Source of the DNA: Harmothoe impar
Lineage: Eukaryota; Annelida; Polychaeta; Phyllodocida; Polynoidae
NCBI GenBank assembly: GCA_947462335.1
Contig: OX381707.1
Span: forward strand, 83,910,610-83,974,609
Reading direction: 5' to 3'
Length of the DNA: 64,000 bases
Shown: positions 1 to 64,000 of the stretch, piece by piece
How the letters are laid out: each line of letters begins with the position of its first letter
Position numbering within the stretch: position 1 is the stretch's first letter
Translations under genes and position numbers: made by a program
The notes under the pieces: model-generated
What the model saw: the letters and a program-made list of their open reading frames with translations, nothing else
Told to the model about the DNA's origin: nothing
Databases searched by the model: none

Positions 1-334
1 TGTCGCAGTGGAATAATAGATATAGGGCACTAGTTGTCATTATTTCTCCACCAATACCAATCAACTGTGCCATTTATACCCTAGTTATAAGCAAACCAAG
101 GGCCAAATCCGTCTTCGCTTGGGCAAATTTCAGTACCTGGAATTTATCTCGGCCGATGGCTGGGTTCCAGGCAACGCCCAAATATGTTGCCCGCATTGGA
201 AAAACCAACAAAAACCAACTAGAATCTTAGACAGACCTACTACTTCCTTACCAAAGTTGAGATTATTTGCATTCTTCTTAATCTCCCATTGTAACAGGTT
301 GCCCTGAGTGGCTCAGGAGCTGCTCTCAGTCTAC
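1..334. other. Flank without recognised gene
   Basis: No domain or RNA recognised. It lies just downstream of the last visible lectin exon, which is on the minus strand, so it may hold that gene's 3' UTR or a following intron. Confidence 0.4.
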
Positions 335-528
335 TCACATGTACTCAAAGTCCCACTGCTGGTTGAGACCCCCGTGCTCACTCCACTTGCACATCTTGGC
401 TCCGTTGCCGTCGTCCTCCCCGGAGATGTCGATGACCTGCCCGTCGTTACGGTTACGGATCTTGTCTCCGTCCAGATCCCACTCCTGGTGGCCGGCACCG
501 CTGAAGTGCTCCACCACCAGCTCGTTGT
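335..528 (-). CDS. Ricin-type beta-trefoil lectin domain, downstream exon
   Basis: This exon encodes the second part of a ricin-B-type lectin repeat. The translation runs from NELVVEHFSG through a HQEWDLDG segment to GGLNQQWDFEYM, with the QxW motif typical of beta-trefoil lectins. A minus-strand acceptor (CCCGGCAG) precedes position 528. The split codon joins in frame to the exon ending at 2700: its final G plus AC gives Asp, so CLSLNG is followed by DNELVV. A TGA follows the final Met at 335-337, but a GTGAGT donor overlaps that point, so the protein may either end here or be spliced onward. No signal peptide is visible. The carbohydrate-binding role is inferred from the fold family; the ligand is unknown. 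Confidence 0.7.
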
Positions 529-2699
529 CTGCCGGGAACAGTGAGAGAATCAAGTCATTTCTGGTGTGTTCTCTGTGTGTGTATTGACAAATCCTATTGC
601 AAACATGGACACTTTATATAATTCTCATAAGCAAGATGTCAGAAATACTATAACTGCCTGTTTAAATGCACCTTTGCTGAGCAATCCCAAGGATATAATT
701 TTCAGTATGTCATTCATAAGCTTATATTCACATATATATATATCCTTGATCAATCGAACCATTACAATTACAACCTCAATATGCAGTTAATAAAGCACAA
801 TACGTTTGATGATGATTATTAATGTTTGTTGGTGAGAGTACAAAAGAGACCTATAGTGGAAGAATCAACTGGCAGGTGATGGAATTCAGTTACATTATCT
901 GAATATGGTTTGGAAATTCCTCAGTACTAGCTCCATAATTGGCATCTCAAGTCAGTACAGTCCAAATTTGGTATTTTAAAGCTATAGAAGGCCAATAGAA
1001 AAGTTAATCAACTTTAATTAATTGCCACCAGAATTCTATGCTGTTAGTTTTGGCCACCAGGAGGTTGTATACTCTGTCTTGATAACTAAACTGTGTCTGT
1101 TTATCTACCAGGGCTTGGTCAGCAGTCTGGGCAGCCATGCCAGAATCCCAAATTACAGTGGCCTGTTACGCTGTTTCAACAACATGCCCTACCGCAGACT
1201 TGTTTACCTTGGACTGCCTACTTAACGGTCAAATTGCCAAATAGTTGTTGCTGTTCTTGGCCTCACCTTAAAGATGTGGATGGTCCAGGAAATGTTGGAA
1301 ATTAAATCCTAACATCTAACCCTTTAAGAGCAGCATAGTGATTAATTGGCCTCTGTCAGCATGATGCATGAATGCCAGATGACTCCAATTATGCATGTAT
1401 AAGACAACATACCCCGTTGAGGCTGAGACAGAAGTCGGTCAGCATTGACCGGATGCTGTGAGTGCTGGGGTCCATATAAAACAGCTGGTTAATGTATAAG
1501 GTATATAAGGTTACTTACCCCCGTTGAGGCTGAGACAGAAGTCGGTCAGCATTGACCGGATACTATGAGTACTGGGGTCCATGTAGAAGAGCTGGTTAGT
1601 GTATAAGGTATGTGAGTGTTACTATATAAGACAACTTACCACCGTTGAGGCTAAGACAGAAGTCGGTCAGCATTGACCGGATGCTGTGGGTGCTGGGGTC
1701 CATGTAGAAGTACTAGTTACTGTAGTTAATGTATAAGGTATATAAGGTTACTTACCCCCGTTGAGACTGAGACAGAAGTCGGTCATCATTGACCGGATGC
1801 TGTGGGTACTGGGGTACATATAGAAGAGCTGGTTAGTGTATAAGGTATGTGAGTGTTAGTGGTTACTGTATAAGACCACTTACCCCCGTTGAGACTGAGA
1901 CAGAAGTCGGTCATCATTGACCGGATGCTGTGGGTACTAGGATCCATATAAAACAGCTGGTTTGTGTTCTCTATACTATAGTTAATGTATAAGGTATATA
2001 AGGTTACTTACCCCCGTTGAGACTGAGACAGAAGTCGGTCATCATTGACCGGATGCTGTGAGTGCTGGGGTCCATGTAGAAGAGCTGGTTAGTGTATAAG
2101 GTTACTTACCCCCGTTGAGACTGAGACAGAAGTCGGTCATCATTGACCGGATGCTGTGAGTACTGGGGTCCATGTAGAAGTACTAGTTACTATAGTTAAT
2201 GTATAAGGTATATAAGGTAACTTACCCCCGTTGAGACTGAGACAGAAGTCGGTCAGCATTGACCGGATACTATGAGTACTGGGGTCAATGTAGAACAGCT
2301 GGTTAGTGTATAAGGTATGTGAGTGTTACTATATAAGATGACTTACCCCCGCTTAGACTGAGACAGAAGTCGGTCAGCGCAGACCGGATACTATGGGTAC
2401 TGGGGTCCATGTAGAAGTACTAGTTACTATAGTTACTGTATAAGGTATTTAAGCTAACTTACCCCCGTTGAGACTGAGACAGAAGTCTGTCATCATTGAC
2501 CGGATGCTGTGAGTGCTGGGGTCCATGTAGAACAGCTGGTTAGGGTATATGGTATGTGAGTGTTACTATATAAGGTAACTTACCCCCGTTGAGACTGAGA
2601 CAGAAGTCGGTCATCATTGACCGGATGCTGTGGGTACTGGGGTCCATGTAGAAGTACTAGTTAATATAGTTACTGTATAAGGTATATAAGACAACTTAC
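529..2699 (-). other. Intron of the lectin gene
   Basis: Bounded by a GTAAGT donor (reading 2699 downward) and a CAG acceptor at 529-531, both on the minus strand. The half nearer 2.7 kb is filled by degenerate copies of the upstream exon. The part from 529 to about 1400 shows no gene; around 1316-1400 there is a fragment of the dispersed CTTTAAGGAC/GCATGATGC repeat family. Confidence 0.65.
1413..2660 (-). repeat. Tandem array of 11 partial lectin-exon copies
   Basis: About eleven units of roughly 97-132 bp lie between 1413 and 2660, starting near 1413, 1520, 1641, 1757, 1887, 2013, 2110, 2224, 2346, 2461 and 2583. Each repeats the 3' part of the 2700-2908 exon plus its GTAAGT donor and about 30 bp of intron. 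Read on the minus strand, the units translate as variants of QLFYMDPSTHSIRSM followed by TDFCLSLNG. Many differences between units fall in third codon positions. A few change residues, for example Asn to Ser before the last Gly in the 2346 unit. Confidence 0.85.
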
Positions 2700-2908
2700 C
2701 CCCGTTCAGACTGAGACAGAAGTCAGTCATCATTGACCGGATGCTGTGGGTGCTGGGGTCCATATAAAACAGCTGGTTAGTGTTCTCCATGCTGTGGTCC
2801 TTCTTGTCGTACATGATGACGTGGGTGCCGGCGTCACGACTCTCCCCGTCGATGTCCATCACCTTCGCACTGAGGCGGCTCTTGATGAAGAAGTACTGGA
2901 ACATGGTG
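2700..2908 (-). CDS. Ricin-type beta-trefoil lectin domain, upstream exon
   Basis: The translation begins MFQYFFIKSRL, continues AKVMDIDGESRDAG and HVIMYDKKDH, and ends TDFCLSLNGG at a GTAAGT donor. This resembles the first part of a ricin-B lectin repeat. An acceptor-like CCTCCAG lies just before CACCATG, so this is probably exon 2, with the ATG at 2902-2904 a few bases into the exon and a non-coding or short first exon further right that I could not place. It joins in frame to the 335-528 exon. It is also the parent of the eleven partial copies in the following intron. Probably a soluble lectin-like protein; function inferred. Confidence 0.68.
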
Positions 2909-2962
2909 CTGGAGGAAGGGAGAAAATATTTTGATTAGATTAAATTAAAAGGATTAAATTAA

Positions 2963-3458
2963 GGCCACTCAAAAAAAAAACTGGTTTTCTCATCACCGCA
3001 CGCATCATAAAAATGATTTCTATTATAAACCGAACAGAGTTCAGTGTATAACGTAAACACAACTACAACAACATAATTAAGTATAAGGCGTTGTTTATTA
3101 CTTAAACAGTAGTACAATATCAGATATCACAACGTTTCGGCGGTGGGTGTGCCTTCATCAAATGATTTGTTTGGCTAATTTTTGATGAAAAATGTGATAA
3201 AAATGGAGGAATATTGGCATATTTGGTATCAATTAAAGCTAATACTGCCAGTTATGCAGGTGGATAGAAATAACTTATATAACTTCTCCACTTTAAAAGA
3301 TCCATAAATTCTTAACTAGTAAAATGTGAATTTTGGTCAGGAAAAACATATATCATCCCATACATTTTAGGTCGCGATTAGAAAAAAAAGAAAGAAAAAA
3401 ACTCTTTCGTCATATTTTTCAGTCCTTGGTGATGAGAAACCACTTTTTTTGAGTGGCC
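2963..3458. mobile_element. MITE, Harbinger-like (TAA duplication)
   Basis: Inverted termini start GGCCACTCAAAAAAAAAACT on the left and end TTTTTTTGAGTGGCC on the right. Direct TAA copies flank them at 2960-2962 and 3459-3461. A 3-bp TWA duplication is typical of PIF/Harbinger transposons. No coding capacity. Confidence 0.75.
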
Positions 3459-3960
3459 TAAATCAAATTTTTAAAAGTTATTTAAATTAAATTAACAAGA
3501 TCAAATCAAAGAGAGACGGTCCTTTCTCAGCATGAGCCACAAATGCAGCCAAGACTGTATCAAATATCACGCCTTCCGACGGCTGCACAGAATGGTGACA
3601 ATGGGTTTATTGCATTTAAGCTCTACGTAACCTTTAAAGAGTTAAGGAAGATATGATGCCTAAAAACTACCAATTAATTCATCATCATGATGCACCTTTG
3701 CAGCACTCATTACTTTGATGCATCATGTAGGAGTGTATCACTTCCACACATCATTTATACATGAATCGAGTACTTCTAAATTACTCGCCAGGGCGCAATT
3801 TATGCATGTTCATTTGTTGCCATGACACCGCTGTATTGCTGCATCATGTCGGTCCTTTGGAAGTATCAGTATGATGCAAGAATGCAGCATTGGTGAGTTG
3901 GAGCGCATGAAGTGGTTTAAACCCTGTGTTGTCCTTTAAGGAACACTACATATACATGTA
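3459..3960. other. Gene-free; degraded dispersed repeats
   Basis: AT-rich start followed by fragments of the GCATGATGC/GCATGAATGCAGC family seen complete at 9765 and 12287. No gene seen. Confidence 0.5.
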
Positions 3961-4154
3961 TACCGTATAACCTCGCGTATAAGCCTAACTTGCGTATAAG
4001 CCGCACCCCGACTTTGGGCCGATCCTATAAGCCACACTGGTCATCTGGTTATGGTGACTTTTGTACTGTACTATAGGAACAAAAACTAGCGTATAAGCCG
4101 CATCCTGACCCTGGGCCAATCCTATAAGCTGCTTATACGTGATGTTTTTCGGTA
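3961..4154. mobile_element. MITE with GCGTATAAGCC termini, copy 1
   Basis: Starts TACCGTATAACCTCGCG and ends in the inverted form ATACGTGATGTTTTTCGGTA. Contains internal GTATAAGCCGCA repeats. More diverged than the copies at 4675 and 60154. Confidence 0.7.
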
Positions 4155-4200
4155 CATATTCCTAAGGCAGTAACAGGTACACTATAATGGGTGTGGACCA

Positions 4201-4425
4201 CCAAATTCGACATGGTGACATGGCTATTTCTTACAATCGACGATCGACATGAGGCCTAGTGACATGTGACATGAGGCCCAAAAACATAGTGACAGGCGAC
4301 ATGAGCAATTCTTAAAATCGACATGGGATATGGCCATTATTAAGCGACATTGACATGCGACATGGCCATTTTTTAAGATCAACGTTCGACATGGGGACCC
4401 CCCCTCCAAAGCCCCACTATACATA
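4201..4425. repeat. Dispersed CGACATGG repeat, copy
   Basis: A run of CGACATG/GACATGGCCAT/TTAAAATCGACATG motifs starting TGGACCACCAAATTCGAC and ending CGACATGGGGACCC. Relatives occur near 7600-8045, 34465, 36540, 37095, 38545, 40500, 40690 and 42255, in both orientations. Confidence 0.7.
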
Positions 4426-4674
4426 TAGATATTGTAATTGCAGCAGTAGCAAGTGTTGAGGCATTTCCATGTAGGACATTTGAACTGCAGCCAATTATAC
4501 TTCTTATTTTATCCTACCAGGTCATGCTTTTGTGGTAGCTTCTTTTCTGCATGTGGAAACAAGGCTGCAGTGTGTGTGTTTTTATCCATGTCCCTGTAGG
4601 CCTGGAGGATGTTACCATATAAGGTCACACAGGCAGCCTGTGTCCCGGGGGTCCACTCTTTGACTTTGGGTTAC

Positions 4675-4900
4675 TACCGTAAAACCTCGCGTATAAGCCT
4701 AACTCGCGTATAAGCCGCACCCCGACTTTGGGCCGATCATATAAGCCGCACCAGCGATCTGGTTATGGTGACTTTAGTATTGTACTATAGGAGCAAAAAC
4801 TCGCATATAAGCCGCACCTGGACTCTGTGCTGATCCTATAAGCCGCACCAGCGATCTGATTCGCGTACTAGCCGCGGCTTATACGCGAGGTTTTATGGTA
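4675..4900. mobile_element. MITE with GCGTATAAGCC termini, copy 2
   Basis: Near-perfect inverted ends: TACCGTAAAACCTCGCGTAT on the left and TACGCGAGGTTTTATGGTA on the right. If the outer TA is the target duplication, the TIR begins CCGTAAAACC, which suggests a Tc1/mariner-type origin. Non-coding. Confidence 0.75.
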
Positions 4901-6340
4901 TGTGCGTACACAAACTGAAGGAAAGGGGGCCCTTTTTGGGTGCTGCCAACTGTGCATGCAGGCCCTCTCTAAGGGGTACCTTTTTTGATCATTTTGGGTG
5001 TAAGTGGTACCTTCTTAGAGCACATATTTGGGAGTTTCTATGACATTTACCAGATCATAATATTTCAAGTGCTTCTCCTTTTGTCAAGGCCATGTTTTGG
5101 CTGGGAAAGCGGTGCTTTTCTGATAATATTGCTTTAAAAATGATCAAATTTCCCAGATTTCCATGTAAAATCTAACTATATTTAGGTCTTTTAGGCAATC
5201 ACCTGCAAAAGAGTTCTTTTCCCCACAAGAAATCTCTTTCTAAGGGGTACCTTTCTCAGAAATTCCCACAGTTATAAAGGTACCAAATTTGGGGTGATGT
5301 ACGCACATGGTTACTATAGGGCCTAGTCAGGACTGGAGCTGGTTGCAGCGTGCAGCACTGATAAGAGCGTTTGTCCCCTAATTGTACCCATAGTGGGATC
5401 TCTTATCAGTGGGTTTAACCGCAACCAGCGAAATTTAAAATGGCGGACCCACTGGGTATAGCTCCAGATTCCTATAGAAAAGATAGGGAGTGCCCCCCCC
5501 CCCGGGGGCTGTGTGTGTATCTGAATGATACACAGTGATTGTCTGACATGCTCTGTTAACCCAAATCTGACGAGACAGACAAGTAAAGGGAGCACCACAT
5601 GTAGGGGATAGACGTGGGAGGTGTTTATGCATTGATTACAGCGCAGCGACATGCTACTATTATTTCATGTGGAGAACAACTTTACCATTGTTTTGTATGG
5701 GAAGGGCCGTTCTCCACACCCCCGTGGAGAAACTGAATCTCATTCTCCACAGTTCCATTCTTCACGGTATAGTTGTGAAACCAATCTTTAAATGTTGTTT
5801 TAAAATGGAATAGATCAACATTCACATGAAATAAACACAGAGATCCACTCAAATCAGTACGGTCGCATCACACTCGCCTCGTGTGATACGACCCAAGGTC
5901 CCACTCGTGGAAAAACCTGTCGTTCAGACAGATTATCGTGGACCTCCGTCTATTTCTCACACACACATTCAGTATGTGATACTTCAATTCCTTTTGGTAT
6001 CCATTGGAAACCAAAAACCTGCGGGTTCTCCAACCAAAGCTACCTACAAATTGAGCCAATTTTAAGCTTACTATTTTGCACACATTCTTTCTTTTAAAAC
6101 ACGTCCACACGAGCTGAAGAAGCTATTTCAAGAATAGTAAAATATAAAAGCTATATCATGCCATTCTTTCCAGGCCTCTATATCCTAGACAGTTTACGTA
6201 TGACCAGACAGAGTGTGGCCTTACCAGCACACAGGAAATAGCATTGGTTACAAGACCATTCTAGAGTTAGAACAATAAACAATGATCAATAAATAGCGCA
6301 GATGACCTAAGCAGGTCTACCCCCACCTTCACTCCAAGTA
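4901..6340. other. Gene-free; two palindromic stretches
   Basis: 4903-5309 is bounded by short inverted copies of ATGTGCGTACA and may be another MITE. 5339-5439 is an imperfect hairpin (GCTGGTTGC...GCAACCAGC with CTGATAAGAG...CTCTTATCAG inside). Open frames at 5323-5652 and 5868-6110 look like chance. No gene recognised. Confidence 0.45.
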
Positions 6341-7420
6341 CTGTAAGTGTAAAACCACTGTCTCTACTCTGATTTATGGCAATAGTTGAGATGACTTAAG
6401 CAGATCTACCTCCACCTCCACTCTAAACACTAAACATAAAACCACCTTTCTGTGAATTATGGAGATGACCTGAACAAGTCTCCCCCTACCTACACACATA
6501 CCATATAAAACCACTGCTCTCAATCATGGCAATAGTTGCAATGACTTCAGCAAGTCTCCCCCCACCTACACACATACCATATACGACACCACTGTCTCTA
6601 CTGTCACTTATGGCAATAGTTTAGATGACTTAAACAAGTCTACCCCCACCTACACACATACCATATACGACACCACTGTCTCTACTGTCACTTATGGCAA
6701 TAGTTTAGATGACTTAAACAAGTCTACCCCCACCTACACACATACCATATACGACACCACTGTCTCTACTGTCACTTATGGCAATAGTTTAGATGACTTA
6801 AACAAGTCTACCCCCACCTACACACATACCATATACGACACCACTGTCTCTACTGTCACTTATGGCAATAGTTTAGATGACTTAAACAAGTCTACCCCCA
6901 CCTACACGTACCATATAAAGCCACTGCTATTAATTATGGAGATATTTGAGATGACTTCAACAAGTCTCCCCCTAGCTACATTTCAGATACCATATGTGTA
7001 AAACCACTGCCCCTGCTGTCACTTATGGCAATAGTTGAGATGACTTAAACAAGTCTACCCCCACCTACACACATACCATATAAAACCACTGCTATCAATT
7101 ATGGCAATAGTTGAAATGACTTTAACAAGTCTCCCCCTACCTACACCTCAAATACCATATACATGTGTAAAACTGTCTCTACTGTGACTTATGGAAATAG
7201 TTGAGATGACCTAGACAAGTCTCCCCCACCTACACTCTAAACACCCTACATAAAACCACTGTCACTGCTGTGAATTATTGAAATAGTTGAGATGACTTCA
7301 CCAAGTCTACCCCCACCTACACACACATACCATATACAACACCACTGTTTCTGCTGTGAATTATGGAGATAGTTGAAATGACTTCACCAAGTCTACCCCC
7401 ACCCACCTACACACACATAC
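6341..7420. repeat. 84-bp tandem repeat
   Basis: Units contain AGTCTACCCCCACCTACACA followed by CATACCATATA and TTATGGCAATAGTT. The copies between about 6600 and 6900 are nearly identical at 84 bp; outer copies are diverged and of uneven length. No coding potential. Confidence 0.85.
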
Positions 7421-7599
7421 CATATATAACACACAGCCCCTGCAGCCCCCTTTACCATGGTTACCATGGCCACATACCTGTCCTACCTGGTCCCTGTTTG
7501 TGTTTGGACAGACTCACACCTGAGGCATGTGTCACGTGGTCCCCAGTACCTGCTGCCTCTCAGTGGGCCGCCATTTTGTTTGGTCACTAACCTTGGGGG

Positions 7600-8045
7600 C
7601 CTTGATTGGGGGTCCCCATGTCCCATGTCGAAATGTCTCATTAAAGGGGCAACTTTTTAGGTCCCCCGTGTGTATGCATTAATAGTGTATGGTGACATAT
7701 CCTGGCCAAGTCAGATTATATCTGTATATATCTGCCTACTCCACCATTTTAAATCTCAGTTCATATTCCACAGCACCCACAATGGTCTTGACACCAATTA
7801 ACATAAACAACAGATATTAGGATACCTGGGATGTGCTCAGCAGGGTGGGGTTCGCTAGGTGACTGGCAAATGTTGCCCCTTTAAGAAATGGCTATGTCGC
7901 CATATCGATTTCAAGATATGCCCATGTCGCCAGAGCGATAGTAAGAAATACCCAATGTCCCATGTCACTATCTAATTTTTCCTCCTGTCCCACGTCACTA
8001 AGCCCCAAAATGGTCCATGTCACCATGCCGAGATTAAAGGGTCTA
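7600..8045. repeat. Dispersed CGACATGG repeat, fragmented copy
   Basis: GGGGGTCCCCATGTCCCATG near 7608 and the GTCGCCATATCGATTTCAAG block at 7890-8043 are the inverted form of the 4201-4425 repeat, separated by unrelated sequence. Confidence 0.6.
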
Positions 8046-8935
8046 GGGCCATAGCCTTTACAACACTGCATGAATGTTTGCATTAAAGTAAATTAAATAT
8101 GCTTAAAGGAACATTTTAAATATAATTACTTCTAGTAAATGCCACTTGAAGCCATTTAAATGATGTTATGACCTTTCTAAGACATTAACGTGGTAATACT
8201 GAACTCAAAGCTGCTTAATGTGTTCTCTTAAATCTTCTTAATGCAAACATTGCTGCAGTGCAAATCCGGTTAGATCTGCAGGGGTGGATCCAGGGGCTGC
8301 TCTGTGGATCTAAAGCCCCCTCCTTTTCTGATTTAAGAAAAAATTGGATTTTCTCAAGACCTTTTGGTAGGCCGCATTGCTTTCCGGTACTTTGGTGTTA
8401 CGTGAACCCCCCTTTTCAAATTGCTCCATCCAGCCTTTAAAGGCCCAAAGTAACTATTACCTCTTCTTGAACACCCCCCCCCCCCTGCACACAGACACTG
8501 ACGTAAGTACTACTTTTGCTATGTACTCGAAGTCAGTAGTATTTGCCCAAGGCATTTTGTTGGTCAATGTCCCTGTTGGGTCTTGGAGAGATTTCTCACT
8601 ATGCCTGATAAACAAGAACTTTTAGTTATTGAGTAAAACCTGTCATATAGGTTGTGTTTATTACGCAAGTCAAATTGCCTGTGTAACTTATACTATAGGA
8701 TTAGGATGAAGTCTAGGTGCGGCTAATACATGAGTCTTTCTATTCTACAGAATGCCATAATCAGACCCCCTGTGAGGCTTATAGAATATTCCCTATTATA
8801 AGTCTAGGTGCAGCTAGTAGGGACCTTTAGCAAACCTGACATGGCTCATTTAAGCCAGATGTATCCTATCCTTTCAGTACTGCTACGTCTGCATTTAATG
8901 AGCTTTTACCTGGTGCTAAAGGTAACTTTGGCTTA
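8046..8935. other. Gene-free stretch
   Basis: Short poly-C and AT-rich sequence. No domain, RNA gene or clear repeat unit seen. Confidence 0.4.
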
Positions 8936-9163
8936 GGCCTGAAAAAAAAAAGTTGAGTTCCGGTAACATGGCCCAAAAAAAAGAGGGTCGGTAGGTCGGA
9001 TTTTTTTTTTTTTTTTGGTAAAAAGGTGAATTTTAGTAGTAAATCATCGAAAATGTCCTAAAATTAAAAAAAAAATTATAAAAATGTCTAAAAAAAATTA
9101 GGGTCGGCCCCAATAACGGAGGGTCGGTCGGGATACCGGAACACAACTATTTTTTTATAGGCC
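8936..9163. mobile_element. MITE, GGCC-terminus Harbinger-like, copy 1
   Basis: Termini GGCCTGAAAAAAAAAAG and CTATTTTTTTATAGGCC, flanked by TTA at 8933-8935 and 9164-9166. Inside are TTCCGGTAACATGG and its inverted partner, as in the copies at 15723 and 55534. Confidence 0.72.
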
Positions 9164-9764
9164 TTATACGCACTACAGTGGCCCTGTCATCCCCCTATAG
9201 CTCTACATGACCCGAGGACAGCCGGCAGCTATTTGACCCCTCCCTGTGTGTTTGTGTGGGACCCGGGGCAGTACAGGTTGAGGAAAACAGGGAAATGGGC
9301 GGGAAGCTATATTTGGCGCGAAAATGAAATCGGTTGTAGAAAAATATTTAGAAAACAGAGAAATCAGTACGAAAATAGTTAGTGTTGTTATTAAATGAAG
9401 TTATTTATTTTCCCCGTGAAGAAAAGATTTTGTTTGTAAGTATACTCGGATCTGCAGAGTATATTATTCGTGACTAATTTTATTCATATTATTCATTTCT
9501 TTTTTTAACTTTTGAATAATTGCATATCAAACAAAACCTTCTACATTAACCTAGGGATCTCATTCTGCATGCTTGTATGATATATTTTACTGAAAATATA
9601 AAATCATCATACATCATCTTGTATGAAAACTCAAAGCATGGAGCTCGCCAAGCAAGTGTATTTGTTGTATTTGAGATAAATATGATTAATATCCAAAAAC
9701 ATGGCAGTCACTGCTGACCTACATTGTACATATAGCTGTAGATACCTGAGGTTTACAGGAATGT

Positions 9765-10013
9765 TTAACTCTTTAAGGACGGCATGGTACCTTAATGCAT
9801 CATGCCTTGGTCATCATGATGCATGAATGCAGCTCTGGTGAGTTACTCGCCAGTGCTACTTTCAAGCATCATGCCAACCCTATGGGGTTGAGACACTCCC
9901 GAAGGGTCGGCATAATGCACCAATGCAGCCCCGGCGAGTTACTCGCCGGGGCTGCATTGGTGTATCATGCCGACAAATGTCATCTTTAGTGACACCTGTT
10001 CTTAAAGGGTTAA
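9765..10013. mobile_element. piggyBac-like MITE (TTAA), copy 1
   Basis: TTAA at both ends (9765-9768, 10010-10013), then CTCTTTAAGGACGGCATG and the inverted GTTCTTAAAGGG. The centre is a palindrome, GGCGAGTTACTCGCCGGGGC, with GCATCATGCCGAC arms. The TTAA target and CCCTTT-type ends suggest mobilisation by a piggyBac transposase. Confidence 0.75.
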
Positions 10014-12286
10014 GCACCTCCTCATCTGCCGCACTAAGTCTGTGTGGGGACAAAAACTGTGTCTTTTAAATGCATGGATCCGGTCCTTAGTCATAGAGAG
10101 GCAAACATTGAAGCTGCATCTAGCAAACAGTGTATTACACCTGACTTATTTTAGCATTGTCAGTTCTGCATCTCCACAAATAAGGCTTGTTTTTGTATTG
10201 TAAGCATAGACTATCTCTAGGCAAGCTCACTTCAATAGCTTAAGTCATTATAGGTTAATTTAATATTATTACCACCACAATATAGCAAAGAGTGCTGTTA
10301 CATGTGGCACTTTCTGTATTAGACCAGTGCATTTGGATACCAGCTCAGTATATGACAGTACAGTATATGGGATATCAGAAGCCACAGAGAAAGTAAAGCG
10401 TATACATGGTTTACTATACTTAGTTATTGGAAGTGCCATATTCAATTCCCCCCATTGAACACAATGTGGGCGTATTGAATGGGCTAAGAAAAAGTTGTCT
10501 TTCCTTCGTTAAATGGCTTCAAATAAAAAGATTAACATGAATGCCAACTATACATTGATACCGTCTCTGAGCGATTTCAATAATGTGGGCTGGGGCATAT
10601 TGCACTCAGCTTGCCGCTTCGTTGGAGGCCCAGCCCCATTCATGAAATACATCAGAGACAGTATCAATGGGCGTTGGTATTTGTCTATTCACATAATGTA
10701 GACCACTAATAGATGGCACGATGACTCAACACTGCAGGTTAATATGTTACCATAATTCAGTAATGCAGTACTACTAAATAACCTGCTGAAACTGCACTGG
10801 TCAATCATTCCTATACCTTCAGGAGGACCCTGAGGTTCTATATTTAGATCATCCATACACCCTGGAACCAGTCTCCATCTTTGACCCTTGACCTCTACTG
10901 ACCTGGACCTCTCTGAAGGTCAGATAGATCAGCAAAGAACAGACCCCCCTAGGGCATATTGCTCACCCCCATAGGGCGCATTGCTCATGGCTCGCTCATC
11001 ACTGACCATAGCCTATCGTTTGGCAAGATGCCCTGATCATACTCCAAATTGGGTCTGTACATGGCTACCTAATGTTGGTAGAGATTGGCACCTGGTCCAG
11101 AATGCAATGCAATGGTAGATAGCGGATGACGGATCCAGGAGGATCCTGCACTATTTAATTTTTGGGAAAAATGTTTTGTTTTTTCAAGTCTTGTCTCCCG
11201 TCTTGCGCTGCTTTTTGGTACTAGACTGTTTACTTGATCTAAATTTATTTTCTGTCCCCAGCAATTCCTCACAATGTCATACTGTTAACGTAGTTTTCTT
11301 TCGCGCTGTACATATTTTCGCGAATTTCTTGGAAATTAAAATCCACGCAAAATGTTTACACTCGAAAATATCTATGTTTACAATACTACATTAGTACAAT
11401 GAAAGTACTGATTATGCATTCCGAACACAGCCTTGCAACCTGCTATAGGTAGCCAATGAGTAAGTGTGTTACAACCCTGGAGTCGACCAATGGTAATGAT
11501 GTGTAGGTAACATGAACACGTTTATAGGCATTGTGCCAATTTGGCAGGGTAGCTGGTCACTGTTCGGTCAGCATCCACTGTCCACTATACAGAGGCCATG
11601 CCCCCTGGTACACTGCTACATACTGGGTGTGTACAGGTGTGTGTGTGGGGGGGGGGGGGAGGGGTCTGGTGGGTATACTGGTACATAGTGGGTCTGTATA
11701 CAGGTGTGTGTGGGGGGGGGGGGGCTGAGTGACATGGTAATGATGGAGGACCCCACCTGGGCTGCATGTACATTGCGTTTGTACATGTACAGTTTATCTA
11801 CCACATGCTGCCAATAGAGAGAATTAAATTCTATTCTTATTCTCATATTCTGCCCTGCAAATAAACCTTGCCCATGTGAATAAAGAGGCTTCCTTGGATT
11901 CTAGGCGATGCAGTTAGCCTTTTAAGAATAGGGATACAGTTTAGAGAATTTTCAGGCTGTTGATGTCGAGAAGATGGTCTGTTATAAATTACTATGTTAG
12001 CAGACTGCAATATTCATCTCTCTAGTTGTACTGTATTGGACTTCAGGACTTCTGTGCCCCTGGCACTTATTCAAGACAGGCTCCCATTTGAGATTCTGGT
12101 GCTTACACAGGCTAATACAGTAGTTAGCAGTTTGATCTTGAGAAAAATAAGCTACTCTTTGCTATAATTTGATTATGGAGGTCACATGAAGATCCCAAGG
12201 TTCATGTCAGTGTGGCCCTCTGCATGTACCAGTGGTATACAGCAGGTATACAGGCCTACACCCAGACTACCCCAGCATGGTCCATG
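10014..12286. other. Gene-free; one dispersed repeat
   Basis: 10445-10700 is related, in reverse orientation, to 48538-48735 (shared GGCTAAGAAAAAGTTGTCTT and TGGCTTCAA). The frame at 10513-10701 falls inside it and is not considered a gene. G-rich tracts lie at 11640-11730. The rest shows no gene. Confidence 0.45.
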
Positions 12287-12524
12287 TTAACTCTTTAAGG
12301 ACGGCATGATGCCTTAATGCACTATGCCCCTTGTCGGCATGATGCATGAATGCAGCCCTGAAGGTAGGTCACCAGTGCTGTATTCAAGCATCATGTTGTC
12401 CTTATTGGGTTGAGGCACTGTCGGAGACTAGAGGGTCAATGCAGCACCAGCGAGTTACTCACCTGGGCTGCATTGGTGCATCATGATGTCATCTTTTAGC
12501 ATTATGTTGTTCTTAAAGGGTTAA
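12287..12524. mobile_element. piggyBac-like MITE (TTAA), copy 2
   Basis: TTAA at 12287-12290 and 12521-12524; ends CTCTTTAAGGACGGCATGAT and GTTCTTAAAGGG. Same family as 9765-10013, with a diverged centre. Fragments of the family also occur near 1316, 3530, 43230, 47080, 47690, 53560, 55040, 56220 and 57710. Confidence 0.75.
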
Positions 12525-12586
12525 TGCAGGAACACAGTGGTGGCCCTCACAGAGTGAACCAGGTGTGAAATGTGGATCTATTCACC

Positions 12587-13136
12587 ATGACACTCACCAC
12601 TATATACACACCATGACACTCACCACTATACACACACCATGACACTCACCACTATACACACACCATGTCACTCACCACTATACACACACCATGACACTCA
12701 CCACTATACACACACCATGACACTCACCACTATACACACACCATGTCACTCACCACTATACACACACCATGACACTCACCACTATACACACCATGACACT
12801 CACCACTATACACACACCATGACACTCACCACTATACACACACCATGACACTCACCACTATACACACACCATGACACTCACCACTATACACACACCATGA
12901 CACTCACCACTATACACACACCATGACACTCACCACTATACACACACCATGACACTCACCACTATACACACACCATGACACTCACCACTATACACACACC
13001 ATGACACTCACCACTATACACACACCATGACACTCACCACTATACACACACCATGACACTCACCACTATACACACACCATGACACTCACCACTATACACA
13101 CACCATGACACTCACCACTATACACACATTATGATA
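12587..13136. repeat. 26-bp minisatellite
   Basis: About 21 copies of a 26-bp unit containing ACCATGACACTCACCACTAT followed by ACACAC. Copies are nearly identical; a few carry ATGTCAC instead of ATGACAC or lack two bases. Open frames through it are low-complexity artefacts. Confidence 0.92.
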
Positions 13137-13234
13137 CACCATGAGAACAGCCTCCACATACAGAGAAGTGGAGGGCAGTGGGATGTAGAAGAGAAACTGG
13201 GGTTATGGTGAGTTAGAAATTCGAGGAGATTTGA

Positions 13235-13381
13235 GAGAGGTGGCGAAAGAGACAGACAGAGACAGATACACTGGAGGGCACACAGACAGGGAGAACGAGA
13301 GAGACAGAGGCAGGGACAGAAACAGATAGATATACAGATGGAGAGAGAGGGAGGAAGAGAGAGGGACAGACAGACAGACAT

Positions 13382-13460
<79 letters not shown>

Positions 13461-13470
13461 AAGAGAGAGG

Positions 13471-13542
<72 letters not shown>

Positions 13543-13680
13543 AGAGACAGAGACAGAGACAGAGACAGAGACAGAGACAGACAGAGCAAACGAGAAACAG
13601 TGAGACAGACAGGGATACAAAGACAGAGACAGACAGTAATACAGAGATACACAAGGCAGAATGACGGGCGGGGCACTATG
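13235..13680. repeat. (GA)n / (GAGACA)n tract
   Basis: Long purine tract with pure GA runs around 13388-13540 and GACAGA hexamers on each side. The minus-strand Leu/Ser-only frames here are artefacts. Confidence 0.92.
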
Positions 13681-14342
13681 TGTGAGAGACAGAGAACAGA
13701 GAGGAATAAAGATATTCAGGATATTACATACTATGGAAATATCCTCTGACTAGCAGACAGAGAACAGAGAAGAATAGAGAGATACAGGATATTATAGCTA
13801 TCTGAATGAATTCAATACTATTAGAATATCCTCTGACAAGCAGCTCATTATAATACATCCATCATCATCAAACTGCCATACGGTGACCCTGCATCTACAT
13901 GTACCGCCATCTGGGTGAGGTCAGGTACCACTCTCCCAGCACAGGCTCAAATAAGACTCTGCCAAAAGGCCCAGACTCTAGGAACTCTTCTGTGGAAAAA
14001 GGGGTGGAAACAGTACTACCTGTCTGCTTTTCTATCCGCATAACACACAACAGAATCCCTACATAGAAAATAGTTCCCAGGGATATGGCCAATTTCCCCC
14101 ATAAAAACATGACCATTAGTTCTATAGTTTTAAAGAATTGTTGTCCACACCCTCCTTGGGATAATTGAATCGAATCATGGTTGTAAAAATGCATATTTCA
14201 AAAGCATGACGTGGTGATCCGCCGCGTTTTGACAGAGAAGGAAGAAGTGCCAGTAGGACCAGATGAATGACTCTGTTGGGATATTGGTCATGTACATCTG
14301 GTCCCCGTCATGTGAGACATTGAACATGTAAACACGCGCACA
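13681..14342. other. Gene-free stretch
   Basis: Contains a short duplicated segment (AGACAGAGAACAGAGA with ATAGAGATA, near 13688 and 13758). The minus-strand 99-codon frame at 13895-14194 has no recognisable features. Confidence 0.4.
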
Positions 14343-14819
14343 GTCCGACCCCCTGGTCCCCGCACTCCCAAACCTATACTGACACCATCCTCGTTATGGG
14401 GTTTCAAATACACCCCCTTTTCATGGATTTTGGATTGAAAATGGTACCCTTTTTATAGTGAAATTGTGTACCCCTTTTTTGGCAAAGCACTGACACCTTT
14501 GAGGAGCACACCCTTTTCATAAGTATTATAATTATAGGCAGTCCTGTCTGTCTCCTAATAACAAGACCCCCTGTCCGTTGAGTCAGTGTCAAATATACCT
14601 CCTCTCTGTGGAATTAGTGTCAAATAAATCCCCTTTCCACAGTGTCAGTATCAAACGAACCCCCTTTCCACGGATTCAATGTCAAATACACCCCCTTTCC
14701 GTGGATTTTCTGCCAAATTCTTGTTAGTGCTGAACTGGTGAAAAACACCCCTTTTCCGCAATTTCTGTAACAAGGATGGTGTCAAGACGGACATGGGAGT
14801 GCGGGGACCGGGGTCTGAC
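14343..14819. mobile_element. TIR element with internal short repeats
   Basis: The left end GTCCGACCCCCTGGTCCCCG runs on to GACACCATCCTCGTTA. It is inverted at the right end as GGATGGTGTCAAGACGG...GGGAGTGCGGGGACCG. The interior repeats a roughly 30-bp motif around CAAATACACCCCCTTTCC. No target duplication is evident. Confidence 0.6.
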
Positions 14820-14909
14820 CATTGATCCTCAGCTCAAACACTAACTATCTATGTGTCACACAAGTTACACACACACTTAGCATTAACTGGTCAATACCCC
14901 GGTGCCCTA

Positions 14910-15173
14910 CACTGAAAAAGTAATCTCGTCCCCAGACTCGTCTAAGTGACTGTCATAAAATAAACGAGTCAAAAGTTGTCTAACATATCAGGTTACCATC
15001 CAACAAATAGAATCTGGAGCTGGCAAATGTCGGGTTTTGGGCTGGCACATCCCAAGTGGGTCTTCTATCTCCAGCTAGAAGACCCGCTTCCTTGTCACTT
15101 AGACAAGTTTTTGACTCGTTTATTTTATGACCGTCATTTTGAAGAGTCTGGAGACAAGTTTATTTTTTGAGTG
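14910..15173. mobile_element. MITE with CACTG ends (TA), copy 1
   Basis: TA-flanked element (TA at 14908-14909 and 15174-15175) with ends CACTGAAAAAGTAA and TTTATTTTTTGAGTG. The subterminal ACGAGTCAAAAGTTGTCTAA is also inverted. Sister copy at 48927-49192. Confidence 0.75.
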
Positions 15174-15722
15174 TACCGATACCAGAACGGTAATGTATAA
15201 ATAAGTAATACTGTTTCAGTTCATCTACATGAAGCATGACTTCTATAAGTATTAAGCAAACACAGACTACACTGTTAGCAGTCAATGTAGTGACTGCAGA
15301 TGGGTCAAAAGCGACCTGGCGACCTGGGCCATTTTGGAAAGCGACTTCCGGCAATAATAAAAACGACTTAGCAACCTTTGGTCAAAATTGACCATAGAAT
15401 AAAGGGTCCAAAAAAGCGACTTTGTGACCTGGACTCCTTAATTTCGGCGATTTTCCGACCTCAGGGGGGAGGGACCCATCTGCACCCCCAATGTAGCTAA
15501 GCAGTGTAATCTGCTGTAGTTTTACCATATATACTATGGCTAAAGTGTAGTGGAATATACTGTTAGTTTACAGTATAAAAGGACGTATTTCTGGTTTCAC
15601 TATATACAGAGTGTAATAGCTGGGCGTGGGACGTGGAAGGTTAATGTAGGCAGCACAGCCTGGTGAAAAAGTAAAACTGTAAACCTGTCGGATCAACAAC
15701 AGGCTGTTTTATATCCCCATAA
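15174..15722. other. Gene-free stretch
   Basis: Fragments with GCGACCT/AGCGACTT repeats at 15310-15430; no gene seen. Confidence 0.4.
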
Positions 15723-16036
15723 GGCCAAATAAAAAAAAGGTTTGTTTCAGGTTACCCGACCCTATCTCGCAAAACAGGGCCGACCCTAGAAATTTTTATG
15801 CAATTTTGAAAAAGTATTTATATTTTGGGTCATTTTGGGGCTATTTAAGGGTCGATCTGATAGTTCACGAGTCGAGGCGGTCGTCGGCGAGTCGGCATTG
15901 TAGTTCGTGAGTCGATTTCTGGGTCTTTTCATGCTCAAGTAAAAAAAAAAAAATTTAAAAAAAAAAAAAAATCCGACCTACCTACCCTAGATTTTCAGAC
16001 CATGTAACCTGAAACACACCTTTTTTGTTTTTGGCC
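15723..16036. mobile_element. MITE, GGCC-terminus Harbinger-like, copy 2
   Basis: Ends GGCCAAATAAAAAAAAGGTT and CACCTTTTTTGTTTTTGGCC; TAA duplicated at 15720-15722 and 16037-16039. Confidence 0.75.
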
Positions 16037-17560
16037 TAACATGCTATGTAGGTGGGTTTCATATACAGGAGAACATCTCCCAGACAACCGAGTCAATATG
16101 AGATATTTTATAAAAATGTTTTGCCTGCATAATATGCCATAAACACCTCTGCCAAAGTTACTGGTACTTTGAGGCCTTTGGCTCTCTTCCATTTGAGAAA
16201 GTATCCCAACTATCACATGGATGAAAACCTAGAAAATTTGCGTTCTATGGCACCTATGTGGATAGAAGCAACTCTTCAAGACTCTATGTGCCTCGGTCAT
16301 TATAGTCATGTGCTTGAGAAGTTTAAATCTATCCTTGCATAACACAGATACTAGTGTGTTGTCCCCTCAGACATGTCAGAGAGTATGACATACTTTATAT
16401 GACTAGAGATATATATGATTTTGCCCTGCTGACCCTCTATACTAATCCAGTTAGACACCTCTGCCAAAATCACTGTTAATTTGAGGTCTGTGTGTCCGCC
16501 ATTTTATAAAGTATCCTGACTATGAAAGAGAGTACTGAGAAATGTCTCTAGAGAGTTCCCTTACTATTAGCAGTCTGGAATGCAACGTGCCCTCCGGACG
16601 TTAAACTACTTCACAATCAATGTCTGGCACACAGAAGTGGGCGAGGCAAATTATACATGAATATACGTGTCTAGGTCATTATAGCTATGTGGTAAGAGAG
16701 TGTGTGTCTGTCACTCCGATTCCCAAACATCTCAGACACTTTAAACAAACTTTGATGCTTCAGAGGAATAGAGAAGTATGGCTCTGCAATGCTCTGCAAA
16801 CCCTCCATTACATGTCAAAATCACTCTTGATTTGGGACTATGCCTCTCCTCCATTTCATGAAATATCCAAACTATCACAGGTTAATATGAGGAAGGACCA
16901 ATATGTCTGTATCATGATATCTCAAGTAATAACAGTGTTACATATCAGTACAAGACTCACCAAGAGAAAGAAGAAACAACATATTCTAGTTATAGTTACC
17001 CTGCTATGGGCCTGTGTGGTCCTATTTATCTCTATAATGATACCCCAGATATCCCAGGTAATAACAGTGTTATATATCATTATTATACGATCGGGCCACT
17101 CATCGTGCTTCTTCTGTGATATCCCCGTGCTGATATCTAGTGATATCGGCACCCTTCCGGTGGATATCAGCACGTTTCCGGGGGATATCATCCCGTTTCC
17201 GGTGGTCCTGAGCAATTCCGAAATTTCGTCACACATAAAATCCGCTGTTTCATGGTGATTCGATCTCAGGACCCCAAGACTAGAAGCCGAAGCCTCTACG
17301 CGCCTGGCCAATCCGGCCATACAGACGAAGGGGATAAAACAAGAAGTCTATACGCGTATTCTCAGCTCTCTAGCTCTTATATTAACAGAGATACAGCAAC
17401 TTTTACACTTTTTGTTATAACTTCTCCTAAAATCAAAATTTCTTCATAATTTTTTTTTACTATAAAGGTAGTAGTTGGACTTTATTTACCTAGTCGTTAA
17501 AATAATTTTAGGGGGGGTTTTCACATATATATAGGCCCTTTAAAATTGCTACGTTTCCAC

Positions 17561-17635
17561 TCATCCACCCTCAGGTTCGAACCGGGTACCCCCTGCGTAT
17601 GAGCCATACGCGCTGACCGCTCGGCCACGGCAGAT
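17561..17635 (-). tRNA. tRNA-like / SINE-type Pol III promoter segment
   Basis: On the minus strand an A-box-like TGGCCGAGCGGTC is followed by a 5-bp stem GCGTA...TACGC and a B box GGTTCGAACC. The 7-nt loop would place GCT at the anticodon, but the conserved T33 is missing and the acceptor stem does not pair. So this is a tRNA-derived segment or pseudogene rather than a working tRNA. Confidence 0.4.
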
Positions 17636-17907
17636 ATGATACACTGCAGGGGAAACGCTGGCTATGTTCTAGTCTATCTAACGAATCCGCCCCGCGCTCA
17701 GGTGCCAGAGCCTTTTTGTATCGTGTCCTCTCATTGGCTGTCCCGTTTTAACTCCACCAATCAGCGAGCAGGTTGGTGGGATGTCAAAATCAACATGGCC
17801 CCCTCCTTGCTCGATCTAGTCTACATGAATATCCTTCAAAATGGCGAAATTATGACGTTTTAAAGGTAAATAAGGACATTTTAATGGGAAAATCGTATAA
17901 TAAACCT

Positions 17908-18030
17908 AATAATGTATGGCTAACAGGTCACTCGGGGTGTATCGTAGGATATCGGGCACTCGGCGCTACGCGCCTCTTGCCCGATATCCTACGATACACC
18001 CTCTCGTGAACCTGTTAGCCATACATTATT
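17908..18030. repeat. Long hairpin (inverted repeat)
   Basis: Outer arms of 21 bp (17908-17928 with 18010-18030) and inner arms of 22 bp (17935-17956 with 17980-18001) are perfect complements. A GGCGC-TAC-GCGCC loop sits in the middle. Confidence 0.9.
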
Positions 18031-18319
18031 GGTTAAGTACAGGACTCACCCTGGTGTGTGTAGGTACTAGAGGTATTAGAGCTAGTATAGTTAAATTGGG
18101 ACTATGCCTCTCCTCCATCTCATGTAATATCCAAACTATCACTTTGTATGACAGAGGTCCTGTATACCTGTATAATGATATCCCAGATGATGGTGCTGTA
18201 TATCAGTATGAGACCCAGCCTGGTGTGTAGGGGGGGGGGTGTAGGACCTACATGTATTAGTGGTAGTGTATCTATCCCTCCAATTCCCAGAGAACACATC
18301 TCAGACATTGTAGACAAAC

Positions 18320-18325
18320 CATGAC
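18320..18325. repeat. Polinton target-site duplication, left
   Basis: CATGAC directly before the first AG of the left TIR; repeated exactly at 28837-28842. Confidence 0.9.
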
Positions 18326-18717
18326 AGTAGTATAGTATGTATCGGAACGGGACTATAGTTAAGTACTGTTTATTACTCAATCGACATGCAGCCAATCAGA
18401 GGCCTCCATTTGGTCACGTGACCCGTTGCCATGGTAACGTGACCTACTTAGGGCTCTCAGCCAATCAGAAGCCAGCATTCTGGGTGACCTACTGACCTAC
18501 TTAGAAGCTCTCAGCCAATCAGAGGCCGGCATTCTGGTAACCATGGTAACGTGACCTACTTACGTCACGTGACCTACTTAGGCTCAGCCAATCAGAAGCC
18601 GGCATTCTGGTAACTAGGGTAACGTGACCTACTTAGGGTTTGTTTGTAAACAACACCACGTGGCTTTCTTGTTTGTAAACAACACCACGTGACACGTGAC
18701 TGTTTGTAAACAAACAA
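18326..18717 (+). repeat. Polinton left terminal inverted repeat
   Basis: Starts AGTAGTATAGTATGTATCGG. Contains four CCAATCAG boxes, five CACGTG E-boxes, three RFX-like palindromes (18425-18438, 18537-18550, 18610-18623), three GTAAACA forkhead-like sites (near 18645, 18675, 18705) and repeated GTGACCTACTTA. Confidence 0.93.
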
Positions 18718-18785
18718 ACAAAAAAAAGTTATGTAACTTATATATAGAAATAAAAACACAACAAGATAATTTCTTTTCTTTTCAT

Positions 18786-18798
18786 TTTATTCTTTATT
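18786..18798 (-). promoter_or_regulatory. Tandem AATAAA polyadenylation signals
   Basis: Two AATAAA hexamers on the minus strand (18786-18791 and 18793-18798), just downstream of the last minus-strand frame, in T/A-rich DNA. They probably end the late transcript of the capsid block. Confidence 0.6.
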
Positions 18799-18830
18799 TT
18801 TTCATTTTCAATCAGAAAAAACACACAAGT

Positions 18831-19130
18831 TTATGCTTTTTTAGCTCGCTTCTTCGATTTGCAGCAACTCAACAGGCCGCAAAGTCTCACGTCGCCGTCA
18901 CTCGCACCACCACACCCCGGACGACTTTTCTCCAATAGACATTGCACGACTTTGGATAAATCCAACACCATTTCGGCAAGGCAGAGAATCTTTGCCTCCA
19001 TGAAACGGCCGCCATCGCAACAACCCGTCACAACAGCATCATCGATAGCTTCTGACTCACGACCCGGTCGCTCAGCTTTGGGATTTTGCTCATGCGCATG
19101 ACGCACTTCTTGGGGTTTCTTGTTCGACAT
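18831..19130 (-). CDS. Small Cys-rich Polinton ORF (unknown)
   Basis: A 99-codon frame whose 5' part overlaps the 3' end of the protease gene in another frame. A second ATG at 18999-19001 would give a 56-residue product that starts after the protease stop: MEAKILCLAEMVLDLSKVVQ, then a Cys-rich middle and a basic tail with CGLLSCCKSKKRAKKA. It is the last gene before the AATAAA signals and the left TIR. I do not recognise the family. A small hydrophobic or basic virion protein is possible but unproven. The shorter start looks more likely. Confidence 0.45.
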   Translation of the reverse strand: MSNKKPQEVRHAHEQNPKAERPGRESEAIDDAVVTGCCDGGRFMEAKILCLAEMVLDLSKVVQCLLEKSRPGCGGASDGDVRLCGLLSCCKSKKRAKKA

Positions 19131-19480
19131 GCTTCAATTAGGAAATGAACGCAATGAGGTCCACAGGTGTCAGCAGAAGTGTCTTGTAGTTGAATGCGGT
19201 TTCTTTGCCACTTGAACGGAGCAGAGCGTTCCACGAAAGACAAGAACTCCGCACTCAGCGGCGGTAAGCCGAAGGAATCAAAGTAGTACACTTCACCCGT
19301 GCTCGACACGTAAAACGCCACCCAATGCTGACCTGGTAAATGTTGCGGATCTGTGTTGCTCACGAAACAAGTGTCTTTGATAGGGTGCTTCGGAATAGTG
19401 TCACAAGAGAAAACGCCTAGGAAACGATGTTTTGTGTGAACGTTTTCCTTCAACACTCTGCTTATTTCAAGCGTGTTCAT
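19028..19480 (-). CDS. Adenain-like cysteine protease (maturation protease)
   Basis: The 150-residue product starts at MNTLEISRVL. The open frame extends 63 codons further upstream into the capsid gene, but the Polinton protease family normally starts at MNT, and this start leaves a clean 29-nt gap after the capsid stop. The catalytic set of the adenovirus/Ulp1-type fold is present: His52 in QHWVAFY, Asp68 in FDSFG, Gln99 and Cys106 in DTCGPHC. The Gln-to-Cys spacing of 7 matches adenain. It is expected to cleave virion precursor proteins during particle maturation. It is downstream of MCP on the same strand, as in a late transcription unit. Intact, no missing key residue. Confidence 0.9.
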   Translation of the reverse strand: MNTLEISRVLKENVHTKHRFLGVFSCDTIPKHPIKDTCFVSNTDPQHLPGQHWVAFYVSSTGEVYYFDSFGLPPLSAEFLSFVERSAPFKWQRNRIQLQDTSADTCGPHCVHFLIEACRTRNPKKCVMRMSKIPKLSDRVVSQKLSMMLL

Positions 19481-19509
19481 ACGATACGCCAAGTACCGCC
19501 GTCTTGTCT

Positions 19510-20814
19510 TCAGTTCATGTGGTAGTCGGTGACGGGGTGTCGATCTCGGGTCAGCTCGACGACGTTGTCGTACACCAAGTAGAGTAGCACCGTTGTTGTC
19601 GCTTGTAGCGCCGAGCGGAAACTGACTTCCACCCTCAGCTGACCCGCTCTTATAAGGTTCACGCGACACCCGTCGTGCGATCTGTCTGGGGTTAAGTCGA
19701 GGGGGAACACCGTGTAACCGTTCAGGAATTGTTCGTATGAAATACCGCAGGAGCGCGCGCCCTCGTACATCCCCGTTTCCGTGTGTAGCGCCAAGTACTC
19801 TCTCACGGCCGCTTTGGTCTTAAAGTCGGGCACGTAGGCGTCGTTCGGCACTTTCTGATCGTTCACTATCACTTGAAGCGAGCTGATGTCGTAATGCTTC
19901 ATCTCAAACGGGTTCTTGGTGTAGCTACCGTTGAAGGCGTCGTGGTCAAGGAAGCAAATCATCATCGACTTGGGAAGCTGGCCTGTGTTGGAGTGCGTGT
20001 AGCTGTGATCTCTGTTACCTTGAGGGATGGCGTAGGTCGTCACCTCCACTCTGTTCACCGGGTAGTCGAAGGGCCCGTGTTCTATCACCGCTCTCTCGTG
20101 CGTTTCCGCTACAGCGTCCGCCACCAGCACGCGTCGCACGTAGAGCTTTGCTTTGTAGATCTTCAAGCTGTAGCCTCCGTCAGCGGCGCACATCAGATAG
20201 AAAGAGGGCGCCGCTTGTTTCAGAGTGAGATTGATTTCTGTCTCTCCAACGATGAGCTTCGGTTGATGAGCCAGGTCAAAGTGCAGTCGCGCCATCAGCG
20301 AAAAGCGCTTGTTGGAGATTAGCTTCTTGCGCGCTTTGTACCCCGCATTCGCGTCAGTCAACGTGTCAAACTGACCGGGCGTATCTTCATGCCACCCCTG
20401 GGCGCTCATGACGCCGTCCTTCACGTCTTTGTTGTAGTTGAGTAACCCTTCCAAGTAAGCTCGGTAAGGGTAGGTCTCGGTGTTGCCAGACACTTTGAAA
20501 CCGCCGATGGAGACTTGGACGTCTTTGAAGAGCGAGTGAGCCAAGTTGTTCACCGGAGCTACCGCGTCGGTGTCCTCGATCGCCGCTCCGTCCTTTAGCA
20601 CTTGACATTCCAGATGAAGGTAATTCTCGTTCAGGTCTGTGTACTCTTGCGACTTGTTGATGGTGAAATTTATGTTACCTCCATCCTCTAAAGAGTTTTT
20701 TGTTTCTATCCCCAGGAAAGACGACTTTAAGATAGTAGTCTGAGTCGGCGCTATGGTGTGCAGGTCGAGCTCAGAGAGCGCGCACTCGTTACTGCTCTCG
20801 TGTACGTAAGCCAT
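19510..20814 (-). CDS. Major capsid protein (double jelly-roll, Polinton MCP)
   Basis: A 434-residue protein of the family often annotated in animal genomes as F54H12.2-like, which is the Polinton/adintovirus hexon. Recognisable are the N-terminal SSFLGIETKNSLEDGGNINF segment, a VNNLAHSLFKDVQVSIGG motif typical of the first jelly roll, YPYRAYLEGLLNY after it, and a C-terminal VEVSFRSALQATTTVLLYLV strand. Length is normal for the family. The ATG at 20812-20814 follows a TATAAATA box about 55 nt upstream on the minus strand, so it may have its own late promoter. It would form the hexon-like capsomers of an icosahedral particle. No frameshift or internal stop. Confidence 0.9.
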   Translation of the reverse strand: MAYVHESSNECALSELDLHTIAPTQTTILKSSFLGIETKNSLEDGGNINFTINKSQEYTDLNENYLHLECQVLKDGAAIEDTDAVAPVNNLAHSLFKDVQVSIGGFKVSGNTETYPYRAYLEGLLNYNKDVKDGVMSAQGWHEDTPGQFDTLTDANAGYKARKKLISNKRFSLMARLHFDLAHQPKLIVGETEINLTLKQAAPSFYLMCAADGGYSLKIYKAKLYVRRVLVADAVAETHERAVIEHGPFDYPVNRVEVTTYAIPQGNRDHSYTHSNTGQLPKSMMICFLDHDAFNGSYTKNPFEMKHYDISSLQVIVNDQKVPNDAYVPDFKTKAAVREYLALHTETGMYEGARSCGISYEQFLNGYTVFPLDLTPDRSHDGCRVNLIRAGQLRVEVSFRSALQATTTVLLYLVYDNVVELTRDRHPVTDYHMN

Positions 20815-20868
20815 TGTGTTCTCTCTTCATGCGACCGACAGACTGACGCCGGCCCCCTCCAGTCTTTT

Positions 20869-20876
20869 TATTTATA
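20869..20876 (-). promoter_or_regulatory. TATA box of the MCP gene
   Basis: TATAAATA on the minus strand, followed by AAAAGAC and a GC-rich leader up to the MCP ATG at 20814, in the only gap of that size within the capsid block. Confidence 0.5.
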
Positions 20877-20893
20877 CCTGAACGCCTAGGCGC

Positions 20894-21319
20894 TTACCGG
20901 TCGAATACATCCCCTCTACGTCTCTTGCAAGAGCCACCGCCCGTCTGAGGAGAATGCCGGCGACGTTTCGACCCTTTCTTAGACGCGACAGGCGTCTTTC
21001 CTCCCGAGAACGCCGTACTCGCCAGTCTCTTCAGAGCGCCTGCGCCTCGGTCTTTCACGCTGCTCTTTAAAGTCCGACCCGCCAGCACATCTTTAGCTAC
21101 GCCCACACCGGCGCGGAGCAGCGTTTTTCCCACCGACTTCAATAGCGGGGTAGCCGAGCGCATCAGACCTAACAGAGCGCCGCCTAAACCGTGCCCGCTC
21201 TGGAAAGAGCGCCCGCTGTACACGTTGACGCCGTTGCCCAGCTGCGCGTTGTAGTAATCGCTGTACCCTCTGCCGACGGTGCGCCTGGGTGGAAAGTACG
21301 GAACGCGTTGACGCATCAT
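20894..21319 (-). CDS. Basic core-like virion protein (pX/PC2-like)
   Basis: A 141-residue protein. The N terminus is rich in Arg, Tyr and Gly (MMRQRVPYFPPRRTVGRGYS). An amphipathic stretch GGALLGLMRSATPLLKSVGK sits at residues 46-65. The C terminus is strongly basic (KKGSKRRRH, SCKRRRGDVF). This layout resembles the small DNA-binding or membrane-active core proteins that Polintons and adintoviruses encode between the penton and the hexon genes. ATG is 11 nt after the penton stop. Assignment rests on position, composition and the hydrophobic-then-basic pattern, not on a catalytic motif. Confidence 0.65.
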   Translation of the reverse strand: MMRQRVPYFPPRRTVGRGYSDYYNAQLGNGVNVYSGRSFQSGHGLGGALLGLMRSATPLLKSVGKTLLRAGVGVAKDVLAGRTLKSSVKDRGAGALKRLASTAFSGGKTPVASKKGSKRRRHSPQTGGGSCKRRRGDVFDR

Positions 21320-21330
21320 TTTTCTCTCTT

Positions 21331-22449
21331 TCAGCGCTCAATAGGTCTCAGATGAAGTGTCACGGTCACCTCGCCTCTACCGAATGGGATGGAATGACCG
21401 GATCGGTCTCTTAAATAGATGCCGACCTCGGTAAACCTCTTGGATTTCAAGGGGAAATAATCCAAATGGGGAAAACTGATAGCTTGCACGCCACCTCGAC
21501 GCTTTCCGCCTCTGTCCACCGCCACGCAGCGCAACAGCGGCACTTGCATGTCGCCCACACGTCTCTCCTGGATCATGTCGGTGTATATGTACACAGAGTG
21601 CACGTCCCCGTAAACATCCATCGAGTAGGCGCCGGTAGTCGGCGACGCGAAACACGTCTTCTCTCCGAAGCCTAGAACGCATGCGAGATGCTGACTCAGC
21701 AGGACAGCACAGTGTCTCGGCGGTTTGATGGTGACGCGTTTCGTCTTGGCGTCGTACGATAAGATCCGCATCGGTTTGAGCAAGAAGCTGTCGCCCTCTA
21801 GTCTGTCATCTCGCAACGTCTCACTCAAGCGCTCGATTAGGGTGTGGTTGCTTCCGGTGAAAATAGGAGGTATCTCGAATATGTTTGGCATGAAACTGCG
21901 CACTCCCATGTCCTTCTCCATCTTTTCGATCATCTGTCTTGCTTGATGGCTGATCGTCTTCTTCTTCACCGCCGGGGACAAGAACTGCTTGTATACGGCA
22001 TTCGTCTGTCTCAAGTCGACCTCTCTCTTGAACCTTTTTGTTTCCGGTTTCAATTGCTGCTCTTCCGACGTGTCTGATATCTCTTCCACCGTTACATAGC
22101 TCGCTTCCTTCCAGTTCAGCGGGAATTTTGAGCTGAACGTTAGCTTGCTCAGACCGTTCGCGTTTTTCATTCTCTTCCAGTCTACCTGTGGTTTTTTTCC
22201 TTCGGAGAAATTAGTTTCTTTTAAAACCTGGATCGCCTCCTCTAGCGAACCTTTGGTGCGCAGAGGAACAACGATGATCAAGTCGTCGTCGTGCACGTTA
22301 GTCCATTCTGTAGGGAGGATGATCTCAGTCAGAGCCGCTTCGTACGCTTCGGGCAGAAGGAGCGGCGAGTCGAAGTGAGTTCGGAAAGACGTCAAGCTGT
22401 TGTCAGGATAATACTCCATAGAGCTGTTGCTAGGTAGAGTGATGTTCAT
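21331..22449 (-). CDS. Minor capsid / penton-like protein (Polinton PX)
   Basis: A 372-residue product starting MNITLPSNSSMEYYPDNSLT, with SFRTHFDSPLLLPEAYEAAL and EIILPTEW after it. This N-terminal signature is typical of the Polinton penton-like minor capsid protein. The C-terminal third (SYDAKTKRVTIKPPRHCAVL onward, ending GRGEVTVTLHLRPIER) reads as beta strands, consistent with a single jelly roll. It lies between integrase (4-nt gap upstream) and the core-like protein, in the usual capsid module. The ATG sits after an A-rich leader (ACAAAATG). Expected at the five-fold vertices of the particle. No disruption. Confidence 0.82.
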   Translation of the reverse strand: MNITLPSNSSMEYYPDNSLTSFRTHFDSPLLLPEAYEAALTEIILPTEWTNVHDDDLIIVVPLRTKGSLEEAIQVLKETNFSEGKKPQVDWKRMKNANGLSKLTFSSKFPLNWKEASYVTVEEISDTSEEQQLKPETKRFKREVDLRQTNAVYKQFLSPAVKKKTISHQARQMIEKMEKDMGVRSFMPNIFEIPPIFTGSNHTLIERLSETLRDDRLEGDSFLLKPMRILSYDAKTKRVTIKPPRHCAVLLSQHLACVLGFGEKTCFASPTTGAYSMDVYGDVHSVYIYTDMIQERRVGDMQVPLLRCVAVDRGGKRRGGVQAISFPHLDYFPLKSKRFTEVGIYLRDRSGHSIPFGRGEVTVTLHLRPIER

Positions 22450-22453
22450 TTTG

Positions 22454-23590
22454 TTACGTTATTTTTTTGACGGGGATCCACTCGTTGAACTTGTCGTCGT
22501 AACCTAACCAACGTACGAAAGCTAACTCTTTACCGTCGACGGTCTTGCGGCGCAACACCTCGTCTATCAGGTAGTTCTTGTCGTAACGACTCTTGTACAC
22601 CTTCTGAACCTCTTCCGGGTAGAAGACGCCTTTTATCTCCTCGCCCTTGTCGTCTTTCAGCTCGAACCCTCTGCTTCCCAACGTGTTAGCAACGTCCACC
22701 ACTTCCTCGCGCCAGTTTCCCTCGTACCCTTTGTCGAAGGCGCCTTTGGTTCTCAACATCCTCACTCTGTCACCCGGAGCGATGACGTCGACGGCGGACG
22801 TCTTTGTTTTTTTCTTCTTTTTCCATATTTCGTCGATTTGTTTGTTAGTTGGGAGATCTTGTCGGTAGAAAACTGTTTCGCTGTTTTCCGAGCTGACTTG
22901 AGCCGGCGCCATTTTCAACGTCTTGTGGTGAGTGCGATTGTAAGAAGACACTACATGGTGCAGCACGTCTACGTAGCGATACGTGCGCTTGTGTGTGAAA
23001 TAACGCCACAGCTTCTCCTTCAGACTGCGGTTCAAGCGCTCCACTAGACTAGCTTTGATGTCGTCGTTCTCGCCAGTGAAGAACTCTATGCCCTCGCTCT
23101 TCAAGTGATCTTGAAAGATCTTGTTCAAAAACTCTTTCCCCTTGTCTGTCTGAACAGTGCGCGGTCGTCTCTCGCCAGGGCCTGTCATCTCTCGGAAGGC
23201 CTCGGTGACATCAGCGCCGCTCTTGGATTTAATGGGAACGGCCCACGCGTACCTAGAGAAAACGTCGATCGCCGTCACCACGTACCGGAAGCGGTCGTTG
23301 TGAGACGCCAAAGCTTGCATGTCCATCAGATCTATCTGCCACTGCTGATCGATTGCGCCGGTTATAGTCTTGTTCCTTGCGAATTTTCTCCGAATGGGTT
23401 TATGTTTAGTGTAGGCGTCCAGCGACACTAAAGCATCTCGGATGACGGCCGGGTTCAGGTGGCGAAAATGCTGTTTCTGGAGTTTAGTCACGCTAGTGAA
23501 ACTGGAGGGCGCTTTGACGTCGGTATATCTAGCTACTACGCGCTTCTTTTCTTTTTCCTTCTTGGTCAGTCTCTTCACTGGTTTGCCCAT
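22454..23590 (-). CDS. INT: Polinton integrase (retroviral-type, with chromodomain)
   Basis: A 378-residue integrase. The RNase H-like core carries the acidic triad Asp87 (WQIDLMD), Asp149 (QTDKGKEF) and Glu184 (SLVERLNRSLK), with 34 residues between the last two, close to the D,D-35-E pattern. The N terminus is Lys-rich and shows no clear HHCC zinc finger. An SH3-like segment (PGDRVRMLR) follows at about 272. The C terminus is a chromodomain-like fold (YLIDEVLRR...FVRWLGYDD...NEWIPV) with aromatic residues Tyr340, Trp361 and Trp371 that could read histone marks. The start overlaps the 3' end of the 401-aa gene by 16 nt. The enzyme explains the 6-bp duplication at the element's ends. Confidence 0.95.
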   Translation of the reverse strand: MGKPVKRLTKKEKEKKRVVARYTDVKAPSSFTSVTKLQKQHFRHLNPAVIRDALVSLDAYTKHKPIRRKFARNKTITGAIDQQWQIDLMDMQALASHNDRFRYVVTAIDVFSRYAWAVPIKSKSGADVTEAFREMTGPGERRPRTVQTDKGKEFLNKIFQDHLKSEGIEFFTGENDDIKASLVERLNRSLKEKLWRYFTHKRTYRYVDVLHHVVSSYNRTHHKTLKMAPAQVSSENSETVFYRQDLPTNKQIDEIWKKKKKTKTSAVDVIAPGDRVRMLRTKGAFDKGYEGNWREEVVDVANTLGSRGFELKDDKGEEIKGVFYPEEVQKVYKSRYDKNYLIDEVLRRKTVDGKELAFVRWLGYDDKFNEWIPVKKIT

Positions 23591-24780
23591 CGCGGGTCTC
23601 TTGAGGGCGTGAAAGACGAGCTCGCCGCTAGGCGGTTGCGCGCTTTCCTTTTCTTACTACGCGGCGCGCTCCTATAGGAAGTCGGAGTTTGGAAAAGTTC
23701 ACGGTCGTCCTCCTCGTCGTCAGAGGATTGATCGTCCACCACCTGCAGAGAAGAGTCTGCTGCTGCTACTGCTGCTGCTGCTGCTGCTGCTTCTCCTTCT
23801 TCCGATTCAAAGCTCGGTCGTTTCCGACCTCTGTCAGCAAGCCGTGTGTCCAAACTTTGGCCAGGTCCGCTCGCTTTATACAGATGGTTTCCGATCAAGG
23901 CGTCTGTGGTGGGAACCGCTTCGCGCAGCGCTTTCGTGAACGGCGAGTAGCCCGCCGGTCTGGGCGCCGTCTTCCTGAACCTGGCGGCGTCGTTCAGTAA
24001 GTCCACTATGTTGATGCGATGCTCAGGTGGTATTCTCCGACCCGACATCTCGCGCACCGCCCCGTCCTCGTTCCACTTGATCACTCCGGATTTCTCCAAT
24101 TGTTTGTACAGCTCCACGGTCCGGCGGCGACTCCTCTTGGGAACTTGGTTCGCCAACCGCTCGAGTAGGGACGCGCTGGCCTCTTCAGCAGACTGACGGA
24201 GGTGAGCCGGGGGCGAAGAAGAGTAGGACGAAGAGATGTTGCTGTTGTGGGGATTCGCGAGAAAAAATTGCAATCTATTCAACAACCTTCGGTATTTCAA
24301 CATTTTCTCGCGCGATTCCAAAGTGGGGTCGTTCAACACTAAATCCAAGTCCCTGTAGATAAACTGTAGCACCTGGTGCAAGGCCGCGTCGGGATGAAGG
24401 GACTGCTCTGCCTGCTTGTGGTAATAGGCCATGTCGGCGGGTAGGCGGGCGGCGGTGGCAGGAGCGGAACTCTCGTTCTTTTCAGTGCGCTCATCAGGAA
24501 GAGGAGGAAGGTTTGGAGCAGTAGAAGTACTAGCAGCAGCGACTGCAGTAGTAGCAGCGCTAGTAGTAGCAGCAGCAGCGGGCACATGATGAAGTAGACC
24601 TGCTCGTGATGATTTGTAGAGCGTCTCAGGATCCACGAGCGCTAAACGTTTGTAGTGTTGTTGCTGCTCTGAGTCCGTCATGGGGACGCCGGTGGCAATG
24701 ACGCTGGTGGTGGCGGTAGTGGTGGTGGTGGTGGTGGTGGTGGTGCTGTCGGCGAGTAGGTGTCGAATGACGTGTCTCAT
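23575..24780 (-). CDS. Conserved Polinton protein of unknown function (401 aa)
   Basis: The protein has a Thr repeat near the N terminus (codons 12-22) and Ala/Ser-rich linkers, then conserved blocks: a YKRLALVDPETLY segment, LHPDAALHQVLQFIYRDLDL, VIKWNEDGAVREMSGRRIPP and INIVDLLNDAARFRK with YSPFTKALREAVP after it. The pattern (short LVDP motif, helical middle, then NIVDLxND) recurs in Polinton proteins next to integrase and ATPase, which supports a virion or DNA-associated role, but the activity is unknown. Its ATG overlaps the previous gene's stop (ATGA). A second Met at 24679-24681, past the Thr run, may be the true start. Confidence 0.75.
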   Translation of the reverse strand: MRHVIRHLLADSTTTTTTTTTTATTSVIATGVPMTDSEQQQHYKRLALVDPETLYKSSRAGLLHHVPAAAATTSAATTAVAAASTSTAPNLPPLPDERTEKNESSAPATAARLPADMAYYHKQAEQSLHPDAALHQVLQFIYRDLDLVLNDPTLESREKMLKYRRLLNRLQFFLANPHNSNISSSYSSSPPAHLRQSAEEASASLLERLANQVPKRSRRRTVELYKQLEKSGVIKWNEDGAVREMSGRRIPPEHRINIVDLLNDAARFRKTAPRPAGYSPFTKALREAVPTTDALIGNHLYKASGPGQSLDTRLADRGRKRPSFESEEGEAAAAAAAVAAADSSLQVVDDQSSDDEEDDRELFQTPTSYRSAPRSKKRKARNRLAASSSFTPSRDPRWANQ

Positions 24781-25109
24781 ATACGGAGAATGCTCTTTAT
24801 AAGCGGTAAGGCCATCCCTATGAGAGCCGGAATGAGGAAACCTCCCTCTTGTACCAAGACGCGTCTCTTTTTTTTGATGGGCGTAGATTTTTTGCCGACC
24901 TCCCTCAACACGTCAGCCGATTCTCGAAGCTTGTCCAGTTGTTTGTCGCTGAGCGGGATGTTCCCTACCAGTAAATTGTGACAGATCTCACTCAACGCTG
25001 CGATCAGCTCGTCGCTTCCAGAGTCTATTAGATGCGAGCAGTCCTTTGGCGAGCACTTAGCTAAGTGCTTGAGAGTACCAAAGTGTCTTTCGAGTAGATG
25101 AGAAGACAT
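24777..25109 (-). CDS. Small pVI/PC1-like membrane-active protein
   Basis: A 110-residue protein. The N-terminal part is helical (LLERHFGTLKHLAKCSPKDC), with ALSEICHNLLVGNIPLSDKQ and LDKLRESADVLREV in the middle, then a basic KKSTPIKKKRR and a C-terminal hydrophobic GGFLIPALIGMALPLIKSIL. This order (helices, basic patch, GGFL-type hydrophobic tail) is well known in small Polinton proteins next to the ATPase and likened to adenovirus pVI-type lytic proteins. Eight A residues directly precede its ATG. It starts 9 nt after the ATPase stop and overlaps the next gene by 4 nt. Membrane disruption during entry or assembly is inferred. Confidence 0.75.
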   Translation of the reverse strand: MSSHLLERHFGTLKHLAKCSPKDCSHLIDSGSDELIAALSEICHNLLVGNIPLSDKQLDKLRESADVLREVGKKSTPIKKKRRVLVQEGGFLIPALIGMALPLIKSILRI

Positions 25110-25118
25110 TTTTTTTTG

Positions 25119-25838
25119 CTACTGCTTTCTGTTGTTCTTTTTTTTGTCTAGCGGTACGAACACTAGCTGAGAGTGTATGGCCGTCAAAGAGGAGCGTATT
25201 CTCAGATCGTCAGGTGTTGACTGCTTGAAGTCCAGGAGGAGGTATGAGTGAGGTCGCTTGAGTTCATGGGTAAATATACTAGAGAGGGCCGCCGCGTTGG
25301 ACGGAAACACCTGGCGAGACAGACTAGCTATTTGCCCCATGTCGCGCGGGTTCTTGAAAACGATCATGTAGTGAGCGTTCAGACTCATAGTTCGAAAGTC
25401 GGGTGATTTCTGGAAGAGGTTCTGAGTGATGTATATGACGCTCACGTTCCAGTGATGCGAGTATTTAGTAAAGATGTCGGCTACCACTTGCTGATTGGAA
25501 CTGCTCATCAGATCGTCCAATATCAGTAGAGTGTGGGGTCGTACAGCGTCTTCTGCTACTTCCACGTCTCCCGCTATAGACTCTTTGCTAGGAAGACCTT
25601 CTCTGAATTCCACACCGTACCGATTTGCCATTTTTTCAAACAGAGGTTGCCACTCGCCGTAATGGTAAAAAGTCTTTTCCACCGGCGGCGTGACCAAATT
25701 GTTCACGTCGCTCAGAAATTGATCCACCAAGCGCGATTTTCCACAACCCGACGGACCGCTAATGATACAACTAAAGGGTCCTTGTAGTCGAGCGTCGAAA
25801 TGAATTTCTGTGAAGAGTTTGCTTTTACTACTGGACAT
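25119..25838 (-). CDS. FtsK/HerA-type genome packaging ATPase
   Basis: A 239-residue P-loop ATPase. Walker A is GPSGCGKS at residues 28-35. Walker B is TLLILDDL at 103-110 with the acidic pair 108-109. Gln139 in YITQN is in the place of the sensor residue of the A32-like packaging ATPases. Size is normal for the Polinton/virophage family. It is expected to drive element DNA into the capsid. It opens the tightly packed minus-strand block; its ATG is preceded by eight A residues, the same leader as the next gene. No missing motif. Confidence 0.92.
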   Translation of the reverse strand: MSSSKSKLFTEIHFDARLQGPFSCIISGPSGCGKSRLVDQFLSDVNNLVTPPVEKTFYHYGEWQPLFEKMANRYGVEFREGLPSKESIAGDVEVAEDAVRPHTLLILDDLMSSSNQQVVADIFTKYSHHWNVSVIYITQNLFQKSPDFRTMSLNAHYMIVFKNPRDMGQIASLSRQVFPSNAAALSSIFTHELKRPHSYLLLDFKQSTPDDLRIRSSLTAIHSQLVFVPLDKKKNNRKQ

Positions 25839-26040
25839 TTTTTTTTGTTTTTTTTTCAGGACGCGTCAGAGAGCGGTTGTGTGTCTGACTGTCTGCTGTG
25901 TTTCTCACTCGAACGGTCGGTGGTGAATGGTTGTGGAGAAAAGTCCGCCGACCTTTTTATTGATTCCGGCCGGTGTCACAGTAGCGGCGGCAGAAGTGAC
26001 TTTTTTTTGCGATAAAATTCTATTTTCACTCAATAGTCAT

Positions 26041-26083
26041 AAATGTTTGTATCAGACTCCAGAGGAGTCTGATACAAATATTT
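26041..26083. terminator. Intergenic hairpin, possible transcript-end signal
   Basis: Perfect 15-bp stem TTTGTATCAGACTCC/GGAGTCTGATACAAA with a 3-nt loop, extendable to about 20 bp with one wobble pair, between the 230-aa frame and the ATPase. It stands about 100 nt downstream of the 230-aa stop on the minus strand. Some giant viruses and virophages use such palindromes as 3'-end signals; this role is inferred. Confidence 0.5.
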
Positions 26084-26096
26084 ATTTTTTTTTAAA

Positions 26097-26180
26097 AAAA
26101 GAAGAAGAGGAGGAGGAGGAGGAGGAGGAGGAGGAGGAGGAGGAGGAGATTAGTTTTTTTTTTTTTTTTTTTTTTTTTTG
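26097..26180. repeat. (GAG)n run followed by poly-T
   Basis: About 16 GAG/GAA triplets at 26099-26150, then a run of more than 20 T. Frames through it are low-complexity. Confidence 0.9.
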
Positions 26181-26185
26181 ATCAT

Positions 26186-26878
26186 TTAGGCAAAGCTCGT
26201 CGCTTTGCCGTTTTTTTTTCTATTTCTGTGTTGTGACACGATCGTCTCGAAAAAGCAATAAGGCGTGTGAGCGCGGCGGTGACAAATACATATTGGAGCG
26301 TATGGTTTAAAATAGTGCGTCCCTATCTTCTTCAATTCGGCTGCGTTGCAATATGCGGGATAACAAGTGACGACGTCGAAACGTTTAGAGACCGTGTTCA
26401 CGTCGGCCACAACGCGCGCCCACCGAGTGGGAGCTGCAGTCGCTCCCAAGAAACCGATCGGCTTGTCGAATCGTTTCATAGCACTTATTCTCACTTTATA
26501 AGAGGAGGCAGGGTGAGGAGAGTAGCGGCGCTCTTTCTTTTCATGAAACGCCCAACGAGTGGGGGCGCTGAGAGCAGCTGTTATGCAATAGTAGAGTAAA
26601 TGCTGTTCTGAGAAGACGGCTCTCGGCCATGTCGCTACGTTTTCCTTTTCCGCTCTTGTATAACGACGATGGCGCTCAGCTTTGCATTTCTCGAGAATTC
26701 GGTACGCCTCAAGAGAAGCGTGAACCTCAACTACGTGACGCTCTCTCCTTTGAGATAAAAAAATAGCCGGGCAGTTGAGGAGAGCGCTTTGTTCGCGCGA
26801 CCGTCTTTTAGAAACTCGCGCCCTCTGCAGCGCCATATTTCTTTCCTCCGAAACAAAAAAGCCTGAGTGAAAATACAA
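26186..26878 (-). CDS. Orphan 230-aa Polinton ORF
   Basis: An open frame of 230 codons with no family I recognise. A second Met at codon 15 (26834-26836) gives MALQRARVSKRRSREQSALL as N terminus and may be the true start. The product is basic, with Cys and His near the C terminus (VTCYPAYCN, PICICHRRAHTPYCF) that could bind a metal. The short motif APTRWA occurs twice, about 45 residues apart. Position upstream of the ATPase on the same strand makes it the first minus-strand gene. There is no polymerase, helicase or primase motif. It could be a regulator or replication accessory protein; that is only a guess. Confidence 0.55.
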   Translation of the reverse strand: MYFHSGFFVSEERNMALQRARVSKRRSREQSALLNCPAIFLSQRRERHVVEVHASLEAYRILEKCKAERHRRYTRAEKENVATWPRAVFSEQHLLYYCITAALSAPTRWAFHEKKERRYSPHPASSYKVRISAMKRFDKPIGFLGATAAPTRWARVVADVNTVSKRFDVVTCYPAYCNAAELKKIGTHYFKPYAPICICHRRAHTPYCFFETIVSQHRNRKKNGKATSFA

Positions 26879-27566
26879 ATTTAAGAAAACAAAAAGCTCA
26901 AAGAAAAAAAATAAGCAATAAGCAGACTCAGCTCGAAATTCCCTGCTGGCGTGATGGCGGTGACTGCAGGCGGTGGCGGCGGTCGGCTGGCCGGCGGTGG
27001 CGGTGTCGGCGGCGATGGTAGAAGGGTGTGTGGAAAGAGAGACGCATCTCAGTCTTTTATAGGAGCGGCGAGTCTGACATTTTCAGCTGTCGCATGCTGA
27101 CCTGCTGCTAGCATAAGAGAAACAAAAGCCCTAATCACACTTTTCAGCTGGATCCTTCCACCCCGCCAGACATGGATCCCAGATGGGAAGGCGGTTTAAA
27201 ATTAAATCCGTGTACCGACTGTCATACAATAGGGTAATTAGTTGAACGCGTGTTACCTGTATAAAGGATTAACGGGTCATGGGCTCAGCGTGTGTATAGA
27301 AAAACAACTACAGGTAGCGTGAACAAAGCGACCCCCTCCCTTTCTGTCACTCTGTCTGTGACTAGAGGGTGCGCGTGTGGTAAGCGGCTTATATCTAAAG
27401 AAAAAAACAAATCACCCTCGCCTGTCATCAGCAGACAGCCGGCTGGCGGCTGGAAAATGCGATTAGAGGGATGATGAGCCACGTAGTAAGCGACTTAAGG
27501 CTGATGTAAAGACCTGCCGTGAAGGGGCAGCTGGCCGGTGGCTTGAAAAAAGGCGGGGCGTAAGGG
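26879..27566. other. Polinton region between the divergent genes
   Basis: GGCGGTGGC-type triplet repeats at 26950-27020 and a plus-strand TATAAAGG at 27260-27267. Two mutually overlapping 60-65 codon frames (27285-27482) have no recognisable features. Probably a regulatory zone for both directions. Confidence 0.4.
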
Positions 27567-27574
27567 TATATAAG
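27567..27574 (+). promoter_or_regulatory. TATA box of the Ala-rich gene
   Basis: TATATAAG on the plus strand. A start site about 30 nt downstream would fall after the ATG at 27579, so the next in-frame ATG at 27693 becomes the first codon. Confidence 0.5.
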
Positions 27575-27614
27575 GGGAGTGAAACCACATTCAGCATCGT
27601 CATCATCGTTCACG

Positions 27615-27662
<48 letters not shown>

Positions 27663-27692
27663 GCACCGCGCCTCAATTTGCAGATCCTCGTG

Positions 27693-28328
27693 ATGGAAAG
27701 TTGCTACCGTGACATGAAGCGGAATGACGAAGCGGCGCGCGAATGTGAAGCTGATGCTGTAGCCTCTGCTACTGCTGCTGCTAGTGCTGCTCAGCGTGCT
27801 ACTGCTGCATTTACTGCGGCTGTTAGTGACGCGGGTCGTGATGACGTTGTTGTTGTTGCCGCTGCGGCTGTGACTGCTGCTGTTGCTGCCGCCGATGCAG
27901 CTACTCATGCCACCGATGCCGACGCTGCTGCTGCTGATGCTGTTGCGGCTGCCGATGACGCCGCTGATAACGCTACTAGTGCCCGCTCTGCCGCCCTTGC
28001 TACTGTCGCTGCTGCTGTTGTTGCTAATGCTCACGCTACTGCTGCTGCCGCTGCTGCTACTGCTGCTACCGCTGCTGCCGAGGCTGCTGCCGCTGCTGCC
28101 GATGCTGCTGCCGATGCTGCCGATGCTGCTGCCGATGCTGATGTTAGCAGTCGCGTCGACAAAGAATCGTCATTTGTCACTCTTAAAGCCGCTCCAGTGG
28201 AACGCGCGACGGGTAGTAGGGCTACCAACGCGACGGCCGGATGGTGCAAATGGTGTCGTCGCTTCTGCTCGTGCGCTTGCTTTTCTTCCGGTCCTACCTG
28301 CTGCTGCTACGGTATGATAGTGTTATAG
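27693..28328 (+). CDS. Ala-rich protein with Cys-rich tail (unknown)
   Basis: The only substantial plus-strand gene of the element, 211 codons from this ATG. An upstream in-frame ATG at 27579 exists but lies only a few bases after the TATA box. The start is polar (MESCYRDMKRNDEAARECEA). A long stretch of Ala, Asp and Thr encoded mostly by GCN repeats follows and would be strongly helical. The last 30 residues are Cys-rich (WCKWCRRFCSCACFSS, then CCCYGMIVL). No family recognised. The GCN run also leaves other frames open, so the coding call rests on the promoter, the non-repetitive ends and the position. Confidence 0.45.
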   Translation: MESCYRDMKRNDEAARECEADAVASATAAASAAQRATAAFTAAVSDAGRDDVVVVAAAAVTAAVAAADAATHATDADAAAADAVAAADDAADNATSARSAALATVAAAVVANAHATAAAAAATAATAAAEAAAAAADAAADAADAAADADVSSRVDKESSFVTLKAAPVERATGSRATNATAGWCKWCRRFCSCACFSSGPTCCCYGMIVL

Positions 28329-28444
28329 TGTTTGAATGAGAACGCGCGTAGTTACACATAGACGCTGTTACAGATGTGCTTTTTTATTCGAAAATATAAT
28401 TTTAACATAAGATGGAACTTGTTGTGTTTTTTTCTATATATACG

Positions 28445-28836
28445 TTGTTTGTTTACAAACAGGCACGTGTCACGTGGTGTTGTTTACAAACAAGAGAGCC
28501 ACGTGGTGTTGTTTACAAACAAACCCTAAGTAGGTCACGTTACCCTAGTTACCAGAATGCCGGCTTCTGATTGGCTGAGCCTAAGTAGGTCACGTGACGT
28601 AAGTAGGTCACGTTACCATAGTTACCAGAATGCCAGCCTCTCATTGGCTGAGAGCTTCTAAGTAGGTCAGTAGGTCACCCAGAATGCTGGCTTCTGATTG
28701 GCTGAGAGCCCTAAGTAGGTCACGTTACCATGGCAACGGGTCACGTGACCAAATGGAGGCCTCTGATTGGCTGCATGTCGATTGAGTAATAAACAGTACT
28801 TAACTATAGTCCCGTTCCGATACATACTATACTACT
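28445..28836 (-). repeat. Polinton right terminal inverted repeat
   Basis: Reverse complement of 18326-18717, with about five mismatches by eye, ending ACTATACTACT. One RFX-like and one CCAAT box are altered relative to the left copy. Confidence 0.93.
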
Positions 28837-28842
28837 CATGAC
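28837..28842. repeat. Polinton target-site duplication, right
   Basis: CATGAC, identical to 18320-18325. Joining the flanks gives a unit that aligns with the uninterrupted relative at about 16730-16790 (...AGACACTTTAAACAAACT...AATAGAGAAGTATGG). Confidence 0.9.
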
Positions 28843-30560
28843 GTTAAGAATAGAGAAGTATGGTTCTGTTCTGCTCTACAGACCCTCTATATCATAATCA
28901 TGGTTAAGTTGGGAATGTGCCTCTCCTCCATTCCATGAAGTATCCTAACTATCACTTTGTATGTGAAACTATCATAATGATATCCCAGATGATGGTGCTA
29001 TATATCAGCACAAGACTCACCCAGAGAGAGATGAAATAACATATTCTAGTTATAGTTACCCTGCTATGGGCCTGTGAGGTCCTATTTATCTCTATAATGA
29101 TACCAGATATCCCAGGTAATGACAGTGCTACATATCAGTACCAGACTCACCCTGTTGGAGGTAGGTACTAGAGGTATTAGAGCTAGTATGGTTAAATTGG
29201 GACTGTGCCTCTCCTCCATTTCATGTAGTATCCAAACACTCACAGGTTAATATGTGAATATCTGTATCATGATATCCCAGGTAATGACAATGCTACATAT
29301 CAGTACCAGACTCACCCTGTTGGAGGTAGGTACTACACTGAAAATCCATAGATTGAAAGGGTTAGTCAGTTCAGACTATCCTAGGTTGGTCATATGAGTG
29401 TTAGTCATAATGGCAAAGTTATATTCAAAAATGACTGAGGGGTCAGTCAGTAGTGGCTAACCTAGGTTCATCATTGGTGTGTTGTATTTGTATACCACTA
29501 GTTGGGGCCACCTGTTATGACACTCGGTGGCTCCCCCTGGAAATAAAAAGACTAAGGTGGGTTGGTCAGTTCTGACCAACCTGACAATAATAACTGACCT
29601 ATGTTGGGCGTATAGGGATCCAAAAAATGACTAACTAGGTTAGGCACTAGTGACTGAGAGGTTGGGCGTATAGGGAGCCTAGGAATATCAGTGTAGAGGT
29701 ACTAGAGGTAGTATAGTTAAATTGGGAATGTGCCTCTCCTCCATTTCATGAAGTATCCTAACTATCACTTTGTATGACAGAGGTCCTGTATACCTCTATA
29801 TGATATCCCAGATGATGGTGCTACATATCAGTATAGTACAAGACTCACCCTGGTGGAGGTAGGTACTAGAGGTATTAGAGCTAGTATGGTTACATTGGGA
29901 CTGTGCCTCTCCTCCATTTCATGTAGTATCCAAACACTCACAGGTTAATATGAGGAAGGACCAATATATCTGTATCATGATATCCCAGGTAATGACAGTG
30001 TTACATATCAGTACAAGACTCACCAAGAGAAAGATGAAACAACATATTCTAGTTATAGTTACCCTGCTATGGGCCTGTGAGGCCCTATTTATCTCTATAA
30101 TGATACCCCAGATATCCCAGGTAATGAGAGTGTTATATATCAGTACCAGACTCACCCTGGTGTGTGTCGGACCTAGAGGTATTAGAGGTAGTATGGCTAA
30201 ATTGGGACTGTGCCTCTCCTCCATTTCATGTAATATCCAAACTATCACAGGTTAATATGAGGAAGGACCAATTTATCTGTATAATGATGTCCCAGGTAAT
30301 GACAGTGTTACATATCAGTATGAGACTCACCCTGGTGGATGTAGGTACTAGAGGTATTAGAGCTAGTATGGTTAAATTGGGACTGTGCCTCTCCTCCATT
30401 CCATGATGTATCCTAACTATCACTTTGTATGAGAAAGGTCCTGTATACCTGTATAATGATATCCCAGGTAATGACAGTGTTATATATCAGTACAAGACTC
30501 ACCCTGTTTTGTGCAGGTACTAGGGGTACTAGAGGTAGTGTGATGCTGTAGGCTCTGTAG
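28843..30560. repeat. Right half of the ~190-bp repeat block
   Basis: Repeated units with CTCCTCCATTTCATGTAGTA, AGGAAGGACCAATATATCTG and CCCAGGTAATGACAGTG, as left of the Polinton. The 100-codon frames at 29919-30255 are repeats, not genes. Confidence 0.75.
29336..29693. mobile_element. MITE with CACTG ends (TA) inside the repeat block
   Basis: Ends CACTGAAAATCCATAG and GAATATCAGTG, TA duplicated at 29334-29335 and 29694-29695. Removing it restores the GGTAGGTACTAGAGG of neighbouring units. A diverged partial copy lies near 38790-38943. Confidence 0.75.
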
Positions 30561-31159
30561 GTGTGGCCGCCGGTAGTGGTAGTCCGTGAGTGAGACTGAG
30601 AGTGGGGATCCTACCAGGCAGTCCTGTATATACAGCCCAGCCCCCACACAGGATGTAGGTATAGGGATGTCACCTGACAGCCGCAGCGCCACCCTACTGC
30701 AGCGGCACTGGGAGGAACTACAGTGTGGGGGCTGCCATGCAGGGAGGGAGGGAGGGAGGGAGGAATGGGGTGGGGGGGGGAGGACTGCTACCGCCTGCCA
30801 GTACTAGACAAAAAGACCAAGTGAAAAACAAAGGGCCACGTAAACATATAACTGGAGCAGATCAAGGATTTAGAAAGAGCTGGGTTCCACGACTAGTTCC
30901 ACCAAGTACAAACTATGTATTTTGATATGGACATTCAAACTACTTCAAATATAATGTAGGCTAAGGAATAAAGTGGCGGCTGGGGGACAAGATGGCGGCT
31001 AGCGGACAATATGATGCATGGGGAACAAAATGGTTGCTAGGGGAACAAAATGCATATATGGTGGTTGCGGACAAGACGATATATGGGGAACAAGATGGCG
31101 GTTGTGGGACAACATGCCAGTTGGCAGACAAAATGGCTGATAGGGGACAAAATGGGGAA
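30561..31159. other. Gene-free; start of the satellite
   Basis: A GGGA microsatellite at 30739-30765. From about 30970, diverged ACAAGATGGCGGCT-type motifs lead into the 70-bp satellite. Confidence 0.5.
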
Positions 31160-33370
31160 TGCGCTACAACAGAATACATGTCTGAGGGACTGGGGGCCAG
31201 GAGACAAGATGGCCGCCTGCACGGGGGACACACTACAACAGTATACCTGTCTGCTGGGACCTGGGGCCAAGAAACAAGATGGGCGCCTACACGGGGGATG
31301 CACTACAACAGTATACGTGTCTGCTGGGAACGGGGGCCAAGAGACAAGATGGCCGCCTGCACTTTGGGATGCGCTACAACAGTATACATGTCTACAGGGA
31401 CTGGGGGCCAAGAGACAAGATGGCCGCCTACATGGGGGGAGGCGCTACAACAGTATACATGTCTACAGGGACAGGGGCCAAGAGACAAGATGGCCGCCTG
31501 CACTTTGGGATGCGCTACAACAGTATACATGTCTACAGGGACTGGGGGCCAAGAGACAAGATGGCCGCCTACATGGGGGGAGGCGCTACAACAGTATACA
31601 TGTCTACAGGGACAGGGGCCAAGAGACAAGATGGCCACCTACATGGGGGGATGCGCTACAACAGTATACATGTCTACAGGGACTGGGGGCCAAGAGACAA
31701 GATGGCCGCCTACATGGGGGGATGCGCTACAACAGTATACATGTCTACAGGGACTGGGAGCCAAGAGACAAGATGGCTGCCTACACGGGGGATGCGCTAC
31801 AACAGTATACATGTCTACAGGGACTGGGAGCCAAGAGACAAGATGGCTGCCTACACGGGGGATGCGCTACAAAAGTATACATGTCTACAGGGACTGGGGG
31901 CCAAGAGACAAGATGGCCGCCTGCACGGGGGATGCGCTACAACAGTATACGTGTCTACAGGGACTGGGGGCCAAGAGACAAGATGGCCGCCTACACACGG
32001 GGGATGTGCTACAACAGTATACATGTCTAGAGGGACTGGGGGCCAAGAGACAAGATGGCCGCCTACACAGGGGGATGCGCTACAACAGTATACGTGTCTA
32101 CAGGGACCGGGCGCCAAGAGACAAGATGGCCGCTTGCATGGGGGGATGCGCTACAACAGTATACATGTCTACAGAGACTGGGAGCTAAGAGACAAGATGG
32201 CCGCCTACATGGGGGATGCGCTACAACAGTATACATGTCTACAGAGACTGGGAGCTAAGAGACAAGATGGCCGCCTACATGGGGGGATGCGCTACAGCAG
32301 TATACATGTCTGCAGGGACTGGGGGCCAAGAGACAAGATGGCTGCCTACATGGGGGGATGCGCTATAACGGTATACATGTCTACAGAGACTGGGAGCTAA
32401 GAGACAAGATGGCCGCCTACACAGGGGGATACGCTACAACAGTATACATGTCTGCAGGGACTGGGGGCCAAGAGACAAGATGGCCGCCTACACGGGGGAT
32501 GCGCTACAACAGTATACATGTCTACAGGGACTGGGGGCCAAGAGACAAGATGGCCGCCTACACGGGGGATGCGCTACAACAGTATACATGTCTACAGGGA
32601 CTGGGGGCCAAGAGACAAGATGGCCGCCTACACAGGGGGATGCGCTACAAGGGTATACATGTCTACAGGGACTGGGAGCCAAGAGACAAGATGGCCGCCT
32701 ACACAGGGGGATGCGCTACAAGGGTATACATGTCTACAGGGACTGGGGGCCAAGAGACAAGATGGCCGCCTACACGGGGGATGCGCTACAACAGTATACA
32801 TGTCTGCAGGGACCGGGGGCCAAGAGACAAGATGGCCGCCTACACGGGGGATGCGCTACAACAGTATACATGTCTACAGAGACTGGGGGCCAAGAGACAA
32901 GATGGCCCCCTACACAGGGGGATGCGCTACAAGGGTATACATGTCTACAGGGACTGGGGGCCAAGAGACAAGATGGCCGCCTACACGGGGGATGCGCTAC
33001 AACAGTATACATGTCTGCAGGGACCGGGGGCCAAGAGACAAGATGGCCGCCTACACGGGGGATGCGCTACAACAGTATACATGTCTACAGGGACCGGGGG
33101 CCAGGAGACAAGATGGCCGCCTTCACGGGGGATGCGCTACAACAGTATACATGTCTAGAGGGACCGGGGGCCAAGAGACAGGATGGCTGCCTACACGGTG
33201 GGATGCGCTACAACAGTATACATGTCTAGAGGGACCGGGGGCCAAGAGACAGGATGGCTGCCTACACGGTGGGATGCGCTACAACAGTATACATGTCTAG
33301 AGGGACCGGGGGCCAAGAGACAGGATGGCCGCCTACACGGGGGGATGCGCTATAGCAGTATACATGTAGG
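31160..33370. repeat. ~70-bp satellite, about 31 units
   Basis: Each 70-72 bp unit contains ACAACAGTATACATGTCTAC, GGGGCCAAGAGACAAGATGG and CCGCCTACA...GGATGCGCT. Because the unit is not a multiple of 3 and lacks plus-strand stops, all three plus frames stay open for hundreds of codons. The AAGATGGCCGCC core resembles YY1 sites and occurs once per unit. Confidence 0.93.
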
Positions 33371-34464
33371 AGACCTGCAGACTCTGGTGGAAATGACTAA
33401 TGCTTGTCTAGAGAGGTGTGTGTGGGTGAGTGGGTGTGTGTGTGTGTGGGTAGGGGGGGGGCAGGAGGTGGGAGGTGCAGGATAGAGCACGGGACATGAT
33501 AGACTGGTACAATCCTGCAATATTCATCTAAATTCATTCATATCCCCTTGAATACATGTCTCTATATCCATTATTTACATCTCACAGATATAAAATATCT
33601 AGCTCTTTGGAAGAGCCCTTTTCCTCTTCAAACGTTATTCTCTAAAAGACAGGTCAATTTCTTGTTCATTTCTTTATTGAGGTGAAAGTCCTGAACTATT
33701 TGGGTATGCATAATATTCTTCAAGGTAGGTGAGGTAGACCAAGAGTTAGCATTATATAAAGGATACTTACAGACTTTAACACTACTAGTGCAGGTTTGTA
33801 AAGGAGGACAGTGGGGGAGGTGGTAGGTATGTGTGTGGGGGGGGGCATAGCCTGGGGATCCACCAAGGTGGCACGTGACTGGAATATAAACTATGACGTC
33901 ACAAGTAGACAGGGGGGATTCCACAAAGTGCAGTCTGTAGGGTCTTAGTCATGTGTCTGAGTGTCTGCAGCGCCAATATTACGCAAGTGGCGGCTGGTAA
34001 GGGAACTAAACATTTGCTGGCACCATCACTGACTTTGGGAGACTAGAGACTCGCTATCGCTACTTAATGTTCCTTGTTAAATGTAGCCCTAATCTGTGGG
34101 TAAGATTTCAGGGGGACAAAATGGCAACCTTGGTAAAGTATCAGTTTGTATGCTCATCAGTTCTATGGCTATAGAGCCTGTTAGGCTGAGTGAGGTGAGA
34201 TGGGACTATGAGAGGTTCTATTGAGGAGGAGGAGGAGAAAGGGTTCAGAAATATCCCATTTCCAAACAGGACATCTGGGTCAGTTACTGCTGTCAGAGCT
34301 CCTCCTATAGACCCATGCATAAGGAGTGGGTTTATGTTAGTTTTTCATAATTCTCATAACATTGTCTGTAATGGCTCTGTTTGCAAACATCTCATGTCAG
34401 GAGATTCACAGGACAATTATCTTTCAAATAGTGTATTCGAATGAAGGATTTAAAGGTAATGTAT
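33371..34464. other. Gene-free stretch
   Basis: GT/G-rich tract at 33415-33470. The rest is unique-looking sequence with no recognisable gene. Confidence 0.4.
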
Positions 34465-34625
34465 GGATGTGGATCACTAAATTCGACATAGCGACATGGC
34501 TGATTTTGGGCCTAGCGACATGCAACATGAGGAAAATCAGAGATAGTGACATGGAACATGGCCATTTCTTAAAATCGACAGGGTGACATGGCCATTTCTT
34601 AAAATCGACATGGGAAATGGGGACC
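34465..34625. repeat. Dispersed CGACATGG repeat, copy
   Basis: Starts TGGATCACTAAATTCGACAT and ends CGACATGGGAAATGGGGACC. Confidence 0.65.
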
Positions 34626-36539
34626 CCTCATCCAGGCCACCTAATGTATTTGTCAATGACGCTTCAGAAATGTTCAAAAACTTTATTGACAATTTTTTTT
34701 CTGAAAAGTCGGCCTTTCTTGCTGCGTTTATCTATAGGTCTACCCCTAGTTCACCATGAGTCAATGACAACGTGGTAATATCAGCTCTGTGGGTGACAAC
34801 ATGCTGTGGACACTCTGGTGGGTGTCTGTATCCTCCTGCCATCATTATAGCTGAGACAAACTGAAAAGTTAGCCTTGACAAATCGCATATCCTGCATAGT
34901 CTCATGTAGTGTTCATTCCTCTAGATGGTCCCAACTACATGTACTATGTAAAAGTTAGAACCAATATTGCATCCATCAAGATCCATTATAACTACAAGGA
35001 AAAACAACGTAACCCTATGCATTACAACCATTATGCTTAATATTACGCAAGATGTGCTTTTTATGACTACGCGGGATATGCTTTTTGTCAAAGCCCACTT
35101 CTCAGTTTGTGACTTTTTGCTTCCCAATTATCATGAGTCAATGACAGTAGCTCTGTGAGTGACAACATGGTGTGGACACTGGTGGGTGTTTAGCTGTGGT
35201 GGGTGTGTAGCTTGGTGGGTGTGTAGCCCTGGTGGGTAGCTTGGTGGGTGTTTGGGGATGTTTGCACTGATTCATGTCGTCCATTTCCCATGTCCAGAGT
35301 CACCTTGCATCAGTCAGACACCTCAGTACAGAAACTTCAGGAACACCTGAGTGATTCACACCTGGGACAGGCAGGTGGGCAGAGGGGACCCTGGATGTGG
35401 GTGGGTGGGGGTGTCCCCATGCCGCAGGTAGAATTGAAGAAGCAACCTTGGTACCTCTAATGACTTATTGATCATGTACCTGGTCAAATCTAAGAACTAC
35501 TCTGTAATATGTCTCATACACTGCATGGACATGGGCATTTAAGCAAAGTTTTTATTGCTTAAAGTCACTTTTTAAACAGCTCTAAGTTCGGTTAGTTCCA
35601 TGTAAATGCCCCGGAAAAGTCATAATGACATTTAAGCAGCTTTAAGTTACATCTACTGGAATTAAAGATGCTTAAAGTGTAAGTAGTCCAATGTTTCCTT
35701 AAATGCCAACATTCATGCAGCGGTATGTCTCTACTCATGTCAATGGACAATGTTCAATGTCTAATTATAACACTATGTCTAATTCTGGGGTCATGCTTCA
35801 ACCATGGCTAATTTTCGGGCAATATTTAGCCTGGAGATATCATTTGAAAATTCGATTTTAATGGGCATACCCCCCCACATGTGATGGCAGAACTGGAATG
35901 TTATTGTGTTGCATACCATGGGGTATATAACCAGACATTAAGTGTCCGTGGACACTCCCTACAACTGGACACCTAAGCACGTTACACCAGTCTGGAGTTG
36001 CATCTAGACATGGTTCCAGTTTTGCCACCAGGATCTCTGACATCGGTGTGGGAGGCTGGGAGAAGGGACAAAAACTGGGCTGGGCTCGTGGTACACACCT
36101 CTACCGTTACCAGGCCTAAGGGATTAGATCCTCAGTGGAGGAACATTCAAATGTTATTGCTGTACAAAATTCTATGAGGAATATTTTATTCAATCTTTTC
36201 TGCCAGCTCAGCAATTCCTTCTCTCTATGTCTATATGCGTGCTGGGGCAGCTATACAGTCTGTAGAACCTTTAAAATGTACCCAAAGGGAGATTGACATT
36301 AGCTGTACCTCCATGTACCCCCGTGGGTGCTGACTACACCATTTGTCCAAAACACAGTATGAAACGTTTCCTAAACTATTTCCTCAACGTAACTCTACCT
36401 AACTGTATATATTGAGAATAATATCATTTACACAATATACATTAAAAAATAGCTGCTATGTAGATCATCCCTAGAGCAGGTCACTATACGGTCAGGTATA
36501 TGGCACATAGTACAAACAGAATGGGGGGGGGGGGGTGTC
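34626..36539. other. Gene-free; local duplications
   Basis: Two related copies around 34740-34830 and 35130-35190 share CATGAGTCAATGACA and AGCTCTGTGGGTGACAACAT or a close variant. GGTGGGTGT repeats lie at 35180-35265. No gene recognised. Confidence 0.4.
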
Positions 36540-37480
36540 GACGGGGAGGCATGTCGATTTAAAGAAATGGCAATGTCGCATATCTATGTCGCGTAATGAT
36601 GCTCATGTCCTATGTCGATATCCCCTGTCACTATTTTCTCAACCTCATATTGCATGTCACTAGGCCTGCATGATGTCGCATGTCGATTTTAGGAAAAGGC
36701 CATGTCGTCATTTCAAATTCAGGGTTTTAATCATATCATATAGGACGCAGTGCTACATGTATAAAAAGGAATGTTTAAGGTCAAATCATGAATGTTTCAC
36801 GTTATACAGGTTATAAAGTAGCTGCTATGTAGATGACCCCTAGAGCAGCTCAGTGTATAGTCAGGTATCTAGCACAGTACTGGAATGTAGGGTGTATGGC
36901 ACACAGTATAGGATACTCCCAAATTGCGGCTAATACCCGAGTTAAGCGTAAAAACGGTTTTTTATGGTAGATTTAGAATATGTTATACACATAATAAAAT
37001 AGTTATCTAGATCCTCCCTAGAGCAGCTCAGTGTATAGTCAGGTATATCGCACCCAGTACAACGAGAATAGATTTTAATATGTGTGCCCCGGTGGCATCG
37101 ATGGGAGGGGGGAATCTCCGATGTCGATTTTAAGAAATGGCAGTGTCGCACGTCTATGTCGCTTAATGATGCTCATGTGGATTTAAAGAAATGTCCGTGT
37201 CCCCTGTCACTATTCTTTTAAGCCTCATATTGCATGTCACTAGGCCTGCATGGTGTCGCATGTCGATTTTAGGAAAAGGCCATGTCGTCATTTCGAATTC
37301 AGGGTTTTAACCATATCATATAGGACGCAGTACTACATATATAAGAAGGAACGTTTAAGGTCAAATCACAAGTGTTTCATGGTATACAGGTTATAAGGTA
37401 GCTGCTATTTAGATCCTCCCTAGAGCAGCTCACTGTATAGTCAGGTATATAGTACAGTGCTACAGGAATGTGTACAAGTA
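36540..37480. repeat. Duplicated block with CGACATGG-type copies
   Basis: Units with TAGCTGCTATGTAGAT, CCTAGAGCAGCTCA and GTATAGTCAGGTAT occur near 36450, 36815, 36990 and 37395. Inverted CGACATGG copies lie at 36540-36715 and 37095-37300. The arrangement looks like a segmental tandem duplication. Confidence 0.6.
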
Positions 37481-38544
37481 GGGCGGGTTACGAGCTGCTC
37501 CTTGGGAGGCTGCCAACACTAACAGTGCCAACACGTCTGAGGTCTCCTACCTCCACACAGCTTCTAGGAACCGCCTGCTAGTATATAGGTCCTTCTTGTC
37601 TAGTTCATAATATTGTGCATTCTCTGACCCATTTGATCATTTGAACTACCCTTTTTGAAATAATCATATACCTCCAAATAGCATTTTCAGGAAGTATTTA
37701 TAACAGATTCTGGTTCCGCTTATTTCGGCCACCCAGGCTCTCCTAAACAGCTTCTGGGAACCAGCCCTTCCTGATGTTTTATGGGTTATAGTGTACATTC
37801 CCCACTAGTTCATAATATAGTACATTCTCTGACCCATTAAGACTATTTGAACTACCTAATTGTACAAGTATAGTTCCAAAGAGCATTTCCAGGATATAAA
37901 ACAGTATGGGTCCACTTATTTGGTCAAACCGGGGCCTCATAAAACTGCATAATGTCGTTTCAAATATGCCTTAGGGCAATCATCATATCAAAATAAAGGT
38001 ATACGGCAATAGTTTTACATTGAATAAATACAGCTTTCCCGTATTAATGTATAATTTTGAGGAATGTTATTTTGAAAATGCTTATGCAAAATGTATTTCT
38101 CGCTACAAACCTTTTCTCGCTACAGACCTTAATATTGAATGGTCCAATTTACAAGCCATACCAACTGACGTGTAGCCTAGGAAGTCATTTTCACCGGCAG
38201 CCTTTTTTAGCGGCTATTGCCTGTGTCTGGCACATTGTCGTAAAGATTTTATTGCAATACAGCATTATGTACCACCTAACATGTTAAGCCTAATGTGTCT
38301 AAGGTAACACTAGTATCCTAAGTACCCCAGGTATCCCCATAAGACATGAGACATAAGACGTAACCCACCCTCTACACCTCTTGTACCCCTGTGACCCCTG
38401 TATAACCTCTCAACATGCACTTTACAACACTAACACATTAGACACTATTTGGGGACCACTTCATGCTACATAACATGGCAGCAGACTGGGAGGGGAGTCT
38501 GCTTCAGGAGGATCAAGATGGGAATGCAGGGGTGAGGCCCTCGA
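37481..38544. other. Gene-free stretch
   Basis: Two diverged copies of a segment with CATTCTCTGACCCATT at 37618 and 37813. No gene recognised. Confidence 0.4.
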
Positions 38545-38720
38545 TGGGGGGTCTCGATGTCTCCTGTTCATTTAAACCGATGCTCATGACGCCATGTCGA
38601 TTTTGAGAAATAGCCATGTTGCCATATCGATTTTGAGAAATGTCTCATGTCACTATCAATTTTTTTCTTTCCGTCCCATATCACTGAGCCCCAAATGGCC
38701 CATATCTCTATGTCGAATTC
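38545..38720. repeat. Dispersed CGACATGG repeat, inverted copy
   Basis: GGGGTCTCGATGTCTCCTG through CATATCTCTATGTCGAATTC, opposite in orientation to 4201-4425. Confidence 0.6.
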
Positions 38721-39841
38721 AGTGGCCCAGGGTGGGCTGAGAGCTAGGGCTTATAGCACTTCATGTAGGAAATAGTGACTAAATGGCCTAAAATGGAAGG
38801 GCTAAGGTGACTGACCAACCTGACAACATGGACTACTAGTAACCTAGGTTGGTGATATGGGGAGCCAAGAAAAAAAGACAAAGTTGGTTAGGAACTAGTA
38901 ACTGAGAGATTGGTCGTATATGGAGTCAAAGAATATCAGTGCACCCTGCCAGTCCGGGAATACGTCTTGATGACAGTTGGATTCACTGGATGCATTAAAT
39001 GGTGCTACTCATTAAATGGTGCTTACTAGACTGCGCTAATTACACTATTGTTTAGCGCTTTACGATCCAGGGACCAGATAGGGAAGATTCACCATGATTA
39101 GGACACACACCCTGAGACAGTCGGTGAAATCTCAGATTACTCACGTGCAATACACCTTCTTTTTTGGAATCAATAATACTTCAATTCTACCATTATTCAC
39201 AGATAATGGTCTTAAAATGCTTAAAGTGACATGGTCCGATTTTTTTCCATATTTTAAATCCTACTTAAATGTTGTAACAATATCATATCTGGAGGATTGA
39301 CCATCATCTTTAATGGTCAATAAGATCCAGTATGGAGGGTCCCATGAGCACAGGTGTAGTCTTTTACAGTGTATTTAAAATGGATGGACTTATAGTGTGC
39401 ACTCAAAAGTCTTAAATTGAGCATAAAACTGATAACCATCCGATTTTTAAGCTGAATTCTGGGGAATAAAGTTTAATGAAGTAGATAGGACATGAAGTAT
39501 GGCCATATTTAACATTCTGTTGCATTTTTAACAAAATTCATTTTTGATCCCTAATCATCGGACCATATCACTTTAAATGATGACAAATTCAAGTGTGCGA
39601 CTCCAGGGGAATCTCCCCTACCTTACCCTCACGTGCTGGAGGTTGTCTGGCATGGTCCTGGTGCTGTCTAATAAGCACAATGAGGATATAATTGTAGACA
39701 CTAACAAAAACAATAATCTACAGATCTGGTCGGCGTGGTGTAATAACGACAGGGAGTTAACTGTTGTAGGGCAATCTGTGCCGGTGTCCGGGAGTGAAGG
39801 AGGGACATGACGCAGGTTACACAAACATGGCGGGTAGCATT
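38721..39841. other. Gene-free stretch
   Basis: Starts with a diverged relative of the 29336 MITE. The 77-codon frame at 39577-39810 has no family I recognise. Confidence 0.4.
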
Positions 39842-40433
39842 CACAGGCTTAAATTGATCAGCTTGGTTATACTGGGAGTAGATGATTGTACATAGCACAA
39901 GGTATGACACAGCTAGATGCCTTTCATCTTTATACCCTAGATGGCCTACTGCACCATGCATTTAGCAATAGACATGTGGCTCCCCCTGAAGTTTAAAGAT
40001 GATGGTGGACTAACCAGTGTGTATATTACTAGATGACTCTACCCTCTATGTCCAAACCCATGGTACAGTAGGGCCATCTAGGGTATTTATAAAGATGATT
40101 GGCCTCTAGCTGTGTCATACCTTGTGCTATATATACTGTAGCATCCGCCGTAATTAGGAACTGGAACTCTTGGCCACACCAGCTAAGTCTTGTTGGAGAT
40201 CCTCTCTGCTTCAAGCGTCAAACCAGACTGACGGAACCCTCTCTCCCCCCCTCCTTATATAACTTGCTAACGTTTCTCCGACGCCGGAGACGTTCCGTCA
40301 TGGGCGCCGTTGAACTTCGCCAACGCCCCCGCTTCGATTCTTCGAGTCTGTGAATCCACAGCCTCCCTTCCATCGCCGCTACAATACAGTTATCCACTCT
40401 CAGCATAACCAAGCTGATCAGTTAAAGCCTGTG
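39842..40433. mobile_element. hAT-like MITE (8-bp duplication), copy 1
   Basis: TIRs CACAGGCTTAAATTGATCAG and its inverse ending AAAGCCTGTG, flanked by perfect 8-bp copies GTAGCATT (39834-39841, 40434-40441). It is longer than copy 2 because unrelated sequence occupies about 40150-40375. Confidence 0.82.
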
Positions 40434-40499
40434 GTAGCATTGGTCTAATGCTACTTTAACCTGTTGCACACTCAGAAACGTTTCCCTACAACTGTTTAT

Positions 40500-40850
40500 G
40501 ACCCTAGACCCCTAAATCCGACACGGCGATATGGGCATTTTGAAGCTTAGTAATAAATGACAGGAGGAAAAAAGATGGTGACATGGTGATTGACAGAGAC
40601 ATGGGACATGATCATTTCTTATAAACAACACCCCACCTGGGGCCCCTTCCAATAAGGGCCCGCTGTTAACTGATTAGGCTAGGGCCCAAGTTGGGAGGGG
40701 GGTCCACATGCCCCATGTCGCCTCTAAGAACTTATGATGTCCTATGTCAAACTTAAGAAATATCCCTCTGTCATGACATTTCTCCCTCATGTCACTTCCC
40801 CTCATGTTGCATATCAAATTTAATGAATGACTGTGTCGCCATGATAAATT
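40500..40850. repeat. Dispersed CGACATGG repeat, two facing copies
   Basis: A direct copy at about 40500-40625 and an inverted copy at about 40690-40850, meeting around GGGGCCCCTTCC. Confidence 0.55.
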
Positions 40851-41837
40851 TATCTGTTTCGGTTGATCCTTCCTATTTCCATACCCCTGTGTCCTCCCCT
40901 ATCAACACTCTGTACACATACACAATGTACCCACCCTGTGGTGTAATGCCGGTGTACATCTAGTACACATCGGCACATGATGGTGGTGGGCACAGCGGGT
41001 GGTACACACATCATACAGCGTGATGCGCGTTACATCATCACATCACACATCACATGGCCCGGGGGGGGGGGGGCACTCAGATCTGAAATGACTACCCACC
41101 ATCAAATGCCCCACGGAAGCAGTAGCAGTAGATCTAAAAATTAGGGGGCGGTGACACTTTCTACCCTCAACAATAGGGGGCAGTAACTCTAAAGGAGGGG
41201 CCAGTCATTGGGTCTCAGTATCATATAAATGATAAAATGTAAAGAAAACAAGTATTATCCATAGCTACTGCACTGTTTGCATCAGGAAATACAGGTAGTG
41301 TTACATGGGTATCTGAAATAACAGGGGCGGTGACTTATATGTTAGGAATCAGGGGACGGTTCTTTTTATTTATGAGGGGCGGTGGTTAGGCGACCCCTGT
41401 TTTTAGGCGGGCAGTAGTTTGGCAGTTGGCGGGTACTGTCATAGAGTGAGTGCCCCCCCGGGTCGCACGGTCGTGTATTATCATGTATTTGATGTGAAGC
41501 AAACAAAGGTACTACGCTCAAGTCCTGGATTCGCTGTTCTAATGATTTGATGAATAATTACCCAAAACAAACACAGCGATCCAATTAATCCAATTAACAA
41601 TCAGTTTGGACCAATTCTCATGTGTATGTGTAAATCGCAACATGTACACCTATTGTACCCCTAGTAATCTGGTAATAACCAGTTAAGGGCAGTGTATCTG
41701 TGTTTATATGGCATGGTCATGGTAACTGCTCTAGCTAAAAACGTAGCACCACCGTAGAATTGGCCTTCAACTGTCCATAGTGTCATTGGGTGGCCTTTGT
41801 CAGTGGCACTTAACATCTCAACTGTGCAACGTACTAA
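40851..41837. other. Gene-free stretch
   Basis: CA/CATCA-rich part at 40910-41060 and a GGGGGCGGTGAC-type interspersed motif at 41140-41400. No gene recognised. Confidence 0.4.
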
Positions 41838-42097
41838 GGGAGTGCTCATTTTTTAACATGTGGAGATTTCGCATTGAGCGCACAAAAATCCCCCCCCCCA
41901 AAAAGGGTTGAAATCCCCCCCCCCCTTCTCCCCGGTGGATTGAAATCGTGCACGTTTGCCGTTGTAGCATAGTAACGCGCAGGCTTTTTCGGTCAAAAAA
42001 GCTAAAATTCTTTTTATCCCCCCCGGTCAAGGGGTGCAAATCTTTAATCCCCCCCCCCAATTCACCACCCCCCTGTTTTTAGAAAATGAGCACTCCC
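41838..42097. mobile_element. Harbinger-like MITE (TAA), GGGAGTGCTC copy 1
   Basis: Ends GGGAGTGCTCATTTTTTAAC and AGAAAATGAGCACTCCC, TAA at 41835-41837 and 42098-42100. Interior has C-runs and AGCATAGTAACGCGC. Confidence 0.82.
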
Positions 42098-42254
42098 TAA
42101 GATGCATGTTTGTTTTTCCTTGCCCCACTTGTGTCTGAACTGTTGCATGTTTTATACAGAATGTACCAGGCATGGTGACCCACATCAATCAGTGTTAGAG
42201 CTGTAGCCTCATTAACACGGGGCATGCTCTTCATGTAATCAGGCCAAATAAATG

Positions 42255-42465
42255 GGTGTAGACCACCAAATTCTACATGGCGACATGGCTATTTATTAAA
42301 ATCGACTATCGACATGAGGCTTAATGACATGCGACATGAGGCTCAAAAATCATAGCGACATGAGCAATTGTTAAAATCGACATGAGACATGGACATTATT
42401 AAGCGACATTGACATATGACATGGCCATTTTTTAAGAACTACAATCGACATGGGGAACCCCCATC
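42255..42465. repeat. Dispersed CGACATGG repeat, copy
   Basis: Starts GGGTGTAGACCACCAAATTC and ends CGACATGGGGAACCCCCATC, very close to the 4201 copy. Confidence 0.7.
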
Positions 42466-43587
42466 CAGCAGACCCCCAAATAAGGTGTGGTTCAGGTTAT
42501 ATGGTACGAATACCTAGTGTAGAGAGGGCTAAAAAAAAGGAATTGGGTTCCTCATGAACCTTAGAAAAACGGATTGGGTAAAACACCTTTTTTTGGCCAG
42601 ACTAAATGAAGAGTATGACCCATCTTTAAGAAATTTAAAAAAAGAAGGAAAAAGAGAAGTTTCAGTACTCTTTTGTTGACCCCGTCGAGTTACCGAAAAC
42701 AAACTTCTTTTCTTGATTTTGGCCTAGGTAGACCTTTCGATATCAGAAATTGACACAAAAAGGAAACCTGAATCCCATCCCCCTTTCTCTCCCATTCTAC
42801 ATAATGCTACAGTCTGACATGTGTAGGAGGAGGCTGCTTCCATTCATACCTTGGTGTAGAGTGTCCCACAAGGCCATAGAGTCATAGAATAGCACTTTTT
42901 ATTTCCACATTGGTATTTATCTACAACTCATTGAATAATGATCAATACACTTGGCCAACTTTCCACATTCATGCTCCAGTCAGTGGAGCATAAACGTGTG
43001 AATACAAATGAGATAGGTGCTACTTCAATGGTTATTTTTTCTTGTATTTTTCAGCTTTGAATGTGAATGCTTGGCCCACATAGCAAGGAGGTCCAACACA
43101 CCTTGGCAGGTTAGGCCCTGAGGGTTGGACACAGTATGGATATCACCTTTCACATTCAATAGCTCTAAATGAGACGTAAAGTGCATCTTCAGCTGCTTTA
43201 GGTGTTTTAATACACATTGCATATTGTCGTGGTGATGCATGAATGCAGCACTGGGTTAGTTGCAGCATGATGCATTGAGGAATCCTCCCTCCTTGGAGGG
43301 TTAACCTCCCGACATTATTAGGTAGTCCAAACACTCAAAATTAGTGAATCATCCACCTACTTCTACCTTTACATTTTCTTCTTAATTTTATTTAATCATT
43401 TTTCTTATTTCGTTCTTATTCTGTCCGACCTGAACAGAATCAAACTGTAACACACCGACCGGCTGTCCCGTGTCTTGATTATTTTTTCATTCATTTTTCC
43501 TGGAAGGAATCATACTGGAACCCAGTGACTGGCTGCACCATGCCTTGGGGGTTCCTAGACATGGCCGGACAGTGCTGGAGGGTGGGT
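42466..43587. other. Gene-free; MITE fragments
   Basis: 42525-42725 resembles a worn GGCC-terminus MITE (AAAAAAAAGGAATTGGG ... GATTTTGGCC). 43230-43300 carries a piece of the GCATGATGC family. No gene recognised. Confidence 0.4.
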
Positions 43588-43988
43588 CTGACAAGACCTC
43601 AGCTTGGTGAGTGATAGGCTATAGGGTACTATGGGAAGATGTGCAACTAAAAGTCCAAGGCCATCTAAAGTTGCACTTCTCAATAGACTATAGGGCCTCT
43701 AGGGGTTAGACCATGGGCGCATCCATGTTCGAGGGTTAGAAGTACAATCAGGTAACGCTAGGTGGACTCCTATAGACTCAGTACTGACTGAATCCCCGAA
43801 GAGTAACCCACTCTTCTGCGTATATGTAGAACTTAAGGTTCTTCACTCCGTCGCCTGACTAAAACTGGGGGCGCGTCGGTAACCCCTAGGTGCTCTTTAC
43901 AAAGAGGTAGTGTCCACAGCAGCCACAAGGGTAGACATGCATTAGCGCAATAGCATGTTGTGGATCACCAAGCTGAGGTCTTGTTAGA
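43588..43988. mobile_element. TIR element with ACAAGACCTCAGCTTGGTGA ends
   Basis: A perfect 20-bp inverted pair at 43591-43610 and 43965-43984, with three or four more outer bases. No clear target duplication, so the class is open. Confidence 0.55.
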
Positions 43989-45010
43989 ACCTGTGCTGGA
44001 TGTTATGAGGACGCCGTGAGGACGCTGTGAGGACGCCGTAAGGACAGTCACCGCTGGAGGAGCTGGAATTTTCCACTGTTTGCTTCCAGCCCTCTCTGTA
44101 CTACACTCTGCTATGTCAGAGGAGCCAGTTTACACACCTGAGAAAAAGGTGCATTTGTCACCCACAGGGTGTGTGTGTGTGTGTGGGGGGGGGGGGGGTG
44201 AGTGTCACTGAGGGGGGGGGGGAGGTTTCTGTAGGAGAGTGGGAGTTATAGAGAATGACTTCGAAATGAATTCACACCTCAAGAAGCAGCTCTCACAACA
44301 CAGTCTTTGACAATGCTTACATATTGGGTTCATATGTGTGGATTCTGCTTGGAGAGTGAATGTACATGCTCTGCCTGCCTATGGTTCTGGGATCATGGTT
44401 CTACATAAAGCTCTCAGATCAGTAAAATCACTGGTGATATATGTAAAGAGAATATCCTATTTCTTTCAGGATCTCCTCTCACAAATACAGCACATGCCAA
44501 ATATAATCTAGTCTTCTATATAGTCTGCATATTTTTTTACATTACAACTTTGAAAAATCCACATTCTAAGGGATTCTTTCAAAGCAGTGGTCCCTGGTAT
44601 AGATCTGCTTCATATTTTAGGAAAACAATAGAATTGTTCAAATTAGATGCTAGATCTCTAAACGTGCTCTTTTTCAGAGGTAGATCCAGGGTGGGGGTAC
44701 CCCCCCTTTTGGAAAAATATCTGGATTTTTTTATGATATTGAGATCCGTCGCAAGTCACAGCGCGACAGTTGTTGGTACTTTAGTGTTTTCCAAGTGCTG
44801 GGTTGGCTGCCAGTCTGGTGTTTCATGGATCCTCTCACCCCCCCCCCCCCCCCCCCACCCCAGGATGCTCCTATTCCCACAGTCGTTAGGTGACTCACCA
44901 CCAGGGGGGTTCACAGGTCTTGGGGTGGGGTGTACAGGTGGGGGGGGGGGAGGGGTCAGGTGTATGGGGTAATGTTCTGGGAATGCTGCTGGGGTGGCAG
45001 GTAGGTAGAG
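43989..45010. other. Gene-free; G/C homopolymers
   Basis: GAGGACGCCGT repeated three times at 44008-44042. Long G or C runs at 44185, 44213, 44839 and 44940. The 140-codon frame at 44550-44972 crosses them and is not believed. Confidence 0.4.
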
Positions 45011-45700
45011 TATGGAAGGCCGGAGCGCCATCGTCTTTGCCAATTGCCATTTGCCATTTGCCATTTGCCATTTGCCATTTGCTATTTGGCGGCCATCTTT
45101 GTTCTCGGACATCAGATGCTCGGACATGGCCTTGGATGCTCGGACATTTGTCAAATGTCCGAGCACTCTAGGTCATGTCCGAGCATATTTATCCATCTCT
45201 GTCCAATTTGGAAGGGGGCATGCTCGGACATTAGATTGGTATAGCCTATAGGGCCTATGCTCGGACATTATATGCTCGGACATTAGAGTGTAGCCTATTT
45301 TTGCTTTTTTTTCTATGCCACCTAAATATCCGAGACCCCAATGTCCGAGCACCCCAATGTCCGAGCACCATGTCCGAGCACCCCAATGTCCGAGCACTCA
45401 GATGTCCGAGAATCAAGATGGCTGCCATTGGCAATGGTCCCCTCCATCATCACCAAATAAAAATACTTTATTATTAAAGTACCGGGTACACTAGGCCTAT
45501 ACATTCTAACCCCCCCCCCCCTTTAAAAAAAAACGAATTGACATTTCCTTAGTAACATAGTAATGCAGGATCGGACAAATAAGAGTATTCCCGCCATTTT
45601 CAATAGAACAACATGGCCGCTAAATGGCAAATGGCAAATGGCAATTGGCAAATGGCAATGGGCAAATGGCAATTGGCAAATGGCGCTCCGGCCTTCCATA
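45011..45700. mobile_element. TIR element with 6-bp duplication and internal repeats
   Basis: TIRs of about 95 bp start TATGGAAGGCCGGAGCGCCA, contain TTTGCCA hexamer-type repeats and end near GCGGCCAT. The duplication GTAGAG is perfect (45005-45010, 45701-45706). The interior has about twelve copies of ATGCTCGGACAT or its inverse. No gene. Confidence 0.82.
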
Positions 45701-45778
45701 GTAGAGGCACGCAGTCAGCGTGGTGTTAAAAAGGTGCCTCAATACACACAGTAGGACCGTTATATGCACCACACACAG

Positions 45779-46066
45779 ATATGGCTCAGTCTCACGACTT
45801 TGTAACAATTGGATAGTCTTTGACCGGGTGACGCCTTTTCTAGCCTCCCGGTCAAAGATGTCACCCGGTCATAGACGTCACCCGGACAAAGATGTCACCT
45901 GGTCAAAGAAGTCACCCGGTCAAAGATGTCACCCGGTCAAAGACGTCACCCGGTCAAAGATGTCACCCGGTCAAAGACGTCACCCAGTCAAAGATGTCAC
46001 CTGGTCAAAGAAGTCACCCGGTCAAAGACTATCCAGTTGTTACAAAGTCGTGAGACTGAGCCATAT
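45779..46066. mobile_element. TIR element enclosing a 17-bp tandem repeat
   Basis: TIRs of about 50 bp (ATATGGCTCAGTCTCACGAC at the left, inverted at the right) enclose about eleven direct repeats of a 17-bp unit GATGTCACCCGGTCAAA, in which GATG, GACG and GAAG versions alternate. No target duplication recognised. Confidence 0.75.
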
Positions 46067-48926
46067 GAGATCTGCACTGTAATCTACACTAGATTCTACA
46101 ATAGGTTCTATTGTAGATTTTGTGGATTTTTTATTTCCAAGAATTCTGTGAAAATATATACCCCGCGAAATAAAGTATGATGAGAGTGCACAGAAGGTTG
46201 ACCAGGTTTGGAGGCGCACACTGAATCAGTGGGAGGCTGTCATGTCAGCTCACCACCCAGTCTCGGACCCCGACTGTAAGTTTACAGTCTGGGAGATTAC
46301 TTAGGCTTATGTACCTACACTGGTCTCCTACCCTGCTATACTGTATAGGCATACTAGTATCAGCAACTATGGGGGTGTGGGTTCGAACCCCTCTCTGGCT
46401 TAATTACTAGTACTGCTGATATCTGCATATTGCACCCAAATTGAAATAATGTTCCTAGTCACATACCTATTAGCTGATTTAACCATGTCAATTAAGGTGG
46501 ATTTATGCTTCAAATGTGCTAAATAAATAATGTAAAAAAACGAACCTACGTTTTTGCCATGGTGGGATTCGAACCCATGAGGCCATACACAACACATCTA
46601 GGTCATTCATGATCATGTGACCATGGCTAACCAATCAGTGGTTGAGCTATCTCATTAAGAAATGATCCAGGATCCCGGATCATTTTCTAAGTAGGATAGT
46701 GTTCACTAGATACAAATTTGTCCAGGCTTCAGTACCGCCTAACGGCGGCACTGAGCCTGGAGAGCTCGAGGCTGCTCACCACCAGGCTGTATGTATGTGT
46801 GTATGCTGGGGGGGGGGGTGGGTACAGGTAACAGCTGGGGGTCCTGTTGTCACATCCAGAAGGAGGAAGTCCACCCCTACCTGTACATACCTGTGTACAC
46901 ACATACTGTATGTACAGTATACAGGTATGGTAGGGTGCCCATAACTAGGTGTTTGTTAATATTTTGCAAGGCTATCAGTGGGATCCCAGATGAACTGAGT
47001 CCCCCAACTCAATACTTAACACTTTATAGACGGTATAGTTATGTTAGTGGATCTACTACACAGCTATGATTTATAGCCTTGGTCGTCATGATGCATGGAT
47101 GCAGCCCTGGCGAGTAATGCTGCATTCAAACATCATGCCGACCCTACGGGGTTGAGACTCCCACAGGGTCAGCATCATGTACCAATATACAGGTAATAAC
47201 ACCTTTAGGGACGTTTCTTTGTCACTCTCCTCCCCCGACATCATTCTGTGAATGTAAATTTCTTAGGCAATATGTAGGCAATTAAGGGTTACTATAAATA
47301 CCTGTACATAACTAGTTTCAACTAGAAAATGTCGTCAAAGGTTTACAGTAATATACTGAGGCCATCAGCAGGAACCTGTTCGGCCCATTTAGGTGAGGAT
47401 GTGTGTCATGTTTGCCGCTACAGTGATCCATCTTATGCTGTATTTAGCTCCATCTCACCCCCCCCCCCCACACACACCTACCCCCTGCCCTCACCCCTGT
47501 CTGCCTGCAGTGTACCCAGGTAGGGTGAACTGAGGACACAGTCTGACACCCCTATACATGGTCTATGTCCATGTGTGAACTACTCCTTGGTACTCTCACC
47601 AATGGGTTACAAAAGCCTTATCAGGGTATCAGTGGCAATGGTTTTGATCTAGGATTTGCATACCATAGGTGTGGTGATCGGCCTTCTTAAAGGATTAAAA
47701 CTTCTATTCTTCATGCATCTTAGTGTACAGAAGTCATGATGCGTGAATGCATCTGTATTCAGTTAAAGCAGTGTATCATCCTTAAAAGGGTAGTTCATGG
47801 AAGTCATGCTGTAGTGATGAGTCACTGTGTAGTTTAATCAGTGTGCCGTCCCTAAAGGGTTAGCGTCAAGAAGTCATGATGCATTCACTGTTCACATGAA
47901 GGACTATGCTGTTATTACAAGTTTAGTGTAAAGCAATCATGTTGCCTAAATGCTTAATTGTTGAGTAGAAGGCATGATGCACACATCAGTGGTGGAGTAT
48001 AAGTTACTATGCGTTACTAACGCTGATGATTTGCTAATATGCTCATATACTGGTGTTGAAGAGTTTACTAACGTTTTAACTGCTCTTGGATTTTGCTGGG
48101 GATGCAGCGTATATACACCTTACTTAATGATCACAAGTTTGAAACAGGATCACAAGTTTTTTTGCAGAGGGGAAAGAGAAAGGTGTAGAAGCAGGCTGCA
48201 TGAAGAACCCTTAAAATTCCTAACCCACCCACCCACCCCACTCACCACCCCCCTCACCACCCCCTCACCCTTCCCACCTGCTATATACACATGGTATATC
48301 AGTCACCTATATCCCTGTACACCCACCCACCCACCCACACAGTGTCCTGATGTGTAAGTGTGACACTAAATTATGAATGCTGACACCGAACCAGTGCACA
48401 CTTAACATAAAATTAGCGGAATGACATCTGTCCTTAATATTATCGCTCATGCACACACACAGCTAGCTACTCAAACACATATATATTGACAAATGCCAGC
48501 TACATTCATAGTCTCTTATGTATTTCATGAGTCGGGGGGGGGGGGCATATTCCACTCAGCCTGCAGCTTCATGGGATATGGCCCCAGCCCTCATGAGTGA
48601 AATATGTCAGAGACAATATCAAAGTAGTTTCTTTTTTGATTGAAGCCATCTAAAAAAGGAAAGACAACTTTTTCTTAGCCTATTGAATATGGCCAGATTG
48701 TATTTAATGGGGCCATCGAATACGCCGCTTCCCTTATGACACAAAGAGGAGCCTTACTCCTGTACTGAATATATTAGGTGGTGTATGCATGGGCATACGC
48801 AAGTGTCCCTCACACACCTATATTGACACATTCTGTCCACAAGGACATCCTAACAGGGGCCCTCTGTACCGAGGTATGGGGGTGATGTACACACCTTTCT
48901 CCACCTGCACCTTATATCTAGACATA
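46067..48926. other. Gene-free; scattered repeats
   Basis: A B-box-bearing GTGGGTTCGAACCCC at 46377-46391, GCATGATGC-family pieces at 47070-47200 and 47690-47960, C/CA runs, and at 48538-48735 the inverted partner of the 10445 repeat. No protein gene recognised. Confidence 0.4.
46556..46627 (-). tRNA. tRNA-like pseudogene
   Basis: Exactly 72 nt, with a 7-bp acceptor-type pair GCCATGG...CCATGGC and a T arm TGGGTTCGAATCCCA on the minus strand. D and anticodon arms do not pair, so it is not a working tRNA. Confidence 0.35.
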
Positions 48927-49192
48927 CACTCAAAAAGTAAACTTGTCTCCAGTCTCTTCCGAGTGAGGGTCATAAAATAAACGAGTCAAAAACTTGTCTA
49001 AAAGTGACAAGGAAGTGGGTCTTCTAGCTGGTGATAGAAGCCCCACTTGGCATGTGCGAGCCTAAAACCTGACATTTGCCAGCTCCAGATTCTATTTGTG
49101 GGATGGTAACCTGATAGGTTAGACAACTTTTGAGTCGTTTATATTATGACAGTCACTTAGACAAGTCTGGAGACAAGTTTACTTTTTCAGTA
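48927..49192. mobile_element. MITE with CACTG ends (TA), copy 2
   Basis: Ends CACTCAAAAAGTAAACTTGT and GTTTACTTTTTCAGTA with TA outside. Sister of 14910-15173. Confidence 0.72.
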
Positions 49193-49457
49193 TACCTGAA
49201 TCCCTTTCACTTCTAGCCTACTGCATTCTGATTCTCTGTAATAATCTAGAAGGAGCTATCTATAAGATTATTTATTTCATGCTGGTTGATGTTACATTTT
49301 ATTCCCAGAATCGTGAATAATTCAACAAAGTAACCAAGCTAACAAAAAAAAACTTATTTTACGTTAAAACAATGTTATATAACGTTCGCCACAGTAAAGA
49401 GCCATAGAGAAACGTTATGTAACGTTGTATAACGTTTTTTGATTTACTGTAAGGTAA

Positions 49458-49740
49458 GGGAGTGCTCATTTTTTAACAACAGGGGGGGGGCGGTGAGATT
49501 CTGCGCGGAGCGCGCAAATTTTTTTCACCCACCCCCCAGGCAGGCCGAAAATCGTGCGTGTTTGCGCCCCTTTGTAGCATAGTAACGCGCGGGCTTTTTC
49601 CCTCAAAACAGGTTGAATTTTTTTGACCCCCCCCAAGAGGGGTCTAAATTTTTTACCCCCCCGGTCAAGGGGTCCAAATTTTTTACCCCCCCCCCCGCCA
49701 AATCTACCACCCCCCCTGTTGTTAAAAAATGAGCACTCCC
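49458..49740. mobile_element. Harbinger-like MITE (TAA), GGGAGTGCTC copy 2
   Basis: Ends GGGAGTGCTCATTTTTTAAC and its exact inverse, TAA at 49455-49457 and 49741-49743. AGCATAGTAACGCGC inside, as in copy 1. Confidence 0.85.
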
Positions 49741-50023
49741 TAATGTTTATATGTTTACTCCTTTGATGTATATGTAGTCATATAGGGGGTAGGGAATATT
49801 TCCTAGACTCTCTGATGGCGTCGGTCAACTTTTATTGCTGACCCAACTAATTTATTCTCAGTTTTCACCACCCCTCCCAGACCCCCCCCCCCCCCCCCAT
49901 CCACTACTGCTTGTGCTGTCTCCTGTATTTCCTCTCAGTAGAATCTATTCTGCAAGTATTAAGTGGTTGGTATATGCAGAACTTAGGGCCCCAGGGTTCA
50001 GCACCCTCACATTACGGCATTAA

Positions 50024-50928
50024 GGTGGGTCGCTACCCTTTGATCAAAGTTAACAGAATCTCTCTATTTTTTTCCTACATGCAGTCTAAATCATATAGAA
50101 TCGGAAAATGAAAAGAAAAATGGGGGGTCCCGAGCTACTTTTTGAATTACAGAATTTTGAAAAATTTAAGTATTTTCATTTTTCACAAAAAAGTAGAAAA
50201 AAATGTGAAAACTTCCGTGATTTTTTTTCATATCAACAATTATGCACAGAAATGTAAAACTTCACATGTGAAACGCCTATATGTTCCACTTTACTGCAAA
50301 AATAATTTTACAGTTGTATGCAATGGCATTCTGGGTAAAAAAAATGATGTTTCCGGAAAGAATAGGAACAAATTTGCATTATTTTGTAGCTTTTTTAGCT
50401 AAAACTAGTATTCAAAGTTAACAGAATTTTTTTTAACTCTCTCAAAAAAAAGTTAAGATCATTTGCTAACATAAAGAAGTGCTTTTGATATGGAGTCCCA
50501 GGCATATTTTTAGGTTTTTTGGCCTTTGAAGTTAAAAAATAGTGCAAAAATGGTCTAAATCTTATATTTAATGCCTAGAATGTTTGGTAAAATGGCAAGA
50601 ATCAGGGTCTAAAATGGTAGTACTTCATACCCTTGGTAACTTCAAGCAATGTAATGGCATTTATATCAATCCAGATGATGATTTATTGATTAATATTTCC
50701 GTTTTTTTAGGTTATGTCAAAAATAGCAAAAAAATCAGCTACAAATATATCAAATATTCAAAGTCCAATATAAAGCTCAATTTTTCTCAAAATCGTCTAA
50801 TTTTTGGATATTGCTTAGTCAGCATATATATGTACCCAGTGAATAAATATCAGCTCATTCTGAGCCATTTAAGCTATATGCGCAGATACCTGCGCAGTGT
50901 GTCCATATTCAAGAGGTAGCGACCCACC
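50024..50928. mobile_element. TTAA-flanked MITE, 905 bp
   Basis: Ends GGTGGGTCGCTACC and GGTAGCGACCCACC, with TTAA at 50020-50023 and 50929-50932. AT-rich interior. The 111-codon frame inside shows no transposase motif. Confidence 0.8.
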
Positions 50929-50932
50929 TTAA

Positions 50933-51753
50933 CACGCCTTGTGTAAGTACTGTGTACAATAGCTGACAATAGAGGGGATGCCACAGGGAGGAGGGGCAGG
51001 AGGTGGGCTGCTTCCCAACTTCAGCTCAGTTGGGACACTTTCAGACGATTTGAATCTTATCTAGAGACATTACAACCCCCTGGGAAAGGAATGCTCGGGT
51101 CGGTCCTGTCTTGAAGCTTAGTTAAGAGTTGGTTTTGATTGAAACATGTCCTTCTTGGTCTTAGCTCCGGGATCAATGGTTGGTTGATTGTGTTTGTGAT
51201 AAATACCCCCTAAGACCTACGTTAACAGGTACTTGTAGGCCTAATTGGGACATGAGGCTGTGCAGGGGGATGTTAAGTAAAGCTAGTTAATACTCAGCCC
51301 TATAGGCCCCTACACCCTGAGTATTACTGAACCCTTACTGAGGGATGTGGTTACCTATACTTAGGTGACACACTTCTGGCGTTTGTCAACATTTTGTCTA
51401 AAATGCTGGTCGACATCTAGGGATGCCCAGCTGTATCTTGTAAAGTTTGTGACAGAAGGGGGATGTCCGAACATGAATGGGTAATTTTCCATTTTAACCA
51501 TTTTCGATTGCCATTGACGATTACTCAACTTGTTCTGGGTAAAAGGAAACCGTATAAAGTTTGTGTCGATGGACGGTACCACTCAGCATCCATTAAGGGA
51601 TAACTGGGGGAGGGATAGGCTTTAATCTTTAATTCTACTGGAGGGCACTAGGTTTCTATCTAAAATGTAATCATCAAATCAACTCATAGATTCAGGCATT
51701 TCAAGCTCAACGTAAAAAATGAGCTTTCATTTGTGACAAAAGCGCTATACTCA
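50933..51753. other. Gene-free stretch
   Basis: No gene, RNA or repeat recognised. Confidence 0.4.
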
Positions 51754-52662
51754 CCTATATATATATGGCTTAAACTCCTGACTTATGTTGTTTTAGGATA
51801 GAGGAAGGACAAATCAGAAAGTTCTAAATATGTTTAAACAAGTTTAGTTTATTGAAAGGTATATATGTTGGCTCCTTGGAACACTTTTTGATACATTTCT
51901 AACCCTAGCGGTTCAGTTTTTATCGCCTCGTGAAGTTTATTGTCCTATTTTCCGGTGACTCCGTGACGAAAAATCCATGACCATGAACATTATGTTTTAA
52001 ATACATCACAGCAACTAATAATTTTGTTTACAAGCTGGGCCAACATATATCTTGAAGCATACCAAGAATGGATATCCTCTGAGTAATAGTTTTTGAGATA
52101 CAGCCCGATTAATTTTGAACATTTATCAGAAATATGAACATTTCAACTACATACTCTCAACAGAAGACACAAGAGTTACCTCACAATCTGGGATACAATA
52201 GAGACTGTGTGGATCTTCTTTATTTATGATATAGAGGTATCAACCTGAAATGACATTTGAATATTTTGCTCACAAAACACACTCAAATGACTGTGGAGAG
52301 AAAAATACGGAACATATTTAGTGAAATCCTCGTGAATCAATTGACTATACCATAGACCTAATAGAAAATGATATTAGGAATAACCTGTTACTGCCTCAGT
52401 ACACATGGGAGGCATGTAAAACATGTCATTTTTAGTGTTTTTGAGGTTTTTAGGGGTTTTTGGGCCTTTGGAGGGCCAGAAAACGGAAAATATTGGGCCA
52501 ATACACAAAAAATAGAGATTTCCCGAATAATTAGGATGTTTCTTCACATAGACCAAAAATTTGAATCAATTGGTGCAAAACTGGTTATTCTGTAGGGGTA
52601 TAAGCCTGAAAAGGGCCAGAAATAGCCAAAACAACATAAGTGGGGAGTTTATGCCATATAGG
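51754..52662. mobile_element. AT-rich TIR element, ~0.9 kb
   Basis: The left part ATATGGCTTAAACTCCTGAC with TTATGTTGTTTT is inverted at the right as AACAACATAAGTGGGGAGTT followed by TATGCCATAT. Outer limits are approximate. No coding. Confidence 0.6.
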
Positions 52663-53740
52663 TTTTTTGGCTACAAAGGGTAGATGGACTCCTGTTGCTT
52701 CCACCTTTAGATGGACACTACTCTTGAAAGAAAGACCACTCTTATACTTTAGTTATAAGAGTTCAGTTTGATGCATCTGAAATGTTCATTTCACCGTTGG
52801 AGGATGTCGGACATAGTTCATGGCCTCGTTCCTGTTATATGTACATGTATACAGGTCTACTGGTGTAACAGCAGTAACAGCAGTAACAGCAGGTCAGCAC
52901 GTCTTGTTTTGTTGACCACTGGTCCTACGTGCGGCTGGGGGCCAGGTGATGCAGGTTACTGTCTGTGTGTAGGGGAGTATATATGTGGGTGGGGGAGGTC
53001 GCTCACTGGTAGTTATTTCCAGCTTTATTATTAGCTAAATTTGGCTTGGGAGTGGTAATACTTCGTGGGTGACATCTAACATCTTGGTGGCGCCATAAAC
53101 CTTTAAGGACACCCATTTCTGAAACGTATCGTCGCAATGAGCTAGGTGTATTTGAGGTTTAAATTATCTCTAAAGCGGTATCAGTAGGTCTTGAATAAGC
53201 GCCAGTGTTGTATTAGTGCCATGCGTTATCATCCCTACAAACCTAATGTATACGGGACTAGCACATCCTGGTACATGAGGTAGTCGGGGGCTAAACTCCA
53301 TCTCCTTATTAGGCTAATCCCCTCTCCTCACACCTTGAACAAAGGAGCTGATAAGAAATTCTCCCATGATGCACTGCTCTGGAGTCAGGGGCCTAACTAC
53401 AATGCATTGCTCTGAGCCAAGATGGCGGCGCCCATAGCCTAATGCGTGAGTGGTACATCCATCACCTTTACCTAACTACACCTGGGCATGGTTCAGCACC
53501 CAGAGGAGTAGCACCTAATCTTTACTGGCAGCAGAGTGGTTTAATGCACTTCTGCTGGTATAATGCATGGATGGAAAGGGTTGATACTCTCCTGAGGGGT
53601 CAGCGTGATGCACCAAAGGAGCCCTGGCGAGTTACTCACCAGTGCTGTATTGGTGCACCGAGGAGCCTTATAGCATCATGCTGTCCTTAAAGAGTTAATG
53701 ATTTGTCGCATGTAACCAGTTTCAAACACTTTATTAAGTA
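52663..53740. other. Gene-free stretch
   Basis: Short (CAGTAA)n at 52866-52893 and a piece of the TTAA MITE family at 53550-53700. No gene recognised. Confidence 0.4.
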
Positions 53741-54653
53741 CACTGTAAAAATATTCCGTTGAATATACGGAGAATCAGTGTAAAATTTTACGGTGATTCA
53801 TCATAACATATGATTATGGTGAGGCAATGTAAAATCAATCAATTTTACTTTGAATATCCGTAATCCAGTACAGTGAAACACTGTTTATTTTTACAGTGAA
53901 ACACAGTTTATTTTACGGTGAAGCTATGTTTAATTGATTTCAGTTTTATCACACCAGGTGGCAGTTTGGTTCATGAAGAGATTTTCCTAGATGCTAGGAA
54001 CACCATCTTTGTGGTAATAAGAAATATATATACAGACACAGCTGTAAGGTTTGCTCTGTAGCCATCCTAGAGTGACTTCTGCTCATGGACTGGTATTACA
54101 AAGTGTCATGAAGCATTCTATAAGGATTTCATAGACTAATTCCTAATGATTAGGTCTGAAGTCTTGACACTAAGATGATATTGCTGATTGGTACCAAATT
54201 GGGTTTGGAACCATATTGAGCATGGAGTTAGGTATAGGGGGAAAACTGAACTGAATAACACTGGGACAAATCAGTTAAATTACACAAAATACCATTACAA
54301 TTATTGTTTAGGCACTGAATCAGAAAACAGTGATGTTTTGTATTCTGTTAAAATAACAGTGATTCATAGTTCCGTAGAAATAACGGTGACTTTGGGAAAA
54401 ACGGTGACCGTGAAAATAACGTTGAAAATCCGGCACCCAGTGGTGCCAGTGAATCACCGCTATTTTAATGGTACTGAGAATCACTGTTAAAAAAATTTAT
54501 AACTGAGATTTCTTGTTTAAAAATAGCGGTGACAGTTCCGTAAAAATAACGGTGACTTAGGAAAAAACAGTGACCGTAAAAATAATGGTGAAAGTCTGGC
54601 ACCCAGTGGTGCCGGTGAATCTCCATTATTTTAACAGAATTATTTTTACAGTG
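53741..54653. mobile_element. MITE with CACTG ends (TA), 913 bp
   Basis: Ends CACTGTAAAAATATTCCGTT and TTATTTTTACAGTG, with TA at 53739-53740 and 54654-54655. A segment with TAACGGTGAC and GGCACCCAGTGGTGCC is duplicated inside (about 54340-54480 and 54520-54640). Confidence 0.82.
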
Positions 54654-55533
54654 TAAGTTGTTATCTCAGTAACAAAGGTCCACCGTTTCTCAGTGTCAAA
54701 TACTGTTATGTAGTGGCTAAGAAAAAAACCTCTGAGACACCTTTTTAGTGTCAAATACTCATTTATGATGACAGGCTCCTATTTTTCAACCGGAGAAAAG
54801 GGAGTTTCTTTACACGTTACCTTGTCAATAGGCCTGTGTCCACTAGAATTCATTAGACTGTTTTGGCGCCGAACAACACATTTTGGCGCTGACAAAACCG
54901 TTTTATCAGCACCAAAACGGCTTCTTTATTTCGGCGACAAAACAGTGTTATAAATCTTAGTAGACACAGGACTAATGCTGTACTAGTCTGTAACTTCATG
55001 GTGCATCTTGGGAATACTTTGGGGGAACTAAAGCCAATTAGAGTTGGCATGATGTATGGATGTTGTATTGCAAGTTACTTGCCAGGGATGTATATATGAA
55101 TGCTTCATGACGACCAAGGGCATACTGCATTAAAGTAGTATGTTGTCCTTAAAGGAATTGCTGTTTCCTTGAACAGTTGTAGGCATGTTCTGAGATTGAA
55201 AGATAATAAATTTTCTGCTCTACAAAGTCACAACAATGTAAATTACTTCCCAGACGCTCCCTCTGCCCCTGTCTACCTCTCTATTTCATAATTAGAAATA
55301 ACAGTGCTCAGTAGTAAACTAACCGTAACCCAGTATGGTGAACAACAACTGCAGATTCTCTAATTTGGTAACTTTTGTGAAGGAGCCAGATTCTCCAGAC
55401 AGGGCCCTCCCCTCCCCCATCCCTCTCCTTCTCCAACTACCTAAAGCAGAGACCCCCCCCCCCCCCCCACACACACGCTATACCTCGTCTGGCATATCCT
55501 GGCGATCCCCCGGTGAGGGCATTAGGACCTTTA
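54654..55533. other. Gene-free stretch
   Basis: GCACCAAAACGG/CCGTTTTATCAGC motifs at 54860-54950 and a TTAA-MITE fragment at 55030-55160. No gene recognised. Confidence 0.4.
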
Positions 55534-55810
55534 GGCCAAAATTTAAAAAAAGGTTGGTTTCCGGTAACATGGTCTGACAAAGCAGACCCGGCCGGTCGGA
55601 TTTTTTAAATTTTTTTTTATGGCTTTTCACCTTTTTAGGGGCCGGATTTAGAGTTTTTGCGGTAGAAACCTTAATATTTGTCCGATTTACAATCCGTAAA
55701 AACTGGAAAATAGCAAAATTTTCTAAAAATAAAATGAATTAGGGGGGCCCGGCCCTGTTTTGCTAGACCCGGTCTGGTTACCGGAAACAAACCTTTTTTT
55801 AAATTTGGCC
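55534..55810. mobile_element. MITE, GGCC-terminus Harbinger-like, copy 3
   Basis: Ends GGCCAAAATTTAAAAAAAGG and CCTTTTTTTAAATTTGGCC, TTA at 55531-55533 and 55811-55813. Best preserved copy. Confidence 0.85.
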
Positions 55811-58033
55811 TTATTAGTGATACGTTTGACACCGACAGGAGGAGGCCAGCCTAGTTCATTTGGTGGTGTCATTATGGGTCATAAGACCTGAGGATAGGAG
55901 GGGGATTTAATTAGCAATGCAATTAAATACACTAGACGAAGGGGCTCATGGGATGAGAAGTTTGGTTTATTTGAGATCTCAATTTAACCATTGACCGAGG
56001 CTATAAGACTCCAACAGAGAACTCATTAGCCACCATTTGCCGGCCTGGCCATGTCCCCCCAGACCAGGTATACCTCAGACACAGACGGTCACGGTCCGTG
56101 ATCAAGGCATTCCTCCCAGGTGGGTGAGGTGTCCTCAAGTCAGCCTCATTCTGAGATGTGTAAGGGAGACACTGGTAACTCAGACGCCGCGCTGCATTTA
56201 CGAGGTTAATACACTCCTGAATCAAGATGATACATCAATGCAGTGTCGATGAATTGCATACTGGCACTGCCTTGACGCATCATGATGCCAATTCAATATC
56301 ACACATGATGTCGTACCAAAATGGTTAGCGGGAGTCTATCAGTTGTATACGTTGGGATACTAACTCTAGCACCGGTAGGGGACATGATACTCAGGAAATC
56401 TCTGAATGGAATATATATGTCTTCCACAAAAGGAGGGATGACATGTCTGGACCCCTCCCCCTTTCACTCCATGGACCCCCGACTATGTCCTTATGGATTG
56501 AGCTATGGTAAAATACACACCTTTCCTGCAGCCTTGGGGGGGGGGGGGAGTGAGTGAGTGAGTGTGTATGTGTGTGTGTATGTTGGGGGGGGGGGGTGGG
56601 GTGAGGTCTCTATAGTCTCCACATCTACCTCCATTTCTTCAGTTTGCACAGAGCTTCAGGGTCCTTTCTCAATATGTCAAGGCCCTCCCCTCCCCTCCCC
56701 CCCCTCCCCCTCCTCCCTCCCACACCTCCACACCTCATGTTGACTGGAGACCTGTGCAAGGTGACGCCCCCTTTTGGTAGACACACTGCTAGAAGTCAAT
56801 GTAGCTAAGCAGTAGAATCTACTGTAGGTTCACAGTATAAACTAGAGTATTCATGGCCAGGGGGGTCTACACTGTACAAAGCTGGTTGTCATATTTGTAG
56901 GTGTACAGTAAGTTCTACTGTAGGTGTTCAGTTTATTGTAGGTAAATCTACAATAGATTCAACTGTAAATCCATTCTACAGTACATTCTACTGTGCACAG
57001 AAATGTGTGTCCGCCTGGTTTTACATTGCAGGGATGTAAGAATAATATGGACCAACCATAGAGAATATCTTAATATTGCAGGGTCCTATTTCATTGTTGG
57101 TCTTATGTTGCCAGGTAGTTTACAGGTTACATTTCTAGTACTGTCCTAGTCTACTATGGGGTAAGAATGGAGCTTTAAACATTGCCTGCCATGTATACCA
57201 AAGGGTTAGAGTTGGCATGATTCCAGGAAGAAAACAAGATCTCTGCCCCCCCCCCCACTCCCCTCCCCCCTACTACCTCCCCATTCACCTCACTTTGATA
57301 CGCTAGGCACGGAGAAGTATTGTTGCAATATTCTTACTAATAAATACTACGTGTCAGTCCATATACAAGTTCCCACCAAAGTGTAACTACCTCCGGTAAG
57401 TCACCTCCAAGGGTGGAGAGGTCATGACTCTGAGTCCTCTGAGTCTACTTGCTCCTTGTCACATTCCATCCCCTATTCCTATGACTAAGTTACTGGAGGG
57501 ACTCTATGCCTGGACTATACATCATGGACTCGCAATACATATCGTGTACATATATAGCTTAACGCATTGTAAATTACCAAAACCAGACTAAGGATTTGTA
57601 GACCATTCTTGACATACCGCAACCGGTTGGCACTGTTGCTTCTAGTAGAGATAGTGCTGTTGCCGTGGGCGTACCCCTCCCCCTGCACCAGGCAGGGTTA
57701 AAGGTATAACGTTACATGGTGAGTAACTCGCCAGTGCTGCCTTCATGCACCATGCCCACATTTGAGCGCTATAAAGGCTTACTATGGTGCTGCCCTTCGT
57801 CTTAGATGGTGAAACAGAGACCATACTGATGTGCATATATGTACATGCCTCAATTCACTCATAATACCAGAGTACCTACATTAAACATGTTAAATTGGTA
57901 CAATATAAAAGCATACTGCTTACTAGTAGTCACCTATAAACTAAAGATGCTATACGTACTATCCCCTACCCCCGCTATCTCTTCTACATACCATGGCATG
58001 TTGACAGTATGGAGGTAGGTATGGTGCTGTAGG
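55811..58033. other. Gene-free; homopolymers and palindromic pieces
   Basis: G runs near 56536 and 56585 and a C-rich tract at 56685-56720. TCTACTGTA-type palindromic motifs at 56810-56995. GCATGATGC-family pieces at 56220-56290 and 57715-57760. No gene recognised. Confidence 0.4.
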
Positions 58034-58363
58034 CACAGGCTTGAACTGAGTAGCACGTTTATGCTTGGACTAGATGACTGTATATAGAACAAGGTATGAC
58101 AGAGCTAGACTCCCATCATTTTTCAACCCTAGATGGCCCTACTGTGTCATGCGTTTGGCCATAGAGGGTAGCGCCATCTAGTTAGCAATATACAAACTGC
58201 TTAGTCCACCATCATCTTTAGACTTCAGATGGTCCCACCTGTCTATGGTCAAACATATGGTACAGTAGGACCCTCTCGGGTTGATAGGTGATGGGTGTCT
58301 AGCTCTGTCACACCTTGCGCTATATACTCTAAGCATAAGCTTGCTACTCAGTTTAAGCCTGTG
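58034..58363. mobile_element. hAT-like MITE (8-bp duplication), copy 2
   Basis: Ends CACAGGCTTGAACTGAGTAG and AGTTTAAGCCTGTG with a perfect 8-bp GCTGTAGG on both sides (58026-58033, 58364-58371). Non-coding. Confidence 0.85.
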
Positions 58364-58559
58364 GCTGTAGGTGTGCCCCCTCCCCCTCCCCCTACCACCC
58401 CCACCGGTAATCACCTGTACCCCGAGATCCATCCTACTTACAGGACAACATCTATACACAACTATCATACACTCTCAGTATAAGACTGTACAGTGTACTA
58501 CTCTTGCTTACTTATCCCCGTATGTAGCATAACCGGCATGAGGTAAATTACCCCCATTA

Positions 58560-59170
58560 CCCTTCTGTATAGAGCTGAGTACCTGTCCCGGCTCCACTCC
58601 CACTGCCGCTGTAGGGGTACCGAGGTTTGCCCCTTTAAAGGTGCCCCTCCCCCTTGCACCCTGACTAGACCCGGCCTCCGTTTTATACTAGCTGTACACT
58701 CTAACCAACCAAGGCAGATCTACACGCCACATAACAACAATACCATCTGTATGGGAATGAAGTAAATCTCCACCGTACCCACAGTGTGTGGGGGAAGTTA
58801 AAGGTGCCCCTCCCCTTCCACCCTGACTAGACCCGGCCTCCGTCTTATACTAGCTGTACACTCTACAACTACTAGGGGCCAAGGCACATCTACACGTCAT
58901 ATAACAACAATAACATCTGTATGACAGTGAAGCACATCTCCACCCACTGCCCTACAGTGTGAGGGGGAAGGTAACATTAAAGGCCCAGCGCCCCTATATA
59001 CAGGACTGAGTACCTGTCCCGGCTCCACTCCGACTGCTGCTGCCGGGGCAGCAAGTTCTACAGCTTAAAAGGTGCCCCTCCCCCTTCCACACTGCCTGGA
59101 CCCCGGCACACTAACACTGTAACAGTTTAGTAACACTCTACAACTGGAAGGGGCCTGTAGGTGAATCTAC
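58560..59170. repeat. About three copies of a ~200-bp repeat
   Basis: Units share GTGCCCCTCCCCCTT, ACCCTGACTAGACCCGGCCT and ATCTACACG followed by ATAACAACAATA. Part of it (CTGAGTACCTGTCCCGGCTC) recurs at 58571 and 59006. Confidence 0.7.
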
Positions 59171-60153
59171 ACGTCATCTAACAACAGCAATGTGCGTGTA
59201 ATACACATCAAGCTAACATCGTGGATGTATGGCAGTATTGTACATGAAGTATTAGTTACCTGGTTGAGGTGCTGTGGTGTCCTGTAGGTGTGGGTGGTGC
59301 CTGGTAGCTGGGTGCGGGCCGAGTGGGGCCGGGACACGGGGAGGTGACGCCACCAGTCAGTAGGAGCAAAGAGGTATAACACCAAGAGGGCACACTACTA
59401 CTGAATGTAGTTCAAATGCGGGAGCAAAGAGCTAATAGCACCAAGAGGGCACACTACCTACAGATGTGGTGTTCCCTGTATGACTACTGATGGAGGGAGT
59501 GCAGCCTCCATATGCCATACAGTAGAATAGGAACCTGTATGGATTCAGAACTAGCCAATTTCTCCAAAGAGAATTTGTTTATTTTTTCTCCAAAAATGAG
59601 CAAATATAAATGCCAGAATATGACCTAAATCCTGTCATCAGCCAATAGTAAAGCCACTTGTATAATTTGCCCAGGTATCTGTTTCAGTTCTCAAGGAGGA
59701 GACAGACGCTTCATATCTTAAAATAGAATTATACTACCAATAAGTTTATGAATATTCAGATTGAGTTGACCAATTAAATTGCTTGTTTATAATAGGATCA
59801 GCTGCTTAGCAGACAGGGAAAATGACCTGAGAAACAAGAGACTGCTGTATCGTCGCGATAAAGTGCCGGTTTTGAATGAGCGCCAGTCTTGTTTGAGCAT
59901 CGGGGATACAGGGATCTTGAAACATACCTTAAGCACTAAAATAGAATCTCGAATAAGCACCTGTCATGGGTTTAAAAGCTCCGCCAAATTGAAGAGCGCC
60001 CCGGCCCCAGCGCTAAATGGTGACGATACAGTACTTTACTTCCCAGAGTTTGTGGCCTAGTAGATGCTGAGCTTTCTGGCGACATCCTTATGTGCATCTT
60101 GGATAGGTTAGAAAGTGACAGATTTGTATAATTGCACCTGTGAAACCTGAATG
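59171..60153. other. Gene-free stretch
   Basis: A short direct repeat AGAGGGCACACTAC occurs twice (59386, 59445). The 93-codon frame at 59779-60060 has no recognisable domain. Confidence 0.4.
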
Positions 60154-60379
60154 TACCGTAAAACTTCGCGTATAAGCCTAACTCGCGTATAAGCCGCACC
60201 CTGAGTTACGGCCGATCCTATCAGCCGCACTGGCGATCTGAATGTGCCGATTTTAGTACTGTATCATAGTGGCAAAAACTCGCATATAAGACGCACCCCG
60301 ACCCTGAGCCGATCCTATAAGCCGCACTGCCGATCTGATTCGCGTACTAGCCGCGGCTTATACGCGAGGTTTTACGGTA
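60154..60379. mobile_element. MITE with GCGTATAAGCC termini, copy 3
   Basis: Ends TACCGTAAAACTTCGCG and TACGCGAGGTTTTACGGTA, same internal GTATAAGCCGCACC repeats as the 4675 copy. Confidence 0.78.
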
Positions 60380-61757
60380 TGTATATTCCATTCAGCATGA
60401 ATTCCCCTGTGTTGTCATTCTCATCACTAGTTCATCACTGGTTTATCACTAGTCAACAGAAAATCACTATCCAGGCTTCACCAGGCACTTGTCATGCGAC
60501 ATAACAGTGGCTGCGCAATCACAGCAAATAGTGAACACTCTAATTGGCATTCCTTGGTCTTTGCTGGCAGTAGTACCACCCTCTACCACTGTGTGCCAGG
60601 CGCCGGTCTGTGTGTCCAGCATAGTGATGACTTCACCCTGCAGGTGGCGCTACCGTCTGAGTGGGATGCAGCTCCAGTCCAGACAAGGGAAGAACGATAC
60701 AGATGAGTCTCGCCATGGGGCTTTGCCTTTATTTCAGGTTTTATACTCTATACTCTAATATGTTTATTTGCATATAAATAGCATTGGGGACATTGAATAT
60801 GGAATTCTTAGTAGTTAAGTATAGTGATCGTCGTATTCACCCTGAAATAAATCTGCAGGCTTGTAGCTAGCCTATCCTTGAACTCAATTTGGAATTTAAT
60901 TTGCATTTCTGTCCTCAGTGTAAAAAAAGCAAAATTAAAGCGCCCTCATACATAGCCAAACATAATTTTCTTATTTCAAGAAACTAAGATAAAAGTAGAC
61001 TGATAAATAAACTCGACTGGCGGACAAACGACTAGTTTTAAGACAACTTATTTTCTTAAAACTAGCCATTTGTCCGCCAGGCGAGTTAATTTATCTTGGT
61101 TTCTTGAAATGAGAAAATTATTTTTTCTGTATAATATCCTGTTTATTACATTCTTATTTGATGAGTTAATTACACAGACGACTGTAGACTACTTTTTTTT
61201 TTTTTAAATAAAAAACATCGTTAGTCCAATGGCAGTACCCCCCCCCCCTGGTTTTCTCTGTTAAAACTTGACTATTGAACAACACAGGCTTGCCTTGCAT
61301 TCGTGAATTTTGAGGTGAGACAAAATGACCAACATTTAATCCCAGAAAGATCCGAGTACCCCTTAGTTAAATTTACCGGTTGTGATTCGAACTCTCGTGG
61401 GCTCCAGCAAATCAGGTAACATTATAACTAAATGTTATTAATAACTCATTAACTCATAAATCAAATATGGTGGGCGGCTTAATGCAATGAAATATATCGC
61501 AAGTTATTATTCTACCTACTACATAAATGCATACAGGAAACGTATACTTTAAGCCTAGAAGGTACAGACGGCATACGCGGGACGTAAGACTGTGGTACGC
61601 CATGCTGCCGTCAGCCGAAAGTAGTGCCAGTGGCGCCCCCAGCGAGTGAACGCGGAACTAAGCGCAAATATCGCCACCTCGCAGATTTTAGCAGAACTAA
61701 AGCTATCGCCGAGCACCAGCGAGCAGCAGCCGACAAATGTAAACAAAGCGCGGCAAA
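60380..61757. other. Region upstream of the recombinase gene
   Basis: Holds the hairpin at 60961-61120, a B-box-like GAGTTCGAATC (minus strand, 61387-61397) and, at 61570-61757, a CpG-rich stretch without TATA that may be the promoter of the following gene. Confidence 0.45.
60961..61120. repeat. Long imperfect hairpin
   Basis: ATAATTTTCTTATTTCAAGA ... GGCGGACAAACGACTAGTTT is followed, after about 10 nt, by its imperfect reverse complement. Probably a foldback MITE. Confidence 0.75.
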
Positions 61758-62458
61758 ATGACCACGCCCCCTACCGGAAAAATTGGAAATCAGGCTTCAG
61801 CGGACGACAATTTTCGTCATTCAGAGAAAATGGCAGAGGCCAAGAGCACGTACCTTGAAGGAGCGGGGTATTCAGTCATTCTGGACGACTTTGTTGTTGA
61901 TAACGTGGTGAATATCATACAGGAACTTCATCTGGAAAGTGGAGACAACGATGACCATGATTTAGCAGCAGTTAAAGAAGCGATTCATGCCGAAATAGCG
62001 ATGGAAATCGCTGAGGATGAAGAAAGACGTCAGAGAGAGGAGGAGAAAAAGCAAGACGATATTGTGGACGATACCGTGGTTTGTGGCGATATAGAATCAC
62101 TTATCGCTTCTATTTCTGACCGGGAAGATGGGGGAAAGTATTTGAAGAAAATCACGTCAGTAAATGAGGCGGAAGAGTTACATTTTCTTGACCTAACTGA
62201 AGATTTAGGGGCTGACGATTTTGTTTTGGGTATGGCTCTTGCCCAAAATCCATCTTGTCGTGAGAAGGTACATCAGACTCCTTCTAAGCCCAAGTCCAAG
62301 AAGTCGGTAAAAAACAAAGGGAAGGGAAAGAAGAAATCTAAGCCAAGACTAAGCCTGCACTATCGCCAGGAGCGGTAGACCCTGCCTTGAATGATGAGGA
62401 ATTGAAGGCGTACATAGAGGCACAGCGATCACAGAACACAGTAAAAAGGACCAAACAG
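61758..62458 (+). CDS. Tyrosine recombinase gene (Crypton/DUF3504 type), exon 1
   Basis: The N-terminal part is acidic and helical (MAEAKSTYLEGAGYSVILDD; an EIAEDEERRQREEEKK coiled stretch) and then Lys-rich (KSKKSVKNKGKGKKKSK), perhaps a nuclear signal. ATG at 61758 is the first; the ATG at 61830 has the better context (AAAATGG). The frame ends in a stop at 62376, but a one-base shift near 62343 continues as PALNDEELKAYIEAQRSQNT to a GTAAAT donor after 62458. That continuation is normal for this family, so either a base has been lost from the gene or the assembly has an error. Upstream DNA is CpG-rich. Confidence 0.65.
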
Positions 62459-62664
62459 GTAAATGCCATGTAATGATTGTGATTTGGTTATAAAAATGCT
62501 CGTCTGTGTATGACTCGATATATATTAAAATATAAAAAAAAAAGAAAAAAATTTAAAATTTAAAGAAAATTAAAATTTGGAAAAAGAGGAAATCATGAAA
62601 ATATGAAAAAAGACGTAATTTTCAACTTGGCATGATATTAAATGTACAAATTGTTTTCTAACAG

Positions 62665-62830
62665 GTGATAACAAAGTTTGAACAGTACATGAGCACTTAC
62701 CATCTTGATGCCCGATGGATGCAGCGACTTTAAATAACTACATTGCCAACTACCTCATCAGTGCTAGACGTGTGGACGGCGGCCAATTTGAACCTGACAC
62801 TTTGACCAGTGTACACCGTGCCCTGGACAG
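62665..62830 (+). CDS. Tyrosine recombinase gene, exon 2
   Basis: Acceptor TTTCTAACAG before 62665 and donor GTAAAT after 62830. It starts in phase (KFEQYMSTYHLDA), hits a stop at 62731, and is open in the neighbouring frame from about 62715 as MDAATLNNYIANYL...TLTSVHRALDR. That is the usual N-terminal SAM-like domain of DUF3504-type recombinases. One base appears lost near the CCC at 62711-62713. Confidence 0.65.
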
Positions 62831-63063
62831 GTAAATAAAGAAAGACATATCAATATCAATATTGTTTAGTGGTGCAGATATAAAAATTAAGAGTATGTAA
62901 AAATTAATTATTGCTTAAAATTGATAATTTCAATATTTTAAATTGTTTCCTGACCAATATATCTAAATTCTTTAATTCTTTGATTTAAATTGATAATTAA
63001 TCGCTACTTGCAATTTATGAAATTGATAAATTCTAAAAAAAAAATTTTAAATTTCTTTTTCAG

Positions 63064-64000
63064 GCACTTGAAGCAGAAGCGGTATGAGTACTGCATACTG
63101 ACTGATGAGGAGTTTAAAGGAAGTCGTTGTATCCTCCAGTCCCGTAGAAAGGAGCTGAAGTCACTTGGTAAAGGGAATAAGCCCAACAAGAGTGATGCCC
63201 TGACTGAGGATCAATTGGAGAAATTGTGGGCTGTGGGACTGTTTGGAGGGGGGGATGCCCGAGCACTACAAGATACCATTTTCTTTCATCTAGCGGCCGG
63301 GTTTGGATTCCGTGGTTGCCATGAAAGTAGGCAGCTGAAGTGGGGGGATGTTCATACAGGTGTGGATGATGATGGTACCCAATTCCTAGAGCTGAACTGT
63401 GAAAGAATTACCAAGACCCGCCAAGGGCAAGAGGGGGGTCATAACAGGGCGTACAACCCCTGTGTATACGCCAACCCTGATGACACAAGATGCCCAGTGC
63501 AGTTATATTTTTTGTTTCGTTCAAAGAGGCCCGAGGAAATCCCGAGGCTTACTTTTACCTTACTCCCAAACCAAACATGAGGCCCCTAGATAAGCCATGG
63601 TACAAGACACAGCCAATGGGGATTAATATGTTAAGCAAAATCATGCCAAGTATTGCAGAGGCTGCCGGATTAGACGGCCACATTACCAACCATTCTATAC
63701 GCCGCACCACTTGCCAGAATCTCCTCGCCTCTGATGTCCCTACCACTGCCAGCATTCAGCTGACCGGACACAAAAGCATTGAGTCTCTGTCCCACTATGC
63801 AGTAGCCACCAAAAAGCAGCAGAAAACCATGGCCATGATTGCAACTGGCCAGAAAAGGCCTAGGATGAATGAGGTAGCCTGCACCTCCCCCCCCCCCCCC
63901 TCCCCCCCCCCCCCTCGTGTCCGAAAAGCTGAGGATGTAGATGTTGTGGAGACCGAGCCAAAACGTGAGATTGCTGCTGCCGCCCCTCCACCAGCGGCCG
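63064..64000 (+). CDS. Tyrosine recombinase gene, exon 3 (catalytic domain, runs off the window)
   Basis: After a CAG acceptor, HLKQKRYEYCILTDEEF joins exon 2 in phase. The catalytic Arg is in GFGFRGCHESRQLKWGD. The frame breaks near the CCC at 63541-63543 and resumes one frame over as EAYFYLTPKPN. That part carries the HxxR box (NHSIRR), the LTGHKS motif and the nucleophile Tyr in SHYAV, so all catalytic residues are present. A Pro-rich, acidic tail follows and continues past 64000. This is the C-terminal domain shared by Cryptons and the domesticated KCTD1/ZMYM/QRICH1 proteins. A free Crypton copy or a domesticated gene are both possible. With three frame breaks it may be a pseudogene. Confidence 0.72.

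What the first reader, a model, noticed from the sequence alone, without database searches (positions are those of the whole stretch)
18326..28836. A complete, apparently young Polinton that lacks DNA polymerase B
Both TIRs, the 6-bp duplication and all morphogenesis genes (MCP, penton, protease, packaging ATPase, core proteins) plus integrase are present and open in only 10.5 kb. Known Polintons/adintoviruses carry a protein-primed PolB; here there is no frame of that size and no fragment of one, while the rest is not decayed. It may be a natural satellite lineage that builds particles and integrates but borrows replication, or a deletion derivative. The two cases differ in whether other copies share the same 10.5-kb structure.
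Basis: partly seen in the sequence, partly recalled or inferred. Interest (0 to 1): 0.88.

Follow-up and report, generated by a model that had tools for sequence, protein, structure and literature searches.

The report
Two-part Polinton: capsid and polymerase segments
The 10.5-kb virus-like element has no DNA polymerase gene because, it seems, the polymerase sits on a separate 9.5-kb partner element with the same ends, so this looks like a virus-like transposon whose genome is split in two and has copied itself many hundreds of times in its host.

Summary
Window 18326-28836 (10,511 bp) has 392-nt inverted repeats, a 6-bp duplication, integrase, protease, ATPase and capsid-like genes, and no detectable PolB. 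It is not a private deletion: a 30-mer from its MCP-like gene occurs 1,566 times in the 1.51-Gb host genome, and 87 of 99 matches on contig C1 keep the ATPase at the expected distance.

Nor is it simply a satellite. The 33 nt at its end occur 13,855 times. The surplus includes a ~9.5-kb partner (S2) whose terminal 98 nt are 99-100% identical. S2 carries an open 1,384-aa PolB (2,534 pattern matches), a Death-domain ORF and a possible PC4 domain; no capsid or integrase gene was detected in the pieces searched.

Best reading: a bipartite Polinton/adintovirus-like element. By subtraction about 2,800 more elements share the ends; parts of three were read and look mostly non-coding or decayed. No virions, RNA or free segments were tested.

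The parts
18320..18325 (.). target-site duplication CATGAC, left
18326..18717 (+). left terminal inverted repeat, 392 nt; the first 98 nt are 99-100% identical to the ends of the PolB partner; inside lie repeated CAGCCAATCAGA..., GGTAACGTGACCTACTTA and TTGTTTGTAAACAACACCACGTG units
19028..19480 (-). adenain-like protease (150 aa from the first ATG of frame P0008)
   Evidence: PF00770 E 1.5e-4, over cut-off; 34% identical to a frame of a resident PolB-bearing Polinton
19510..20814 (-). major capsid protein candidate, 434 aa (label recalled)
   Evidence: E 2e-45 to a gene of a resident Polinton; 82 homologues; fold not tested
20894..21319 (-). pX-like basic core protein candidate, 141 aa (label recalled)
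   Evidence: E 3e-12 to resident Polinton
21331..22449 (-). penton / minor capsid candidate, 372 aa (label recalled)
   Evidence: weak match E 1e-6 over 87 aa to resident Polinton; model not usable
22454..23590 (-). RVE integrase with chromodomain-like C-terminus, 378 aa
   Evidence: PF00665 E 3.2e-13, PF00385 E 0.0013 under cut-off
23575..24780 (-). Ala/Ser-rich protein, 401 aa, unknown
   Evidence: codon score weak but best in this frame
24777..25109 (-). 110-aa protein, virion protein candidate
   Evidence: E 3e-9 to resident Polinton
25119..25838 (-). genome-packaging ATPase, 239 aa
   Evidence: GPSGCGKS P-loop; PF02456 8.4e-5; E 2e-36 to resident Polinton
25839..28444 (.). orphan arm without a recognised replicase; GCN-repeat tract within 27746-28169
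28445..28836 (-). right terminal inverted repeat, 392 nt
28837..28842 (.). target-site duplication CATGAC, right

Best explanation
The element is segment 1 (S1) of a bipartite Polinton/adintovirus-like mobile element. S1 (10.5 kb) carries integrase, capsid-like proteins, protease and packaging ATPase. Segment 2 (S2, ~9.5 kb) carries a family-B DNA polymerase of Polinton type, a possible PC4-like ssDNA-binding protein and a Death-domain protein. Inferred: the S2 PolB starts replication at the shared ends of both; the S1 integrase inserts both at 6-bp targets; S1 capsid proteins and ATPase package both as 9-10.5-kb linear DNA; the pair arose by splitting a one-piece ~17-kb Polinton.
For: S1 structure is shared: 1,566 MCP and 1,547 ATPase pattern matches, 87 of 99 on C1 at 5.2-5.5 kb. 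End 33-mer: 13,855 matches, reversed control 0. CATATG test: 57 ends, 21 pairs with identical duplications: 5 of 10.50-10.54 kb, 14 of 9.39-9.61 kb, one 6.9 kb, one 18.3 kb; 15 ends unpaired. S2: open 1,384-aa PolB, PF03175 over cut-off, 2,534 pattern matches, 31 of 34 best-scored copies open. Terminal 98 nt: 100% to L060 and L064, 99% to L061, then mainly sub-repeats align; S2's two ends match each other at 95.7% over 397 nt. No S1 protein in the two S2 pieces searched (best E 0.27), no PolB in S1. Relatives: INT and PolB on contigs of equal lengths and sources, 16,628, 17,632 and 12,657, the last also with MCP (about 0.02 equal INT/PolB lengths expected by chance under a simple model). In the PolB tree these contigs are in the sister group of the S2 clade; in the MCP tree the 12,657 row is sister to the S1 clade. 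A 99% S1 integrase lies on a 10,510-bp contig and a 99% S2 PolB on a 9,882-bp contig.
Against: No reads, RNA, particles or free segments were examined. S2 was read from two copies only (L060+L064 from one, L061 from another). Pattern counts differ (1,566 and 2,534). Of 40 end pairs on C1, 20 hold neither pattern. One-piece copies are not fully excluded: of 7 MCP-PolB pairs within 25 kb on C1, one is an S2 nested in an S1, three are parted by listed ends, three around 12.2 Mb are not resolved. Relatives' contigs were matched by length and source only; MCPs of the 16,628 and 17,632 contigs were not among the 82 MCP hits. In the integrase tree the group with these contigs has 91/88 support and its junction with the S1 clade is unresolved. 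Segment-sized contigs do not form one clade in the PolB tree (3 changes, 82 of 500 shuffles as low). The 10,510- and 9,882-bp contigs may be collapsed repeats of the same species. The PC4 hit is below its cut-off.
Confidence: 0.8

Rival explanations
1. S1 and S2 are two internal-deletion derivatives of one autonomous one-piece master element (rare, lost, or an outside virus) that mobilises both through the shared ends.
For: One-piece relatives with INT and PolB seem to exist on 12.7-17.6-kb contigs. Three other end-sharing elements, read in part, show no intact core gene. Three MCP-PolB pairs near 12.2 Mb of C1 are unresolved.
Against: Derivatives of one parent should share inner TIR sequence, but S1 and S2 agree closely only over 98 nt and each has its own matching pair of TIRs. 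No one-piece copy was recognised among 74 MCP and 100 PolB positions on C1 up to 91.9 Mb. A PolB of 65% identity also lies on a 9,859-bp contig, so the small form looks old.
Confidence: 0.12
2. S1 is a satellite that uses the PolB of the ordinary resident Polintons (class A or B), and its likeness to S2 is incidental.
For: The genome holds many open PolB frames of these classes.
Against: In the stretches read around one class A and one class B element no TIR similarity to S1 was found; their own ends were not located. S1 shares 98 nearly identical terminal nt with S2.
Confidence: 0.04
3. The near-identical copies come from host segmental duplication or an assembly artefact, not from mobility.
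For: Very high copy number and near identity.
Against: Flanks differ from site to site and pairs of ends carry the same 6-bp duplication; an S2 is nested in an S1; 99% matches exist in database contigs, whose independence is unknown.
Confidence: 0.02

Closest known systems
Polintons/Mavericks and adintoviruses in one piece (e.g. Drosophila-associated adintovirus 1, 14.5 kb with PolB, integrase, capsid, protease and FtsK on one contig; PMC8363768, passages seen)
   Same: Same gene set in sum, TIRs, 6-bp duplications, RVE integrase with chromodomain-like end, adenain, packaging ATPase, Polinton-type PolB.
   Different: Here the gene set is divided over two elements of 10.5 and 9.5 kb with shared ends.
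Bidnaviridae and Vesanto virus (PMC4061559: search listing only; PMC11071308 and PMC8363768: passages seen)
   Same: Polinton-derived PolB and a genome in two or more segments.
   Different: Described there as ssDNA viruses that arose when parvovirids gained a polinton pPolB; here protease, ATPase, integrase and capsid-like genes are of Polinton type and the segments are integrated dsDNA.
Meldviruses lacking recognisable PolB and integrase; polinton-like viruses (PMC11071296, PMC11071308: passages seen)
   Same: Polinton- or adintovirus-type virion genes without PolB on the same molecule.
   Different: Polinton-like viruses mostly lack RVE integrase too and encode another replicase; S1 keeps the integrase and has no recognised replicase.
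Resident class A and class B Polintons of the same genome
   Same: Homologous INT, ATPase and MCP-like genes, 24-35% identity.
   Different: They carry PolB next to these genes; no TIR similarity to S1 in the stretches read.

Membership tests
Polinton/Maverick (for S1 alone) | protein-primed PolB on the element | tested here: not met
   best E 4.2
Polinton/Maverick (for S1 alone) | RVE integrase | tested here: met
   PF00665 3.2e-13
Polinton/Maverick (for S1 alone) | long TIRs and 6-bp target duplication | tested here: met
Polinton/Maverick (for S1 alone) | adenain-like protease | tested here: met
   just over cut-off
Polinton/Maverick (for S1 alone) | FtsK/HerA-type packaging ATPase | tested here: met
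   by similarity to a resident Polinton's ATPase frame; Pfam marginal
Polinton/Maverick (for S1 alone) | double jelly-roll MCP | tested here: inconclusive
Adintovirus as defined in PMC11071296 (for S1+S2 together) | PolB with N-terminal OTU-like domain | tested here: inconclusive
   PolB met; an invariant DxLCxFRC motif in 17 aligned PolBs fits OTU by recall only; no Pfam OTU hit
Adintovirus (for S1+S2 together) | integrase with chromodomain | tested here: inconclusive
   PF00385 E 0.0013, below cut-off; listed for the 53-55% relatives P0118-P0122, not for the 71-99% relatives P0110-P0117
Adintovirus (for S1+S2 together) | all genes on one molecule (usual state, not stated as a rule) | tested here: not met
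   one search leaves three pairs unresolved
Polinton-like viruses lacking PolB | alternative replicase on the same molecule | tested here: not met
   no replicase among Pfam and PHROGs hits of the ten S1 proteins scanned
Bidnaviridae | parvovirus-type capsid and NS1 helicase | tested here: not met
   none among Pfam hits of the S1 and S2 proteins scanned
Multipartite virus | segments packaged and transmitted together or in trans | not testable with these tools
   needs particle DNA

The most novel reading that the evidence does not exclude
A multipartite, virion-forming integrating Polinton: S1 and S2 plus about 2,800 further elements with the same ends (by subtraction), largely non-coding in the parts read but kept near 9-10 kb (18 of 20 pairs that match neither pattern are 8.7-9.9 kb), as if only capsid-sized DNA can spread. 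The three kinds together could be about 4% of the host genome (if all are full length): a genome shaped by a segmented virus with passenger segments.
Probability: 0.35. Interest if true: 0.94.

Novelty: new variant of a known kind. Interest (0 to 1): 0.88.

Why it matters
The Polintons and adintoviruses in the passages I saw are one-molecule elements. A stable division of capsid/integrase and polymerase genes over two integrated molecules would be the first bipartite case in this lineage that I know of; the full-text searches listed none, but they cover only open-licence PubMed Central papers and most listed papers were seen by title and abstract start only. It would show how a dsDNA transposon-virus becomes segmented, with apparent one-piece relatives for comparison, and makes the old question whether animal Polintons still form particles testable: packaging in trans and a size window are concrete predictions, in a genome with very young copies.

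Tried and rejected
Private deletion: rejected. Hidden polymerase in the orphan arm: none found. Resident class A/B Polintons as direct parent: rejected, proteins only 24-35% identical and no TIR likeness in the stretches read. Relatives in IMG/VR: none for MCP or PolB with single-sequence queries; phages: none for MCP. Fold of the penton candidate: unusable. PDB profile hits of the MCP to ribonuclease: judged spurious. A third coding segment: not established; pieces L062, L063, L065, L066 of three elements are mostly non-coding or decayed, none read in full. Literature: 'F54H12.2' with capsid gave no paper; wording for missing PolB gave none on Polintons. Rows left out: 44 of the 49 end rows were counted; dropped were second rows of L020 and L054, the repeats L041 and L053, and L011 by oversight.
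Full report
What is there. The element at 18326-28836 is as described: 392-nt inverted repeats at 99% complementarity, CATGAC on both sides, and eight open minus-strand genes with integrase, protease and ATPase recognised by Pfam. MCP-, pX- and penton-like genes are recognised only by similarity to genes of a resident PolB-bearing Polinton; those names are recalled. PolB is not found: a profile from 17 PolBs gave no match better than E 4.2 in 324 frames, with 2,183 bits on the S2 polymerase and 114 bits on a class A locus as controls; the class B piece did not appear in the control rows shown.

It is a family, not a deletion. In the 1.51-Gb assembly (736 contigs) a 30-mer of the MCP-like gene occurs 779+787 times and a 33-mer of the ATPase 770+777 times at up to 2 mismatches, reversed controls 0. 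On C1, 92 of 99 MCP matches have an ATPase match on the expected side within 20 kb and 87 of 99 lie 5.2-5.5 kb away, as in the window; two of the seven unpaired lie beyond the end of the capped ATPase list. The 97 MCP copies that were scored (of 2,818 candidates) are all open. Among 19 other copies fetched, the mean pairwise difference is 0.31 in 1,305 nt; these were best-scoring copies, so true divergence is higher. Flanks differ from site to site.

The partner. A 33-mer of the end occurs 6,924+6,931 times, against 3,132 expected from 1,566 two-ended S1 copies. The first 100 places, all on C1, give 40 end pairs: 10 contain the MCP pattern (10.3-10.5 kb), 10 the PolB pattern (9.0-9.7 kb) and 20 neither (18 of them 8.7-9.9 kb, two of 13.2 and 15.9 kb); 20 ends stayed single. 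Pieces of the second kind (L060, L061, L064) hold a 1,384-aa open frame that matches DNA_pol_B_2 over its cut-off, with a Vsr-endonuclease-like stretch and polymerase motifs that I recognise by recall. L064 also has a 280-aa frame with a Death domain (E 1.4e-7, over cut-off) and a 553-aa Ala-rich frame with a C-terminal PC4-like match (E 1.3e-4, under cut-off). No S1 protein is detectable in the S2 pieces searched, L061 and L064 (best E 0.27). The PolB pattern occurs 1,259+1,275 = 2,534 times; of 34 copies scored (of 7,589 candidates) 31 are open over 1,384 aa and three have one stop. Two S2 copies taken by position differ by 22 of 4,059 nt.

Shared and private ends. The first 98 nt of S1 are identical to L060 and L064 and 99% identical to L061; beyond that mainly short sub-repeats align, plus a stretch of about 70 nt at 81% further in. 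Each segment has its own longer TIR: S1 392 nt at 99%, S2 about 397 nt at 95.7%. This is what one expects of two replicons recognised by the same machinery, not of two fresh deletions of one parent (inference).

A test with target duplications. Asking for the palindromic hexamer CATATG in front of the end found 57 ends without mismatch, forming 21 pairs with identical duplications and leaving 15 single: 5 pairs of 10,499-10,535 bp, 14 of 9,388-9,613 bp, one of 6,896 and one of 18,316 bp. So most are true insertions in two narrow size classes, with few short derivatives; only two of the 21 were also classed by a listed gene pattern. Duplications from 44 of 49 end rows show a weak palindromic preference near CAYRTG.

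One-piece copies. Among 74 MCP and 100 PolB positions on C1 up to 91.9 Mb, 7 pairs lie within 25 kb. One (3.8 kb apart) is an S2 nested inside an S1 by its end positions; three are separated by listed ends; three, all around one MCP match at 12.195 Mb and 12-22 kb apart, were not resolved. So no one-piece master was recognised, but it is not strictly excluded.

Relatives. MCP: 82 homologues, the nearest at 72-95% identity on contigs of 1.8-3.8 kb, then 44% on a 12,657-bp contig, then 38% and less, including turtle genomes at 34-36%. PolB: 16 homologues (8,000 candidates scored); 99% on a 9,882-bp contig, 76% on 4,271, 65% on 9,859, 49-50% on 9,603, 17,632 and 16,628, 46% on 12,657, others at 42-44% on contigs of 7.6-17.2 kb and one of 1.6 Mb, and a 34% partial one on 3,325 bp. 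Integrase: 347 homologues, 120 listed; 99% on a 10,510-bp contig, 71-93% on contigs of 1.8-4.2 kb, 54-55% on 16,628, 17,632 and 12,657 among others. The equal lengths, with equal sources, suggest that the same contigs carry both INT and PolB; three equal lengths compare with 0.02 expected under a simple random model. In the PolB tree these three contigs are in the sister group of the S2 clade (midpoint root). In the integrase tree they form one group (91/88) with two other rows, and its junction with the S1 clade is unresolved. The MCP from the 12,657 contig is sister to the S1 MCP clade (100/98). Against this: segment-sized contigs as a whole do not cluster in the PolB tree, and MCPs of the 16,628 and 17,632 contigs were not among the hits.

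The rest. Parts of three elements with neither pattern (L062, L063, L065 with L066) share 86-98 terminal nt where an end was read, hold Ala-rich scraps, tandem repeats and, in L063, PolB fragments and a Death-domain frame (E 1.1e-11). Their number, about 2,800, is by subtraction and would include decayed S1 and S2. Their narrow size range may mean a packaging limit; this is inference.

Mechanism proposed. S2 PolB replicates both segments from the shared ends; S1 supplies integrase and particle; each is helpless alone. Replication in trans, packaging and transfer are inferred; the gene division in the copies read, the shared ends, the counts and the 6-bp duplications are shown.

Known or new. 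Literature searches for segmented or bipartite Polintons listed none (open-licence PubMed Central only). Passages were checked in four papers (PMC12567637, PMC11071308, PMC8363768, PMC12220804), and PMC11071296 for PolB-less chimeras; the other listed papers were seen in the listing only. Closest are bidnavirids, segmented viruses of other capsid type with a polinton-derived polymerase. I file it as a new variant of a known kind.

Noticed in passing
G000, e.g. L001-L008, L056-L059: At least two further PolB-bearing Polinton families (open PolB frames of about 1,180 and about 1,410-1,570 aa) live in the same genome.
   Followed up: partly
C1:3023555-3043628 of G000: An S2 copy nested inside an S1 copy (MCP-ATPase distance 14,879), showing that S2 inserted after S1 at that place.
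   Followed up: yes
L062:3975-5351: An end-sharing element of neither kind carries a tandem array of ~398-bp units, perhaps filler that keeps its size.
   Followed up: no
L064:2957-3796 and L063:3-740: Death-domain frames inside partner elements, possibly for controlling host cell death.
   Followed up: partly
window 18036-18220 and 28900-29335: Degenerate direct repeats on both sides of the element: it seems to have inserted into a local repeat array.
   Followed up: no
window 30965-33300: Minisatellite with a ~71-bp unit, open in several frames.
   Followed up: no
window 12479-13750: Long simple-repeat tract with strong AT skew.
   Followed up: no
window 62984-63580: Open frame with a DUF3504 match (E 8.8e-10, over cut-off), perhaps another mobile element or a host gene.
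   Followed up: no
L020:2397-2494: A second copy of the terminal 98 nt (99%) about 0.5 kb from the left end of an S1 copy, perhaps a neighbouring or nested element.
   Followed up: no
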